Shown one piece after another: positions 1 to 46,911 of a stretch of DNA of 46,911 nucleotides (the stretch's first letter is position 1; each line of letters starts with the position of its first letter). The position numbers were made by a program, and so were the translations under genes. The notes beneath the pieces were generated by a model. It was given only the letters and a program-made list of their open reading frames with translations. It was not told where the DNA came from and ran no database searches. Source of the stretch: a virus; the IMG/VR virus record IMGVR_UViG_3300036851_000408, positions 1 to 46,911 of that record; one strand, written 5' to 3'.

Positions 1-1
1 T

Positions 2-1381
2 ATAATCCCCAGAGATCTCGAAATTGCCTGGAATCGCTCTCTTGGAGAGCTTAAAGTCCTAATTCCCACTCCTTACCGAGAAATTCACTTCTTTGCTTAC
101 TCATCTGAGCGTCCTGACCTTCTCCGTGGCCCTCAGCACCACATTGTATGGATGGATGAGCCCGCAAAGCTTAAGGATGCAGACAAAGAACCAACAAATC
201 CCGGGACAACCTGGTCCAACCTTATGATGGGACTCAGACTAGGTCCGAATCCCCATGCAATCATTACTGGCACCCCAACCCCTTGCAAGCTCATCAAATA
301 TCTTGTTGCTCACCCCAATTGCATCACTAATCGAATGAGCACATTTGACAATGAAGATAACCTTCCCCAACAAACCATTGAAGAAATGAGAAGATTACCC
401 CGGACCTCTCGCACTGCAAGACAGGAGCTTTTCGCTGAAATCCTTCTCGATAACCCAGACTCAATCTTCTCTGCAGAGCTTATTGAACAAGATCGGGCAG
501 ATCCTGAGACATTCGATTACATGCTCACAGAGAAAGAATTCGAACGACCCTCCTTGCGTCTTGTACTGGGCTATGACCCTTCCATGTCCGCATCTGACGA
601 ATCTGATGAAGCAGGCATTGTCCTCTCCGGCTTCACAAAGACAAAAGAGGACGGAACACACGCATTTATCTTAGAAGATCACTCAGGACATCTAGGCCCG
701 AGAGAACAGGTTATTACAGTTGTGAATCTTATCATTGATAAGGAGATCCCGGAATTAATCGTTGAACAGAACCAAGGTGCTGGATTTGTTCTTAATAACC
801 TTAAAACTGAATTCATTGCACATCCAGACGTTCAGCAAGTTGATACCAGAGAAATCAAAAAGCGCCGCAACACTAAGGCAGGATCAATCAAAACTTACAA
901 GTATACTGTTACTTTCAGAGATAAAAACCGCTCCCCATTTTCATTCTTTCTTCATGCTATTCATGCCAAGGTTGCAAAGGTTGTACGAGCTGAACTTGCA
1001 GCCATTAACTACGAACAGCATAGGGTTCATCATCCACCACAAGGACTCCCTATCTGCAATATTACAACTTGTGGGGCTTCACTAGAGGATCAGATGGCAG
1101 TTTGGGGGCCTACTGATAAAGATAGCCCGGATAGGATGGATGCGGCTGTTTACACGCTGCTGCACATCTTCGGGTCTGACATTGCGCTTTCCAGCAAGAA
1201 ACATGCTACTATTCAAACCGCAGCCCACGTTGAGCCTCTACCCAGCTATGATCCCCGCCAGGATCTGAGCCGCCCTCCCCTAACTCTTACAAGGCACAGC
1301 CGGGCATACAACATTGATATAGGAGGAAAATCGAATGAGATTGGTTCCGATCATCGCTCTAGTTTTCTTGGCCCTCGCTAG
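2..1381 (+). CDS. terL: Terminase large subunit, 5'-truncated
   Basis: Motor and nuclease of DNA packaging; it cuts concatemers and pumps DNA through the portal using ATP. The frame is open from base 2 through a Walker-B-like HIVWMDEPA just before and at the internal ATG 152, so the true start and Walker A lie outside the window. The C-terminal RNase-H-like nuclease shows LVLGYDPSMSAS (first acidic residue), ELIVEQNQGAG and the final acidic motif DRMDAAVYTL. The portal gene follows two genes later, the usual order. The internal ATG at 152 is not the start, because the ATPase motif straddles it. The 3' end overlaps the next gene by 47 bases. Confidence 0.93.
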   Translation: MIPRDLEIAWNRSLGELKVLIPTPYREIHFFAYSSERPDLLRGPQHHIVWMDEPAKLKDADKEPTNPGTTWSNLMMGLRLGPNPHAIITGTPTPCKLIKYLVAHPNCITNRMSTFDNEDNLPQQTIEEMRRLPRTSRTARQELFAEILLDNPDSIFSAELIEQDRADPETFDYMLTEKEFERPSLRLVLGYDPSMSASDESDEAGIVLSGFTKTKEDGTHAFILEDHSGHLGPREQVITVVNLIIDKEIPELIVEQNQGAGFVLNNLKTEFIAHPDVQQVDTREIKKRRNTKAGSIKTYKYTVTFRDKNRSPFSFFLHAIHAKVAKVVRAELAAINYEQHRVHHPPQGLPICNITTCGASLEDQMAVWGPTDKDSPDRMDAAVYTLLHIFGSDIALSSKKHATIQTAAHVEPLPSYDPRQDLSRPPLTLTRHSRAYNIDIGGKSNEIGSDHRSSFLGPR

Positions 1382-1652
1382 TTTCCGAATTACTCGCTTT
1401 ATTGTTATTGACGATCTTTTGTCTGTTCAAAGGGAAGCTTTTATGAGCTGGTTCCTCAATAAAGGGGGACCAGCGTGGGATAAGCTTTATGATCTCTTTG
1501 GATGTACATGGTGTGTAGGAGTATACGTATCAGCTGCAGTTTATTGGCTATATATCCAAGATTTTGAGCTTAGTTGGGAAGCTTTTCTGAACATCTCAGC
1601 TATTGCTGGCGCACAAGGAATGCTCCACGCCTTGGAACCAAGCGAAGAGTAA
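1335..1652 (+). CDS. DUF1360-like small membrane protein
   Basis: A 105-residue protein with a hydrophobic N-terminus (MRLVPIIALVFLALASF), then FRITRFIVIDD and a second hydrophobic stretch containing CTWCVGVYVSAAVYWLY. The R-x-T-R-hydrophobic-D pattern followed by C-x-W-C matches my memory of DUF1360 proteins, found in phages and Gram-positive bacteria with unknown role. The start has a strong RBS (AGGAGGAAA, 1321-1329) and overlaps the end of terL in another frame, which suggests translational coupling. Likely in the cytoplasmic membrane. Function unknown. Confidence 0.75.
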   Translation: MRLVPIIALVFLALASFRITRFIVIDDLLSVQREAFMSWFLNKGGPAWDKLYDLFGCTWCVGVYVSAAVYWLYIQDFELSWEAFLNISAIAGAQGMLHALEPSEE

Positions 1653-1666
1653 GGTAGAATAAATCC

Positions 1667-3235
1667 GTGGCCCGGACCCGTTTCCATAGCCCAGAGCCTG
1701 TCCAAGCAGCGGCATACCCTCTAGTCCCTAAGAGGGGTAATGATTCGAGTGAAGCTAATCGAATCATTGATATCATGCTGCAGGGGGATAGCCACCACGA
1801 TACCGAACTTTCTTGGTATTTCTATCAGAGAATCCCGGAACTCCGCTATATTGCGAGGTATGTTGCCAACTCCCTCTCCCAAGCCCGCCTTTTCGTGGGA
1901 AGAGTTACTGCAGATCCATACAACCCTGAAAGAGTTGGACCTAAACACCCAGCAAATGAACTCCTTGAGGGATTTGCTGGTGGCTTTGAAGGACAGTCAG
2001 AACTCCTCGACCGCCTTGGCTTACACCTTACTATTGCTGGAGATTCAATCTTAGCTGGCCCCAAAGATAATGAACCAGACCATGAACCTCCTTGGGATGC
2101 CTGGCGAGTTTATTCCAGTGCTGAAATAACAAGCAGAAATGGGGTTGTTTATCACCGCACTCCCACAGGAAGAGAGGAACCGGTACCTAGCTATGTACTG
2201 CCAGTCAGAGTTTGGAGACAGCACCCTAAATACTGGTACAGAGCAGATTCCCCAGTACTGTCTAGCTTTACCGTACTGCGAGAAATTGACCTTCTTGATC
2301 AGCATGTTCATGCCTCCGCCGTATCTCGACTGGCCGGTGCAGGTCTGCTTCTCCTGCCCGATGATATTACTTTCCCAGCAGATGAAGTCGAAACTGAAGG
2401 AATAGAGGTTGATCCCTTTATTCGGCATCTTACGGAAATAATGTCAATTGCAATTAAAAACCGGGACAGCGCTGCTGCGATGGTTCCAATTATGCTTAGA
2501 GGTCCCTCCGAAGCCATTAGTGTGATTAAACATCTCACTTTCAGCACTCCCTTTGATGATAAGGTCCCGGATCTGCGAAATGTAGCTCTTAGACGGCTCG
2601 CTCTTGGAATGGATGTTCCGCCTGAGGTTCTTCTGGGCATGTCTGAATCCACGCAATGGTCTGCATGGCAAACTGATGAATCCACCGTTAGACTACACAC
2701 CGTACCTCTACTGCAACTTATTGTAAATGCCATTACCGTTGGGTGGTTCAGACCTTCCTTAAGGGAAATGCGCCTTAGTCCTACTATTCAAAATGAAATC
2801 GACAATCTGGTTATCTGGTTTGATATCAGTAACCTTAGGGTGCGTCCTAACGTTACTGAGGAAGCTCAGGCGATGTATGATCGCTTCGAGGTTGACGGAA
2901 GCATTCTGCGTCTCACAGCCGGGCTTACTGAACAGGATAAGCCCTCCAAGAATGAACTTGAGGAGCAGATCCTCTTCTATTTGATTCGAAATAACACGGA
3001 TCTCTCTGCATATGCAATTAATGCACTTAGGGAGAAGGGTTCTATTGATCTTCCTGAGGCCCCGAACATTGCTGCTCAATCTGCGGCTGGAAGACCTTCG
3101 ACTCCAGCTGAGCAAACTGATATAATAGGACCCAGAAGTATTCCTGGTGATCGCTCACAGGATAAGCAAACCGCCCCTCCTGAGGCTCCTTCCGCCGAAG
3201 GTGATGACAACAATAACGAGGTTGGGAGGCCCTAA
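1667..3235 (+). CDS. Portal protein
   Basis: Forms the dodecameric ring at one capsid vertex through which DNA enters and leaves, and docks the terminase and head-tail adaptor. At 522 residues it has the usual length for siphovirus portals. Early residues (about 25-80) hold the WYFYQRIPELRYIARYVANS segment typical of actinophage portals, and the C-terminal ~80 residues are Pro/Ala/Glu-rich and look disordered. Position between terminase and protease supports the call. The start is GTG 1667; no ATG fits near the upstream stop. Its TAA shares a base with the next ATG. Confidence 0.85.
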   Translation: MARTRFHSPEPVQAAAYPLVPKRGNDSSEANRIIDIMLQGDSHHDTELSWYFYQRIPELRYIARYVANSLSQARLFVGRVTADPYNPERVGPKHPANELLEGFAGGFEGQSELLDRLGLHLTIAGDSILAGPKDNEPDHEPPWDAWRVYSSAEITSRNGVVYHRTPTGREEPVPSYVLPVRVWRQHPKYWYRADSPVLSSFTVLREIDLLDQHVHASAVSRLAGAGLLLLPDDITFPADEVETEGIEVDPFIRHLTEIMSIAIKNRDSAAAMVPIMLRGPSEAISVIKHLTFSTPFDDKVPDLRNVALRRLALGMDVPPEVLLGMSESTQWSAWQTDESTVRLHTVPLLQLIVNAITVGWFRPSLREMRLSPTIQNEIDNLVIWFDISNLRVRPNVTEEAQAMYDRFEVDGSILRLTAGLTEQDKPSKNELEEQILFYLIRNNTDLSAYAINALREKGSIDLPEAPNIAAQSAAGRPSTPAEQTDIIGPRSIPGDRSQDKQTAPPEAPSAEGDDNNNEVGRP

Positions 3236-5184
3236 TGCCTTGGAGCATCTCTAAAAGAGGCGACGAGTATTGCGTGATCAAAACTCAAGATGACTCAGTT
3301 GAAGGCTGTCACGCTACCCGTGAAGAGGCTGAGGCCCAGCAGAGGGCTCTGTACGCCTCTGAGAACGACGCAGCGACCTCTACCGTTGTCTTCATCCACG
3401 AAGACGTTCCTATGCTTCTCAATCGGGCTGTAGAGGCTCTTGACGGACCTCATGCACCTGCTCAGGTTCGAGATTGGCTGATTGAGGCCACCCGGTTGCT
3501 TGGATCTGAACATTACAATGTCCCAGAGGAGGATATTGTCCAAGAAGCAGAAGCAATTGTTGAAACGGCAGCACAGGGAGCCCTCGAAACTTTTGCATGG
3601 GAAGGTCCAATCACCTACGAAGGCCTCTACACAGGTGATAAGAGATATTTCAAAGAGGGTGCAGTCGTCTGGAACGAAGAATTACTCCCATTCCCCTTTA
3701 AATGGCAGCGTATCTCAGCCGACGGTCACGATGCGTCAATCACAATTGGCCGAGTGGACCGGATCTTTAGAGGCGAAGAAGGAGCAATTTACGGCGAGGG
3801 TGTTATTTTCGTGGGAGATGGAGCCCCCTCCGAAGGGGAAGAATACGTAAATCTTCTCCTTAATGGTGCTGCTGGTGGCGTTTCCATTGATGGTGATGAC
3901 GCTGAATTTGAGATCCTCTACGAAGAGAACGAAGACGGCGAGATTGAGAACATGAGAATGGAGTTTGAGAGGATCAATGTCCGGGCGCTCACAGCTGTTG
4001 ATATCCCTGCCTTTGCAGGAGCCAAAATAAAGCTTACGCAGGAAGCTTTACTAGCGGCTGTTATCGGCTCTACTGATCTCCCCGTTGCTCCTCGTGATCG
4101 GCGCTGGGACGGTTTGGCTGCTCAGAGAGGTATTTTTGCGTGGGCCGAATCAGAAGAGGGCTTTGATACTACAAAGCTTGCCCGTGCCTTCCTCTGGAGA
4201 GACTCAGAAGGAGATCCTGAGCAGAAAGGCAGTTACAAACTCCCATTCACGGAATTAATTGATGGAACACTCACTATCATTCCAAAGGCAGTATTTGCTG
4301 CTGCCGCAGCTATTGAAGGAGCTAGAGGTGGAGTAAATATCCCGGACGCAGATAAATCTGGCATTAGACATAAGCTTGGCACGCTCTACGGAAAGATTAA
4401 CTCCTCTCTTGGAGAGGGTGAGGAACCGGTAACGCCTCCGTGGGAAAGTGATAGAGGGGACGCCTCAATTGTTACAGCAGAAGAGTTTGCCCGGAAACGT
4501 AAGAGGAGTCATCGTTACACTTACAATGAGCTTGAGGCTGTTCTTGCTAGCGCTATTCCTTGTGATCCACCTTCGGATTGGTTCAATAATCCTGAATTCT
4601 CAGAACTTACGCCGATCACTATCACAGATGAAGGACGAATTTCCGGCCACTTGGCTGGTCTTTCTTGCCATATTGGTTATGGATCTTGTACTACTCCTCC
4701 TCGTGGTTGCGATTATGATAATTATTTTCACCTTGGGGCGTTAAAGACCGCCGAAGGTGAAGAGATTCATGTTGGCCATATGACGTTTGGTGGGGGTCAC
4801 GCTCCTACTAACCTGAGCGCACGGGAGGCAGCGGCACGCTACGACTCAACCAGTAAAGTCTCAGCCGATATTCGTTGCGGCGAAGATGAATTTGGCACCT
4901 GGGTCGTCGGCGCTCTTAGGCCTGGGTTGTCCTCAGAAGAGCTTAGAGAGGTCCGCTCTGCGCCGTTGAGTGGGGATTGGAGGCCGGTAGGTGGCAAACT
5001 GCAACTCATTGCAGCCCATGGAGTAAATGTGCCTGGTTTCCCAGTGCCTAGAGTTAAGGCGCTTGTTGCATCTGGCGGCGAGACTCAAACTTTGATTATT
5101 GCTGCTCCTGAAGAATGTGATTGTGTGGAAGAAGAAAAAACATTTGACCAGCTTATGCTGGAAATGGAACTTGAGGAGGAATAA
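3235..5184 (+). CDS. Capsid maturation protease, multidomain
   Basis: Processes the procapsid; 649 residues, much longer than stand-alone HK97-type proteases. An N-terminal domain (1-50) has GCHATREEAEAQQRALYASE. A protease-like core (about 110-280) carries a His in DGHDASITIGRVDRI near residue 164 and a candidate nucleophile Ser in GAAGGVSIDGDD near 215, ending with ALTAVDIPAFAGAKI. A second region (about 280-400) includes YKLPFTELIDGTLTIIPKAVF, a module I associate with actinophage protease proteins. A third (about 420-649) is Cys-containing and of unknown role. Starts on TAATG coupled to the portal. The catalytic residues are inferred from pattern only. Confidence 0.8.
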   Translation: MPWSISKRGDEYCVIKTQDDSVEGCHATREEAEAQQRALYASENDAATSTVVFIHEDVPMLLNRAVEALDGPHAPAQVRDWLIEATRLLGSEHYNVPEEDIVQEAEAIVETAAQGALETFAWEGPITYEGLYTGDKRYFKEGAVVWNEELLPFPFKWQRISADGHDASITIGRVDRIFRGEEGAIYGEGVIFVGDGAPSEGEEYVNLLLNGAAGGVSIDGDDAEFEILYEENEDGEIENMRMEFERINVRALTAVDIPAFAGAKIKLTQEALLAAVIGSTDLPVAPRDRRWDGLAAQRGIFAWAESEEGFDTTKLARAFLWRDSEGDPEQKGSYKLPFTELIDGTLTIIPKAVFAAAAAIEGARGGVNIPDADKSGIRHKLGTLYGKINSSLGEGEEPVTPPWESDRGDASIVTAEEFARKRKRSHRYTYNELEAVLASAIPCDPPSDWFNNPEFSELTPITITDEGRISGHLAGLSCHIGYGSCTTPPRGCDYDNYFHLGALKTAEGEEIHVGHMTFGGGHAPTNLSAREAAARYDSTSKVSADIRCGEDEFGTWVVGALRPGLSSEELREVRSAPLSGDWRPVGGKLQLIAAHGVNVPGFPVPRVKALVASGGETQTLIIAAPEECDCVEEEKTFDQLMLEMELEEE

Positions 5185-5379
5185 GTGGGCTGTGGTTGCG
5201 GTGGAAAAAAAGGCAATAACGTCATTGGAAATGCGAATAGATCTACAATTTTCCAAGCGCTTGATGCGCAAGGACAAGTTCTAAGCGAACACGCCACTCC
5301 TACAGAGGCGAGGGCTGCTGCGACGGCCGCTGGTGGCCGAGTAAGAGTTACATCACGATCAACCGCTGGCGTTTCATAA
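5185..5379 (+). CDS. Small Cys/Gly-rich virion-region protein
   Basis: A 64-residue protein starting at GTG 5185 immediately after the protease stop. It opens with MGCGCGGKKG, then a short alpha/beta-looking segment (FQALDAQGQVLSEHATPTEA) and a basic C-terminus. Small proteins of this shape between protease and capsid genes are common in actinophages. The paired cysteines could bind metal. Function unknown. Confidence 0.65.
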   Translation: MGCGCGGKKGNNVIGNANRSTIFQALDAQGQVLSEHATPTEARAAATAAGGRVRVTSRSTAGVS

Positions 5380-5386
5380 CGCTAGC
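5365..5386 (+). promoter_or_regulatory. Hairpin across the stop codon upstream of the capsid gene
   Basis: GCTGGCGTT (5365-5373) pairs with AACGCTAGC (5378-5386) around a TCAT loop, nine pairs with one G-T. The stop codon TAA (5377-5379) sits in the loop and the 3' arm. There is no T-run, so a terminator is unlikely. Attenuation or RNA processing ahead of the capsid gene is possible. Confidence 0.35.
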
Positions 5387-5411
5387 GTGTATTCTTAAAA
5401 GCAACTACAAC

Positions 5412-5430
5412 AGCCCTAGGGCTAGGAGGT
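5412..5430 (+). promoter_or_regulatory. Palindrome and strong RBS of the major capsid gene
   Basis: AGCCCTAGGGCT (5412-5423) is a perfect 12-base palindrome directly joined to AGGAGGT (5424-5430), a near-ideal ribosome binding site seven bases before ATG 5438. The palindrome could be a protein operator or a small RNA stem that protects or exposes the RBS. The RBS supports very high expression of the capsid protein. Confidence 0.5.
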
Positions 5431-5437
5431 ATGCCAA

Positions 5438-7045
5438 ATGGAACGCTTCGGCGCTCTACCCGATAGCCTTAGCGAGCTTGCTGAGGCCGATCTTGATGCT
5501 TTGGAGCAGAAGGCTAATGAGCGTCTTGCTGCACTGAAGCAAGTTACCAACGCCAGTGCTGAGGATCGTGCCGAACTGGCTGCCATCAAGGCAGCTAGGC
5601 CCGCTCTTGCAGCTGAGCGTGCTTCCCGTGCTGAGTTTGCAGCTGACCTCACCGAGCTTACGGCTGAGCCTGAGGCGGTTGTGGAAGCGGCTGGGGCCGT
5701 TGCCGAGCCTGGTGAGGAGTCGGAGGTCGAAGAGGAGGTCGAAGAGCCTGCAGAGCCCATTCTGGAGCCTGTCCTGGCGTCTGCTGCTCAGAAGCCCCCT
5801 GCCAAGAAGGCTCAGCCTTCTACAGCTGTTGCTGAGGCGACGAAGCCCCCGTTTACGATTGTTGCTGCTGCTGATGTGCCTGGGTTTGGTGTCGGTGCCA
5901 ATATGCCTGACCTCGACACTTTGGCTGAGGCTCTTCACAAGAAGGCCCGAACTCTTGCGGATTCTCATGGCAACCAGACTAGTTATCCTGTTGCGACGAT
6001 TGAGAAGACGTTTGGCAAGGGTTATGATCTGAGCATCCTTAATGAAGAGGATTCTTGGAATGCTCTTGCTGCTGGAACTAAGCCGGAGGTTCTGGTTGCT
6101 TCTGGTGGTTGGTGTGCTCCCTCGCAGATTCTTTACGATCTGCTTGACCTTGAGTGCGTTCGGGATCAGCTTTTCACTCTGCCCACCTTCCGGGTGACTC
6201 GTGGTGGCATTCGGTTCCCAACTTACGACACGTTTGATCCTGCTTTCGATCCGTCGTTTGTCTGGACTGAGGCTGACGACATTGCTGTTTCCGGCACCAA
6301 GCCGTGTATCACGCTTGACTGCCCGGTGTTTGAAGAGTGTCGTCTGGATGCACATGGTCTGTGTATTACGGTTGGTAACCTTATGGACAGGGCTTACCCT
6401 GAGAACGTGCGGTTCCAGATCCGTAGGGCCATTCGTGCTTACGAGCGTGCGGTTGCGCTTCGTATTCTCACTGCGGTTATCGCTGGTTCTACTGCAGTTA
6501 CTGTTGATGCTTCCTTTGGCACCGGTTCTGCCCTGATCTCCAGTCTTCTTCTTCAGGCTGTTGACTATCGGCAGGAGAATGGCCTTTGTTGCGGTGAGAC
6601 TCTTGATGTGGTCTTCCCGTGCTGGGTTGCAGATACTGTTCGGGCTGACGTTGCTCGTCAGGAAGGCACGCTTTCCATTGGTTCGCTGCCTTCTAATGCT
6701 GATGTGACGAGTTGGTTCGCATCTGTTGGTCTCAATGTGAGGTACATCAACAACTGGCAGACCTTTGCCACGCATCCTGCTACTACGTGGCCTGACACTG
6801 TTGATTATCTTCTCCTTGCTCCCGGTTCGTGGGTTCGTTTTGATGGTGGGCGTTTGGATCTTGGAGTTATTCGTGACTCCACTCTCAACGCTACCAACGA
6901 CTTCACTGCGGTATGGTTTGAAGAATTTTATTGCATTGGGAACCGTGGACCGGCTTCCCGTATCGTTACTAACACGATTTGCCAGCTTGGTGAGGTTGGT
7001 GGCCGTAACCCGAGTACGGGTGAAGCTACTTGTCCTACTGGTTAA
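5438..7045 (+). CDS. Major capsid protein with fused scaffold-like N-terminus
   Basis: Main shell subunit, HK97-fold type. Of 535 residues, the first ~140 are Ala/Glu/Leu-rich and predicted coiled-coil (ERLAALKQVTNASAEDRAEL), then an acidic and Pro-rich linker: a delta-domain or scaffold-like segment probably removed by the upstream protease. The mature-like part begins near PPFTIVAAADVPGFGVGAN and includes the GIRFPTYDTFDPAFDPSF and AYERAVALRILTAVIAGSTAV segments typical of actinophage capsids. Cysteines are frequent (e.g. CITLDCPVFEEC). It follows the protease and precedes a terminator, consistent with a highly expressed single gene. The exact cleavage site is not visible. Confidence 0.9.
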   Translation: MERFGALPDSLSELAEADLDALEQKANERLAALKQVTNASAEDRAELAAIKAARPALAAERASRAEFAADLTELTAEPEAVVEAAGAVAEPGEESEVEEEVEEPAEPILEPVLASAAQKPPAKKAQPSTAVAEATKPPFTIVAAADVPGFGVGANMPDLDTLAEALHKKARTLADSHGNQTSYPVATIEKTFGKGYDLSILNEEDSWNALAAGTKPEVLVASGGWCAPSQILYDLLDLECVRDQLFTLPTFRVTRGGIRFPTYDTFDPAFDPSFVWTEADDIAVSGTKPCITLDCPVFEECRLDAHGLCITVGNLMDRAYPENVRFQIRRAIRAYERAVALRILTAVIAGSTAVTVDASFGTGSALISSLLLQAVDYRQENGLCCGETLDVVFPCWVADTVRADVARQEGTLSIGSLPSNADVTSWFASVGLNVRYINNWQTFATHPATTWPDTVDYLLLAPGSWVRFDGGRLDLGVIRDSTLNATNDFTAVWFEEFYCIGNRGPASRIVTNTICQLGEVGGRNPSTGEATCPTG

Positions 7046-7055
7046 TAACTAAAGA

Positions 7056-7096
7056 CTGAGAAAGAGGGAGGGGATAAAACCCCTCCCTCTACTCAG
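7056..7096 (+). terminator. Intrinsic hairpin terminator after the capsid gene
   Basis: An 11-pair stem AGAGGGAGGGG (7063-7073) / CCCCTCCCTCT (7080-7090) with loop ATAAAA, extended by an outer pair CTGAG (7056-7060) / CTCAG (7092-7096). No long T-run follows, so termination may be partial. It may instead protect the 3' end of the capsid mRNA and set the capsid to downstream ratio. Confidence 0.75.
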
Positions 7097-7110
7097 CAAG
7101 GATTTTGAAT

Positions 7111-7422
7111 ATGGAATTAGAATTTGATATTGAGAGTTTTGAGGTTGGAGACGAGTTCGTTGGTAATACCAAAGAACTTCGTTCGTTTATACGGTCTGTT
7201 TTAGAGGTTGGCGGTATTGTAAGAACAGTTAGCCATAACACAGCCAGGATTCTTGATCTTCCAAAGGTTGAGGCCCCGAAAAAGTCTCAATCTCCTGTAT
7301 CTAAGCTCACGAAAGAGGTAGAGTCAGATGGCGCTCATCAATTGCGGATTCCAAGTCCCTGGTCCGATTCTTCTTCCTCCTCGCTACGGTCTGCTGACGG
7401 TAGCAACCCCAGTAACTCCTAG
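7111..7422 (+). CDS. Hypothetical head-region protein
   Basis: About 103 residues from ATG 7111 (RBS AAGGA at 7098-7102); a TTG six bases upstream is less likely. The N-terminal 60 residues look folded (FEVGDEFVGNTKELRSFIRS, VGGIVRTVSHNTARILDLP), and the last ~35 are Ser-rich and overlap the next gene by 95 bases in another frame. Lies between the capsid gene and a likely virion gene, so a head-associated role is probable. I do not recognise a family. Confidence 0.6.
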   Translation: MELEFDIESFEVGDEFVGNTKELRSFIRSVLEVGGIVRTVSHNTARILDLPKVEAPKKSQSPVSKLTKEVESDGAHQLRIPSPWSDSSSSSLRSADGSNPSNS

Positions 7423-8185
7423 GGACGGTCACTGGGAAGCTGGTATCACCTGGGATAATGAACTGTGTAGCGAAGTTCATAGCACTTCGCTCACTTGTCC
7501 TCCTGTCGCTGAGCCGAAGACACCAGAGCGTGACTTCGAGTTTTGCTGCGCCGATCCCTTCGTGCTTTATGGATCCTATAATTGCCCCCCGGTAGGCAGA
7601 AGCGCCAATGATGCATTCCGTATCGCTACTCAGAGACTTCGCATCCACGAAGGGCGAGAGTTGGAGCGAGTCTTTTGGACAGGCGTTACTGACTCTGGTG
7701 AGGATATCAACCCTAGCCTTGCTTTCGGTAACAGCGAGTGTGGGTCAGCTGCCGTTATTGTAGGCGAAGGGGAACTGAGCCCAACGGCTGGGCTGGCTGT
7801 CCTCGAAAGTGCTCTGGTTGACTGTGCTCCTGGTGGCGGTGTTATTCACGCCAACTACGGATTGGCTGCCTACTTTGCTGCGGCTCATCTCATCTACCGA
7901 GATGGGGATACCTGGTTTACCGTTACCGGACAGCGCATTGCTTTTGGTGCTGGTTATCCAGGGAGTGGCCCGGACAACGTTGCGGCGGCTGCTGGCACTA
8001 GCTGGTTGTTCGCTACTGGCCCTGTAGGTATTTGGCGGTCTGACATCTTCTTGACTCCTGAGCGTCTGGACCAGGCTGTTGATCGTGATATCAACGACGT
8101 TACCGTGTTCGCAGAGCGTACGTACGCCGTCGGATGGTCCTGCTGCCTCTTTGCAACCTTGGTCACTCTTTGCTCGTCCTGCTAA
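7328..8185 (+). CDS. Conserved virion protein, possibly minor capsid
   Basis: A 285-residue protein, Cys-rich at both ends (LCSEVHSTSLTCPP, FCCADPF, WSCCLFATLVTLCSSC). The middle has GGGVIHANYGLAAYFAAAHL and GQRIAFGAGYPGSGP, and the C-terminal VTVFAERTYAVGWSCC reads like the last strands of a capsid-like fold. By position it could be a second capsid or vertex protein, but I cannot confirm homology. ATG 7328 has GAGGTAGAG upstream and lies inside the previous gene. Translation is clearly real by codon pattern and length. Confidence 0.6.
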   Translation: MALINCGFQVPGPILLPPRYGLLTVATPVTPRDGHWEAGITWDNELCSEVHSTSLTCPPVAEPKTPERDFEFCCADPFVLYGSYNCPPVGRSANDAFRIATQRLRIHEGRELERVFWTGVTDSGEDINPSLAFGNSECGSAAVIVGEGELSPTAGLAVLESALVDCAPGGGVIHANYGLAAYFAAAHLIYRDGDTWFTVTGQRIAFGAGYPGSGPDNVAAAAGTSWLFATGPVGIWRSDIFLTPERLDQAVDRDINDVTVFAERTYAVGWSCCLFATLVTLCSSC

Positions 8186-8197
8186 ACGGAGCTATGA

Positions 8198-8602
8198 ATG
8201 AGCTTCGTAAATCCGCAACCTTGTCCATGCGGGTCTGAGCATCTAACTTGCATTGATGATTCTATAACTGTTTGTCAGGGAACTACGCCTTGGGTTGTAG
8301 AAGGAACCCTAGAAGTAGAATCTGCTACTGCAGATAATGCTATTGTTACTTCTATTCCTGCTTCGACTACAACTACAACAATTTTTGCTTCTAATCTTCT
8401 TGCTTTAGGCAGAATTATTACTAATGACTCTACTGCTACAATGTTTATAAAGTTTGGTGCAGCCGCATCAACTACAGATTATTCTTTCAAATTAGTTGCT
8501 AATGATAAACTCATATTCACCGTTCCTGTTTATGTTGGCCTAGTTACAGCAGTTTGGGCATCTGCTACTGGATTTGCTAGAGCCACTGAAATGAGTGACT
8601 GA
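8198..8602 (+). CDS. Decoration-like virion protein
   Basis: A 134-residue protein: a Cys-containing N-terminus (PQPCPCGSEHLTC) and a beta-rich domain with IITNDSTATMFIKFGAAAST, then a YVGLVTAVWASATGFARATE ending. This ND-x-T-x-x-x-x-x-(K/R)FG pattern recurs in the next gene, so the two probably share a domain used on the capsid or tail surface. The TGA shares its last base with the next ATG. Role inferred from position and beta-rich composition. Confidence 0.55.
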   Translation: MSFVNPQPCPCGSEHLTCIDDSITVCQGTTPWVVEGTLEVESATADNAIVTSIPASTTTTTIFASNLLALGRIITNDSTATMFIKFGAAASTTDYSFKLVANDKLIFTVPVYVGLVTAVWASATGFARATEMSD

Positions 8603-9402
8603 TGTCTGATATTGCTCTTGTTGACTCAGCTAATAGTTCAACTACACCTCTGGGTGCTGGTGGAGTATTTACTGGATCTGTATGGACTGATCTGACTGAC
8701 TATAGTTCGATCTCTATTATGGTGTTTTCTAATGTCGCTTCAGCAACAAATGGTTTAAAGATTCAATGGTCTACGGATGGTATCAATATAGACGATAGTC
8801 AGAGCCATTCATATGCTGGTTCTGCTAGTGAAGAGGGCCGGTTTATCTATAGTTCTGTAAGAACTAAATTCTTCCGTATTAGTTATACTAATGGAGGAAC
8901 TGCTCAAGGATCGTTCCGACTGCAGACACTCCTACGTAGGGGTCCAGTTTTCACTTCTGTGAATCAGTTTGGAATTACACCTACCAATGATTTCGATGCT
9001 GGGAGCGGACATAGTCTTCTGTATGGCCGCAACATTACTTCCCCTAGTGGTACACCGGTTTCTCTGAAAACTGATGATGATGTTCTTAGTTTGATTGTGG
9101 CGCATCCCCCGAATCGTTCGACCCAGTCGGAACGGACTGTAGCTGCTTCTCTGTCGTCTGTGCAGCTTGATTTCTTTGGTCTTTTTGGAGCCTCTCGTCG
9201 CAACTTCCATATTTTCAATGATACAGTGCGAGGAAGCCTCTATCTCCGATTCGGCAGTGCTGCTTCTCTTTCCAGCTTCAATGTTAAGTTACCTTCACAA
9301 CATTTCTGGGAACTTCCCCAATCCTGGGGTGTCTGGTCAGGAACGGTTCACGGTATTTGGGATGTAGCTGATGGCAATGCTCGATTGACGGAGTTCTTCT
9401 AA
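8602..9402 (+). CDS. Virion protein sharing the decoration-like domain
   Basis: A 266-residue protein. The N-terminal half (about 1-110) is a beta-sandwich-like region (WTDLTDYSSISIMVFSNVAS, GLKIQWSTDGI), the kind of domain seen in surface-exposed phage proteins. The C-terminal ~70 residues repeat the neighbour's motif: FNDTVRGSLYLRFGSAAS and a GTVHGIWDVADGNARLTEF ending. Coupled to both neighbours through TGATG/TAATG junctions, which suggests balanced synthesis. Specific role unknown. Confidence 0.55.
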   Translation: MSDIALVDSANSSTTPLGAGGVFTGSVWTDLTDYSSISIMVFSNVASATNGLKIQWSTDGINIDDSQSHSYAGSASEEGRFIYSSVRTKFFRISYTNGGTAQGSFRLQTLLRRGPVFTSVNQFGITPTNDFDAGSGHSLLYGRNITSPSGTPVSLKTDDDVLSLIVAHPPNRSTQSERTVAASLSSVQLDFFGLFGASRRNFHIFNDTVRGSLYLRFGSAASLSSFNVKLPSQHFWELPQSWGVWSGTVHGIWDVADGNARLTEFF

Positions 9403-9863
9403 TGGGAATTGATGCTCCTAATTACCAATATCCTGAAGATATCCCCCATGTATCAGGGGATCGTGGAACTGCTGCTCTTGTAGTCCGCAAGGACACAGGA
9501 GCTACTCTTGCTGATGTTGATGGTGATTATACTTTGCTGCAGGTTGATGCAACTGGAAATCTTCGTGTTCTTGATGATTATAACTCCTTTGAGGCGCAAC
9601 ACGTAACTCTGGTACCCAGTACGGACACAACAATCACGTTCGCTCAGCCTGTCCGTAACATTCATATCAAGAACTGGGATACATCGAACCGTATTCTAGT
9701 GAAAGATGGAGCTATTGCGTCGGACTCTGATGCTACTGCTTCACGGGTTGGCAAGTCCCCAACGACTGATGTCCCTGGAGCAGACTGGTTCCCATTTGCT
9801 ACTTTGACTATTCATTTAAGATCTTCTTCTGGCAGCGAAGTAACTGTAGAAGGTTATTTCTAA
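9402..9863 (+). CDS. Virion-associated beta-rich protein
   Basis: A 153-residue protein. N-terminal motif TAALVVRKDTGATLADVDGD followed by YTLLQVDATGNLRVLDDY, a phrase I associate with proteins in phage structural clusters. The C-terminal half has PVRNIHIKNWDTSNRILVKDG, resembling the ND-T-x-L-x-(K/R) strand pair of the two upstream proteins. Probably a third member of this surface-protein group. Overlapping start and stop codons on both sides. Confidence 0.5.
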   Translation: MGIDAPNYQYPEDIPHVSGDRGTAALVVRKDTGATLADVDGDYTLLQVDATGNLRVLDDYNSFEAQHVTLVPSTDTTITFAQPVRNIHIKNWDTSNRILVKDGAIASDSDATASRVGKSPTTDVPGADWFPFATLTIHLRSSSGSEVTVEGYF

Positions 9864-10930
9864 TGCCTAAGATTTTTGATAATCAGACTATTATCATTCA
9901 GGGAGGTGCCGGTTCTGCCAATGTGGAGTGGGGGCCTACCTTTGGAGAACCTCAGGAATTAATTGTTGGTGCCCACATGGACATGACGTTCGGTCCGTTG
10001 GAAGGTTTCCAGACTGTCGGTGCTAGTATCACCATGACCGACTTGGACGTGGTGTATCGGGACGACATTTTGTCTGTGGGCGCCCAAGCGACAATACCAG
10101 CCTTAGCTCTTGTTGGTACTACCGACGATGTTGGCTGCCATATCTCCCAACCTGCTCTGGCGCTTGTTGGCAACGCCGACAATGTGGGATGTCAAATCAC
10201 GGCACCTGCCATGGCGCTAGCACATATGAAAACGGTTGGAGGACACATCTCAGGTACCGCCCTTGGAGCACCCTTCTGGCAGGCAGTGACGACCGCCAAC
10301 CCATCGGGGGATGCAAACAACATTACGATCAACGTTCCGGCTGGTACCTCTGATGGGGATCTTCTATTGCTGATCGTCGGTACTAACTCTGGTGCTGATG
10401 ACCCCAATATCAACACTCCGGCTGGCTGGAATCTTATTCAACACACTGATGTCATCATGATTAACTTAGCGTCTTTCTGGCGGATAGCATCGTCGGAACC
10501 TGCCAGTTATAACGTGACGTTCGCCAACTTGGCGACTCGGCGGCTCGCCGAGATGCATCGTATAATCGGCACCCATCCCACAACGCCGCTGGATGCCAGT
10601 TCCGAGGACTTCTTGGAACCTACCACCTTGGACCCCGACCCGTCCGCACCTGCCGTTACCACCGTGGCGGACAATTGCCTGGTATTCGCTGTTCTCCTCC
10701 ACGAACATCTGCTTCTCAGCAACACGCATACCCCGCCGCCAAACCATGTTGAACGTACCGACATCGAAGACCCAGATCAGAACAAGACAAGCCTAACTAG
10801 CGCTACCAGAGTTTTCGCCACTCCCGGCAATCAAGCTGCCGTCGAGTTCAACTGTACGGAGACTGTTGCCACTGCTGCTTGTATGCAGCGCATCTCCATT
10901 GCCCCTGGCACCCTTACTCTAGCCTCCTAA
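9863..10930 (+). CDS. Virion protein with internal repeats
   Basis: A 355-residue protein. Residues about 75-130 contain three related units: SVGAQATIPALALVGTTDDV, GCHISQPALALVGNADNV and GCQITAPAMALAHMKTVGGH. The C-terminal ~220 residues form a domain beginning AVTTANPSGDANNITINVPA with DGDLLLLIVGTNSG and PAGWNLIQ, a pattern seen in large exported or virion-surface proteins. More G+C-rich than the genes before it. Likely a head fibre or decoration. Function not established. Confidence 0.5.
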   Translation: MPKIFDNQTIIIQGGAGSANVEWGPTFGEPQELIVGAHMDMTFGPLEGFQTVGASITMTDLDVVYRDDILSVGAQATIPALALVGTTDDVGCHISQPALALVGNADNVGCQITAPAMALAHMKTVGGHISGTALGAPFWQAVTTANPSGDANNITINVPAGTSDGDLLLLIVGTNSGADDPNINTPAGWNLIQHTDVIMINLASFWRIASSEPASYNVTFANLATRRLAEMHRIIGTHPTTPLDASSEDFLEPTTLDPDPSAPAVTTVADNCLVFAVLLHEHLLLSNTHTPPPNHVERTDIEDPDQNKTSLTSATRVFATPGNQAAVEFNCTETVATAACMQRISIAPGTLTLAS

Positions 10931-10938
10931 GGAGTAGT

Positions 10939-11109
10939 ATGATTGTAAACCAAAGTATTGGTATCGAAATCGAGATGAAGGCTTGGGCGAGTCCCGGTCC
11001 CGACAAAACCCTACAGCAATTGGTGGAACGTATGTATGAGTTGGGTAATCAGGTGTTGGAAATCGATGAGCCTGGCAATCGGGTTCTGATCGGCTACTCA
11101 AAGGACTGA
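10939..11109 (+). CDS. Small hypothetical protein
   Basis: A 56-residue protein from ATG 10939, chosen because AAGGAGTAG sits directly upstream; an earlier in-frame ATG at 10879 lies inside the previous gene. Sequence includes KTLQQLVERMYELGNQVLEI, an amphipathic helix. Ends one base before the next gene. No family recognised. Confidence 0.6.
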   Translation: MIVNQSIGIEIEMKAWASPGPDKTLQQLVERMYELGNQVLEIDEPGNRVLIGYSKD

Positions 11110-11110
11110 T

Positions 11111-11521
11111 ATGGCATCTCTGATCGTCAACCAGGGTTTGCAGCGAATCGGCATCCAAGCCAGCGAAGCAACCAGCTACAACGACGCACGCAACATCCAG
11201 GTGATGGCAGTCGATGACGCCACCGAGGCGTTCCTCGCCGCCGACACAAAAATGAACGACGGCACCGGGTTCACCCAGGAATTCGACGCTGTGTTTGATG
11301 CCACTCCTACCCGCTCTGCTCAGACCATCTCCCACGTGATGACGATCCCAACCGGTTCCGGGAACTTCACTATCCGGCGGGTGTCGCTGCATGACGACAC
11401 GGCGGCGAATGTGACGGCATCCTCACTAACTTTAGTAGGTGGTATTGATGGCCAATCACTGACGAAAACATCGGACTTCACGTTGGCTATCACGGTCAGC
11501 ATTACATACACTTCTGTCTAA
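11111..11521 (+). CDS. Phage structural protein, beta-rich
   Basis: A 136-residue protein opening MASLIVNQGLQRIGIQASEA, an N-terminus I associate with conserved actinophage virion-region proteins. The rest alternates short beta-like segments (TISHVMTIPTGSGNFTIRRV, SLTLVGGIDGQSL). Starts two bases after the previous stop. Probably a decoration or tail-associated protein; no enzyme motif seen. The Ile/Asn-rich opening resembles that of the preceding 56-residue protein (MIVNQSIGIEIE). Confidence 0.55.
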   Translation: MASLIVNQGLQRIGIQASEATSYNDARNIQVMAVDDATEAFLAADTKMNDGTGFTQEFDAVFDATPTRSAQTISHVMTIPTGSGNFTIRRVSLHDDTAANVTASSLTLVGGIDGQSLTKTSDFTLAITVSITYTSV

Positions 11522-11535
11522 GGAGATATTATTGA

Positions 11536-11796
11536 ATGCCTGAAGATCAAGCAATTCAGCAAGCCCAAATTGTTGCGGAGAAAGTAGCCACCAGACAAAA
11601 CACTATTTATCTTATGTGGGAAACAACACAAGCTTTAGTGGCTATATCCCTGGTTATGGCAACGATCTATTCCAGTCTATTTTCTACAGAGATTCCCGAG
11701 ACATTAAAGAATGCTTTGTTCATTGTGATGGGCTTTTATTTCGGTAGAACTAATCATGCACGCCCTGTCATTGATGCTAAAGCGCCCGTTGTTTAA
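11536..11796 (+). CDS. Small membrane protein, holin candidate
   Basis: An 86-residue protein with two predicted membrane segments, TTQALVAISLVMATIYSSLF and the ALFIVMGFYFGRT region, separated by a short polar turn, with charged termini. Size and topology fit a holin, but the endolysin lies 19 kb downstream, so a different membrane role is equally possible. ATG 11536 has AAGGAG (11520-11525) upstream. The TAA shares its last base with the next ATG. Confidence 0.55.
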   Translation: MPEDQAIQQAQIVAEKVATRQNTIYLMWETTQALVAISLVMATIYSSLFSTEIPETLKNALFIVMGFYFGRTNHARPVIDAKAPVV

Positions 11797-12458
11797 TGTT
11801 AATTATTCTTATCCCAGTTCTTCGGCGCCCTCATAGAATTGTGCCTCTTCTTCAGTCAATTGAAGAGACTACTACTACTATTAAGTATGATGTTCTCTTT
11901 ATAGCCTCTCCTTCAGATAGAGAAGAAATAAAAGAGCTTAATAATGAGGGCGCACCCTTTATAGTCATGACTGATGACTACGAAGGGCGAGGAGATTACG
12001 CCCGGAAGATCAACTTTGGCTATAGGCAGACAACTGAACCATACATCTTTCTTGGCGCAGATGATTTAAGATTCTATCCTAATTGGTTTGAAATGGCTAG
12101 TAGACGAATGGTTGGCCGTATTGGTGTTGTTGGAACCAACGATCTAGGAAACCCAAGAGTTAAGGCTGGACAACACTCTACACACTCATTAGTATCCAGA
12201 GAATATGTAGATAAGTACGGCACTATTGATGAGAAAGGAAAGATCCTTTACGAAGGCTATAGTCATTGCTTTGTTGATGATGAGCTAATAGCAACCGCCC
12301 GGAGACGTAGAGCATGGGTATTTGCAAAGGACTCAATAGTGGAACATAACCATCCTAATTGGGGAAAAGGAATTATGGATGATGTTTATGAATCAGGGAT
12401 AAAGAATTTTCAAAGAGATGCTCAATTGTTTATGGCTCGACGAAGGAAATTTAGATGA
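11796..12458 (+). CDS. Glycosyltransferase, GT-A fold
   Basis: A 220-residue family-2-like glycosyltransferase: N-terminal strand LIILIPVLRRPHRIVPLLQS, nucleotide-sugar region, metal-binding acidic triad in YIFLGADDLRFYPNWFE, and a late EHNHPNWGKG segment likely in the acceptor site. It lacks membrane segments, so it probably acts in the cytoplasm. First of five such enzymes in this cassette. Substrate and acceptor (virion protein, DNA or cell surface) cannot be told from sequence. ATG coupled to the upstream membrane protein. Confidence 0.75.
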   Translation: MLIILIPVLRRPHRIVPLLQSIEETTTTIKYDVLFIASPSDREEIKELNNEGAPFIVMTDDYEGRGDYARKINFGYRQTTEPYIFLGADDLRFYPNWFEMASRRMVGRIGVVGTNDLGNPRVKAGQHSTHSLVSREYVDKYGTIDEKGKILYEGYSHCFVDDELIATARRRRAWVFAKDSIVEHNHPNWGKGIMDDVYESGIKNFQRDAQLFMARRRKFR

Positions 12459-13069
12459 TCGATGTTTCGATTGTGATCAGCACTTTCGGGAACAAGAGAT
12501 GGGAATATTTAGCCAATACTCGTGCAATTCCGTCTGCTAATCGTCTTGGTGTTCCGGTCATCTATAATCATGGACCATCACTATATGAAGCTCGGAACTT
12601 GGGGCTGAATTCTGTTAAAACAGAGTTCGTCTGCCATTTGGACGCTGACGATGAACTGGACAGTCGTTTCCTCCATGAGATTGCAGCTGCAGAAGGTGAT
12701 CTCCGAGCCCCCTCTGTCCAGTACAAGCGCAGCGGAGGACGTGCTGCAGCCCGGATGCCCAAGGTCGCAGGGCATACGCATGACTGCGTGGCTGATTGCC
12801 TGGACACCGGTAACTGGTTGGTAGTGGGAACTGTGGCCCCGACAGAGCTTCTCCTACGGGTTGGCGGATGGAGAGACTACGCTTGGTCAGAGGATTGGGA
12901 CTTATGGCAGCGGTGCTGGATTGCGGGTGCTACAGTAGTTCCGGTTCCGAAGGCGATTTATATCGCTCATACAAATCCTAGAGGTAGGAATAATTCTAGA
13001 ACCCATGCTGATAAAGTTAGGATTCATCATGAAATTAGAAAAGAAAATCTTCCGCATCTATATAGGTAA
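12455..13069 (+). CDS. Glycosyltransferase family 2-like
   Basis: A 204-residue protein with MIDVSIVISTFGNKRW (nucleotide-binding strand), the ARNLGLNSV motif typical of family 2, and the DxD-type motif CHLDADDELD. Late residues GGWRDYAWSEDWDLWQRCW match the GG(F/W)-ED(x)DLW pattern around the catalytic base. Shorter than cellular members, so close to a minimal GT-A domain. Start overlaps the preceding gene by four bases (ATGA). Confidence 0.82.
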   Translation: MIDVSIVISTFGNKRWEYLANTRAIPSANRLGVPVIYNHGPSLYEARNLGLNSVKTEFVCHLDADDELDSRFLHEIAAAEGDLRAPSVQYKRSGGRAAARMPKVAGHTHDCVADCLDTGNWLVVGTVAPTELLLRVGGWRDYAWSEDWDLWQRCWIAGATVVPVPKAIYIAHTNPRGRNNSRTHADKVRIHHEIRKENLPHLYR

Positions 13070-13072
13070 GCC

Positions 13073-13729
13073 ATGAGCATAGCTCTTCTTGTGATCACTG
13101 ATGGTAGAGGGGATTGTCTTAAACAAACTATCCCTTCTGCGCTTGCCATGTTGGAAGGTCCTATAACTCACCGGATGATCTTTGATGACTCAGGTGATGC
13201 TGAATACCGCCGTTGGATCTTTCAATCATTCCCCACCTTTGAACTGTTCTTCGAGCCTGGTCGTAAGGGTTTTGGGGGAGCTATTCAAGCAGCTTGGAAT
13301 CATCTTAAGAGATACGACAAGTTTGAATATGTTTTTCATTTGGAGGATGATTTCTTATTCCATCGTCCGGTTCCTCTTGTGGACATGATGAAGGTTCTGG
13401 ATGATCATCCTTATCTATATCAGCTAGCACTCAAACGCCAACCTTGGAATGACACTGAGAAGCAGGCAGGAGGTATTATTGAACAGCATCCGGGAGACTA
13501 CACACAGAAAGAGAGTTGGATAGAACACAGACGATTTTTCACTACTAATCCTACTTTGTACCGACGATCATTGATGGATATTGGGTGGCCGAGTGGAATC
13601 CATTCTGAAGGCCACTTCACACACAAAATTTTGAATATGGATCCAGAAGCTCAGTTTGCATTTTGGGGCCACAGAGCAGATGAGCCCTGGGTGCAGCACA
13701 TTGGTGCAAGACAAGGAACGGGGTATTGA
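13073..13729 (+). CDS. Glycosyltransferase-like protein, GT-A
   Basis: A 218-residue protein with SIALLVITDGRGDCLKQTI at the N-terminus, a metal-binding HLEDDFLFHRPVPL motif and an acceptor-side NPTLYRRSLMD segment. The order (strand, acidic EDD, then aromatic-rich C-terminus) fits a GT-A enzyme. Sequence differs strongly from its neighbours, so this is not a recent duplication. The TGA overlaps the next ATG. Confidence 0.7.
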   Translation: MSIALLVITDGRGDCLKQTIPSALAMLEGPITHRMIFDDSGDAEYRRWIFQSFPTFELFFEPGRKGFGGAIQAAWNHLKRYDKFEYVFHLEDDFLFHRPVPLVDMMKVLDDHPYLYQLALKRQPWNDTEKQAGGIIEQHPGDYTQKESWIEHRRFFTTNPTLYRRSLMDIGWPSGIHSEGHFTHKILNMDPEAQFAFWGHRADEPWVQHIGARQGTGY

Positions 13730-14283
13730 TGTCAAACAAAGGAAAATGGGATCGTTGGTGTCAGGGATTGCGTGAGGTCCAGGCTTATGGTGATACAGTT
13801 ACATATGAAATGGGTGGTGAATTTCTCCGGGATTGTTCTGTAGTGGAAGATTGGGGGGCGGGAAAAGGTTGGTTCAAGAAGTTTGTGCCGCAAGGCCGAT
13901 ACAGAGGAATAGACGGCTCCCACACTCCGTTTGCAGAGAAGATTGTTGATCTAGTTGAATATACGAGTGTAGTACCTGGTATCTATATGCGACATGTACT
14001 AGAACATAATTATCAATGGCAGTTTATTTTAGCGAACGCCCTGCGGTCATTCACTGAACGCATGGTGTTGGTTCTCTTCACTCCATTATCTGATACTACC
14101 CACGAGATTGCTTATGCAGATGATCCTGGGGTTCCAGATATTTCATTCAGTCTTGAAGAGTTGCTTGATATATTTAAGACTGCAGGGTTGAAGGTTGAAT
14201 ACCAAACCCTAGAAACTGCAACTCAATACGGTGTCGAGACTGTTTTCTTTTTGGAGAAAAGTGTACATACCAATGGGACCTGA
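13729..14283 (+). CDS. SAM-dependent methyltransferase-like protein
   Basis: 184 residues from ATG 13729, which overlaps the previous stop (TGATG); a TTG three bases earlier is unlikely. VVEDWGAGKGWFKKFV resembles motif I (E/DxGxGxG) of class I methyltransferases, YRGIDGSHTPFAEKIVDL motif II, and MRHVLEHNYQWQ the conserved HVLEH phrase of methyltransferase family 11-type domains. May methylate a sugar or virion protein in the same pathway. The glycine motif is imperfect. Confidence 0.7.
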   Translation: MSNKGKWDRWCQGLREVQAYGDTVTYEMGGEFLRDCSVVEDWGAGKGWFKKFVPQGRYRGIDGSHTPFAEKIVDLVEYTSVVPGIYMRHVLEHNYQWQFILANALRSFTERMVLVLFTPLSDTTHEIAYADDPGVPDISFSLEELLDIFKTAGLKVEYQTLETATQYGVETVFFLEKSVHTNGT

Positions 14284-14791
14284 ACCTATTCCGGGATGCA
14301 CTGCTCCAGGTAGTCATATCTGGGGGTGGATGAGCCCGGACGAGCTTGAGTGGCTGCGAACACGAGCTTCTGAGATGGAGAGTGTGGTTGAGGTTGGTAG
14401 CCTCAGGGGGCGTAGCGCTTACGCTCTTCTGACTGGTTGTTCCGGGCCAGTTTATTGCATAGATCCTTGGGATGATGAATATAAGCAATCCTATCCAGCA
14501 TTTATGGAGAACTGTGGGCACTTTCCTAATCTCAGAGCAGTGCAGGGATTCTCTCCTGCTGTAGCATCCGGAATTCCAGATGTAGATATGATATTCATCG
14601 ATGGGGCACATGATGAAATTAGTGTTACTGCTGATATAAAAGGATGGTGGCCCAAAACTAAAAAGATCATCTGTGGACATGACTATGTTCCAGGTGGTTC
14701 TTTTCCTGATGTAGCAATTGTTGTTGATAGGATTTTTGGAAACAGAGTTAAGGTAGCTGAGAACACTGCCATATGGTATGTGGAGGTATAA
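14261..14791 (+). CDS. Class I methyltransferase-like protein
   Basis: About 176 residues. VVEVGSLRGRSAYALL is motif I (ExGxxxGxS), VYCIDPWDD motif II, and VDMIFIDGAHDEISVTAD the FIDG-H-Y-like motif of methyltransferase family 24 proteins, often linked to glycan biosynthesis. Start is uncertain: GTG 14261 lies four bases after GGAG, while ATG 14273 lies 16 bases after it; both overlap the previous gene. Likely a partner of the flanking glycosyltransferases. Confidence 0.75.
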   Translation: MYIPMGPEPIPGCTAPGSHIWGWMSPDELEWLRTRASEMESVVEVGSLRGRSAYALLTGCSGPVYCIDPWDDEYKQSYPAFMENCGHFPNLRAVQGFSPAVASGIPDVDMIFIDGAHDEISVTADIKGWWPKTKKIICGHDYVPGGSFPDVAIVVDRIFGNRVKVAENTAIWYVEV

Positions 14792-15561
14792 TGGCTACAT
14801 TTGGAATTGCGATGGTTAAAGATGAAGCAGATATCATCGGTCCAGTAATCAGTCATATATTGACTCAGGTTGATGAGATTATCGTTGCGGACAATAGATC
14901 CACAGATGGGACTCGTGAGATCTTGGAATCCTTCCCAATTACTGTCATTGATGATCCTGAAGTGGGCTACTACCAGTCATTCAAGATGACCAGTCTTGCT
15001 CGTGTTGCTCGGAACCAAGGTGCTGAATGGGTGGTTCCTTTCGATGCTGATGAAATTTGGTACAGTCCTTTCGGTGTTATTAAAGAGATCCTTGGTAGTT
15101 TGGGGCCTCAATGGTTAGTTGCTTCGGCTGCTCTCTACGATCATGTCAGTAGCTCGAAGGATGATTTAACTATATTGAATCCAATACGGCGCATTGGGTG
15201 GCGCCGCTCCTATCCGGGGACACTCCACAAGGTAGCTTGTCGATACCGTGACGATCTAGTGATTCAGCAGGGCAATCATGGTGCCTGGTATCAGGGAGGA
15301 GGCACTCAGCAGGACGGTCTGCTCACCATCCGACATTTCCCGTACCGATCTCCTGAGCAGTTCATACGTAAAGCTAAAAACGGTGCAGCAGCTTATGCAG
15401 CTACTAATCTGGATGAAGATACTGGAGCCCACTGGCGAGGTTATGGACGTATTTTGAAAGAACATGGAGAAGATGCTCTAGCTGATGTTTTTTATACTTG
15501 GTTCTACCTTCATGATCCTCAAACTGCCTTAGATGTTATATATGATCCGGTTCCCGTATGA
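14791..15561 (+). CDS. Glycosyltransferase family 2-like
   Basis: 256 residues from ATG 14791 (RBS GGAGG at 14782-14786). ATFGIAMVKDEADIIGPVI is the classic opening of family-2 enzymes that act on short acceptors, followed by ADNRSTDGTREIL and the metal site VVPFDADEIW. The C-terminus contains HFPYRSPEQFIRKAKNGAAA, seen in this subgroup. Clear coupling to the upstream methyltransferase (TAATG). The acceptor is unknown. Confidence 0.85.
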   Translation: MATFGIAMVKDEADIIGPVISHILTQVDEIIVADNRSTDGTREILESFPITVIDDPEVGYYQSFKMTSLARVARNQGAEWVVPFDADEIWYSPFGVIKEILGSLGPQWLVASAALYDHVSSSKDDLTILNPIRRIGWRRSYPGTLHKVACRYRDDLVIQQGNHGAWYQGGGTQQDGLLTIRHFPYRSPEQFIRKAKNGAAAYAATNLDEDTGAHWRGYGRILKEHGEDALADVFYTWFYLHDPQTALDVIYDPVPV

Positions 15562-16232
15562 GCATCTCGGTTGTAATCCCATTCAAATCTGATAATCTAT
15601 ATCGCCAAAAGTCTTTCGACTGGGTAAAATTGTGGTGGAAAATTAATTTCCCTGGATGGCAGAAGCTCGTTGCTTTCAATGATCCTTTTACTAAAGCCGG
15701 GGCTATCAATTATGGAGTTAGAGAGACTAGTGGTGACACTATTGTTATTGCTGATTCTGATTGCTTTACTCCTGATGTTGCTGGACTACAACGACTAGTT
15801 GAAGAAGTTGAATCTGGAAAACAGCCTTGGATGACCCCACATAGATTTGTATATAGACTTCCAGAAAAGATATCTAATACAGTTTATGAAGAAAATTCTA
15901 TCGATCTTAAGGGTCTTACTAGATCTATTGGATGCATCGGGGGTGGTCTACTTATAGTAAGTAGGGAGGCGTGGAACATTTCTGGCGGATTTGATGAGCG
16001 ATTTACGACGTGGGGTGGAGAAGACGTTTCATTCGGAATGGCATTGGAATCCCTATGTGGACCGCAGACTAGAGGACGCCTTGACTTGGTCCACCTCTGG
16101 CATCCGCCTATGAGTGGGGACTTCAGGCTTCCTGATTCAACGGCTAGACTGATCCAAGACTACCGTAGGGCGAGTCGGCATCCAGATCGGATGCGGGCGC
16201 TGATTGCTGGTAGGACACAACATAGTGTATGA
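15558..16232 (+). CDS. Glycosyltransferase with galactosyltransferase-type C-terminus
   Basis: 224 residues. SISVVIPFKSDNLYR opens the GT-A fold; VIADSDCFTP is the DxD site; GGGLLIVSREAWNISGGFDE and FTTWGGEDVSFG match the GG-FDE-x-x-GWG-ED-D signature of the galactosyltransferase C-terminal family. Ends with a basic tail. Last gene of the cassette, just before a structured leader. Overlaps the preceding gene by four bases (ATGA). Confidence 0.85.
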   Translation: MSISVVIPFKSDNLYRQKSFDWVKLWWKINFPGWQKLVAFNDPFTKAGAINYGVRETSGDTIVIADSDCFTPDVAGLQRLVEEVESGKQPWMTPHRFVYRLPEKISNTVYEENSIDLKGLTRSIGCIGGGLLIVSREAWNISGGFDERFTTWGGEDVSFGMALESLCGPQTRGRLDLVHLWHPPMSGDFRLPDSTARLIQDYRRASRHPDRMRALIAGRTQHSV

Positions 16233-16249
16233 TTTGATCATGATGTTCT

Positions 16250-16352
16250 CCCCGTTGGAACGGGGTGGCCAGCACGGTTCAACTAGGCTGGCGGCACACC
16301 CCCATTGTCATATTAGCAACCAAGCTAAACAATCTATGGAGGTGTGCGTTTA
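16250..16352 (+). promoter_or_regulatory. Structured leader of the major tail gene
   Basis: Three stems can be read. CCCCGT (16250-16255) / ACGGGG (16260-16265) with loop TGGA. GCCAGC (16268-16273) / GCTGGC (16287-16292). GCACACC (16294-16300) / GGTGTGC (16341-16347), with an inner ATTGT (16304-16308) / ACAAT (16329-16333). The last arm covers part of the Shine-Dalgarno GGAGG (16338-16342) of the tail gene, so folding could limit translation. The first hairpin could also be a weak terminator for the glycosyltransferase cassette. Confidence 0.45.
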
Positions 16353-17042
16353 ATGGCGACTAGGTGTTTCCGCTCAATTCAGGGGTTGGCACTTCGTGCC
16401 ACCCGTTTGGATGCTTGTTGCGCTATTGCTAACGGACCTTGTGCGTTCGTTGTTTCAGAATCCTTTGTTACGCTCAACCTCACAGCTGAGATTGAAGAGC
16501 CTGACGAGTTTATTGTGAAACTTGCCAACGGCAAGCTCTGTATCAATGAAACTGGCTGTGCGACTCTTAAGCGATTCAATGTTGAATTGAATGTTTGTAA
16601 TGCCGATCCTGATCTCTTTGAGATTATCTCTGGAGTCAATACTGTTTCAGACTTTAACGGAGACATTGTTGGTTTTGAGATTGATCAGGATCTGGGCGAG
16701 TGTAATAAATTCGCTCTTGAGTTCTGGACTAAGGTTGTTGGGGATGAGTGTGTTGATCCTGTCACTGGTGCAAATCAGTATCTCTACTGGTTGCTGCCAT
16801 GTGTGTCTAACGGGCGTATTGGTGACATCACCATTGAGAATGGGCCTCTTACCTGGACGCTGACGGCTGAGGCTTTGCCTTCGGCTGAGTGGGGGTCAGG
16901 GCCGTATAGTGTTGTTGCTCAGGATGCCGCCAACACTCCAGGACCGCTGATTGATCCTCTGGGTGAAGAAACTGCTCTTCACGTCCAATTTACCACCATC
17001 CCTCCGCCCACTGAAGTGTGCGGTTGCCAGGCCCTTACGTAA
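16353..17042 (+). CDS. Major tail (tube) protein
   Basis: Polymerises into the tail tube around the tape measure. 229 residues from ATG 16353; an in-frame GTG at 16344 lies too close to the RBS. Beta-rich, with SIQGLALRATRLDACC at the N-terminus and motifs VVSESFVTLNLTAEIEEPDE, GEC-x-x-FALEFWTKVVG and ITIENGPLTWTLTAEAL typical of actinophage tube proteins. A leader structure before it and a strong terminator after it suit a highly expressed gene. It is placed upstream of the head-tail adaptor, an unusual order. Confidence 0.82.
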   Translation: MATRCFRSIQGLALRATRLDACCAIANGPCAFVVSESFVTLNLTAEIEEPDEFIVKLANGKLCINETGCATLKRFNVELNVCNADPDLFEIISGVNTVSDFNGDIVGFEIDQDLGECNKFALEFWTKVVGDECVDPVTGANQYLYWLLPCVSNGRIGDITIENGPLTWTLTAEALPSAEWGSGPYSVVAQDAANTPGPLIDPLGEETALHVQFTTIPPPTEVCGCQALT

Positions 17043-17067
17043 GATTTCACCGGTTACGCCATTAAGT

Positions 17068-17093
17068 CCTCAGGGGGCGTCGACCCCCTGAGG
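17068..17093 (+). terminator. Strong hairpin terminator after the major tail gene
   Basis: Perfect ten-pair stem CCTCAGGGGG (17068-17077) / CCCCCTGAGG (17084-17093) with loop CGTCGA. Only a short TCTTT follows, so read-through into the adaptor genes is likely. Same design as the terminator after the capsid gene. Confidence 0.8.
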
Positions 17094-17119
17094 CACCGTC
17101 TTTGAAGAAAGGAAAATAG

Positions 17120-18031
17120 ATGGCCTGTCCCTCACATGGCCCTTGTGATTGGCCGGAGCTAACCCTAAACTGTCTGAACCCTTCGGGCAGCGGGGAACCT
17201 ACGTCTGTCGATCCTTGTCTCGTTGACGGCCAAGTCATTGACCAGTTGGTCATTGATGCTGCTGTTGCAGCTTCTAAAGAGTTGGTTTGGGCATTGACTG
17301 GCCGTCAGTTCGGCCAATGTTGTGTAAAGATCAGGCCTTGCCGTAAATCATGTAACCCCTGCCCGGATGTCCCTGGTTTTGGTTGGGGACCAGGGGGCTA
17401 TGGAGTTGGTCCTAACGGCTACGGTCCTGCTCTCATTGATGGACTCTGGTATAATATTTCCTGTAACTCATGTTCTGAATGTTCTTGTACTCAGATTTGT
17501 CAAATTCCTCTTCCTTATCCCACATGCTGTATCCAAGAAGTCAAGATTGACGGTATAGTAATTGATCCAGAAACTTATCGAATTGATGAATTCAGGCGCC
17601 TTGTTCGGTTGGATGATGATTGTTGGCCATTCTGCCAGGATTTGACTAAGGAAGATACTGAAGAAGGCACCTGGAGTGTTTCACTTTGTTATGGTCGCCC
17701 TGTGCCTGAGTTGATTCTTCTCGCCGCTGGTGAGATGGCGTGTCAGTTAATCAAACAAACGGCTGGCCTCCCATGTCAACTTCCTCAGAGGATGTCTTCA
17801 ATTACTCGGCAGGGTGTCACTGTTGGTTTCCTCGATCCGATGGAATTTTTTGGGAATAGGCAGACTGGAATATATCTTGTTGATCTTGCTGTAATGACAT
17901 TTAATCCACATAAGCTGACAAGAAGGCCTGCAATTTGGTCACCAGATGCTGGACCTAATTGGACTGTTACTACGGCCTTTCCCGGCGAGGAATGCTCTGC
18001 TCCTATAGATGGAGGGTATGGGGGGTACTAA
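17120..18031 (+). CDS. Head-to-tail adaptor, Cys-rich
   Basis: Binds under the portal to join head and tail. 303 residues; a helical segment VIDQLVIDAAVAASKELVWA (about 40-60) and a C-terminal helical part (ELILLAAGEMACQLIKQ), with an inserted Gly/Cys-rich loop between. Carries about 22 cysteines, several in pairs (QCCVK, CSECSCTQIC, TCCIQ), very unusual for this family. The GGYGVGPNGYG stretch is low-complexity. Function is inferred from position and the helix pattern. Confidence 0.7.
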   Translation: MACPSHGPCDWPELTLNCLNPSGSGEPTSVDPCLVDGQVIDQLVIDAAVAASKELVWALTGRQFGQCCVKIRPCRKSCNPCPDVPGFGWGPGGYGVGPNGYGPALIDGLWYNISCNSCSECSCTQICQIPLPYPTCCIQEVKIDGIVIDPETYRIDEFRRLVRLDDDCWPFCQDLTKEDTEEGTWSVSLCYGRPVPELILLAAGEMACQLIKQTAGLPCQLPQRMSSITRQGVTVGFLDPMEFFGNRQTGIYLVDLAVMTFNPHKLTRRPAIWSPDAGPNWTVTTAFPGEECSAPIDGGYGGY

Positions 18032-19548
18032 TGCCTGATCCTTGTCCTACACCTCTACCCACTAATCGTTCAACGGCTAATACCAGAGCAGAGCATATTG
18101 CTGACCATAATGAACTGCATAAAGAACATAATGAAGAATGTGTTGATAGACATAATGCTGATGTTGCCCATGCTGCCTCCCCAACCGCACACTCCGGCAC
18201 ATATGTCGGACTTGCTGGAGCTGAGGACATCACCGGGGCCAAGCGGTTCACGGTCATGCCGACGATCCGCAACACGTCGGATGCCGCTATCACCGCCAGA
18301 GTTGCAGGTGACACTACCCTCGCCACCCTAAACCTGATCCAGGACTCGTCGTTCGGGAACATCCTGCACATGATCACCGGGCCGAACACCCCCGGTGTGG
18401 GTGTCGCTGGTTCCGAGTATGGCCTGATCGCAATGGGCATTGACAATGGTGGCATAGGCCTCGTCATCCGCAACAAACTCAAGGGGATTGGCCAGCATAT
18501 CGAGCAGCTCGATACAATCACGGAGGCGACCTCTTTCGGTCTGCTCGTCAACCACTATTCATCCGTTGCCGCCGCTGTTCGATTCAATCTGAACTCGACG
18601 GCGACCAAGCCGCTGCTGATTCTCCATGCCTCCACCGCTCCTGCTTTCAGTCTCCTCCTCCAGGCTGACGACAACGGCGTGGGCGGTTCGACGCTAGCAG
18701 GACGGATCTTCGCCGACACCGGTCAGATCGACTGGCGCCGCACCATCCAAACCATTGCTCCCAACTCGTCGGGTACGCCGCTAATCCGGGTCGCCGACGA
18801 GGTCGCCAGCAACCCGACCGAGACCTATCTAGCGGCCAAGACCAACGGCGACACAGGCCTGCGGGTTTACCGTTGGTCTGGTTCGGCCGCCCTCATGTAT
18901 GCCTCGGCATGGCTGGCGACGACTGATCGTATCAAGCTCGTGGTTGGGAATGGCGCCCAGAACAAGGGCTCCGAGACGCTCAATACCCTCATCGAGGGGC
19001 GGGTCAACGCCACCCCGTTGCTCGGTTTCTTCGGAGTGACTCCCGCCGCCCAACCGGCGGCTACGGCCGATATCAAGGCCGGGCTTGCCACTCTTGGGCT
19101 GCTCACCGCAGGGGGTGCCTCACCCCTGAATCTGGAGGGTGGGCTGCTCACTTCGGCTGGCGCCCTCTTCTCGGCGGCGGCAGTGGTCGAGAACAACATC
19201 CCCTGGCGGGTGAAGGAGGCGGGCGGCACAGCCCGCAACGTAGCGATCATGTCGGTCGGCGGGACCATGTCCATCGGCGACAACGCCGTGACGGTCAACT
19301 ATCTCGGTTCCCAACTCAACATGGCGCCGGGCGGTGTCGCCAAGATGACCTTCAACTCCGGCGGGGTCAGCATACCCGACGGCGTCAACATCGCCTTGGC
19401 GTCAACCACCGGCACGAAGATCGGCACGGCGACGACGCAGAAGCTCGGGTTCTTCAACGCCACCCCCGTCGTCAAACCGACGGGCGTAGCCGTTGACGCC
19501 GCCGGCATCCACGCCGCTCTCGTCTCCTTGGGGCTGATCGGCGCATGA
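18031..19548 (+). CDS. Fibre-like / receptor-binding candidate, GC-rich insert
   Basis: 505 residues from ATG 18031 (overlaps previous TAA). N-terminal ~55 residues are His/Asn/Glu-rich (EHIADHNELHKEHNEECVDR), probably an attachment helix. The remainder is a long repetitive beta-rich region. Two related modules end with LGFFGVTPAAQPAATADIKA (19020-19104) and LGFFNATPVVKPTGVAVDAA (19441-19545), each followed by a LxxLGLx tail, as in phage fibre and surface proteins. From about 18,180 the gene is far richer in G and C than its neighbours, a sign of recent acquisition. Receptor role is inferred. Confidence 0.6.
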   Translation: MPDPCPTPLPTNRSTANTRAEHIADHNELHKEHNEECVDRHNADVAHAASPTAHSGTYVGLAGAEDITGAKRFTVMPTIRNTSDAAITARVAGDTTLATLNLIQDSSFGNILHMITGPNTPGVGVAGSEYGLIAMGIDNGGIGLVIRNKLKGIGQHIEQLDTITEATSFGLLVNHYSSVAAAVRFNLNSTATKPLLILHASTAPAFSLLLQADDNGVGGSTLAGRIFADTGQIDWRRTIQTIAPNSSGTPLIRVADEVASNPTETYLAAKTNGDTGLRVYRWSGSAALMYASAWLATTDRIKLVVGNGAQNKGSETLNTLIEGRVNATPLLGFFGVTPAAQPAATADIKAGLATLGLLTAGGASPLNLEGGLLTSAGALFSAAAVVENNIPWRVKEAGGTARNVAIMSVGGTMSIGDNAVTVNYLGSQLNMAPGGVAKMTFNSGGVSIPDGVNIALASTTGTKIGTATTQKLGFFNATPVVKPTGVAVDAAGIHAALVSLGLIGA

Positions 19549-19694
19549 CCCAGCCCGTAGAACTCCCCGAGTGGATCTTCACCTATGTCGGCCGTCTGTC
19601 CCTTGAGAACGAGATGCTGCGCCGGGCCCTCGCCGAAATGCAGATGGCATCCTCTCAGAACGGCCAGGTTTCAGTTGAGGAGCCAGTGTCATGA
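19545..19694 (+). CDS. Small coiled-coil protein downstream of the fibre gene
   Basis: 49 residues, starting ATGA over the fibre stop. Contains LSLENEMLRRALAEMQMA, an amphipathic helix likely to form a coiled coil. Shares the fibre gene's high G+C, so the two probably moved as one unit; could be a fibre chaperone or subunit. Unrecognised. Confidence 0.55.
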   Translation: MTQPVELPEWIFTYVGRLSLENEMLRRALAEMQMASSQNGQVSVEEPVS

Positions 19695-19718
19695 CCCCGC
19701 ACTATATGTGGAGTTATC

Positions 19719-20225
19719 ATGCCCGTTCAAACTAGTGACTTATTCTGGTTGCTCGCAGAAGAGATCAAAGATTGCATCTGTGTTGCTTTAGAAGCTGAGA
19801 GTACTTGTCCTTGCCCTTGTAGAGCATGTGTAATTGTAGGAGATCCTGCCTGGGATGATTGTTGTGAGGGACAATTAACAGTTGGGCTTAATAGGTTGTA
19901 TGTTCATGATAACTTCCCATCTGCCGCTGTCGGTCCAATATTTTGCTTTAGTCCCTTAGCGGGTGATTTTACAGTCACTCTTTTGCGTTGCGCTCCTACA
20001 GTTAAAGACGATGGAACTCTTCCGACTTGTGACGAACTCTCAGAATCTGCTCGTCAAATTTATTCAGAACTTTATATTTCTATGAGAGCATTAATTTGCT
20101 GTTTGGCAGCTAAGAAGAGAGCAGCTAAGTTCCTGATTAGAGATGCTGTAACTGTTGGCCCCGATGGAGGGTGTGTAGGTTTTCAGATAAGATTCACGGT
20201 TGAGCTTCCTGATCCTCCAGTGTAA
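19719..20225 (+). CDS. Head-tail connector protein
   Basis: 168 residues. Helical N-terminus (TSDLFWLLAEEIKDCICVAL), a Cys-rich stretch (STCPCPCRACVI, WDDCCEGQ), a middle beta region (AGDFTVTLLRCAPT), and a helix QIYSELYISMRALICCLAAK. Placement between adaptor and completion protein suggests a connector or tail terminator. Lies after the fibre insert and returns to the lower G+C of the rest of the operon. ATG 19719 has GGAG at 19707-19711. Confidence 0.55.
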   Translation: MPVQTSDLFWLLAEEIKDCICVALEAESTCPCPCRACVIVGDPAWDDCCEGQLTVGLNRLYVHDNFPSAAVGPIFCFSPLAGDFTVTLLRCAPTVKDDGTLPTCDELSESARQIYSELYISMRALICCLAAKKRAAKFLIRDAVTVGPDGGCVGFQIRFTVELPDPPV

Positions 20226-20234
20226 AGGAAAAAT

Positions 20235-20612
20235 ATGAAGGTTACAGTCATTGTTCATAGTAAAGTTCTCAGATATCATCCAGGTCAGATCATTATCTTG
20301 GATGATACCCCCCGGATAAGGCGCTTAATCGATTCAGGACATATGGAACTAGTTTGGTCGGACAAGGAGTTCAATGACAGTCCAGAGAATACAATTGATC
20401 CAGAGCAACATTCAAAAATTGCTCGATCGTCTGGGAGCAACGGAACTCACTCGGAGAGCGGACAACGTTCTAGCGGAGGCCAAACGCCTAGCTCCAAGAG
20501 CGGACGGTACGAGGAGCTTCTCCTCGACTATCAGCGGGAATCTGGCGAACTCATTAATAAAAGGATTACCCCAGACGACGAGAGACGGGAGACAGATTCG
20601 AATATTCTCTAA
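20235..20612 (+). CDS. Small head-tail region protein with long 3' overlap
   Basis: 125 residues. The first ~60 (MKVTVIVHSKVLRYHPGQII, DTPRIRRLIDSGHMELVW) resemble short actinophage proteins placed between connector genes that act near the head-tail joint. The last ~65 (Ser/Gly-rich, then charged) overlap the next gene for 239 bases in another frame. The start has AAAGGAAAAAT upstream. Either the tail is genuinely dual-coded or an ancestral stop was lost. Confidence 0.55.
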   Translation: MKVTVIVHSKVLRYHPGQIIILDDTPRIRRLIDSGHMELVWSDKEFNDSPENTIDPEQHSKIARSSGSNGTHSESGQRSSGGQTPSSKSGRYEELLLDYQRESGELINKRITPDDERRETDSNIL

Positions 20613-20817
20613 TGCAAGGAATAGCCGTGGTGAGCCTTATGCTTTGTTTGTTGTTCGAGGTACTAAACCTCATATTATTCAAGCGAGAAATCAACCTAAT
20701 TTGAAGTTCTTCTGGATTCAGAGAGGTGTTGGATTTGTAGGACCAAGAGTTTCACATCCGGGCACTAAGCCTAATAATTTCTTACGTGAGGCATTAAAAG
20801 CATTCCACCGCAGGTAG
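20374..20817 (+). CDS. HK97 gp10-like / minor tail completion protein
   Basis: 147 residues: helix IQKLLDRLGATELTRRADNVLAEAKRLAPR, then TSRSF-like strands (GTRSFSSTISGNLANS, RDGRQIRIFSNARN, EPYALFVVRGTKPHI) and FLREALKAFHR at the end. The APR-G motif followed by Y-A-x-FVxxGTxPH matches the gp10/neck protein family that caps the tail. Its start is inside the preceding gene, with no strong RBS, suggesting coupling. Family assignment is by motif. Confidence 0.7.
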   Translation: MTVQRIQLIQSNIQKLLDRLGATELTRRADNVLAEAKRLAPRADGTRSFSSTISGNLANSLIKGLPQTTRDGRQIRIFSNARNSRGEPYALFVVRGTKPHIIQARNQPNLKFFWIQRGVGFVGPRVSHPGTKPNNFLREALKAFHRR

Positions 20818-20835
20818 ACAAATGGAGGAAATTGA

Positions 20836-21150
20836 ATGAAGAAATTCGAAATTTCTAGTGCATCTGAGATGATTGAGTTCCAAGTTGGAGATGATATATT
20901 CAAGGCTACCCCCCCGGACCGTCTTCCGGGGAATGTACTCATACGATACGCCGAGCAAGTGAATGCTGGAAAGTTGTATGAAGCTCATCAAATCTTCTTT
21001 GCTCGTGTTTTGGATAAGGAATCCTCTGAGCTTTTCTCTCACCGTTTGGACTCCAAAGAAAACCCCATTACACTCTCAGTTATGGCACAGGTTGCCGAGT
21101 ATTTGATGGAGATGTATTCCAACGTCCCTATGGTGCCGCTCAAGCCTTAA
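20836..21150 (+). CDS. Tail assembly chaperone, short form (gpG-like)
   Basis: 104 residues, with GGAGGAAATTG before ATG 20836. Acts in tail assembly by holding the tape measure; not part of the virion. Residues about 5-40 form a small beta region (FEISSASEMIEFQVGDDIFK), then a helix (VMAQVAEYLMEMYS). The position just before the tape measure and the open -1 frame that follows identify it as the upstream partner of a G/GT pair. Confidence 0.8.
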   Translation: MKKFEISSASEMIEFQVGDDIFKATPPDRLPGNVLIRYAEQVNAGKLYEAHQIFFARVLDKESSELFSHRLDSKENPITLSVMAQVAEYLMEMYSNVPMVPLKP

Positions 21151-21521
21151 TCTTATGGGCGCTCGATGAATGGGCGCTCATAGATGGCTGGGCGGCTACA
21201 AAGAGATGTGACTTATTAGAACTACCAGCTCGGAGAATGATCAACACGGTGTACTACAAGATGACAGAGGGTCTGGATGAAGAGGGTATAGCCAAGCTCC
21301 AGGTGAGCTTGGACAATGCTGCTCTCATTCGTGACCCCCTTCTCCATCAACCTCGCCGTGCTCGTCGCCTTGTCTCCGTTCCAGGATCGCCTGAGACGGT
21401 TCCGGTGACGCCTGCTAAGCGTTGGACAGCACCCCAGGGCTGGACACCCCCGAACTGGGACGAGAGGCGCTCTTACCAGGCCGCTCAGGCTTTCATGGGA
21501 TTTCGCAAGGAGGTGAAATAA
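21018..21521 (+). CDS. Tail assembly chaperone, frameshifted extension (gpT-like)
   Basis: This is the -1 frame, open from 21018 to the stop at 21521, reached by ribosomal frameshifting from the upstream chaperone. The joined segment reads PYGAAQALILWALDEWALID, with GWAATKRCDLLELPARRMIN, typical of T domains, and ends near TPPNWDERRSYQAAQAFMGF. An ATG inside (21237) gives only a partial protein and has no good RBS. If the shift occurs at Pro98 the fusion is about 228 residues. The next gene starts one base after its stop. Confidence 0.75.
21060..21129 (+). promoter_or_regulatory. Candidate -1 frameshift signals
   Basis: Two candidates exist. A canonical-type heptamer A AAC CCC lies at 21060-21066. 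A non-canonical C CCT (21126-21129) lets the Pro tRNA slip onto CCC. The second keeps the helix VMAQVAEYLMEMYS and yields ...NVPYGAAQAL; the first would replace it with a poor sequence. I favour 21126-21129, with moderate confidence. Confidence 0.5.
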
Positions 21522-24500
21522 GTGGGTCTTGGAGGAGATGAGGTAGCAAGGGCAACAGTATCCCTTAATCTTAATCTTGACGAAGCGCAGGTTACTGCAG
21601 CTGCGACCCGTGCTGCTCAGGCTTTTGATAGACAATTTGCACGAGTACAAGGCCGATTTGCTAGCACTACGCAGCAAGCTACGGCTATTCGTAATCTATC
21701 CAATCTGTTTGGTGGTGCTGCTCAGCAAGCAACTGTTCTTGCTAACAGGCTAGCTTTTGTTCAAAATTCATTCAGAGGTCTCACTAATACTGTAACTAAT
21801 TTTGGATCTGTAGGAAACCGAACTGGTCAAGTAATCAGTGGTATTTCCCTTGGTTTAGTTGGAGTTGCAGCAGCGGCAGCGGCTGTGACGCAGAGGTTCG
21901 CTGTTATTGCTGGTGACTTCCAGGCTTTGGAACAGTCTCTTAATGCCATTATCAATAATTCAAAAACCGCACAAACTACTACTCAAGAATTTGTTGGATC
22001 TCTTCGTAGTCTGGCTATTGAATCTGGTCGATCTTCTCTACAACTTGCAAACACCGGTCGCCAGTTCCTGGCTCTAGGCTTTAGTGGGGCCAAGACTACA
22101 GAAGTTCTTACAGCTTTCACGAAAGCTGCTGCTCTTACTGGAGCTACTAACGAGCAACTTAGACTGGCCCTTAATGGTGTATCTCAGATTGCCTCTAAGG
22201 GTGTTGTGGCGATGGAAGAGCTTCGTCGTCAGATCGCTGAGAACCTTCCTGGTGCAGTAAACCTCGCCCGGTTCTTTGAGATTCTTGGCGAAAATATGGG
22301 CATCAGTACAGAGGAAGCCAGGAAGCTTCAGGAACAGGGGAAGGTTACTGCTGATGTTGGTATTAAGGCACTAGTTCAAACAGTAAATGAAGCGACTGAA
22401 GGTCTAGATGTCTTTGCTCTCCGGGCCTCAACCCTTGCTGGACAGCTTGGTATTATTAGAGAAATCTTCACACAGATTATCCAAACTGGATTCCAGCCTT
22501 TCATTCAGGCTTTGGTTCCAATATTTAAAGATTTCACTGATGGATTCAAAGAAGGAGTTGGACCGTTTGCTGATATTAGACAAAGCATTTCAGATTTGGC
22601 TAAGACCATGGGAGAGTCTTTAGCTACAACTATTCAAGAGATTATTCCTCTTCTTCCTGGTTTTATCGATGGTTTCATTCAACTTGTTCAAGTTGCTGCT
22701 CCTATTGTAGTTAGTTTTATTAAATTTGCTAGTGCTGTTTCTTCTATTTTGATCCCAGCTATTAGGATTGCTACCACAGTTTTAGGATTTTTTACTAAGG
22801 CTATTGGTGAAAGCCTTACATTAGGAGCATTTGTAGCAGGATTCGTAAGAAGCTTTGCAACTGCCCTCCAAGTGCTATCTAGATTTGGAGGTATTATAGG
22901 TAACATCGGTAACTCAGTTAGTGGAGCTGCATCAGGTCTAGGTAGGTTTGCTGGAATTATTGGTGTCATTATCGCAGGACTTAATGAACTTAATGTTCTT
23001 CTTGGTACCCTCAGGCAGATAATTGGAACAGAAATTCCAGCAGCATTTGAGGCAGCGAACCAAAAAGTCCAGGACTTTATCGATCTTATTCCGGGTCTAA
23101 GAACTGTTGCTAGCGCAATTGGTAGTGGTTTCAGAAGCGCTATTGATGGAGTTCAAGGAGCCTTTGGAAGGCTGTTTGGTGGAGATAACAGGCCTGCCAA
23201 GAACTTCACTGAGATTGAGAAAACTGCAACCAAGGCTGCCGAAGAAATCAAAAAGGAATTTGTTGATGTCTCCGCTCTTCTAGATGATGTCTCATCTGCA
23301 CAAAAGTCTTTGACTGCAGCTACGAAGGATTATCAACGAGCACTCCGTGGAGTTAAGGATGCTCAGCAAAGTGTAAATGATGCCCTAAAAGAAGCACAAG
23401 AGGATGCTGCTGATGCAGCGGCTAGTGTTGTTGAGGCAACTGAAGATTTGGCGGATGCACAAGCAAGGTTCAATGAGCTTCTTGCCGAGGGCGGAGAAGC
23501 TGAGCTTACCGAAGCAAGAGAAGATCTTGCCGACTCAACCGAACGTTTAGCTGATGCTGAAGATAGACGAGCTGATGCTGCCCAGCGATTGGCTGATCTT
23601 CTAGTACCGGCCACTCAAGATGAAATTGCAGAAGCTACAGATGATGTCACCCGTGCAGAAATTTCATTAGAAAGGGCAATTAGAGCCCGGGACGAAGCTC
23701 TTGCCAAGCTAAACCAAACGCAAGAGGAGTCAATCGATCTCTCCGGGCTCTCCCTCGACCAACTGCGCAGCACGCTCGCTAACGCCAGAGCTTCAGCTGA
23801 TGCTCAACGACGTGCTGGTCGTACGACTGAGAATGTAAATAAGCTCAAGGAAGATGCTGTTCTCACTGAAATTGATGTTCGGGATGCCATTAGAAATGTA
23901 GATGAGGCCCGGAAGAAGCTCACTGAAACAGAGCAGAAGGGCAAGGTAGAAACTGACGCTATTAGAGATGCTCGTGATGATCTTGCACGAGCAGATCGTG
24001 ACGTTGACAAGGCTATTAAGGATCAGATAAAAGACCGGACAACCCTTCAAGCAATTGAAGCTGGTAATTCACAATTCACTAAAGATCTTGCTGCCGCTAG
24101 GAATACTGTTGCGGATGCTGAGGAAAGACTATCTCTGGCGCAACTTAATGTTGCTGCAACAGCTGAAGAATCTGCTAGGAGGGTCGCAACTGCACGGGAT
24201 GGAGTACGAGATGCTGAAGACAGAGTGTCGGAGGCCCTGCGCCGTCAGCGTGATGCTCAGCAAGAGGTAAATGAGAAGGTTGCAACTGCGATTGGAGATC
24301 AGAATACTCTTCTAGGAATTAAGCTCCAACAATTTGCGGCCAATGAAGCTCTAATTCGTCAGTCCCCTAAACTTCTTGAGAGTGCCATTGCCAATATTGT
24401 TGCTTCATTGCCTGCTCTGCCTACTGGTCCAGGTGCTCCAGGAGCACCTGGAGCTATTCAACGTCAAAAACTAATTCAGGGGATCAATGAGCTTCTTCGG

Positions 24501-24947
24501 GATCCTCGACTCCCCTTTGCTGAAGCGTTCAGAAGGCTAGGTCTTCCTGGGTTCGAAGAAGGCGGACTAATCACCGCCCCAGTCGTTGCCAGACTTGGTG
24601 AGAAGTACAAGCAAGAACTTGTCCTCCCTCTCACCAAACCTGATCGGGTATGGGAGCTTCTGTCTCGGAACCTTCCCAGATTCCCGGCTGCGCAGGCTGC
24701 AGCGGCATCTGCGATCACAGGTGGCGATAGGGTACCCCGTATTTCTATCGCTGGGGCTGGCGGAGCTGCTAGTGGCGCTCAGAGGAAGGCTAACAAGGAT
24801 CTGGCCCAGGCGATTGCGGCGGAGCTTGTAGCGGCTGGCCTCACAAAGGGTGGAGACACTAATGTTACAATCCCAGTGATAACTCCAACCCCAGATCCTC
24901 GTCTGTTGGCTCGTGAAATTGATCGTAGAATAGCAAGAAGGAGGTGA
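21522..24947 (+). CDS. Tape measure protein
   Basis: 1141 residues; sets tail length and is ejected with the DNA. At about 3 Å... per residue-scale rules it implies a long tail, roughly 170 nm by the usual 1.5 Å per residue. Residues about 100-310 match the tape-measure N-terminal domain (ALGFSGAKTTEVLTAFTKAA, VVAMEELRRQIAENLPGAVN). A hydrophobic region (about 370-500) follows, then a long coiled coil rich in Ala/Asp/Glu/Arg (about 590-920), and a C-terminus with EEGGLITAPVVARLGEK, the typical EGG-x-P-x-ARLGE ending. GTG 21522 directly follows the chaperone stop, with GGAGG upstream. Confidence 0.93.
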   Translation: MGLGGDEVARATVSLNLNLDEAQVTAAATRAAQAFDRQFARVQGRFASTTQQATAIRNLSNLFGGAAQQATVLANRLAFVQNSFRGLTNTVTNFGSVGNRTGQVISGISLGLVGVAAAAAAVTQRFAVIAGDFQALEQSLNAIINNSKTAQTTTQEFVGSLRSLAIESGRSSLQLANTGRQFLALGFSGAKTTEVLTAFTKAAALTGATNEQLRLALNGVSQIASKGVVAMEELRRQIAENLPGAVNLARFFEILGENMGISTEEARKLQEQGKVTADVGIKALVQTVNEATEGLDVFALRASTLAGQLGIIREIFTQIIQTGFQPFIQALVPIFKDFTDGFKEGVGPFADIRQSISDLAKTMGESLATTIQEIIPLLPGFIDGFIQLVQVAAPIVVSFIKFASAVSSILIPAIRIATTVLGFFTKAIGESLTLGAFVAGFVRSFATALQVLSRFGGIIGNIGNSVSGAASGLGRFAGIIGVIIAGLNELNVLLGTLRQIIGTEIPAAFEAANQKVQDFIDLIPGLRTVASAIGSGFRSAIDGVQGAFGRLFGGDNRPAKNFTEIEKTATKAAEEIKKEFVDVSALLDDVSSAQKSLTAATKDYQRALRGVKDAQQSVNDALKEAQEDAADAAASVVEATEDLADAQARFNELLAEGGEAELTEAREDLADSTERLADAEDRRADAAQRLADLLVPATQDEIAEATDDVTRAEISLERAIRARDEALAKLNQTQEESIDLSGLSLDQLRSTLANARASADAQRRAGRTTENVNKLKEDAVLTEIDVRDAIRNVDEARKKLTETEQKGKVETDAIRDARDDLARADRDVDKAIKDQIKDRTTLQAIEAGNSQFTKDLAAARNTVADAEERLSLAQLNVAATAEESARRVATARDGVRDAEDRVSEALRRQRDAQQEVNEKVATAIGDQNTLLGIKLQQFAANEALIRQSPKLLESAIANIVASLPALPTGPGAPGAPGAIQRQKLIQGINELLRDPRLPFAEAFRRLGLPGFEEGGLITAPVVARLGEKYKQELVLPLTKPDRVWELLSRNLPRFPAAQAAAASAITGGDRVPRISIAGAGGAASGAQRKANKDLAQAIAAELVAAGLTKGGDTNVTIPVITPTPDPRLLAREIDRRIARRR
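24429..24451. repeat. Perfect inverted repeat inside the tape measure gene
   Basis: CCAGGTGCTCC (24429-24439) and GGAGCACCTGG (24441-24451) are separated by one A. It encodes PGAPGAPG-like residues at the end of the coiled coil, so it may be a by-product of repeating Pro-Gly-Ala codons. In mRNA it would form a strong hairpin. Confidence 0.6.
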
Positions 24948-24951
24948 GTAG

Positions 24952-26247
24952 ATGAGTGAATCTGCAGCAGGTAGTTATGCGTCTTTAGGGGGAACTGAGA
25001 TAGTCAATGATGAACGGACAGTAGCTTATCTTCTCAATGGTCTTCGTCCTCCTTCACTTGATGTTCGTGGTAGCTGTAGTTGTGAGAATATTGCCGAATT
25101 AGTTGGAGATGCTCCATATACCACACCTGAAATTGATGATGCACCTTGGTTTTCTTCAGACATCCCTGAGAGCGGTCGATTCGCAGGATTTTTAGTCTCT
25201 GAATTTGAGGGGATGGGTTCTACATTTACCCGAGCTATCACAGAGACCATCCATGATGGTGCCATATTAGGACGAGGAAGATTGAATGCCCGGACAATGG
25301 TCTGGAAGGGCTTCTTATTAGGAGCAGATTGCTGTGCGGTGGCCTATGGACTTCGGTGGTTGACTAAAGTTTTATCTGATATTGGAGATTGTCGAGATTG
25401 TGATGGAGAAGATCTAGAACTGTTGGTATGTTGTCCGGAAATTATTTCGGAATCGTTTGGTATTGTAGATACTGAAGGAGTTGAAGCACTTAGGAAATTG
25501 AAGAATGTTGGTTTGATAGTTGGTCCAACAGTCTTAAGTAATCATAAAACTGGATGTGGTAATTGCGGAGCTTCATGTATTACTGAGATTGAATTTTCCT
25601 TAGTAGCAGCGCAGCCGTTCATGTATTCTGCTCCTATTCCTCTTTATGAATGTGAAAGTTTGGCTCTCAATAAATCCACCAGAGTTTCTGATTCAGATGT
25701 TAGCTGTGCTCCTACAAACTGCGCTGATATATTATTGGAAAGTACTTGTCCTTCTCCTGATCTTCCTCCCACAGCAACTTATACAAACTCTTGTTTTGTT
25801 GAATCCCCAATCTATAGTGCTTTATATTTAACAGTGCCTAGAGCAGCATGGGGTTCTTTAGAAGAAGTAGTTCCTGTTATCACTATATCTACTGGTCCAC
25901 TTTCTATTCAATCAATAATTTTAGGTTTTTATACAAGTATCAGTGATAATCCTTGTGGAGATCTAATTACTAATCCTCCAAACTGTGATGTAATGTGCGA
26001 TGAATTAAAAATTATTGTGATACCTCCTCTCTCTAAATTTTATATTGATGGTAGGACCAAGCAGATGGCTTTAATATGTAATGATGGATCAGTTTTTCCG
26101 GGGGAACCACTGACGGCTGGTCCTTGGTCTTGGCCTTCTTTCAGCAAATTTGGTTTTTGTTTGGAAGTTTTATTTCCTGATAACTCCACAACTCCGTCGT
26201 CTGCTGATGTTTGTGTGTCTCTTACAATCGTTCCAAGGGAGGTGTAA
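24952..26247 (+). CDS. Minor tail protein, distal-tail-like
   Basis: 431 residues, first gene after the tape measure, the usual place for the distal tail protein that caps the tube. Contains FAGFLVSEFEGMGSTFTRAI, NARTMVWKGFLLGADCCAVAYGLRWL and LVVCCPE-like segments, and many Cys residues. The R-x-W-KGFL followed by a short Cys pair and L-RWL recalls other actinophage distal-tail proteins. ATG 24952 follows GGAGGTGAGTAG. Exact role inferred from position. Confidence 0.75.
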   Translation: MSESAAGSYASLGGTEIVNDERTVAYLLNGLRPPSLDVRGSCSCENIAELVGDAPYTTPEIDDAPWFSSDIPESGRFAGFLVSEFEGMGSTFTRAITETIHDGAILGRGRLNARTMVWKGFLLGADCCAVAYGLRWLTKVLSDIGDCRDCDGEDLELLVCCPEIISESFGIVDTEGVEALRKLKNVGLIVGPTVLSNHKTGCGNCGASCITEIEFSLVAAQPFMYSAPIPLYECESLALNKSTRVSDSDVSCAPTNCADILLESTCPSPDLPPTATYTNSCFVESPIYSALYLTVPRAAWGSLEEVVPVITISTGPLSIQSIILGFYTSISDNPCGDLITNPPNCDVMCDELKIIVIPPLSKFYIDGRTKQMALICNDGSVFPGEPLTAGPWSWPSFSKFGFCLEVLFPDNSTTPSSADVCVSLTIVPREV

Positions 26248-26876
26248 TGGCTGAACTTGGATGCACTAGCGGTTGTTCCTGCCATGCAGAAGAAGATGGA
26301 TTTTTTGCTAATGATTCGGAGCATGGGCGTCGAAATACTGTAGTAACTGGTAACGGAACTTTATCAGATCCCTGGACAGTTTCTTTTATTGATTCTGTGC
26401 AATATCGGCCAGTTGCAGCAGAAATTAGATATCCAGATAGGTCTCTTGATGGAATTCAGACTTTAAACGGAGAAGGTATTACAGTTGTATATAAAACTTC
26501 GCCTAACAATAAGACTGTGTTTGTTGGATATCCAACACCAACTAGTCCTAGCATGATTGTATCTGGAAATTATTTTATAGTCGGGGCAGCAGCAGAATTT
26601 CAAGCTAATGCTGATGCTGGAACTAAAAAAGCAATATCAATTAGAGCGGCTCATGCTACTCTCGGTTTTATTATTATTGCTGGAGCCGTTACTGCAGGAC
26701 TTACGACTGAGGATATGATTCTTACAGCATCAGGATATAGTCCTGGTCTTTTCGGAGATGAATTAGTTGCTTCAGGTTTTGGTCCAAGAACTCAAGCTTT
26801 TACTGTTGCTATTAGAGAAACAACTGCTGGGGCATTAAATATCAAGAAGCTCAAGTTTTGGGTGGCGATTATATGA
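26247..26876 (+). CDS. Minor tail protein, C1q/beta-sandwich-like
   Basis: 209 residues from ATG 26247 (overlaps previous TAA; RBS GGGAGG). Cys-rich N-terminus (LGCTSGCSCHAEEDGFF), then VTGNGTLSDPWTVSFIDS, a phrase repeated in variant form in the 27481 gene. The C-terminal ~150 residues alternate beta strands (GNYFIVGAAAEFQANADAG, FTVAIRETTAG), consistent with a C1q/TNF-like fold used in receptor binding or tail-tip structure. First of three tandem paralogues. Confidence 0.65.
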   Translation: MAELGCTSGCSCHAEEDGFFANDSEHGRRNTVVTGNGTLSDPWTVSFIDSVQYRPVAAEIRYPDRSLDGIQTLNGEGITVVYKTSPNNKTVFVGYPTPTSPSMIVSGNYFIVGAAAEFQANADAGTKKAISIRAAHATLGFIIIAGAVTAGLTTEDMILTASGYSPGLFGDELVASGFGPRTQAFTVAIRETTAGALNIKKLKFWVAII

Positions 26877-27481
26877 GCAATTGCGGGCAGTGTGGTGGTG
26901 GTGGAGCAGGAGGAATTTGTACATGCTTCACTGGAAATTCGGCAACAGCTACTGCTCGTGGCAATGGCAGCATTTCTCATCCATTCAATTTTGTTCCAAA
27001 TCATATTCCTAATCCCAGACCATGTGGACATATCACAAGAAGCTTAACTGTTCAAACACTTACAGCTAATATAGAAAATCTTGTTATTTTTGATACAGAT
27101 CAACATCCTTTTAATGGAGGTATGACACTCCTTGGAGAATTAACATTTCCTAGTAGTCGATTAACTGCTCCAGTTTCAGGTAAATATTTGGTAGGAGGAT
27201 TTGTTGTTTTATCGAATCCAGGTGCTGGTAATATTTCTAATCTAAGTATTGGTAAAAATGGTACAACGACTGATTTTGAAGTCAGAAAATCCAGCCAAGA
27301 TCCTGGTGGTGGTACCAGAATTATGATGGATGTGATGTCTTTAATTTCTTTATCAGCTTTTGATTATTTAGAACTTTATGTTTTTACTACATTAGCACTA
27401 GATATTACTATCAGTAACACAGATTTTGGTGCTACATTTAATTGCCCTGCATCTCTCTGGGCTCAATGGGTGGGATTCTAA
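26873..27481 (+). CDS. Minor tail protein, second tandem paralogue
   Basis: 202 residues; ATG 26873 overlaps the previous stop (ATGA). N-terminus MSNCGQCGGGGAGGICTCFT is Cys/Gly-rich, then ATARGNGSISHPFNFVPN (the paralogue motif). The C-terminal part is beta-rich: VSGKYLVGGFVVLSNPGAGN, LSAFDYLELYVFTTLALDIT. Likely the same fold as its neighbours with a diverged surface. Role at the tail tip is inferred. Confidence 0.65.
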   Translation: MSNCGQCGGGGAGGICTCFTGNSATATARGNGSISHPFNFVPNHIPNPRPCGHITRSLTVQTLTANIENLVIFDTDQHPFNGGMTLLGELTFPSSRLTAPVSGKYLVGGFVVLSNPGAGNISNLSIGKNGTTTDFEVRKSSQDPGGGTRIMMDVMSLISLSAFDYLELYVFTTLALDITISNTDFGATFNCPASLWAQWVGF

Positions 27482-28029
27482 TGGCACAAGATTTTTGCTG
27501 TGGCTGTACATTTGAGGATGATTATGGAACATCTACTGTTACAGGAGAAGGTTCTTTAGTAGATCCTTTTAGAGTAACTCTTATAGATCCTGCTTTTATT
27601 CGACCTCTTGTTCGTGTGCGTCGCACAAGTAATCAATCTATTCCAGATAATACAACTACAGCTGTGTCATTTGATACTGCCGTATTTGATCCAACTACTA
27701 TGTGGGTGATAGGATCTCCTACAAGACTGACAATTCTAACAGCCGGACTATATTTGATGGGTGGATGCACATCTTGGGAAGCTAATGCAACAGGTACAAG
27801 AGAACTTGCATTTAGAGTTAATGGAACAACAGAGCTTGAAAGTCAAGATAATCGGCCTGATTCTGGGTCAGTCGCTCTTCAACAAGCATTAAGTTATCTA
27901 TGGTTCTTTGATCCTGGAGATTTTGTTGAATTAATAGCCAGACAAGAATCCGGTGGGGCTCGTAATCTTGTAACACAAGCTGTCTATAGTACCGTATTAT
28001 GGATGGTCTATATCGGTAAGAAGGTCTAA
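27481..28029 (+). CDS. Minor tail protein, third tandem paralogue
   Basis: 182 residues from ATG 27481 (TAATG). Starts MAQDFCCGCTFEDD, then TVTGEGSLVDPFRVTLIDP, matching the 26247 protein. The core LTILTAGLYLMGGCTSWEAN, LAFRVNGTTELESQD and FDPGDFVELIARQESGGARN read as a C1q-like sandwich (the AG-x-Y-x-x-GG pattern and a GDxVEL strand). The next start follows its stop directly. Confidence 0.68.
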   Translation: MAQDFCCGCTFEDDYGTSTVTGEGSLVDPFRVTLIDPAFIRPLVRVRRTSNQSIPDNTTTAVSFDTAVFDPTTMWVIGSPTRLTILTAGLYLMGGCTSWEANATGTRELAFRVNGTTELESQDNRPDSGSVALQQALSYLWFFDPGDFVELIARQESGGARNLVTQAVYSTVLWMVYIGKKV

Positions 28030-28164
28030 ATGCTCACCTGTCCGTATTTCGTTTGGACATACGGTGGGATTCTTATGTGTGTAGATGGAGTAAGTATCAT
28101 AGGAAGTCCATTTGGTGAAGCCGCAATATCGAATGTTGAAGAATTATGTATTGTCTGGTGTTGA
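28030..28164 (+). pseudogene. Truncated duplicate of the next minor tail gene
   Basis: 44 codons: MLTCPYFVWTYGGILMCVDG then VSIIGSPFGEAAISNVEEL and a short unrelated end (CIVWC). This mirrors the start of the following gene (SCPYYATTYGGILICVNG, VSIIGDPFDETPTSNVEEL) residue for residue, with a shared TGTCCGTATT and TACGGTGG at DNA level. The copy stops where the full gene continues. It may still be translated, as its ATG follows the previous stop directly. Confidence 0.7.
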
Positions 28165-28169
28165 TTTAA

Positions 28170-29360
28170 ATGGCTGCTAGTTGTCCGTATTATGCTACCA
28201 CCTACGGTGGTATTCTTATATGTGTTAATGGCGTAAGTATTATTGGTGACCCATTTGATGAAACTCCAACATCCAATGTAGAAGAACTACAAGAAGTTGG
28301 AGGTACCCGGTTAGGTTGTGGGGAGCCAACCGTTTTTATCACATCACGTTGTGCAGCTGGTGTATCTTGTATTTTAGATAATGTTACAAAGCTTCAATGG
28401 GATCGCAGACTAGATGATATCTCAGAAGCTGAAGTAGAGGTTTCCTTAGGAGGAGATTCTGTAAGTACTTGTTGTGAGTGTCTCGCCGATGTGGAGCCGT
28501 GGTGCCATGAGCTTCATGTATGGAGAGATGGAGAGGAAGTTTGGGTAGGCCCGGTTGTAGAGATCACTTATTCTTATACTAAAATCCTTATTAGAGCTAG
28601 AGATTCTTTAGCTTTCCTGACTGTTCGTGTACCGCCTATTGATATAAACTTTACAGCAGTTGATACAGATCTTACTACTATTGGTGAGTTTATTATTGAA
28701 ACTGCATTTTCTGAAGATACTGTTACCTGTGAAGTAGATAACATTCATTCTACTCCATCAGGATTTCTTGGTAAGCGATTCTTTGAGAAATTTAGTACTA
28801 CAGCATTTGAAATGTTGGCTGATCTTGCTGATACAGGATTGGATTTTACAACCCTAGGCCGCACTATTGTTCTCGTCGGAGATGCAACCCCATTAATTCC
28901 TCTAATACTTCTCAATGATGAGCATATTCTTGGAGAAGTAGAAATTAGTAAAAATGGGGATCTACAAGGGAATCGATGGTATGTACATTTCGAGGGCGAT
29001 GAGGGAACCCCTGCTTCTAGTGCTCCCGTAAACTTCTTTTGTTATGGTCCAATAGAGCGACTAAAAGATGGAAATGGATTGCAGGACGGAGTTTCAGCCG
29101 GACAGGCTGCAGATATTTATGCAGCATCTACAAAGATCGCCCCCAGGATCATGGAGGTGCCTCCTGGGAGCCGTCTGAGCCCCGACACTCCCTGGCAGAT
29201 TGATCAAATGGTTCCAGGTGCTAGAGTAGACGTAGCAATTCTCAAAACCTGTTTCCAACTCACGCAGAGTTTTAGATTAACTCGTGTAGAAGCAGTTTAT
29301 GCAGCAGATGGAGAACAAATTAATATTACTCTTTCTCCTATTGACAATCCAGAAGGTTAA
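28170..29360 (+). CDS. Minor tail protein (tail hub/tip)
   Basis: 396 residues. N-terminus SCPYYATTYGGILICVNG; then RCAAGVSCILDNVTKLQWDR, a phrase typical of actinophage tip proteins that resemble the tail-associated hub family; CCECLADVEPWCHELHVWRD and VWVGPVVEITYS continue this pattern. The C-terminus ends with LTRVEAVYAADGEQINITLS. Likely part of the baseplate-like tip. Preceded by its own truncated duplicate. Confidence 0.75.
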   Translation: MAASCPYYATTYGGILICVNGVSIIGDPFDETPTSNVEELQEVGGTRLGCGEPTVFITSRCAAGVSCILDNVTKLQWDRRLDDISEAEVEVSLGGDSVSTCCECLADVEPWCHELHVWRDGEEVWVGPVVEITYSYTKILIRARDSLAFLTVRVPPIDINFTAVDTDLTTIGEFIIETAFSEDTVTCEVDNIHSTPSGFLGKRFFEKFSTTAFEMLADLADTGLDFTTLGRTIVLVGDATPLIPLILLNDEHILGEVEISKNGDLQGNRWYVHFEGDEGTPASSAPVNFFCYGPIERLKDGNGLQDGVSAGQAADIYAASTKIAPRIMEVPPGSRLSPDTPWQIDQMVPGARVDVAILKTCFQLTQSFRLTRVEAVYAADGEQINITLSPIDNPEG

Positions 29361-29366
29361 AAAGGA

Positions 29367-29954
29367 ATGGCTTACAATCCTAAAAAGGACGAATTTTTAG
29401 ACCCGCCTAAAGGCATTAAAACTCAACGTTCAGGGGCCCGGGTCCCTCGTCCTACATTTCCTCCTGCACCTGTGCCTGGGGATTTGTTTTTCGAAACAGA
29501 CACAAGAATTTTCTGGGTCTGGGATGGTGTTATCTGGGCTAAATTGTCCACTGATCCTGCAACTCAGAGCGTCGCCACTGCCGAAACTGATGCTGCAGGT
29601 GGCGGATTCACAGATTTGGCAACGGTAGGACCTACTGTTACTGTAAACGTGGGATCATCGGGCAGTCTTCTAGTTACCCTCTCTTGTGGGATTACCCCAG
29701 GAACCGGAGGGAACTCACAAATGGGATTTGCTCTCTCCGGGGCGAACACTTTGGCTGCCTCATCGATTCGTGCGCTGATCGTAAGTGTCGGAAATGTGGG
29801 TGGTACCGGAGTTTCGGGGTCCACCTGGCATATTGGCGCTTCTTTCCTTCTGACTGGATTGAACGCCGGGAGTACAACCGTGACGGCAAAATACAATTCT
29901 CTGATTACTACCGGCACTTATTACGATCGCACGATCATCGTGCAGTCAATCTAA
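29367..29954 (+). CDS. Minor tail protein
   Basis: 195 residues; N-terminal ~65 (RVPRPTFPPAPVPGDLFFET, DTRIFWVWDGVIWAKL) is a short Pro-rich linker with a WDG-x-x-W motif common in tail-tip proteins. The rest is a beta-rich domain (FTDLATVGPTVTVNVGSSGS, TVTAKYNSLITTGTYYDRTI). Starts six bases after the previous stop with AAAAGGA as RBS. Receptor or tip function inferred. Confidence 0.6.
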   Translation: MAYNPKKDEFLDPPKGIKTQRSGARVPRPTFPPAPVPGDLFFETDTRIFWVWDGVIWAKLSTDPATQSVATAETDAAGGGFTDLATVGPTVTVNVGSSGSLLVTLSCGITPGTGGNSQMGFALSGANTLAASSIRALIVSVGNVGGTGVSGSTWHIGASFLLTGLNAGSTTVTAKYNSLITTGTYYDRTIIVQSI

Positions 29955-29963
29955 GGAGTAAAT

Positions 29964-30791
29964 ATGCCCGCTGGACCTAGAATACGCGATAATAATGTTT
30001 TTGGAACAACTACAGACAATCCCTTGGCAGCAGGTGCTACAACCTTCAACTCTGCAGGACTAGCAAAGATGTCTGTAGTGGCGGCTGCGCATGCAGTGGT
30101 TACTTTGGACCCAATCCGACAGTTTGGGGAGCCAGAGATTGTTGTAGTTACTGTTCACACAGCGTCTGCAACTGTGGCAACTATTACCAGAGGTCAGTAT
30201 GGAACAGTTGATCGAGCACATCCTCAAGGGACATTATGGGTTCATCAACCTATTGATGAGGATTTTATTGAAGTACTGACTTCTATCACTCGTCCTTCTA
30301 ACCCATATGAGGGCCAGTTCATATTTGAAACTAATACTAATAAGCTGGTTGGATTTGGTGGAGTTGATTGGGCACCTAGGGATGCTGGTGGACAACTTGG
30401 TTCCTCTCAAGCAATAGCGAACCAAACTGGTATCAGCACAACGATAGTTGACTTAACTAATCTTTCTACTATAGTTACAGTATCTGATAATAGACGTATT
30501 CATATTGAAGGAGTAGCTAACTTTGTTAATGTAGAAGCAGCACAGAATGGTATCCAATTTTTTATTAGGGAAGGTTCGACACAAATTAAACGAACTTTGT
30601 ACGTTGCACAGGCGGCAGGTGCTGCTGATAACGCTGATTTTATTTCAGGACACGTATCAATTGTCTTTGCACCATCAGCAGGTTCCCATACGTATAAACT
30701 ATCAGCGCAGGCTACCGGGGCTAGCTTTACCCTATCCGCCTCTGCCACTGATCCTGCTTTCATTTTGGTTACAGATATTGGGGCTGCTTAA
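29964..30791 (+). CDS. Minor tail protein
   Basis: 275 residues. The N-terminal ~95 (DNPLAAGATTFNSAGLAKMS, EIVVVTVHTASATVATITRG) is a domain often found at the start of tail-tip proteins, linked by PSNPYEGQFIFETNTNKLVG (a P-x-EGQ-x-Y-ET-like phrase also seen in the previous protein as PVPGDLFFET). The C-terminus (HTYKLSAQATGASFTLSASA) is beta-rich. RBS AAGGAG upstream. Ends on TAATG with the endolysin. Confidence 0.65.
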   Translation: MPAGPRIRDNNVFGTTTDNPLAAGATTFNSAGLAKMSVVAAAHAVVTLDPIRQFGEPEIVVVTVHTASATVATITRGQYGTVDRAHPQGTLWVHQPIDEDFIEVLTSITRPSNPYEGQFIFETNTNKLVGFGGVDWAPRDAGGQLGSSQAIANQTGISTTIVDLTNLSTIVTVSDNRRIHIEGVANFVNVEAAQNGIQFFIREGSTQIKRTLYVAQAAGAADNADFISGHVSIVFAPSAGSHTYKLSAQATGASFTLSASATDPAFILVTDIGAA

Positions 30792-31645
30792 TGGCAATCT
30801 GGTATGAGAAGGCAATTAAAGAAGAACTTCCTAATGCAGGAAACTTCTTAACGTCAGCGCCTTGGAGAGGGGTTCTTCACACAACAGAAGGATCGAAATA
30901 CGCAGGAGCTTTAGTAGCCTACAAGGCTAATAATTCAGCGCCACACTTCACTATCAGCTACGAAAGTAATCAGTTCCAGGTCTGGCAACACATCCCAATT
31001 AATAAGGCAGCCCGTGCTTTAAAGAATAAGCCTGGAGGTGTTGAGACTAACCGGCTACGGTGTATCCAGATTGAGATTGTTTGGAAAGCAAATGAAGCTC
31101 ATCTCATCCCTGTTCCGTTTTTAGACGGGCTAAAGAGCTTGATGCGATGGATTGAAGCCAATACAACCATCAGGTCTGTTAAACCTGTGAAACCGTTCGC
31201 CACGCAGTATGGCCAGACAGACCGAAGAATGACTGGCGCTGAATGGACTGCCTTCAACGGGTGGTGTGGTCACTGTCATGTTCCTGAAAATGATCATTGG
31301 GATCCCGGTTCGATCAATATCGACTATCTTCTGAAGTCCGCAGTGCAAAATCTGATTATCGGAACACCTGTGGAGGTAGATGTGCAGCTTACCCCTGTCC
31401 AACTCAACATCCCTCTAGATAGCTCTGGGAAGGGCTGGATCCGGGTGCCCTACCAGATTGACACCATTGTCGGTCTGAAGGCGCACAGCGGCACCCGGCC
31501 TGGTGTGGACGGCCATTATGATGGCACCCCGGACGAGGTGGCTCTCACTCCTGACGATGACGCCACGGGTGTCGGTAGTGTCGTAGTGGTTCAGGGGGGA
31601 GTCCCTGGTGCTACTGCTCCAGTCTGGTTCCATGTTATAAGTTAG
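30791..31645 (+). CDS. Endolysin, N-acetylmuramoyl-L-alanine amidase-like
   Basis: Cleaves the peptide stem from the glycan of peptidoglycan at lysis. 284 residues: zinc ligand His30 in VLHTTEGS, APHFTISYES strand, then GHCHVPENDHWDPG (160-173) with His169 and Asp171 as likely zinc ligands, as in amidase-2 (PGRP-like) folds. The remaining ~85 residues include IPLDSSGKGWIRVPYQ and WFHVIS and are probably a wall-binding domain of unknown family. No signal peptide, so a holin is expected. Coupled to the minor tail gene. Confidence 0.87.
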   Translation: MAIWYEKAIKEELPNAGNFLTSAPWRGVLHTTEGSKYAGALVAYKANNSAPHFTISYESNQFQVWQHIPINKAARALKNKPGGVETNRLRCIQIEIVWKANEAHLIPVPFLDGLKSLMRWIEANTTIRSVKPVKPFATQYGQTDRRMTGAEWTAFNGWCGHCHVPENDHWDPGSINIDYLLKSAVQNLIIGTPVEVDVQLTPVQLNIPLDSSGKGWIRVPYQIDTIVGLKAHSGTRPGVDGHYDGTPDEVALTPDDDATGVGSVVVVQGGVPGATAPVWFHVIS

Positions 31646-31646
31646 A

Positions 31647-31742
31647 ATGACTAGATGCGAAAGCTGCGAAAAGGAGTTTGAACCTGTAAAAACAAGATGG
31701 TTATGTCCGTTTTGTGGTTATAGGAACTATTGTTGCGGTTAA
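31647..31742 (+). CDS. Tiny zinc-ribbon protein
   Basis: 31 residues with two CxxC knuckles: MTRCESCEKEF and WLCPFCGYRNYCCG. Typical treble-clef or zinc-ribbon spacing, as seen in very small phage proteins. Its ATG follows the endolysin stop closely. Could bind RNA polymerase or nucleic acid; no direct evidence. Confidence 0.65.
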   Translation: MTRCESCEKEFEPVKTRWLCPFCGYRNYCCG

Positions 31743-31754
31743 GGAGGAATAGGA

Positions 31755-32021
31755 ATGACAACCAAGAAGCTCAGTTTGAATGAATTCGCCAAGTCTAAAG
31801 AACGTGCAAAGTGTGTGGTTTGTGTACTTCCCGAACGTGAAGAGATTGACGAAGCTTATAGAGGAGGAGTCACTCGTAAAATCATTCTTTCGTGGCTGTG
31901 GGAGGTTAAGGGATACGAAGGCAAGGCTGTATTCGATGAGAGCGGTGCTCCAAGGGGGCTCTCTTCTACCTCACTGGATCACCATCTGACTGGTCAACAT
32001 CATTTCCAAAAAGCAGAATAA
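31755..32021 (+). CDS. HTH-type DNA-binding protein
   Basis: 88 residues. KCVVCVLPEREEIDEAYRGG then VTRKIILSWLWEVKGYEG suggests a Cys pair followed by a helix-turn-helix; the C-terminal SSTSLDHHLTGQHHFQK has the H-x-x-x-HH pattern seen in small actinophage HTH proteins. AAGGAGGAA is the RBS. Typically sits ahead of the replication genes. Target unknown. Confidence 0.55.
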   Translation: MTTKKLSLNEFAKSKERAKCVVCVLPEREEIDEAYRGGVTRKIILSWLWEVKGYEGKAVFDESGAPRGLSSTSLDHHLTGQHHFQKAE

Positions 32022-32069
32022 ATAGCAGAAACCGGCTGACATGGCCTGGCTACCCTAGGAGGTAGGAAC

Positions 32070-33107
32070 GTGTCCGATCTTTCGCTCAGTAACTTTAGTC
32101 GAGAGAATGAAGAAGTTGTCAGTCTTCGAGCTGCCAACACTAAACTTGCGCAACAGCTTGCAGAAGCGAAGCGGAAGGTCGAACGGTTGGTTGAAGCAAC
32201 ACATCAAGGCGCTTATGATGCTATGTTATCTTTGGGCCCATTAACAGATGTTCCTGCTCCAGCAACAGATAAACGAAGAAAAAATGCTGAAGCGGCTCTT
32301 TGGCATCTTACTGACTGGCAAGGAGCTAAGCTTACTGCTAGTTATAACTCAGAAGTAATGAAAGAACGTGTTATGCGATTCTGTCAAAAGGCGTCCAAGA
32401 TTACTGAGATTCAAAGAGCAGACCACCCCGTACGCCACGGGGTTATTCTTTTAGGTGGCGATATGATCGAAGGCGTACAAATCTATCCTCACCAACCTTT
32501 TGAGATTGACCAGACTATCTTTGGTCAATATGTAACGGTGTCACGATTGATCGTAGATGTTGTACGCTACGCTCTTTCGATATATGACACGGTCGAGGTG
32601 GTGGGTGAGTGGGGTAACCATGGACGTATGGGTTCTAAGCGTTCCGTAATCCCAAACGCAGACAACCTCGACCGCATGACCTATGAGCTTGCTCGTCAGC
32701 TTTTGGAAACAGAAAACACGAACAGGCTCAAGTGGGAAGAGAACGGCCCGGAGGACATCCAGCGTGTAGAGATTGGTAACTACCGCGCCTTGCTCATTCA
32801 CGGGGATGAGATTGGACGGGGTGGTTTTGCTTCCCCTACCACCATTGTCCAACACGCCAACAGATGGCGTTCAGGCGCTTATCCTTGGGAGTTTAATGAT
32901 GTATATGTGGGACATTACCACAACCACAGTGAATGGGCTTTGGCCAATGGATCCGGTGCGGTGTATCAGACGGGTTCTACGGAGTCTGACAACCGCTACG
33001 CCCGTGATACTATGGCCGCATCAGCAGTACCTTCCCAGCGTCTTCACTTTATTGACCCTGAAAGAGGCAGAGTAACTGCTATCTATCGGCTATTCGTTGA
33101 CGCCTAA
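32070..33107 (+). CDS. Metallophosphoesterase
   Basis: 345 residues. N-terminal coiled coil (RAANTKLAQQLAEAKRKVER), then a calcineurin-like domain with metal motifs ILLGGDMIEG (GD), VGEWGNHGRM (GNH), LLIHGDEIG (GH/D) and VGHYHNHSEW (GHxH). The set GD-GNH-GD-GHxH fits a phosphodiesterase or nuclease. No aspartate in the first DxH position is visible, so the binuclear site may be incomplete or the first ligand degenerate. Start GTG 32070; GGAGG precedes it within a small CTACC/GGTAG hairpin. Likely DNA or nucleotide processing. Confidence 0.85.
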   Translation: MSDLSLSNFSRENEEVVSLRAANTKLAQQLAEAKRKVERLVEATHQGAYDAMLSLGPLTDVPAPATDKRRKNAEAALWHLTDWQGAKLTASYNSEVMKERVMRFCQKASKITEIQRADHPVRHGVILLGGDMIEGVQIYPHQPFEIDQTIFGQYVTVSRLIVDVVRYALSIYDTVEVVGEWGNHGRMGSKRSVIPNADNLDRMTYELARQLLETENTNRLKWEENGPEDIQRVEIGNYRALLIHGDEIGRGGFASPTTIVQHANRWRSGAYPWEFNDVYVGHYHNHSEWALANGSGAVYQTGSTESDNRYARDTMAASAVPSQRLHFIDPERGRVTAIYRLFVDA

Positions 33108-33112
33108 CATGG

Positions 33113-33154
33113 TATAATCCTGCGGGGGTCGGAAAGGCCCCCGCAGGAATTATA
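33113..33154 (+). terminator. Long hairpin terminator
   Basis: TATAAT + CCTGCGGGGG (33113-33128) pairs with CCCCCGCAGG + ATTATA (33138-33154), with one bulged A at 33148 and loop TCGGAAAGG. The 16-pair stem could stop transcription in either direction. The TATAAT is part of the stem, so reading it as a -10 box is not supported by itself. Confidence 0.75.
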
Positions 33155-33174
33155 GGAAAGAGGAACATAGCCTT

Positions 33175-33525
33175 ATGATGGAAGTCCTCTTCATGCAGCA
33201 TAACCATACCATAACACAATTTAATGGTGAACGTATCGCTCATTGCTCAACCGAACGTCCAGATAAAGATAACTGGATTGAGTTAGACCTTTTCATTTCT
33301 GAGAATGATCAGTGGATTCTTCAAACCATCGGTCGTACTAGGATAGCTGGGCAACAAGATCTTTACACTTGTAAAATGGCATTTGAACCAATGGAAATTA
33401 TTGATTCATTGGTCAAGGATACTCGTCGCTATAACAAGAATGATGATTATGAACCATTGAGTTGGCCTGCAAAATGTATCCTGGCAGAAGCTCTGAAATA
33501 TTTATCTGAATGTGTATGTGACTGA
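33175..33525 (+). CDS. Hypothetical protein
   Basis: 116 residues, from ATG 33175 (a second ATG follows at once, and 33193 is another possible start). Contains FNGERIAHCSTERPDKDNWI and LDLFISENDQWILQTIGRTR, a beta-hairpin-like region, then an acidic helix. Its end overlaps the next start by one base. No family recognised; its position suggests an early replication-linked gene. Confidence 0.6.
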   Translation: MMEVLFMQHNHTITQFNGERIAHCSTERPDKDNWIELDLFISENDQWILQTIGRTRIAGQQDLYTCKMAFEPMEIIDSLVKDTRRYNKNDDYEPLSWPAKCILAEALKYLSECVCD

Positions 33526-34055
33526 TGACACATGTGCGCTGGGAGATCGAGCGTGCGTGGTGGGGCACGGGCGTCCAGGAGGACAACGAGAAGCTGGAGC
33601 GCCTGCTGGCGGAAGGCTGGGAGCCGTTCGCCGTAGTCAGCGCAGGACAGGCGGGAGCCGTCTACCACTTCCGTCGCCCCACTCAGTTCGACGGCAGGAT
33701 GCGCTGGGAGCCAGCGGCCAACCCGAACGCCGCAGTGCTCGGCGAAGGCCGCTGGATCGAAGACCTGCGTCTCACGCTGGAGCATCTTGACCAGGCGTGC
33801 CAACAGATTGGTGGGGAGCCGTGCGAGGCGTCGTTCGTTTGGCGGCTCCGACAGGCGCTCGGATTCAACGGGAGGGAGATGCCGCTGACCGATGACGCCT
33901 GCCCCGGTTCATTCACTGAACCGATCGCTTGGAACGATGGCAATAGTCCGTCAATGGTATTCTGCCCCGCCTGTAAGACGTGGCTCCCAGCGCTGTCGGA
34001 GTACTTCAGCGTGACCAGTAACGTGGTGCCTGGCCACCCTAAGGAAGAAGAATAA
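33525..34055 (+). CDS. Hypothetical GC-rich protein
   Basis: 176 residues. VRWEIERAWWGTGVQEDNEK and LLAEGWEPFAVVSAGQAGAV read like the DUF1737/4177-type beta-alpha unit (E-LL-EGW-PF) common in phages; later MVFCPACKTWLPAL is half a zinc knuckle. Much richer in G and C than both neighbours, so probably a recent insertion into the operon. Coupled at both ends (TGATG, TAATG). Function unknown. Confidence 0.6.
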   Translation: MTHVRWEIERAWWGTGVQEDNEKLERLLAEGWEPFAVVSAGQAGAVYHFRRPTQFDGRMRWEPAANPNAAVLGEGRWIEDLRLTLEHLDQACQQIGGEPCEASFVWRLRQALGFNGREMPLTDDACPGSFTEPIAWNDGNSPSMVFCPACKTWLPALSEYFSVTSNVVPGHPKEEE

Positions 34056-35794
34056 TGGAAGATACAGTAATTCACTTTGTAGAATCATGTGCTGACATAG
34101 AAGACTATCTACGTTGGCTCTCTGAAGATCGTGAATGGCTTGCCATAGACTCTGAGACGGGTGGTTTGGAATTTTGGAAGCAGCCTTTGCGCTTGGTACA
34201 AGTTGGTGATACTCAGGAGGCGTGGGTCTTCCGGGCTGATCGGTGGCTTGGTGTCATCGAGGAAACTATAGAGAAGTACGATGATCGGTGGGTGGGACAG
34301 AATCTTCCATTCGATATCCGGTTTTTGGATGCTCAGGGTGGAATCAAGTTCCCATGGAGTAAGGCTCATGATACTAAAACGATGGCCCACATCATTAATC
34401 CTAATCGTTCGACTTCTCTCAAAAGTCTGGGTGCTTCATTCCTATCTCCGCAAGCCAAAAAGCTCCAAGGAACACTTCAGGCTGCGATGGCTACTCAAAA
34501 ATGGGGATGGGGGGACATTCCCCTAGACTTCCCTATATATTGGGGCTATGCGGGTGTTGACTGCATTCTTACGGCTCGAATCGCAGAAAAATTCTGGCCT
34601 GAGATTGAAGCAAGCTTCCTGCCTGTCTATGAATTAGAGATGCAGATTGCCAGAATCTGCTCGAATATGGAAATGAAAGGCACCCGGATAGATCTGGAGT
34701 ATTGTGATGCTAGGTATCAAGAGATCCTACAATACTGTGAGTCCGTTGAACAATGGTGTCTTGAAAATTACGGAGTACGTCCTTCCGAAACTCAATCCGT
34801 TGCGACGAAGCTCGTACAGGAGGGTGTGGATCTTTCAAAGACTACACCCACTGGATTGTGGTCCATGGACAAGGACGTTCTCGAAGGGCTTGATCATCCG
34901 CTCGCACAGGCTGTACTCGGTCACAGACAAAAGACAAAAATAGGTTCAGCCTATTTCGAAAACTTCCTGAAGATGCACGATAATGGGGTTCTGCACCCTT
35001 CTATTAATACACTTGGTGCAGTTACAGGACGCATGTCCATCCAGAATCCAGCACTTCAGACCTTGCCTCGTGGGTCTATTGTCCGGGATGCTTTTATACC
35101 TCGTCCTGGGTTTGGTTGGATTAGTGCTGACTTTGACGCCGTAGAGATGCGGCTCCTGGCCCACTTCTGCCAAGATCCTGGGATGCTGGCCGCTATTCGA
35201 GAAGGAGATGCGACAGGCTCTGACATCCACACAGAGATGGCCCGGATTGCTTATGATGACTTCTCAATCACCCGTAAGGATCAGAGACGCCAAACATTCA
35301 AGAATGCTAACTTCGCAAAAGCGTACGTTGCTGGTACGGAAAAGTTTGCCTGGACTGCTGGACTTCCTTTGGACGAGGCTACGGCATTCTTGGATATGTA
35401 TGATGAGCGGTTTCCTGAAGTAAAATCTTTTCAGAGAAAGGTAATTAATGTTGCAAAACAAAGACTCGCAAGTGAAGGATCAGCTTACGTCCTATCACCT
35501 TTGGGGCGTAGACATACAGAAAAACAAGACAAGATCTATGCACTCGTTAACAAGCTCATTCAAGGGACAGCAGCTGACGCTTTCAAACAATCACTCATCG
35601 ATCTTGATATGGCTGGATTTGGGGAATACCTCGTATTGCCTGTCCATGACGAAGCCTGCCTGGAGCTTCCGTTGGAGCAAGCCAAGGACATGGTTCTTGA
35701 AATTGAAAAGGTAATGACGCAGTCTGGGTGGTCTGTTCCTCTGACGGTATCAGCGGAGGGCCCGTTTGCCCGGTGGGGGGACAAGAGCCGATGA
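34055..35794 (+). CDS. polA-like: DNA polymerase I (3'-5' exonuclease + polymerase)
   Basis: 579 residues; replicates phage DNA. No 5' nuclease domain. Exonuclease motifs: AIDSETGG (Asp32/Glu34), GQNLPFDIRF, YAGVDCILTAR. Polymerase motif A SADFDAVEMRLLAHF (near 359), motif B QTFKNANFAKAYVAG with the Lys, Phe and Tyr of Pol I family O-helices (near 415-422), motif C LPVHDEACLEL (near 532). The Phe at the position of E. coli F762 is the common deoxy-selective form. Motif B is unusual in having NFAKAY rather than NFGLIY. TAATG coupling at its start. Confidence 0.95.
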   Translation: MEDTVIHFVESCADIEDYLRWLSEDREWLAIDSETGGLEFWKQPLRLVQVGDTQEAWVFRADRWLGVIEETIEKYDDRWVGQNLPFDIRFLDAQGGIKFPWSKAHDTKTMAHIINPNRSTSLKSLGASFLSPQAKKLQGTLQAAMATQKWGWGDIPLDFPIYWGYAGVDCILTARIAEKFWPEIEASFLPVYELEMQIARICSNMEMKGTRIDLEYCDARYQEILQYCESVEQWCLENYGVRPSETQSVATKLVQEGVDLSKTTPTGLWSMDKDVLEGLDHPLAQAVLGHRQKTKIGSAYFENFLKMHDNGVLHPSINTLGAVTGRMSIQNPALQTLPRGSIVRDAFIPRPGFGWISADFDAVEMRLLAHFCQDPGMLAAIREGDATGSDIHTEMARIAYDDFSITRKDQRRQTFKNANFAKAYVAGTEKFAWTAGLPLDEATAFLDMYDERFPEVKSFQRKVINVAKQRLASEGSAYVLSPLGRRHTEKQDKIYALVNKLIQGTAADAFKQSLIDLDMAGFGEYLVLPVHDEACLELPLEQAKDMVLEIEKVMTQSGWSVPLTVSAEGPFARWGDKSR

Positions 35795-35907
35795 CAGTGC
35801 GGTGCTGGTACTGCGACAGAGGCCTGCATTTGATCTGCCCCAGAACTTGCCGAAGCTGGAAGGGACAATGCCTGTGCGCTCTATATCGGGTACAAAATGA
35901 AAGATGA
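35791..35907 (+). CDS. Tiny Cys-rich protein
   Basis: 38 residues, ATGA overlap with the polymerase stop. Contains CWYCDRGLHLICPRTC and CLC, likely zinc-binding. Its basic tail overlaps the next gene by 11 bases. Codon use suits real translation, but the frame is short. Function unknown. Confidence 0.5.
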   Translation: MTVRCWYCDRGLHLICPRTCRSWKGQCLCALYRVQNER

Positions 35908-36052
35908 TCTAGACGTTTATATTGATGTAATTAAACATCAACAGCAGACTATCAAAAAACTTGTGGACACTCTCAATCTTTTCCTGCATGATGATCCAAG
36001 TGCAATGCGTGCAGGAAAGGAGATCGTTAAATGGATGGTAGACCGTGGATAA
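35897..36052 (+). CDS. Small hypothetical protein
   Basis: 51 residues: two helices, DVYIDVIKHQQQTIKKLVDT and AMRAGKEIVKWMVDRG. No Cys or membrane segment. Overlaps both neighbours by a few bases, part of a chain of coupled small genes. Unrecognised. Confidence 0.55.
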   Translation: MKDDLDVYIDVIKHQQQTIKKLVDTLNLFLHDDPSAMRAGKEIVKWMVDRG

Positions 36053-36215
36053 TTTTGACTTGGAAAAACACGTAGATGATTATTTGAACAGTCAACATTG
36101 TAATCTATGGGGGAAGTTCTTTGCCATCAAAGATGGTGATCATGATCAAGCTCGTGAATTCATTATTGATCTATTAATTGATCTTGAGATGGTTGAACTG
36201 AAAGAGGAAGAATGA
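36045..36215 (+). CDS. Small acidic protein
   Basis: 56 residues from GTG 36045 inside the previous gene. Mostly helical and acidic (DNFDLEKHVDDYLNSQHCNL, AREFIIDLLIDLEMVELKEE). Ends ATGA with the next gene. Such acidic helical proteins can be inhibitors or DNA mimics, but nothing here shows it. Confidence 0.55.
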   Translation: MDNFDLEKHVDDYLNSQHCNLWGKFFAIKDGDHDQAREFIIDLLIDLEMVELKEEE

Positions 36216-36376
36216 CATCACATAACGCCGAAAGTGTGTGGGTCACGGTGAGGTGCGGGAAGTGTGGCTCCACCATGGAATGGCGCAAGGACACCTTCCA
36301 TGCTGACGCAGGTGAAGCCATGGTTTGCTGCGGCGCCTTTTGGTATCCGCATCAGTCCGACGGAACTGTGCCATGA
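36212..36376 (+). CDS. Small zinc-ribbon-like protein
   Basis: 54 residues, ATGA overlap on both sides. Knuckles VRCGKCGSTMEW and AMVCCGAFWYPH give CxxC and CC for one zinc site. More G+C-rich than the surrounding genes. Probably nucleic-acid or protein binding; unassigned. Confidence 0.6.
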   Translation: MTSHNAESVWVTVRCGKCGSTMEWRKDTFHADAGEAMVCCGAFWYPHQSDGTVP

Positions 36377-36804
36377 GTCAGGTTTACCAAGAACGTCCTG
36401 GATGGGATGCTTATTTTTTAGCCATATGCAAAACAATCTCTCTGAGAGCAGATTGTAGGAGGGCACGGCATGGATGTATCATCGTCAAAGATCATAGGAT
36501 CGTTTCCACCGGATATAACGGCTCACCTAGTGGTGGTCCTAGCTGCCTTGCAGGAGATTGCCCCAGAGGGTTGCTCAGTAATGATGAATGTAAGTCCCTT
36601 ACTTCCTACGAAAACTGCATTAGTCTTCACGCCGAACAAAACGCTCTGGCTTACGCCTCTTGGAACGATACTAGAGGTGGAACCCTCTACATCACAGGAA
36701 TTCAATGTGACATGTGTAGAAAGCTTACCCAAGCAGCCGGAATAATCAGAGTAGTTTGGCCTACTGGAACAGAGGAATTTAATGAACCAAGAAGAGATCC
36801 TTAG
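36373..36804 (+). CDS. dCMP deaminase-like
   Basis: Converts dCMP to dUMP, feeding dTMP synthesis for phage DNA. 143 residues from ATG 36373, which overlaps the previous stop. SLHAEQNALAYA (zinc ligand His86, catalytic Glu88) and GIQCDMCRKL (Cys112, Cys115) form the active site; the usual Pro before the first Cys is replaced by Gln. Extra Cys at 58, 63 and 73 may bind a second zinc, as in T4-type enzymes. RHGCIIVKDHRIVSTGYNGS is the substrate-side motif. Confidence 0.88.
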   Translation: MSQVYQERPGWDAYFLAICKTISLRADCRRARHGCIIVKDHRIVSTGYNGSPSGGPSCLAGDCPRGLLSNDECKSLTSYENCISLHAEQNALAYASWNDTRGGTLYITGIQCDMCRKLTQAAGIIRVVWPTGTEEFNEPRRDP

Positions 36805-37063
36805 ACGAGCCGCTGAAGCAGCAAAGAACATGAAGATGGAACCTACCCCGCACCAGCAAGGTGTTCAACCGCAGCCTAGCCCTATATCCATAAATCTTTC
36901 TCATGGTAAATCTCAAGACGGAACATCTTTTGTTGTCCTCACTATTCAGCATCTGACGGGATCTAGTGTGTTTTATGTTGATGCTGACGGAGCCGAAAAA
37001 ATTGGTGACATGCTTAAGGAAACGGCTAGGCTGGCCCGAACAGGATTGGAGATTGTTAGGTGA
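36782..37063 (+). CDS. Hypothetical protein
   Basis: 93 residues, overlapping the deaminase by 23 bases. A helix (NQEEILRRAAEAAKNMKM), a Pro/Gln linker, then strands (FVVLTIQHLTGSSVFYVDAD) and a helix (KIGDMLKETARLARTGLEI). The strand-helix tail resembles small regulatory domains seen in phage early genes. No enzyme motif. Ends GTGA with the kinase. Confidence 0.55.
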   Translation: MNQEEILRRAAEAAKNMKMEPTPHQQGVQPQPSPISINLSHGKSQDGTSFVVLTIQHLTGSSVFYVDADGAEKIGDMLKETARLARTGLEIVR

Positions 37064-37575
37064 TTATCGGACTCTACGGGCCCAGCCGTTGCGGAAAGGA
37101 TTCCATAGCTAAAATTCTTCAAGATAAGTATGATTATGAATGGCGTCAGTTCGCTAAAAATCTCAGACTAGTTCTTGAATCTATTAATCCTTATCTTTCT
37201 AATGGATATAAGTATAAGGAAACTGTTGAAACTCTTGGCTTAGATTTAATGAAAGAGAGTTTTCCAGAATCGGTGGACTACATGATTGGCTTAGGGCAAG
37301 CTGTCCGGGATATTATTCATGAAGATGCCTGGACTTGGAGGCCTCTCATGGATATCCCTGAGAACATGGTTATCTCTGACGTGCGTCAACCGAATGAGGC
37401 TGAGAAGATCTTGGACTTGGGTGGGCAGTTGTGGCGTATAGAGCGCCCTATAGGCTCTAAGAAGCGTGGAATGGATGGACTTCTCAATCACTTTGCTTTT
37501 GATATTGTTATTTATAATACAGGCACTCTAGCAGATCTGGAAACTGTTATTGATGCCATTATGGAGGAGAAATGA
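37060..37575 (+). CDS. Deoxynucleoside monophosphate kinase-like
   Basis: Phosphorylates dNMPs for DNA synthesis. 171 residues from GTG 37060 (overlaps the previous TGA). P-loop GLYGPSRCGKDS (residues 4-15), ISDVRQPNEAEKI with the DVR motif typical of this family, and a late INTG-like YNTGTLADLE. LGLDLMKE and AWTWRPLMDIP are substrate-side segments. Sits beside the deaminase, so the two likely cooperate in the same pathway. Confidence 0.85.
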   Translation: MIIGLYGPSRCGKDSIAKILQDKYDYEWRQFAKNLRLVLESINPYLSNGYKYKETVETLGLDLMKESFPESVDYMIGLGQAVRDIIHEDAWTWRPLMDIPENMVISDVRQPNEAEKILDLGGQLWRIERPIGSKKRGMDGLLNHFAFDIVIYNTGTLADLETVIDAIMEEK

Positions 37576-37661
37576 TACGTAAAATCATCGGGACTGCCAT
37601 GCTTATCTGGGCTATTTTACTTCTCCTGGTTGAGTTGGACTGGCGGCTTCACCGTAGATGA
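37572..37661 (+). CDS. Tiny single-span membrane protein
   Basis: 29 residues: basic start MIRK, hydrophobic core (IIGTAMLIWAILLLLVEL) and basic end (RLHRR). ATGA overlaps on both sides confirm translation. Function unknown. Confidence 0.6.
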   Translation: MIRKIIGTAMLIWAILLLLVELDWRLHRR

Positions 37662-38107
37662 GAATCATAGGGGTTGATCCAGGAAAAGTTACAGGCATTT
37701 GTTCTTTCTATCTTGATGAATACTCTGAACATCCTGAATTAGTTACTCCATATGAATTAGAACTTAGTGGAGTTGGACAGTATTTTCAGAATCAGCTTGG
37801 ATCTTTTAATACGGTCGTTGCCTGTGAAGCTTTCATCATTACTCCTCAAACGGCAAAAAATTCACAAGCTCCTTGGAGTTTGGAAACAATTGGTATTGTT
37901 AGATATTTCTGTGAGAAAGCTAGTGTTCCCTTTTTTCTACAGGCACCCTCGTCGGCCAAGCGGCTCGTCACCGATGGTGTCCTGAAGCGGGCGGGTCTAT
38001 ACTTTCCTGGTAAGGGCCATAGCATGGACGCTGCCCGGCATGCCCTCTACCTTGCAATGACAAGCTATGGATTTATGCAGCACTCCCTGAAAGTTGAGGA
38101 GGAGTGA
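37658..38107 (+). CDS. ruvC-like: RuvC-like Holliday junction resolvase
   Basis: Cleaves branched DNA during replication and recombination, helping packaging. 149 residues, an RNase-H fold: IIGVDPGKVTGICSF (Asp7), VVACEAF (Glu57) and a C-terminal MDAARHALYLA with Asp124 and His128. The order of acidic residues matches RuvC. Compact, close to the size of phage enzymes. Its final TGA overlaps the Pup start. Confidence 0.85.
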   Translation: MRIIGVDPGKVTGICSFYLDEYSEHPELVTPYELELSGVGQYFQNQLGSFNTVVACEAFIITPQTAKNSQAPWSLETIGIVRYFCEKASVPFFLQAPSSAKRLVTDGVLKRAGLYFPGKGHSMDAARHALYLAMTSYGFMQHSLKVEEE

Positions 38108-38313
38108 TGACGTACGCAACGACAAATAGTAGAGATAGGGCCATAGCAGATGCCAAGAAACTCGCAGAAGAGGACACCGCTGCTGTAGAAGATAGAGCCA
38201 CCAAGGATGTAGAAGACCTCAAAGAGGAAACAGATAATCTGTTGGATGAAATTGATTCCATCCTTGAAGAAACGGCTATCCAAGCTAACTTTCGGCAGAA
38301 AGGTGGGGAATGA
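38107..38313 (+). CDS. pup-like: Prokaryotic ubiquitin-like protein (Pup) homologue
   Basis: 68 residues from ATG 38107 (TGATG over the resolvase stop). The C-terminal half LKEETDNLLDEIDSILEE (38-55) closely matches the Pup core that binds the proteasomal ATPase Mpa/ARC; it ends FRQKGGE (62-68). Pup-type proteins are ligated by PafA through a C-terminal Glu; those ending in Gln first need Dop. Here the Glu is encoded, so it is pre-activated. The N-terminal ~37 residues are charged and unstructured-looking, as needed for engaging the unfoldase. No PafA, Dop or proteasome gene is in the window, so host enzymes would be used. Confidence 0.93.
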   Translation: MTYATTNSRDRAIADAKKLAEEDTAAVEDRATKDVEDLKEETDNLLDEIDSILEETAIQANFRQKGGE

Positions 38314-38565
38314 GTGTTCTTCCAATCTTCACCCAAAACTATTGCACTACAATCTGTTCTTTCTCAGGGGTCAGCTGATCTAAGTTTGGTGGGAAAGTTG
38401 ATAGGGACTCATCACCCCATTACATGCAACAGTGTGATAGGTCTGGAGGAAGATGGAACAATGACGTGTGATCATTCTAGTGCTCCCCCGGACAATCCCC
38501 GTAATCAAGCTATCATCGATGCAACTATTGCGATTTTGATAATTGAAATGGCGGGCAGTTTATGA
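38314..38565 (+). CDS. Hypothetical protein next to Pup
   Basis: 83 residues from GTG 38314, the base after the Pup stop. Two Cys (HPITCNSVIGLEEDGTMTC, 17 residues apart counting from ITC) and an amphipathic C-terminal helix (QAIIDATIAILIIEMAGSL). The following gene overlaps it by ATGA, which supports translation. Could work with Pup as a target or adaptor, but this is only suggested by position. Confidence 0.55.
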   Translation: MFFQSSPKTIALQSVLSQGSADLSLVGKLIGTHHPITCNSVIGLEEDGTMTCDHSSAPPDNPRNQAIIDATIAILIIEMAGSL

Positions 38566-38729
38566 ATGAGCAAGATCGGGAAAAATATATACTGGAACAA
38601 TTGAAAGATCTTATGGAAAAAATTGAAAAAAAGAATAACATGCAATTATTGTGGAACACCTTGCTCTGGGTCCTTGCACTCTTTCTGGTCTTTGCTGTTC
38701 CCATTTTAGTTCTATCAATTGTATTATGA
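38562..38729 (+). CDS. Small coiled-coil membrane protein
   Basis: 55 residues: N-terminal charged helix (LEQLKDLMEKIEKKNNM) likely a coiled coil in the cytoplasm, then one membrane segment (LLWVLALFLVFAVPILVLSI). ATGA overlap. Same general plan as small phage proteins that block or tether host machinery; no evidence for either. Confidence 0.6.
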   Translation: MNEQDREKYILEQLKDLMEKIEKKNNMQLLWNTLLWVLALFLVFAVPILVLSIVL

Positions 38730-38747
38730 CTAAGGAGGTGATTGATA

Positions 38748-38894
38748 ATGTTTTTTGATACTTTTCTGAACCGAACTACCTTGAGTCTCGCCGCTGCTGC
38801 GGTGTTCGCTCTTGCCGTGTTTGGTGTGGAGCTTGGCGCCCATGACCTGGAGCTTGGTCTTGGTTTGCTGGCAGCCAGCCGTGTTGTTGAGTAA
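38748..38894 (+). CDS. Small membrane-associated protein
   Basis: 48 residues with an excellent RBS (AAGGAGGTG, 38732-38740). Ala/Leu-rich (TLSLAAAAVFALAVFGVELG) with one likely membrane segment. The strong independent RBS contrasts with the coupled genes before it, suggesting high expression. Last gene before the terminator. Confidence 0.65.
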   Translation: MFFDTFLNRTTLSLAAAAVFALAVFGVELGAHDLELGLGLLAASRVVE

Positions 38895-38909
38895 AAAAGA
38901 ACATTAAAA

Positions 38910-38938
38910 AACCCCCCTAGCAGAAAGCTAGGGGGGTT
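38910..38938. terminator. Bidirectional rho-independent terminator
   Basis: AACCCCCCTAGC (38910-38921) / GCTAGGGGGGTT (38927-38938), loop AGAAA. Rightward it runs into CTTTT; leftward the A-rich flank reads as a T-run. It separates convergent gene blocks. Confidence 0.92.
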
Positions 38939-38941
38939 CTT

Positions 38942-39100
38942 TTAATTCCTGCGTTCTTTTCGATTCTTGAATCGGACCTTCTTACCGTCCACTTCCGGGC
39001 TCTCATTAGCTACCTCATGAACGAAGGCAGCTTTTTCGTGGCGTTCCACACGCTGGGCCCTACGCTTAGCTTTATTTTCTAGACTGTTCCGCTGCGACAC
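38942..39100 (-). CDS. Small basic protein
   Basis: 52 residues from GTG 39100, inside the end of the upstream gene (overlap 29 bases), with AAAGG six bases before it. Very basic (NKAKRRAQRVERHEKA, RFKNRKERRN), so nucleic-acid or ribosome binding is plausible. No family recognised. Last gene of the leftward block. Confidence 0.6.
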   Translation of the reverse strand: MSQRNSLENKAKRRAQRVERHEKAAFVHEVANESPEVDGKKVRFKNRKERRN

Positions 39101-39578
39101 GGCGAGCCTTTCTTTCTATTGATGCTAGAAATTCGTCATTGAAACGGTGCTTGTCATAATCAGTCAGCGTTCCATCCCTGTCCATATACTGCCAGACCCT
39201 CTGACGACGACCAACGAACATCAGGGTCCAGGTAGGCACCCTATATAGACAATGGATCCAGTGCCAGTCACGCAGTCGTTTGATATTTATTCTTTTAACG
39301 TGACGCCATCGACAATAAGCACCTGGGACTTCAGATTGAACAGCTTCTAAATATCCTCCACGTAAGACAAAACTGATGAAAGGCCAAGGATGGTTATGTA
39401 GGGTGTCCCTAGGATCAGAAGTGCCAAGTTTATGTAAATAGACTCCGAAAAGAGGAGTTTGGATAATACGCCAACGAACAAGATAGTCCACAGGATCATC
39501 GTAATGAGGAACAATGAACTTCTCCATGAAGGCCCAGTTAGGGCTTCGGTTATTGGCTAGTTTATCTTTAGAGACCAT
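39072..39578 (-). CDS. Cupin-like protein
   Basis: 168 residues. TLHNHPWPFISFVLRGGYLE is a cupin-like metal-binding core (HNHPW...RGGY), seen in phage proteins sometimes called cupin or dioxygenase-like; MEKFIVPHYDDP precedes it. HxH plus a late His (HWIHCLY) could bind a metal. Substrate unknown. Ends with a basic tail shared with the next gene. Confidence 0.65.
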   Translation of the reverse strand: MVSKDKLANNRSPNWAFMEKFIVPHYDDPVDYLVRWRIIQTPLFGVYLHKLGTSDPRDTLHNHPWPFISFVLRGGYLEAVQSEVPGAYCRWRHVKRINIKRLRDWHWIHCLYRVPTWTLMFVGRRQRVWQYMDRDGTLTDYDKHRFNDEFLASIERKARRVAAEQSRK

Positions 39579-39705
39579 TTCCAGTGCCTACCAGAAAAAT
39601 AGCAAATATCAAGACAAGCAACAATGCTCGAGCTTGATTTGAAGTTTCCTTGTTGATAATAGCTAAAGAGTAAAGAGCAACAGTTAGCCACCCGAACCAC
39701 GTCAC
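39568..39705 (-). CDS. Small two-span membrane protein
   Basis: 45 residues from GTG 39705, whose GTGA overlaps the upstream stop. Two hydrophobic segments, WFGWLTVALYSLAIINK and LLLVLIFAIFLVGTGNG, with a short polar turn. Overlaps the cupin gene by 11 bases. Function unknown. Confidence 0.6.
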   Translation of the reverse strand: MTWFGWLTVALYSLAIINKETSNQARALLLVLIFAIFLVGTGNGL

Positions 39706-39935
39706 TTGTTTGCCTCCAAGTAAGCGTCAATCACTTCAATTGCTTTACTCTCCCATTTAATTACATCATCAACATCAGGACCGAACTGAGCATTATAAGC
39801 TAAACCAACTACTTCATCAAGGAGAATTTCTCCAGTTCTAACTACGAATACAATTAACTGGCCTACATAAGCATCTTTATGCTTGACTTCAATTTTAAAT
39901 TCCCCATCATCTACAGTACATTCCCAGACATTCAT
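39702..39935 (-). CDS. Hypothetical protein
   Basis: 77 residues. ATG 39935 chosen because its ATGA overlaps the previous stop; an ATG nine codons upstream lies inside that gene. Mixed strands and helix (GEFKIEVKHKDAYVGQLIVF, IKWESKAIEVIDAYLEANK). Unrecognised. Confidence 0.6.
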   Translation of the reverse strand: MNVWECTVDDGEFKIEVKHKDAYVGQLIVFVVRTGEILLDEVVGLAYNAQFGPDVDDVIKWESKAIEVIDAYLEANK

Positions 39936-40135
39936 ATAATTTCTGCCATTGAACGATCCCAAGCCGGAGCCTTAGGAAATGGATGACGCATTTGACATGC
40001 ACCAAGATCCCAGCAAATCATACCGCCTTCGATGGACTCGATTACTCGCACATCTTCCTTGTTACATCGGGAGCAATGACCTTCCATCTTCTGCTTACGT
40101 TGGCTATAAGGAACTAATTGGATAACGTCAATCAT
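39932..40135 (-). CDS. Small zinc-binding protein
   Basis: 67 residues. GHCSRCNKEDVRVIES supplies a CxxC, and MICWDLGACQMRH a second Cys pair plus His, consistent with one zinc site. ATG at 40135 overlaps the previous stop. Function unknown. Confidence 0.6.
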   Translation of the reverse strand: MIDVIQLVPYSQRKQKMEGHCSRCNKEDVRVIESIEGGMICWDLGACQMRHPFPKAPAWDRSMAEII

Positions 40136-40329
40136 GAATTCCTCTTTATACTTAAATTAAGGAAGTAATCATCTATGACTTCTACTCCATCTAAAAACCC
40201 GTTGCTAAGTTCTTCTAGCCACTTCTCGAACGCTTCATCACCCATACGGTCAGCATTACGAAGAACATAGTCTGCTTTACGAATGCCCATCATAGCCTTA
40301 CTAACTATGTACCTATTACCCACTGCCAT
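40132..40329 (-). CDS. Hypothetical protein
   Basis: 65 residues from ATG 40329, preferred because CGAGGAG lies just upstream; a longer frame from 40413 would cover most of the neighbour. Helical: YIVSKAMMGIRKADYVLRNA, FEKWLEELSNGFLDGVEVID. Ends ATGA with the next gene. Unrecognised. Confidence 0.6.
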   Translation of the reverse strand: MAVGNRYIVSKAMMGIRKADYVLRNADRMGDEAFEKWLEELSNGFLDGVEVIDDYFLNLSIKRNS

Positions 40330-40462
40330 TCTTGAACTCCTCGTTATATTGACGTAAGAAATGTCTAATCTTTTCGGACAAGTTTCCTTTATCAGCATTA
40401 TACGCTCGCTCAAGCAGTTCGACTGCTTCAGCCAGGAAGACGCTGAGCTTCCATTCGTCCAT
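40316..40462 (-). CDS. Small helical protein
   Basis: 48 residues from ATG 40462, with AGGAGAG upstream. One amphipathic helix (WKLSVFLAEAVELLERAYNA) then a basic helix. Overlaps the following gene by 14 bases. Sits directly downstream of the structured element. Unrecognised. Confidence 0.6.
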   Translation of the reverse strand: MDEWKLSVFLAEAVELLERAYNADKGNLSEKIRHFLRQYNEEFKNGSG

Positions 40463-40476
40463 TATTCTCTCCTTCA

Positions 40477-40560
40477 ATTCACCAGTGGACCCAAAACAAG
40501 TGTGGGTTGGACACCTGTTAGGCCACCACCCGGCCTCGATTCCCTCTCCTACTGGTGAAT
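40477..40560 (-). ncRNA. Structured intergenic RNA candidate
   Basis: Closing 10-pair stem ATTCACCAGT / ACTGGTGAAT (40477-40486 and 40551-40560). Inside, on the minus strand, lie two hairpins: AGGCC-GGGTGGT-GGCCT and AACAGGTGT-CCAACCC-ACACTTGTT. The loops contain GGGT and ACCC, which could pair as a kissing contact. It lies between the tRNA 3' end and the RBS of the next gene, so it may be a leader, a processing signal or an RNA in its own right. Confidence 0.45.
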
Positions 40561-40636
40561 GGTGGCACCGGTTCGATTCGAACGAACGATCTTCGCCTTA
40601 TGAGGGCGACGGGGACGGCCTCTCCCCCACGGTGCT
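40560..40636 (-). tRNA. tRNA with CAU anticodon (Met or Ile)
   Basis: 77 nt folding as a full cloverleaf: acceptor AGCACCG/CGGTGCC (first pair A-C mismatch), D stem GGGG/CCCC, anticodon stem TCGCC/GGCGA with loop CTCATAA (anticodon 40600-40602 on the opposite strand), T arm GTTCG/CGAAC. CCA is encoded. The anticodon stem lacks the three G-C pairs of initiators. It may be elongator Met, or Ile if the C is lysidine-modified. Confidence 0.9.
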
Positions 40637-40647
40637 CGACCAGCTTT

Positions 40648-41319
40648 TTAGAACGCCACCGCAGCAGTAGCAGCAGCGGGTGCCTCAGAAACGGCCTCAG
40701 AGGCTGCGCTGGTAGCCGGAAGGGTCACAACACCCCGACCCACCTTCTGAAGCTTCCCAGCCTTCACCAGGCCTGCCACAGTGCGACTCACGAGGCCGTT
40801 GTCCCGGCCCAAGGCGTAGGCAAGAGCGCCGACGCTGTGAGGCTGGCTGGGATGAGCGGACACGTAGGTCATGACTTCCTGGGCGTAGGCGCCGCCCCCA
40901 CCACGAGTACGAACCTCGAAGAGAGCAGCGTTCTCCGTCGGGGGAAGAGCGGTAGGAGCAATGAGCCGGACACGATCAGCTGTGAAACTACGGAAGTTCT
41001 GACCGAACACGAGAACGGAACCGTCATCATTGACTGACACGTACGAGAAAGTACCCTTCTCGCCAGCAACGATCACTGGAGCGCCCTTCTCAACGCTGGA
41101 CCAGTTCGTGGCTTCAAAATCACCAATACCCAGAACGTAGTTCAAATAACCAACAACCTGCGGGCCCAGGCCACGGCTGCCAATAGCCTTCTCGCCTTCG
41201 CTCTCAAGCTTAGCAATCGAGCCAGCGGACACACTGATACCGGCACGCTTAGCGAGCCCGCTCAGCTTCTCACGAGAGAGGCCAAGGGCCTTCCTCGCCT
41301 CAAGATAATGATGACTCAC
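40648..41319 (-). CDS. HTH/winged-helix DNA-binding regulator
   Basis: 223 residues from GTG 41319 (RBS AGGAGGAA). N-terminal ~65 resemble a helix-turn-helix of lambda-repressor type (ARKALGLSREKLSGLAKRAG, ISVSAGSIAKLESEGEKAIG). The middle has FSYVSVNDDGSVLVFG. The C-terminal part (VMTYVSAHPSQPHSVGALAY, LVSRTVAGLVKAGKLQKVGR) reads as a winged helix; a short Ala/Ser tail ends it. Richer in G+C than its neighbours. It could control the leftward operon. Confidence 0.75.
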   Translation of the reverse strand: MSHHYLEARKALGLSREKLSGLAKRAGISVSAGSIAKLESEGEKAIGSRGLGPQVVGYLNYVLGIGDFEATNWSSVEKGAPVIVAGEKGTFSYVSVNDDGSVLVFGQNFRSFTADRVRLIAPTALPPTENAALFEVRTRGGGGAYAQEVMTYVSAHPSQPHSVGALAYALGRDNGLVSRTVAGLVKAGKLQKVGRGVVTLPATSAASEAVSEAPAAATAAVAF

Positions 41320-41324
41320 GTTGT

Positions 41325-41537
41325 TTATTCCTCCTGCCCCGTGGGGCTGTTAGCTTCGGATTCAGGAATAGTACCACACCTCAGGTCTTTCCACTTCAAC
41401 CAACGTTCGTACGTGTTGTAAGCCAAAGATCCTTGATGGCTGACGTGTGGCATCAACTGACCTAAGACGCTACCCATCGTATCTGCAGCCTTCTCAGCTT
41501 GGATGGCCCGGTTCCGCCAGTACTCTTCGTTGCTCAT
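41325..41537 (-). CDS. Hypothetical protein
   Basis: 70 residues from ATG 41537, preceded by TGGAGGTAAG; an in-frame ATG at 41582 lies inside the hairpin and is unlikely. EEYWRNRAIQAEKAADTMGS is helical, and the Trp-rich middle (YERWLKWKDLRCG) is conserved-looking. Unrecognised. Confidence 0.6.
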   Translation of the reverse strand: MSNEEYWRNRAIQAEKAADTMGSVLGQLMPHVSHQGSLAYNTYERWLKWKDLRCGTIPESEANSPTGQEE

Positions 41538-41558
41538 CTTACCTCCAGTGTAGATCTC

Positions 41559-41595
41559 GCTGAGAGCGGCGCTTTTTAGCAAGCCTGCTCTCAGC
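41559..41595 (-). promoter_or_regulatory. Hairpin upstream of a small gene
   Basis: GCTGAGAGC (41559-41567) pairs with GCTCTCAGC (41587-41595), extended by GGC/GCC (41568-41570, 41583-41585) around the A/T-rich loop; a single T bulges. Lies in the leader of the 41537 gene, 22 bases before its ATG. No T-run, so attenuation or RNA processing is more likely than termination. Confidence 0.55.
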
Positions 41596-41596
41596 G

Positions 41597-41704
41597 CCAG
41601 CCTTCCTACCTTTAGGCACTGAGGCTCTTAAACGGTAGTTACTCAGCATCGAGAGTTAACCGCAGGTAGGAACCGTTCCCGAAAGGAGCAAAGAACGGTG
41701 CTGG
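41597..41704 (-). ncRNA. Multi-helix structured RNA candidate
   Basis: Helices: CCAGC (41597-41601) / GCTGG (41700-41704); TTCCTACCT (41603-41611) / AGGTAGGAA (41664-41672); CTGAG (41619-41623) / CTCAG (41642-41646); CCGTTC (41673-41678) / GAACGG (41693-41698). CGGT (41633-41636) can also meet ACCG (41659-41662) across the inner stem as a pseudoknot-like contact. A closed multi-branch fold with no open frame. The strand is assumed minus by context. Confidence 0.5.
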
Positions 41705-41706
41705 AA

Positions 41707-41853
41707 CTAAACTCTGCCTTGTTTATCAATAACATCTTCTAAATGCATTGGTACATTCCAGAGAGCTGAGCAGTCATGACACCAAAAAAGTTCTAAATGA
41801 AATCTAAATAATAGTGAGAATTGATTAGAACAGCAACTAGGACAAGAGATCAC
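41707..41853 (-). CDS. Small zinc-ribbon protein
   Basis: 48 residues if GTG 41853 is used (GAGG four bases upstream); a GTG at 41907 would give 66 residues but a 71-base overlap and a poor RBS. ISCPSCCSNQFSLLFRFHLE and LFWCHDCSALWNVPM give two CxxC knuckles. One of several zinc-ribbon genes in this block. Confidence 0.6.
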   Translation of the reverse strand: MISCPSCCSNQFSLLFRFHLELFWCHDCSALWNVPMHLEDVIDKQGRV

Positions 41854-42136
41854 TTGTCCTCGAAAGCCTGGCCGCTGCTTCTTCACGGCTGATCCATCTA
41901 CCTTCACGATTCGTTGGAACGGGAGTACTGCTGAGGTTGCCTAGAGTATATATCCATCCATGTCTGGAACACGAGCGACAGGTAATGTCCACACCAGGCG
42001 CTACCAACACCCCTTGCCGAATCGGCTGCCTAACACAAACTGCCTTATAATCGGTGCCTTCTACCATGACTATGTGGGTGAGAGGAATGGCTCTCTGATT
42101 TCCAGTCTTAAAAGATGCTACCCTGGGGAGGATCAT
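41837..42136 (-). CDS. Hypothetical protein with CxxC
   Basis: 99 residues from ATG 42136 (RBS GGAAGAAA). IVMVEGTDYKAVCVRQPIRQ then VDITCRSCSRHGWIYTL, a half zinc knuckle. The C-terminal ~20 are Arg/Ser-rich. Overlaps the previous and next genes. Unrecognised. Confidence 0.55.
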   Translation of the reverse strand: MILPRVASFKTGNQRAIPLTHIVMVEGTDYKAVCVRQPIRQGVLVAPGVDITCRSCSRHGWIYTLGNLSSTPVPTNREGRWISREEAAARLSRTSDLLS

Positions 42137-42281
42137 TTTCTTCCTTTTTCGAATCTAGGAAACAATCACAGTCCTGGAGCATGCAGAAGGCCCAGTAACC
42201 TAGGCTGTCATTCTCTTGAAAATGTACGGAATTGTCATGACCACAAATAGGACATGGGTGGCGTTCACTCTGCATTGTCAT
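42108..42281 (-). CDS. Small zinc-ribbon protein
   Basis: 57 residues from ATG 42281, whose ATGA overlaps the previous stop. HPCPICGHDNSVHFQ and AFCMLQDCDCFLDSK form two Cys knuckles. An upstream in-frame ATG (42380) lies inside the neighbour and is unlikely. Similar in size and role to the other small zinc proteins here. Confidence 0.6.
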   Translation of the reverse strand: MTMQSERHPCPICGHDNSVHFQENDSLGYWAFCMLQDCDCFLDSKKEENDPPQGSIF

Positions 42282-42514
42282 GGACGCCCGCCTGCGTTGT
42301 GCCAATGCCTTCCAATGAAGATATTGACCTCGTCTTTTGCTCTCTTGAGAAGATGGATGGCTATGGTTGACGGAATCCATGTCTGACCCGCTTCCAAAGG
42401 CCCAATCGGGACAAGGTCCAATGCCTTACTACAGGCTTCGAGGGCAGATTCGGCTTCGAGACAACGGGCTTTCCAATCTTTTCTCGGAATCTTATCACTA
42501 GCAGACGTTCCCAT
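42278..42514 (-). CDS. Hypothetical helical protein
   Basis: 78 residues, with GGAGGAAGAG directly before ATG 42514. SDKIPRKDWKARCLEAESAL and EACSKALDLVP form a long helix of the (W-K-A-R-x-x-x-A-E) type common in small phage proteins. Overlaps the preceding gene by 154 bases in another frame. Confidence 0.6.
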   Translation of the reverse strand: MGTSASDKIPRKDWKARCLEAESALEACSKALDLVPIGPLEAGQTWIPSTIAIHLLKRAKDEVNIFIGRHWHNAGGRP

Positions 42515-42594
42515 TCTCTTCCTCCGTTCTCTTGAAGCAGTGCCCAGGCAACACGGGCTCCTGATTCTAGATAGTCATATTCGTATTGATCCAC
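42361..42594 (-). CDS. Hypothetical protein overlapping its neighbour
   Basis: 77 residues from GTG 42594 with AAGGAGA upstream. The first ~40 (DYLESGARVAWALLQENGGR, EWERLLVIRFREKIG) look genuine; the last ~35 are basic and lie in the overlap. The long overlap may mean that the stop was lost or that both frames are read. Confidence 0.5.
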   Translation of the reverse strand: MDQYEYDYLESGARVAWALLQENGGREWERLLVIRFREKIGKPVVSKPNLPSKPVVRHWTLSRLGLWKRVRHGFRQP

Positions 42595-42607
42595 AATGTC
42601 TCCTTCG

Positions 42608-42679
42608 ACGTGCTGGAGAGAATCGAACTCTCGTAAACTTGCTTTGCAGGCAAGCGCTTAGCCACTCAGCCACAGCACG
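42608..42679 (-). tRNA. tRNA-Cys (GCA)
   Basis: 72 nt: acceptor CGTGCTG/CAGCACG (perfect seven pairs), D arm GCT/AGC, anticodon stem CTTGC/GCAAG with loop CTGCAAA (anticodon 42645-42647 on the opposite strand), T arm GAGAG/CTCTC, discriminator U as expected for tRNA-Cys. CCA is not encoded. Confidence 0.93.
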
Positions 42680-42691
42680 GATACAACAATC

Positions 42692-43498
42692 TTAATGAAC
42701 TGACTTGTGATACTTAGCTGCCCACAAGGCCAACAATCCCAGTCCGAGCACTCCAACTCCAATGGACAGGAGAGCGTCGGTTAGACCACCGGTCTTTGGC
42801 AACTCAGTGACAGGAGCGGGAGTAGCGGCCTGCTCCAGAACCTCCGTGATAGTCACTGGACAAGTAGCGCCCAGACCAACCACCGTACCGTTAGCACAAC
42901 CCACATACTGCGTGGTCACGCCGTCCTTGCCGGTTTCACCCTGAGGCCCAACGGATCCCGTAGCACCGGCAGTACCAGTCGCTCCCGTAAGGCCAGCAGG
43001 CCCAGCGGGTCCGGTTGCACCATCAACGCCGTTTGTACCATCCTTGCCGTCCTTGCCGTCTGCGCCAGCAGGGCCGACACAGTCACTCTCGTCAATCAAC
43101 GGAACTTCAAATTCATACCAGAAAGGGAAGTCACAGAAGAGAGTGACATTAATTCCCTCACCAGGAGGCCCCTGCGGACCCTCTGCTCCATCCTGGCCGT
43201 CGGTGCCATCGGTGCCATCAGTGCCGTTAGTACCATCGGTTCCGTTGGTTCCATCAGCGCCAGGAGGGCCAGTCAGGTCACAAGGCTTATCAGTAAGTTC
43301 AACAGCACCATTGCCGATGACCTTGCCGTTACTGGTGTTGTAATTAGTTTCGGCCAAGAGCCACTCATTATCGCCATCACCATCACCATCAGTGAGGACG
43401 CAGAGCCACGCCGGAATCTTCGGATCGGTAGCGTGTGCAGCGGGCGCCAGGACGACAGTCCCCGCCAGCACAGCCAGTAGAACAAACAGCTTACGCAT
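42692..43498 (-). CDS. Secreted collagen-like protein with LPKTG anchor
   Basis: 268 residues from ATG 43498 (RBS AAAGGAAAG). Signal peptide 1-23 (RKLFVLLAVLAGTVVLAPAAHA). Two collagen-like Gly-X-Y tracts, about 76-113 (GTNGTDGTNGTDG type) and about 141-193 (GADGKDGKDG, GPAGPAGLTG). C-terminus: LPKTG (233-237), a membrane segment (LLSIGVGVLGLGLLALWAA) and basic tail KYHKSVH: the complete sorting signal that sortase A-type enzymes use to join proteins to peptidoglycan. The protein would sit on the infected cell's wall, so it is not obviously a virion part. Overlaps the next gene by one base. Confidence 0.9.
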   Translation of the reverse strand: MRKLFVLLAVLAGTVVLAPAAHATDPKIPAWLCVLTDGDGDGDNEWLLAETNYNTSNGKVIGNGAVELTDKPCDLTGPPGADGTNGTDGTNGTDGTDGTDGQDGAEGPQGPPGEGINVTLFCDFPFWYEFEVPLIDESDCVGPAGADGKDGKDGTNGVDGATGPAGPAGLTGATGTAGATGSVGPQGETGKDGVTTQYVGCANGTVVGLGATCPVTITEVLEQAATPAPVTELPKTGGLTDALLSIGVGVLGLGLLALWAAKYHKSVH

Positions 43499-43755
43499 TA
43501 CTTTCCTTTGTTTGTCATTGTTTTCCTGAGGAGTTTCTGACCCGGAATGGGCAGACCCCACCACAGATGTAGGACAAGAAGGCTTTCACACCCTGCGACT
43601 AGAGCACGCCTTCTTTTAGATTGAATGCACCGACCATGCGCAACAGATAACGTTTCCCATCCATTACGCATAGCCAGCGCATCATACACTAAGATTCCTG
43701 CGAAGAAACCAACCCAAGCCGTCTCTGCCGGGTGGTCCCTGAGCATTTGTCGCAT
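43498..43755 (-). CDS. Small membrane protein
   Basis: 85 residues. Two hydrophobic segments (WVGFFAGILVYDALA and LVAGCESLLVLHLWWGLPI) flank a basic region (SKRRRAL). It starts 67 bases inside the WhiB-like gene. Position beside the secreted anchor gene may be chance. Function unknown. Confidence 0.6.
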   Translation of the reverse strand: MRQMLRDHPAETAWVGFFAGILVYDALAMRNGWETLSVAHGRCIQSKRRRALVAGCESLLVLHLWWGLPIPGQKLLRKTMTNKGK

Positions 43756-44222
43756 TTTTTAGCGCCCTTCTCAAAGAAAAGGCGGATTAATTTACAACTA
43801 GGACACACACCCACTCTCTTTGCTTTCTTGATCTGCTTACGTTCGCCCTCTGTTAGTCCGCCCCAAATCCCATAATATTGATGGTTTTTGAGAGCATAAT
43901 CTAGACATTCCTTCGAGACTGGGCAATCAACACAGATCTGTTTAGCTGGAGTAGTAGACTGACCTCGTTCTGGAAAGAATATCACTGGGTCAAAGCTTGG
44001 ACATGCAGCATGAATCGTCCAATCTTCGAGATTGAATATTATCTTAGGGGATGTTTCTCCGTACGGGCCATGCTCTTTTCCCACCACTACTTTACCCCAC
44101 CTAGTCCCGTTGGCAATATTGCAAACTAGACCAGAGCTAAGATCATACTTTATGCAGACATCACGCTGCCGCATAGTAAGTAGATCATATTTGATTTGTT
44201 TAACTTGTTCTACGGTAAGCAT
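43689..44222 (-). CDS. whiB-like: WhiB-family regulator, HTH-WhiB-zinc-ribbon fusion
   Basis: 177 residues. N-terminal ~45 (LTVEQVKQIKYDLLTMRQRD, CIKYDLSSGLVCNIANG) looks like a helix-turn-helix. WhiB core: Cys74, Cys97, Cys100, Cys106 in the C-x22-C-x2-C-x5-C spacing, then GIWGGLTEGER (118-128): the Fe-S and RNA-polymerase sigma-binding region. C-terminal zinc ribbon: Cys140/143 and Cys157/160. WhiB proteins are specific to Actinobacteria and their phages. It may control host or phage genes; which is unknown. Confidence 0.93.
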   Translation of the reverse strand: MLTVEQVKQIKYDLLTMRQRDVCIKYDLSSGLVCNIANGTRWGKVVVGKEHGPYGETSPKIIFNLEDWTIHAACPSFDPVIFFPERGQSTTPAKQICVDCPVSKECLDYALKNHQYYGIWGGLTEGERKQIKKAKRVGVCPSCKLIRLFFEKGAKKCDKCSGTTRQRRLGLVSSQES

Positions 44223-44228
44223 TTCTCA

Positions 44229-44840
44229 CTAGAACGGCGGAGGAGGAAGTGCAGGACTAGGGACAGCAGGAGCAGTCGGGACTTCCACCGGAGCGGCGAC
44301 GTCCGCAGGGACAGGAACAGGGGCTGGTACAGGGACAGGCGCAGAAGGGGCATGCTGCGCTTGAGCAAAAGGGTCAGCGGGTGGCTGTGAAGCGGCCGCA
44401 AGCTGGCCGTATTCAGGAGGGAGCGGGTTGATGCGCTCAATTTTGTTGTTGTTGTATTCCTGGTCAATCTTGACCTTGATCATGGCAGTCCGGTTGAGTA
44501 GAGCACTGGCGATGTGCCTCATAGCCGTTTCAGGGTCCACGTTGGCGAGATTCTGGAGGAAATCCGGGGTGATGCCCAGAGCGTTCATCTGGCGGTAAAA
44601 AATAGCCAGAGCATTGGGGTTGTCCGTCGTCAGGGTGAAGTAGTTCCAGAGTCCCTTGAAGCCAGCCTTGGGACCGGCGATGACTTCCCACCTGGTCTTG
44701 ATCTGGGGCTTGTTGGTAGTGGATGTCTTGTAGTCAGATTCAATGATCTTAGCAGCATAGGGGCCAGCTTCTAGAACCTCGAAAGAAGCCCCGGACTTAG
44801 CTGCTTGATCCATAAGATCGCCAAATGTTTTGGATGTCAT
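44229..44840 (-). CDS. Single-stranded DNA-binding protein (DUF669-like)
   Basis: 203 residues. An OB-like domain (FEVLEAGPYAAKIIESDYKT, IKTRWEVIAGPKAGFKGLW, IKVKIDQEYNNNKIERINP) resembles phage DUF669/SSB-type proteins. The C-terminal ~60 residues are a Pro/Ala/Val-rich disordered tail ending PPPPF, as in SSB tails that recruit partners, although lacking the usual acidic residues. It lies between the WhiB and Sak4-like genes, in keeping with recombination. Confidence 0.75.
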   Translation of the reverse strand: MTSKTFGDLMDQAAKSGASFEVLEAGPYAAKIIESDYKTSTTNKPQIKTRWEVIAGPKAGFKGLWNYFTLTTDNPNALAIFYRQMNALGITPDFLQNLANVDPETAMRHIASALLNRTAMIKVKIDQEYNNNKIERINPLPPEYGQLAAASQPPADPFAQAQHAPSAPVPVPAPVPVPADVAAPVEVPTAPAVPSPALPPPPF

Positions 44841-44841
44841 G

Positions 44842-45564
44842 TTATTGAGTTACCTCGCTTGTCTGGTTACAGAATTGATCAACCATCTCGTCAATCCTGG
44901 GGTTGGTAATAATAGTTTGGTAGATCCCGGTACGGTCCCCCGCCTCATAATTGAGGTGAGGCTTAGTGAGTAGGAAGTTTGTGAACTGGCCTTCCTCTGA
45001 AATTTGAGCCTTGAGGAAGCCGATGACATCAATGTAATAAGGAAGGGAAGTAGCAAGCTGTCCTTGAACGTACGGATAGAACTTACCATCCTGGCCCTGC
45101 TTTGTCATAGCAGTGAAAACAACGGCATCTAGGGGATTGGTGGGATGCACGAGGAGGTCCCGGTAACTACGGACAAGAGCGGATACCTTCCGGGCAAGTT
45201 CTCCCCAATCCTGGATTTTCATTTGTTCTGTACCAGCAATCGCATCTACACAGCGCTGCTGGACTTCAGAGATAGAGTCCACAACTACACTGCGAAATGG
45301 ATGTTTTCCGGCAGCCAACCATTGGTAACAATGAGACAGGTTGCCAAAGTCCCGGATCAAGCAGATACAAGTCTCCCACGAGCCATCATATTCAGGAGGA
45401 GGCCCGGAAGGATCCCAGAACGTCTTCTTGCTACGAAGGAATCTAGTGTTACCTTCCGCATCTAGGAAGAGCCTAGGCCCAGGGGCTGAGTCTCCAAGGT
45501 AGCTCTTTCCTGCTTTTGAAGGGCCATGCACCAAGAAGCTGATACCGCAGGGCTGATTACTCAC
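44842..45564 (-). CDS. Sak4-like RecA-family ATPase
   Basis: 240 residues from GTG 45564 (GTGA overlap). Walker A GPSKAGKS (14-21), Walker B FRSVVVDSISE, and SwissProt-like late GQLATSLPYYIDVIGFLKA. Same layout as phage Sak4/AAA-24 ATPases that work with an SSB in strand annealing and replication. It precedes the SSB gene in the operon. Confidence 0.82.
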   Translation of the reverse strand: MSNQPCGISFLVHGPSKAGKSYLGDSAPGPRLFLDAEGNTRFLRSKKTFWDPSGPPPEYDGSWETCICLIRDFGNLSHCYQWLAAGKHPFRSVVVDSISEVQQRCVDAIAGTEQMKIQDWGELARKVSALVRSYRDLLVHPTNPLDAVVFTAMTKQGQDGKFYPYVQGQLATSLPYYIDVIGFLKAQISEEGQFTNFLLTKPHLNYEAGDRTGIYQTIITNPRIDEMVDQFCNQTSEVTQ

Positions 45565-45719
45565 TTGTCCTGCTTTCGTCTGAACATCATACGTATGGAC
45601 TCATGATCTTTGTGAGGGCAGTTGAGAATGTAATCCTGCTCGATAAGATTCAATTCACCCATTCTCTTTGGATTCTCTGGATTATAAACGAGCCTACATT
45701 CATTGGAATGGTAGGTCAC
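45561..45719 (-). CDS. Small hypothetical protein
   Basis: 52 residues from GTG 45719; GTGA overlaps at both ends. HSNECRLVYNPENPKRMGEL and DYILNCPHKDHESIRMMFRR hold two Cys and several His, possibly a zinc site. Sits between nuclease and ATPase, so may assist recombination. Confidence 0.55.
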   Translation of the reverse strand: MTYHSNECRLVYNPENPKRMGELNLIEQDYILNCPHKDHESIRMMFRRKQDK

Positions 45720-46618
45720 TCCCCCTTTGCCTCGTACCTTGAGTAAGGGTCTCCGACCGAATATGTAGCTGATAGGAACTCCTCAAAGTGTGGGTCTGCA
45801 TCTATCATGGGGCAGACCACTCGAAATTGACATTTCCATCCGCAGTCTCGACTCGGACGAGGATAGCAGATACTCCTGTGGGATTCTCCTGAATCAAGTG
45901 CTTGGCGAACTCCAAGAATGTCACGTATGATTCCATGGATACGCTCCCAGAAATATCGGAGTTCTTGTTCTGAGACATAGATATCCTCTCGGGCGTAGAA
46001 CGGGGGTTTAGCTGTCGCAGTCCGTTGCACTTTTCGCAGTAAGTTCCAAGTGCAGTTTTGTAAGACGGTGGAACCATTGAGTCTTTGAAGTAACAGATAC
46101 ATTCGGGATTGTTCATTGAGATCAAGGGCTGGATCTGTGAGGGACTGGCAGGTTTTGTGGTCGATAAGTGTAGCCGTACCAGTATTTCTGAGTCGTCCGA
46201 TGGCGTCTCGTTTGCCGACGAGCCGTATAGGGCGTCCTGAAACTTCCGTGTTGTGCTCAATTTCTGCTTCCGCTTCGATGATTTCAAGATCTGCATCTAC
46301 TCCTTCTTCTTCAACCCAATCGAAGTACCCCTCAACCATGATCCGGGCCAGCTTAGCTTCCTTCTCCAAAACAGGGTCGCTGATCCCTAGCTTGCTCCTG
46401 GCTTCCTCGTAGATCGCACTCAGGACACCAAGGGACATCCCCTTCGATCCACCAGGGGTGTAGTACGCCGCAAGAGATGCATGGACAGCCGAACCTAGTG
46501 CAAGAGGGCCAGTATCCTTCTCCGGTGTCTTGTATCGGCGGTAATACTCTAGATACCATCTTCTTCGGCAATCGCGAAAAGTGGTAAGTTCACTATTACT
46601 AATCTTGAGCGGTTCCAT
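45716..46618 (-). CDS. Cas4/RecB-like PD-(D/E)XK exonuclease
   Basis: 300 residues from ATG 46618 (RBS GAGAGAGG); an in-frame TTG at 46642 is less likely. SNSELTTFRDCRRRWYLEYY opens the family, GSAVHASLAAYY follows, ATLIDHKTCQ is the D-x-K active site, and QSRMYLLLQR the late conserved motif. C-terminal Cys (SRDCGWKCQFRVVC) with Cys17 likely bind an Fe-S cluster, as in Cas4. Degrades DNA ends in recombination or host DNA breakdown. Confidence 0.88.
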   Translation of the reverse strand: MEPLKISNSELTTFRDCRRRWYLEYYRRYKTPEKDTGPLALGSAVHASLAAYYTPGGSKGMSLGVLSAIYEEARSKLGISDPVLEKEAKLARIMVEGYFDWVEEEGVDADLEIIEAEAEIEHNTEVSGRPIRLVGKRDAIGRLRNTGTATLIDHKTCQSLTDPALDLNEQSRMYLLLQRLNGSTVLQNCTWNLLRKVQRTATAKPPFYAREDIYVSEQELRYFWERIHGIIRDILGVRQALDSGESHRSICYPRPSRDCGWKCQFRVVCPMIDADPHFEEFLSATYSVGDPYSRYEAKGE

Positions 46619-46911
46619 TCCGGGCCTCTCTCCAAGCGGCAATGGCTACATGCCCCATGACAGCTTCTTCGTCGGCGGCCCAGAGGACACACTGCAGCAG
46701 CGCCTCGGCCAATTGGTCGGCCAGGGCACGCTCCCGTTCCACAATGGGCTGGTACTCCTGGAAGATCAGCCCAGCTAGTCGTTCCACTTCAGCCTCGGCC
46801 CGATCGGCACGAATCTGCCATTTCAACTCACCCTCGGCAGCTTGGACCATTTCCCCGTAGAAGAACGGCGCTGCCGCCTCAACGGCGATGCGGGCTGCCC
46901 GTTTCCGCCAC
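46599..46911 (-). CDS. Hypothetical coiled-coil protein, 5'-truncated
   Basis: The frame is open to the window edge (WRKRAARIAVEAAAPFFYGE precedes the internal ATG at 46850), so the start lies outside. The visible part is helical and Ala/Glu/Arg-rich (ADRAEAEVERLAGLIFQEYQ). Overlaps the nuclease start by 20 bases. Unrecognised. Confidence 0.6.
   Translation of the reverse strand, partial: WRKRAARIAVEAAAPFFYGEMVQAAEGELKWQIRADRAEAEVERLAGLIFQEYQPIVERERALADQLAEALLQCVLWAADEEAVMGHVAIAAWREARNGTAQD

Follow-up and report, generated by a model that had tools for sequence, protein, structure and literature searches.

A divergent Pup homologue in an actinophage contig and standalone Pup genes in other uncultured phages

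Standalone genes for the prokaryotic ubiquitin-like protein Pup recur in dozens of uncultured phages and in one cultured phage, and the enzymes of pupylation are absent from them wherever this could be checked. Such recurrence points to use of the host pupylation-proteasome system in infection. The gene analysed here encodes 68 residues and belongs to IMG/VR record IMGVR_UViG_3300036851_000408, positions 1 to 46,911 (46.9 kb), a viral contig referred to below as the window. Judged from its sequence, the protein is a divergent homologue of Pup and not an ordinary host Pup. The explanation that we favour, with about even confidence, is that it is a phage-acquired, modified Pup which would act through host enzymes, the tag being attached by host PafA. 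The features of the window on which the argument draws are listed below; L-numbers (L002, L148, etc.) are the labels of contigs or loci compared in the analysis.

152-1381 (+): terminase large subunit, which marks the contig as phage (phrog_38, E 8e-14)
1667-3235 (+): portal protein (phrog_776, E 5.5e-114)
5438-7045 (+): major capsid protein (phrog_777, E 3e-106)
34055-35794 (+): phage DNA polymerase, same module as Pup (phrog_17, E 3e-116)
36325-36804 (+): dCMP deaminase, same module as Pup (phrog_2369, E 1.5e-39)
37060-37575 (+): deoxynucleoside monophosphate kinase, same module as Pup (phrog_139, E 2.5e-35)
37658-38107 (+): RuvC-like/Holliday junction resolvase-like gene directly 5' of Pup, 1-nt overlap (phrog_1981, E 7e-18; phrog_1770, E 4e-5)
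38097-38102 (+): Shine-Dalgarno AGGAGG, 4 nt 5' of the Pup ATG (sequence)
38107-38313 (+): phage Pup homologue, 68 aa, ending QKGGE (PF05639 match, PDB Pup matches, translation)
38236-38265 (+): Pup residues 44-53, NLLDEIDSIL, conserved helix 1 core (alignment; helix limits from PMC5286830)
38275-38292 (+): Pup residues 57-62, AIQANF, shortened helix 2 with two residues lost (AEDFVRAY in Mtb Pup; alignment)
38296-38310 (+): Pup residues 64-68, QKGGE, C-terminal tail; its Glu would be the residue activated by PafA (translation, alignment)
38314-38565 (+): 83-aa protein with no assigned function, directly 3' of Pup; a homologue also follows Pup in L002 (sequence comparison)
38562-38729 (+): 55-aa ORF with a hydrophobic C-terminal stretch, Pup operon (ORF translation)
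38910-38943 (+): GC-rich hairpin with T-run, terminator-like end of the operon (sequence)
43689-44222 (-): WhiB-like regulator, of a family typical of actinobacteria and their phages (phrog_472, E 3e-23)

The ORF at 38107-38313 is real, has a strong ribosome-binding site and lies within the DNA-metabolism operon of a genuine actinophage. The first base of its ATG is shared with the TGA of the preceding RuvC-like gene, and re-translation of the + strand yields MTYATTNSRDRAIADAKKLAEEDTAAVEDRATKDVEDLKEETDNLLDEIDSILEETAIQANFRQKGGE, in agreement with the length, core and KGGE ending given by an earlier, sequence-only reading of this DNA. A host-contig artefact was ruled out by the position of Pup within a continuous phage operon. 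Relatives of the capsid protein found with tblastn are almost all within actinobacteriophages, and the contig also encodes an endolysin and a Sak4-like protein. For the 83-aa protein, no relative other than the L002 copy was found. The contig contains no match to the PafA/Dop family, as the sequence-only reading had noted in reporting no ligase, and no proteasome subunits were found in it. With Dop, PrcB/A, PafA and Mpa all absent near Pup, the locus does not constitute a Pup-proteasome gene cluster. A search of IMG/VR for relatives of the phage via its polymerase gave no match, the patterns probably being too specific, and its tRNA-Met had no match among 397 genomes, which is uninformative on the host. 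Elsewhere, the window encodes a secreted protein of collagen-like repeats that carries an LPKTG sorting signal and a membrane anchor (42692-43564, -) and, within the structural region, a run of glycosyltransferase-like and methyltransferase-like genes (11796-16232, +).

Membership in the Pup family is supported by profile searches. The sequence-only reading had proposed a Pup homologue in a phage, and comparison with Pfam PF05639 bears this out: residues 17-68 score 35.6 bits (E 1.8e-8), above the gathering cut-off of 27. In a six-frame PF05639 search of the whole record the same protein was retrieved with 34.7 bits (E 1.5e-9), and its top PDB matches are mycobacterial Pup (E 6.7e-5). The Pfam score excludes a chance acidic coiled coil; matches to phasin, RRF and similar proteins were below cut-off. 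PHROGs contains no family matching Pup. By sequence, two features of Pup are present, namely, the Gly-Gly-Glu/Gln C-terminus (here QKGGE) and a helix 1 core, in which NLLDEIDSIL aligns with DLLDEIDDVL. Against the NCBIfam equivalog model TIGR03687 the protein scores 24.2 bits, below the cut-off of 41.45, and is therefore classed as a Pup-family homologue rather than a proven functional equivalent.

Cellular Pup (PF05639; e.g. Rv2111c of Mtb and L062 of M. hodleri) shares with the phage protein the LLDEID core, the GG[EQ] end and a similar size, but sits with Dop, PrcB/A, PafA and Mpa, has a 17-residue tail and a disordered N-terminus. Pup was found in 160 of 397 sampled actinobacterial genomes, nearly always as a single copy; 159 of these 160 score at least about 66 bits, as against 34.7 for the window protein in a similar search (scores of the weakest rows were inferred from E-values). 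Among 80 cellular Pup loci, 75 adjoin genes for Dop, a proteasome subunit or Mpa. The five exceptions are Rokubacteria MAGs (L045, L056, L060, L061 and L074), in which Pup ends in RGGE and has no Dop, Prc or Mpa nearby. A cellular mini-Pup of ~40 aa was also observed (L162:1465-1587); it lacks the usual N-terminal half, ends in QQGGE and lies directly 5' of a PafA-like gene.

The phage protein departs from cellular Pup in helix 2. Published limits place the Mpa-bound helix of Pup at about residues 20-51 and the two PafA-bound helices at 38-47 and 51-58, and the helix 1 core of cellular Pup binds both Mpa and PafA/Dop (PMC5286830). By these limits, helix 1 is retained in the window protein and helix 2 is two residues short (AIQANF vs AEDFVRAY), so the change lies in the segment that contacts PafA/Dop rather than in the one that Mpa also uses. 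The core helix is followed by 15 residues up to the C-terminus, fewer than in any other tail compared, whereas all 37 distinct cellular tails have 17, the spacing expected for the PafA/Dop groove. This two-residue loss in the PafA/Dop-binding helix, absent from the sequence-only reading, makes ligation uncertain. The N-terminus was already noted in that reading as unlike cellular Pup. AlphaFold2 predicts a single helix spanning residues 5-60 in the window protein, compared with 23-58 in a mycobacterial Pup run as control (one and the same set of sequences served as the alignment in both runs); in the control, the predicted helix matches the known Mpa-bound one. Since the N-terminus is predicted to be helical rather than disordered as in the control, entry into the proteasome may be impaired.

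Pattern scans built from alignments of increasing breadth identified Pup in 63 further IMG/VR contigs. Viral Pup contigs form about 17 groups by shared genes (loose single linkage over mechanical ORFs), T4-like phages included. No Dop, PafA, PrcA/B or Mpa was found in the examined flanks of any viral Pup locus, and PF03136 (PafA/Dop) had no match in the 24 viral records searched whole. Neighbours of viral Pup genes include ThyX, dCMP deaminase, the terminase small subunit, the portal protein, and UvsY with a UvsW-like helicase; this diversity of locations suggests that Pup was gained, or moved, more than once. In an alignment of 17 viral Pups, only the start Met, a Q, the GG pair and two core residues are invariant. 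GG[EQ] closes 43 of the 44 distinct viral tails, and normal helix 2 spacing is kept in 37 of 43. Within phage Pup groups, dN/dS over the coding tail is mostly 0.02-0.35; a single pair reaches 0.64, and some comparisons are saturated. These values come from related groups, the window protein itself having no close enough relative, and indicate that phage pup genes are kept as proteins.

The viral Pups most like that of the window are those of L002, L003-L006 and L008-L009, which are likewise standalone and Glu-ending, with the core kept and helix 2 diverged or shortened. They differ in having lost one helix 2 residue or none and in their tails (QQGGE, QVGGE or QEGGE); although found via the core motif and not the tail, all of them end in GGE. 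L002 and the window also have their tail, endolysin and 83-aa genes in common. In L003-L009, Pup is followed, directly or past one small ORF, by a gene whose L003 copy matches phrog_226. The short-helix pair L003/L004 has a dN/dS of 0.09. On the L004 contig, an ORF at G003:C1:25788-26210 gave a weak proteasome-family match (16.4 bits, below cut-off, E 1.6e-4). The T4-like L148-L157 also carry a standalone Pup ending in GGE, but represent another phage type, have a canonical helix 2 and a UvsY-Pup-UvsW gene order (read in L148:4996-5172). Among L148, L149, L156 and L157, dN/dS is about 0.02-0.06 where synonymous change is large enough. In isolated phages, the nearest relatives of the helicase are only ~50% identical.

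The sequence-only reading had described the window protein as pre-activated, a ready-made Pup that skips Dop. The Glu ending is real and the term is chemically correct, but as an explanation it is weak. A terminal Glu is no speciality of phages: it is present in 27 of the 80 cellular loci sampled, and the 44 distinct viral 34-residue ends, that of the window included, divide into 27 with Glu and 17 with Gln. Moreover, the two residues interchange between the near-identical phage Pups of L142 and L145, one ending in E and the other in Q. Skipping Dop would follow only if the host's own Pup ended in Gln. All five viral sequences with a divergent helix 2 end in Glu, yet they represent about three lineages, too few for a statistical link between the two features, which was set aside.

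Pup is not confined to uncultured phages. The initial view that no isolated phage has Pup, based on blank tblastn searches, was overturned when another query found Streptomyces phage Dagobah; the blank searches were weak, with a genuine Nonomuraea Pup reaching only E 0.5, probably due to low-complexity filtering. Dagobah is a siphophage grown on Streptomyces coelicolor, and its protein QMP84414.1 (MT711977.1; pup at L159:14875-15111) is annotated as 'ubiquitin-like protein' with the note 'ubiquitin-like protein Pup'. As in the window, the gene is standalone, its product ends in Glu, and it adjoins endolysin and DNA-metabolism genes. The Dagobah protein differs in its length (78 aa), in an apparent duplication of the helical core, in its ending, VGGE, and in helix 2, which has the canonical length. 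Related Pups with an apparent second core copy upstream (e.g. DTDAVLEVVEEALEDQLDAELLNAIDDVLEENAEGF) are found in L018, L128, L138, L141 and L146. The role of phage Pup is directly testable, because Dagobah grows on S. coelicolor, which is a laboratory host. Another GenBank entry, MT835496.1 (L160, 'Bacteriophage sp.'), was rejected: the examined stretch is a bacterial Mpa-Dop-Pup-PafA locus, and the entry is probably mislabelled. In the searched text of the Dagobah paper (PMC7650747), Pup, ubiquitin and the proteasome are all unmentioned, and in the open-access literature searched we found no study of phage Pup. Viral Pups apparently form a widespread, unstudied set, of which the window protein is one member.

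The conserved core and GG[EQ] end, together with the absence of the phages' own enzymes, suggest that the most likely route of action of viral Pup is via host PafA, Dop and Mpa. Host PafA would activate the terminal Glu and couple phage Pup to lysine residues in proteins of either host or phage, so that pupylation would be maintained or redirected during takeover of host gene expression. Tagged proteins would then be recognised by host Mpa/ARC via the conserved core. With helix 2 shortened and the N-terminus predicted to be helical, ligation, depupylation by Dop and engagement of the proteasome would be balanced differently, giving tags that are perhaps harder to remove or harder to degrade. 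Retention of a Glu/Gln terminus, including Gln forms that need prior conversion, favours a tag that is actually attached, because a ligated tag needs such an end. The Pfam match, the actinophage context and low dN/dS are in line with this, as is lysine content. Lysine makes up 3.3% of the window phage proteome vs 5.8% in lambda and 6.5% in T7 (two control phages of similar GC, simple ORF calling); the major capsid protein has a lysine-free run of 247 aa at its longest, and a 285-aa protein (7328-8185, +) has one lysine only. Mycobacteriophages show a similar low-lysine trend (PMC10665810); the lysine content of the window phage suggests a pupylating host. Against attachment of the tag speak the diverged helix 2, two residues short, the missed TIGR03687 cut-off, the N-terminus predicted to be helical and the presence of Pup in only 160 of the 397 actinobacterial genomes. 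A bolder version, which we regard as unlikely, is that phages of pupylating bacteria repeatedly took Pup for host takeover and that the Pup of the window lineage is attached by PafA, poorly removed by Dop and poorly engaged by the proteasome, which would produce long-lived conjugates or a proteasome block. If true, such a tag would be a viral ubiquitin-like modifier. Exploitation of ubiquitin by eukaryotic viruses is well known. As natural variants, the divergent helix 2 and N-terminus would help to tell ligation, depupylation and degradation apart.

The shortened helix 2 makes a serious rival of the possibility, to our mind somewhat unlikely, that phage Pup is a decoy or inhibitor which ties up PafA, Dop and/or the coiled coils of Mpa without being put to productive use, jams pupylation and degradation and so protects phage proteins. 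The combination of a diverged or shortened helix 2 with a retained helix 1 and GGE, seen in the window, L002, L003-L006 and L008-L009, would suit such a role, and so would the predicted helicity of the N-terminus that the proteasome would grip. The low-lysine proteome, paralleled by the mycobacteriophage trend (PMC10665810), suggests that pupylation burdens the window phage. However, neither the almost strictly kept GG[EQ] nor the Gln found at 17 of 44 tails, which requires conversion before ligation, has an obvious use in a pure decoy, and the normal helix 2 spacing in most distinct viral tails (37/43) does not fit a decoy either.

Attachment of the tag could also be selective, with the 83-aa neighbour or another phage factor directing pupylation to chosen host proteins, e.g. 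defence proteins. The 83-aa gene adjoins Pup in both the window and L002, even though the L002 Pup is on the opposite strand to the structural genes. Nevertheless, there are just two examples of the pair, from phages with other genes in common, so common descent suffices; the lack of any further 83-aa relative and the unrelated neighbours of other phage Pups, from ThyX to UvsY/UvsW, likewise make this version improbable. Least probable in our view is a captured host gene without present function, either neutral cargo or a decaying remnant. The window copy is indeed the most divergent in C-terminal spacing, and relaxed constraint could yield two-residue losses, but its ORF is intact, with a strong ribosome-binding site, a tight operon and a conserved tail, and related phage groups show purifying selection and recurrence in about 17 contig groups.
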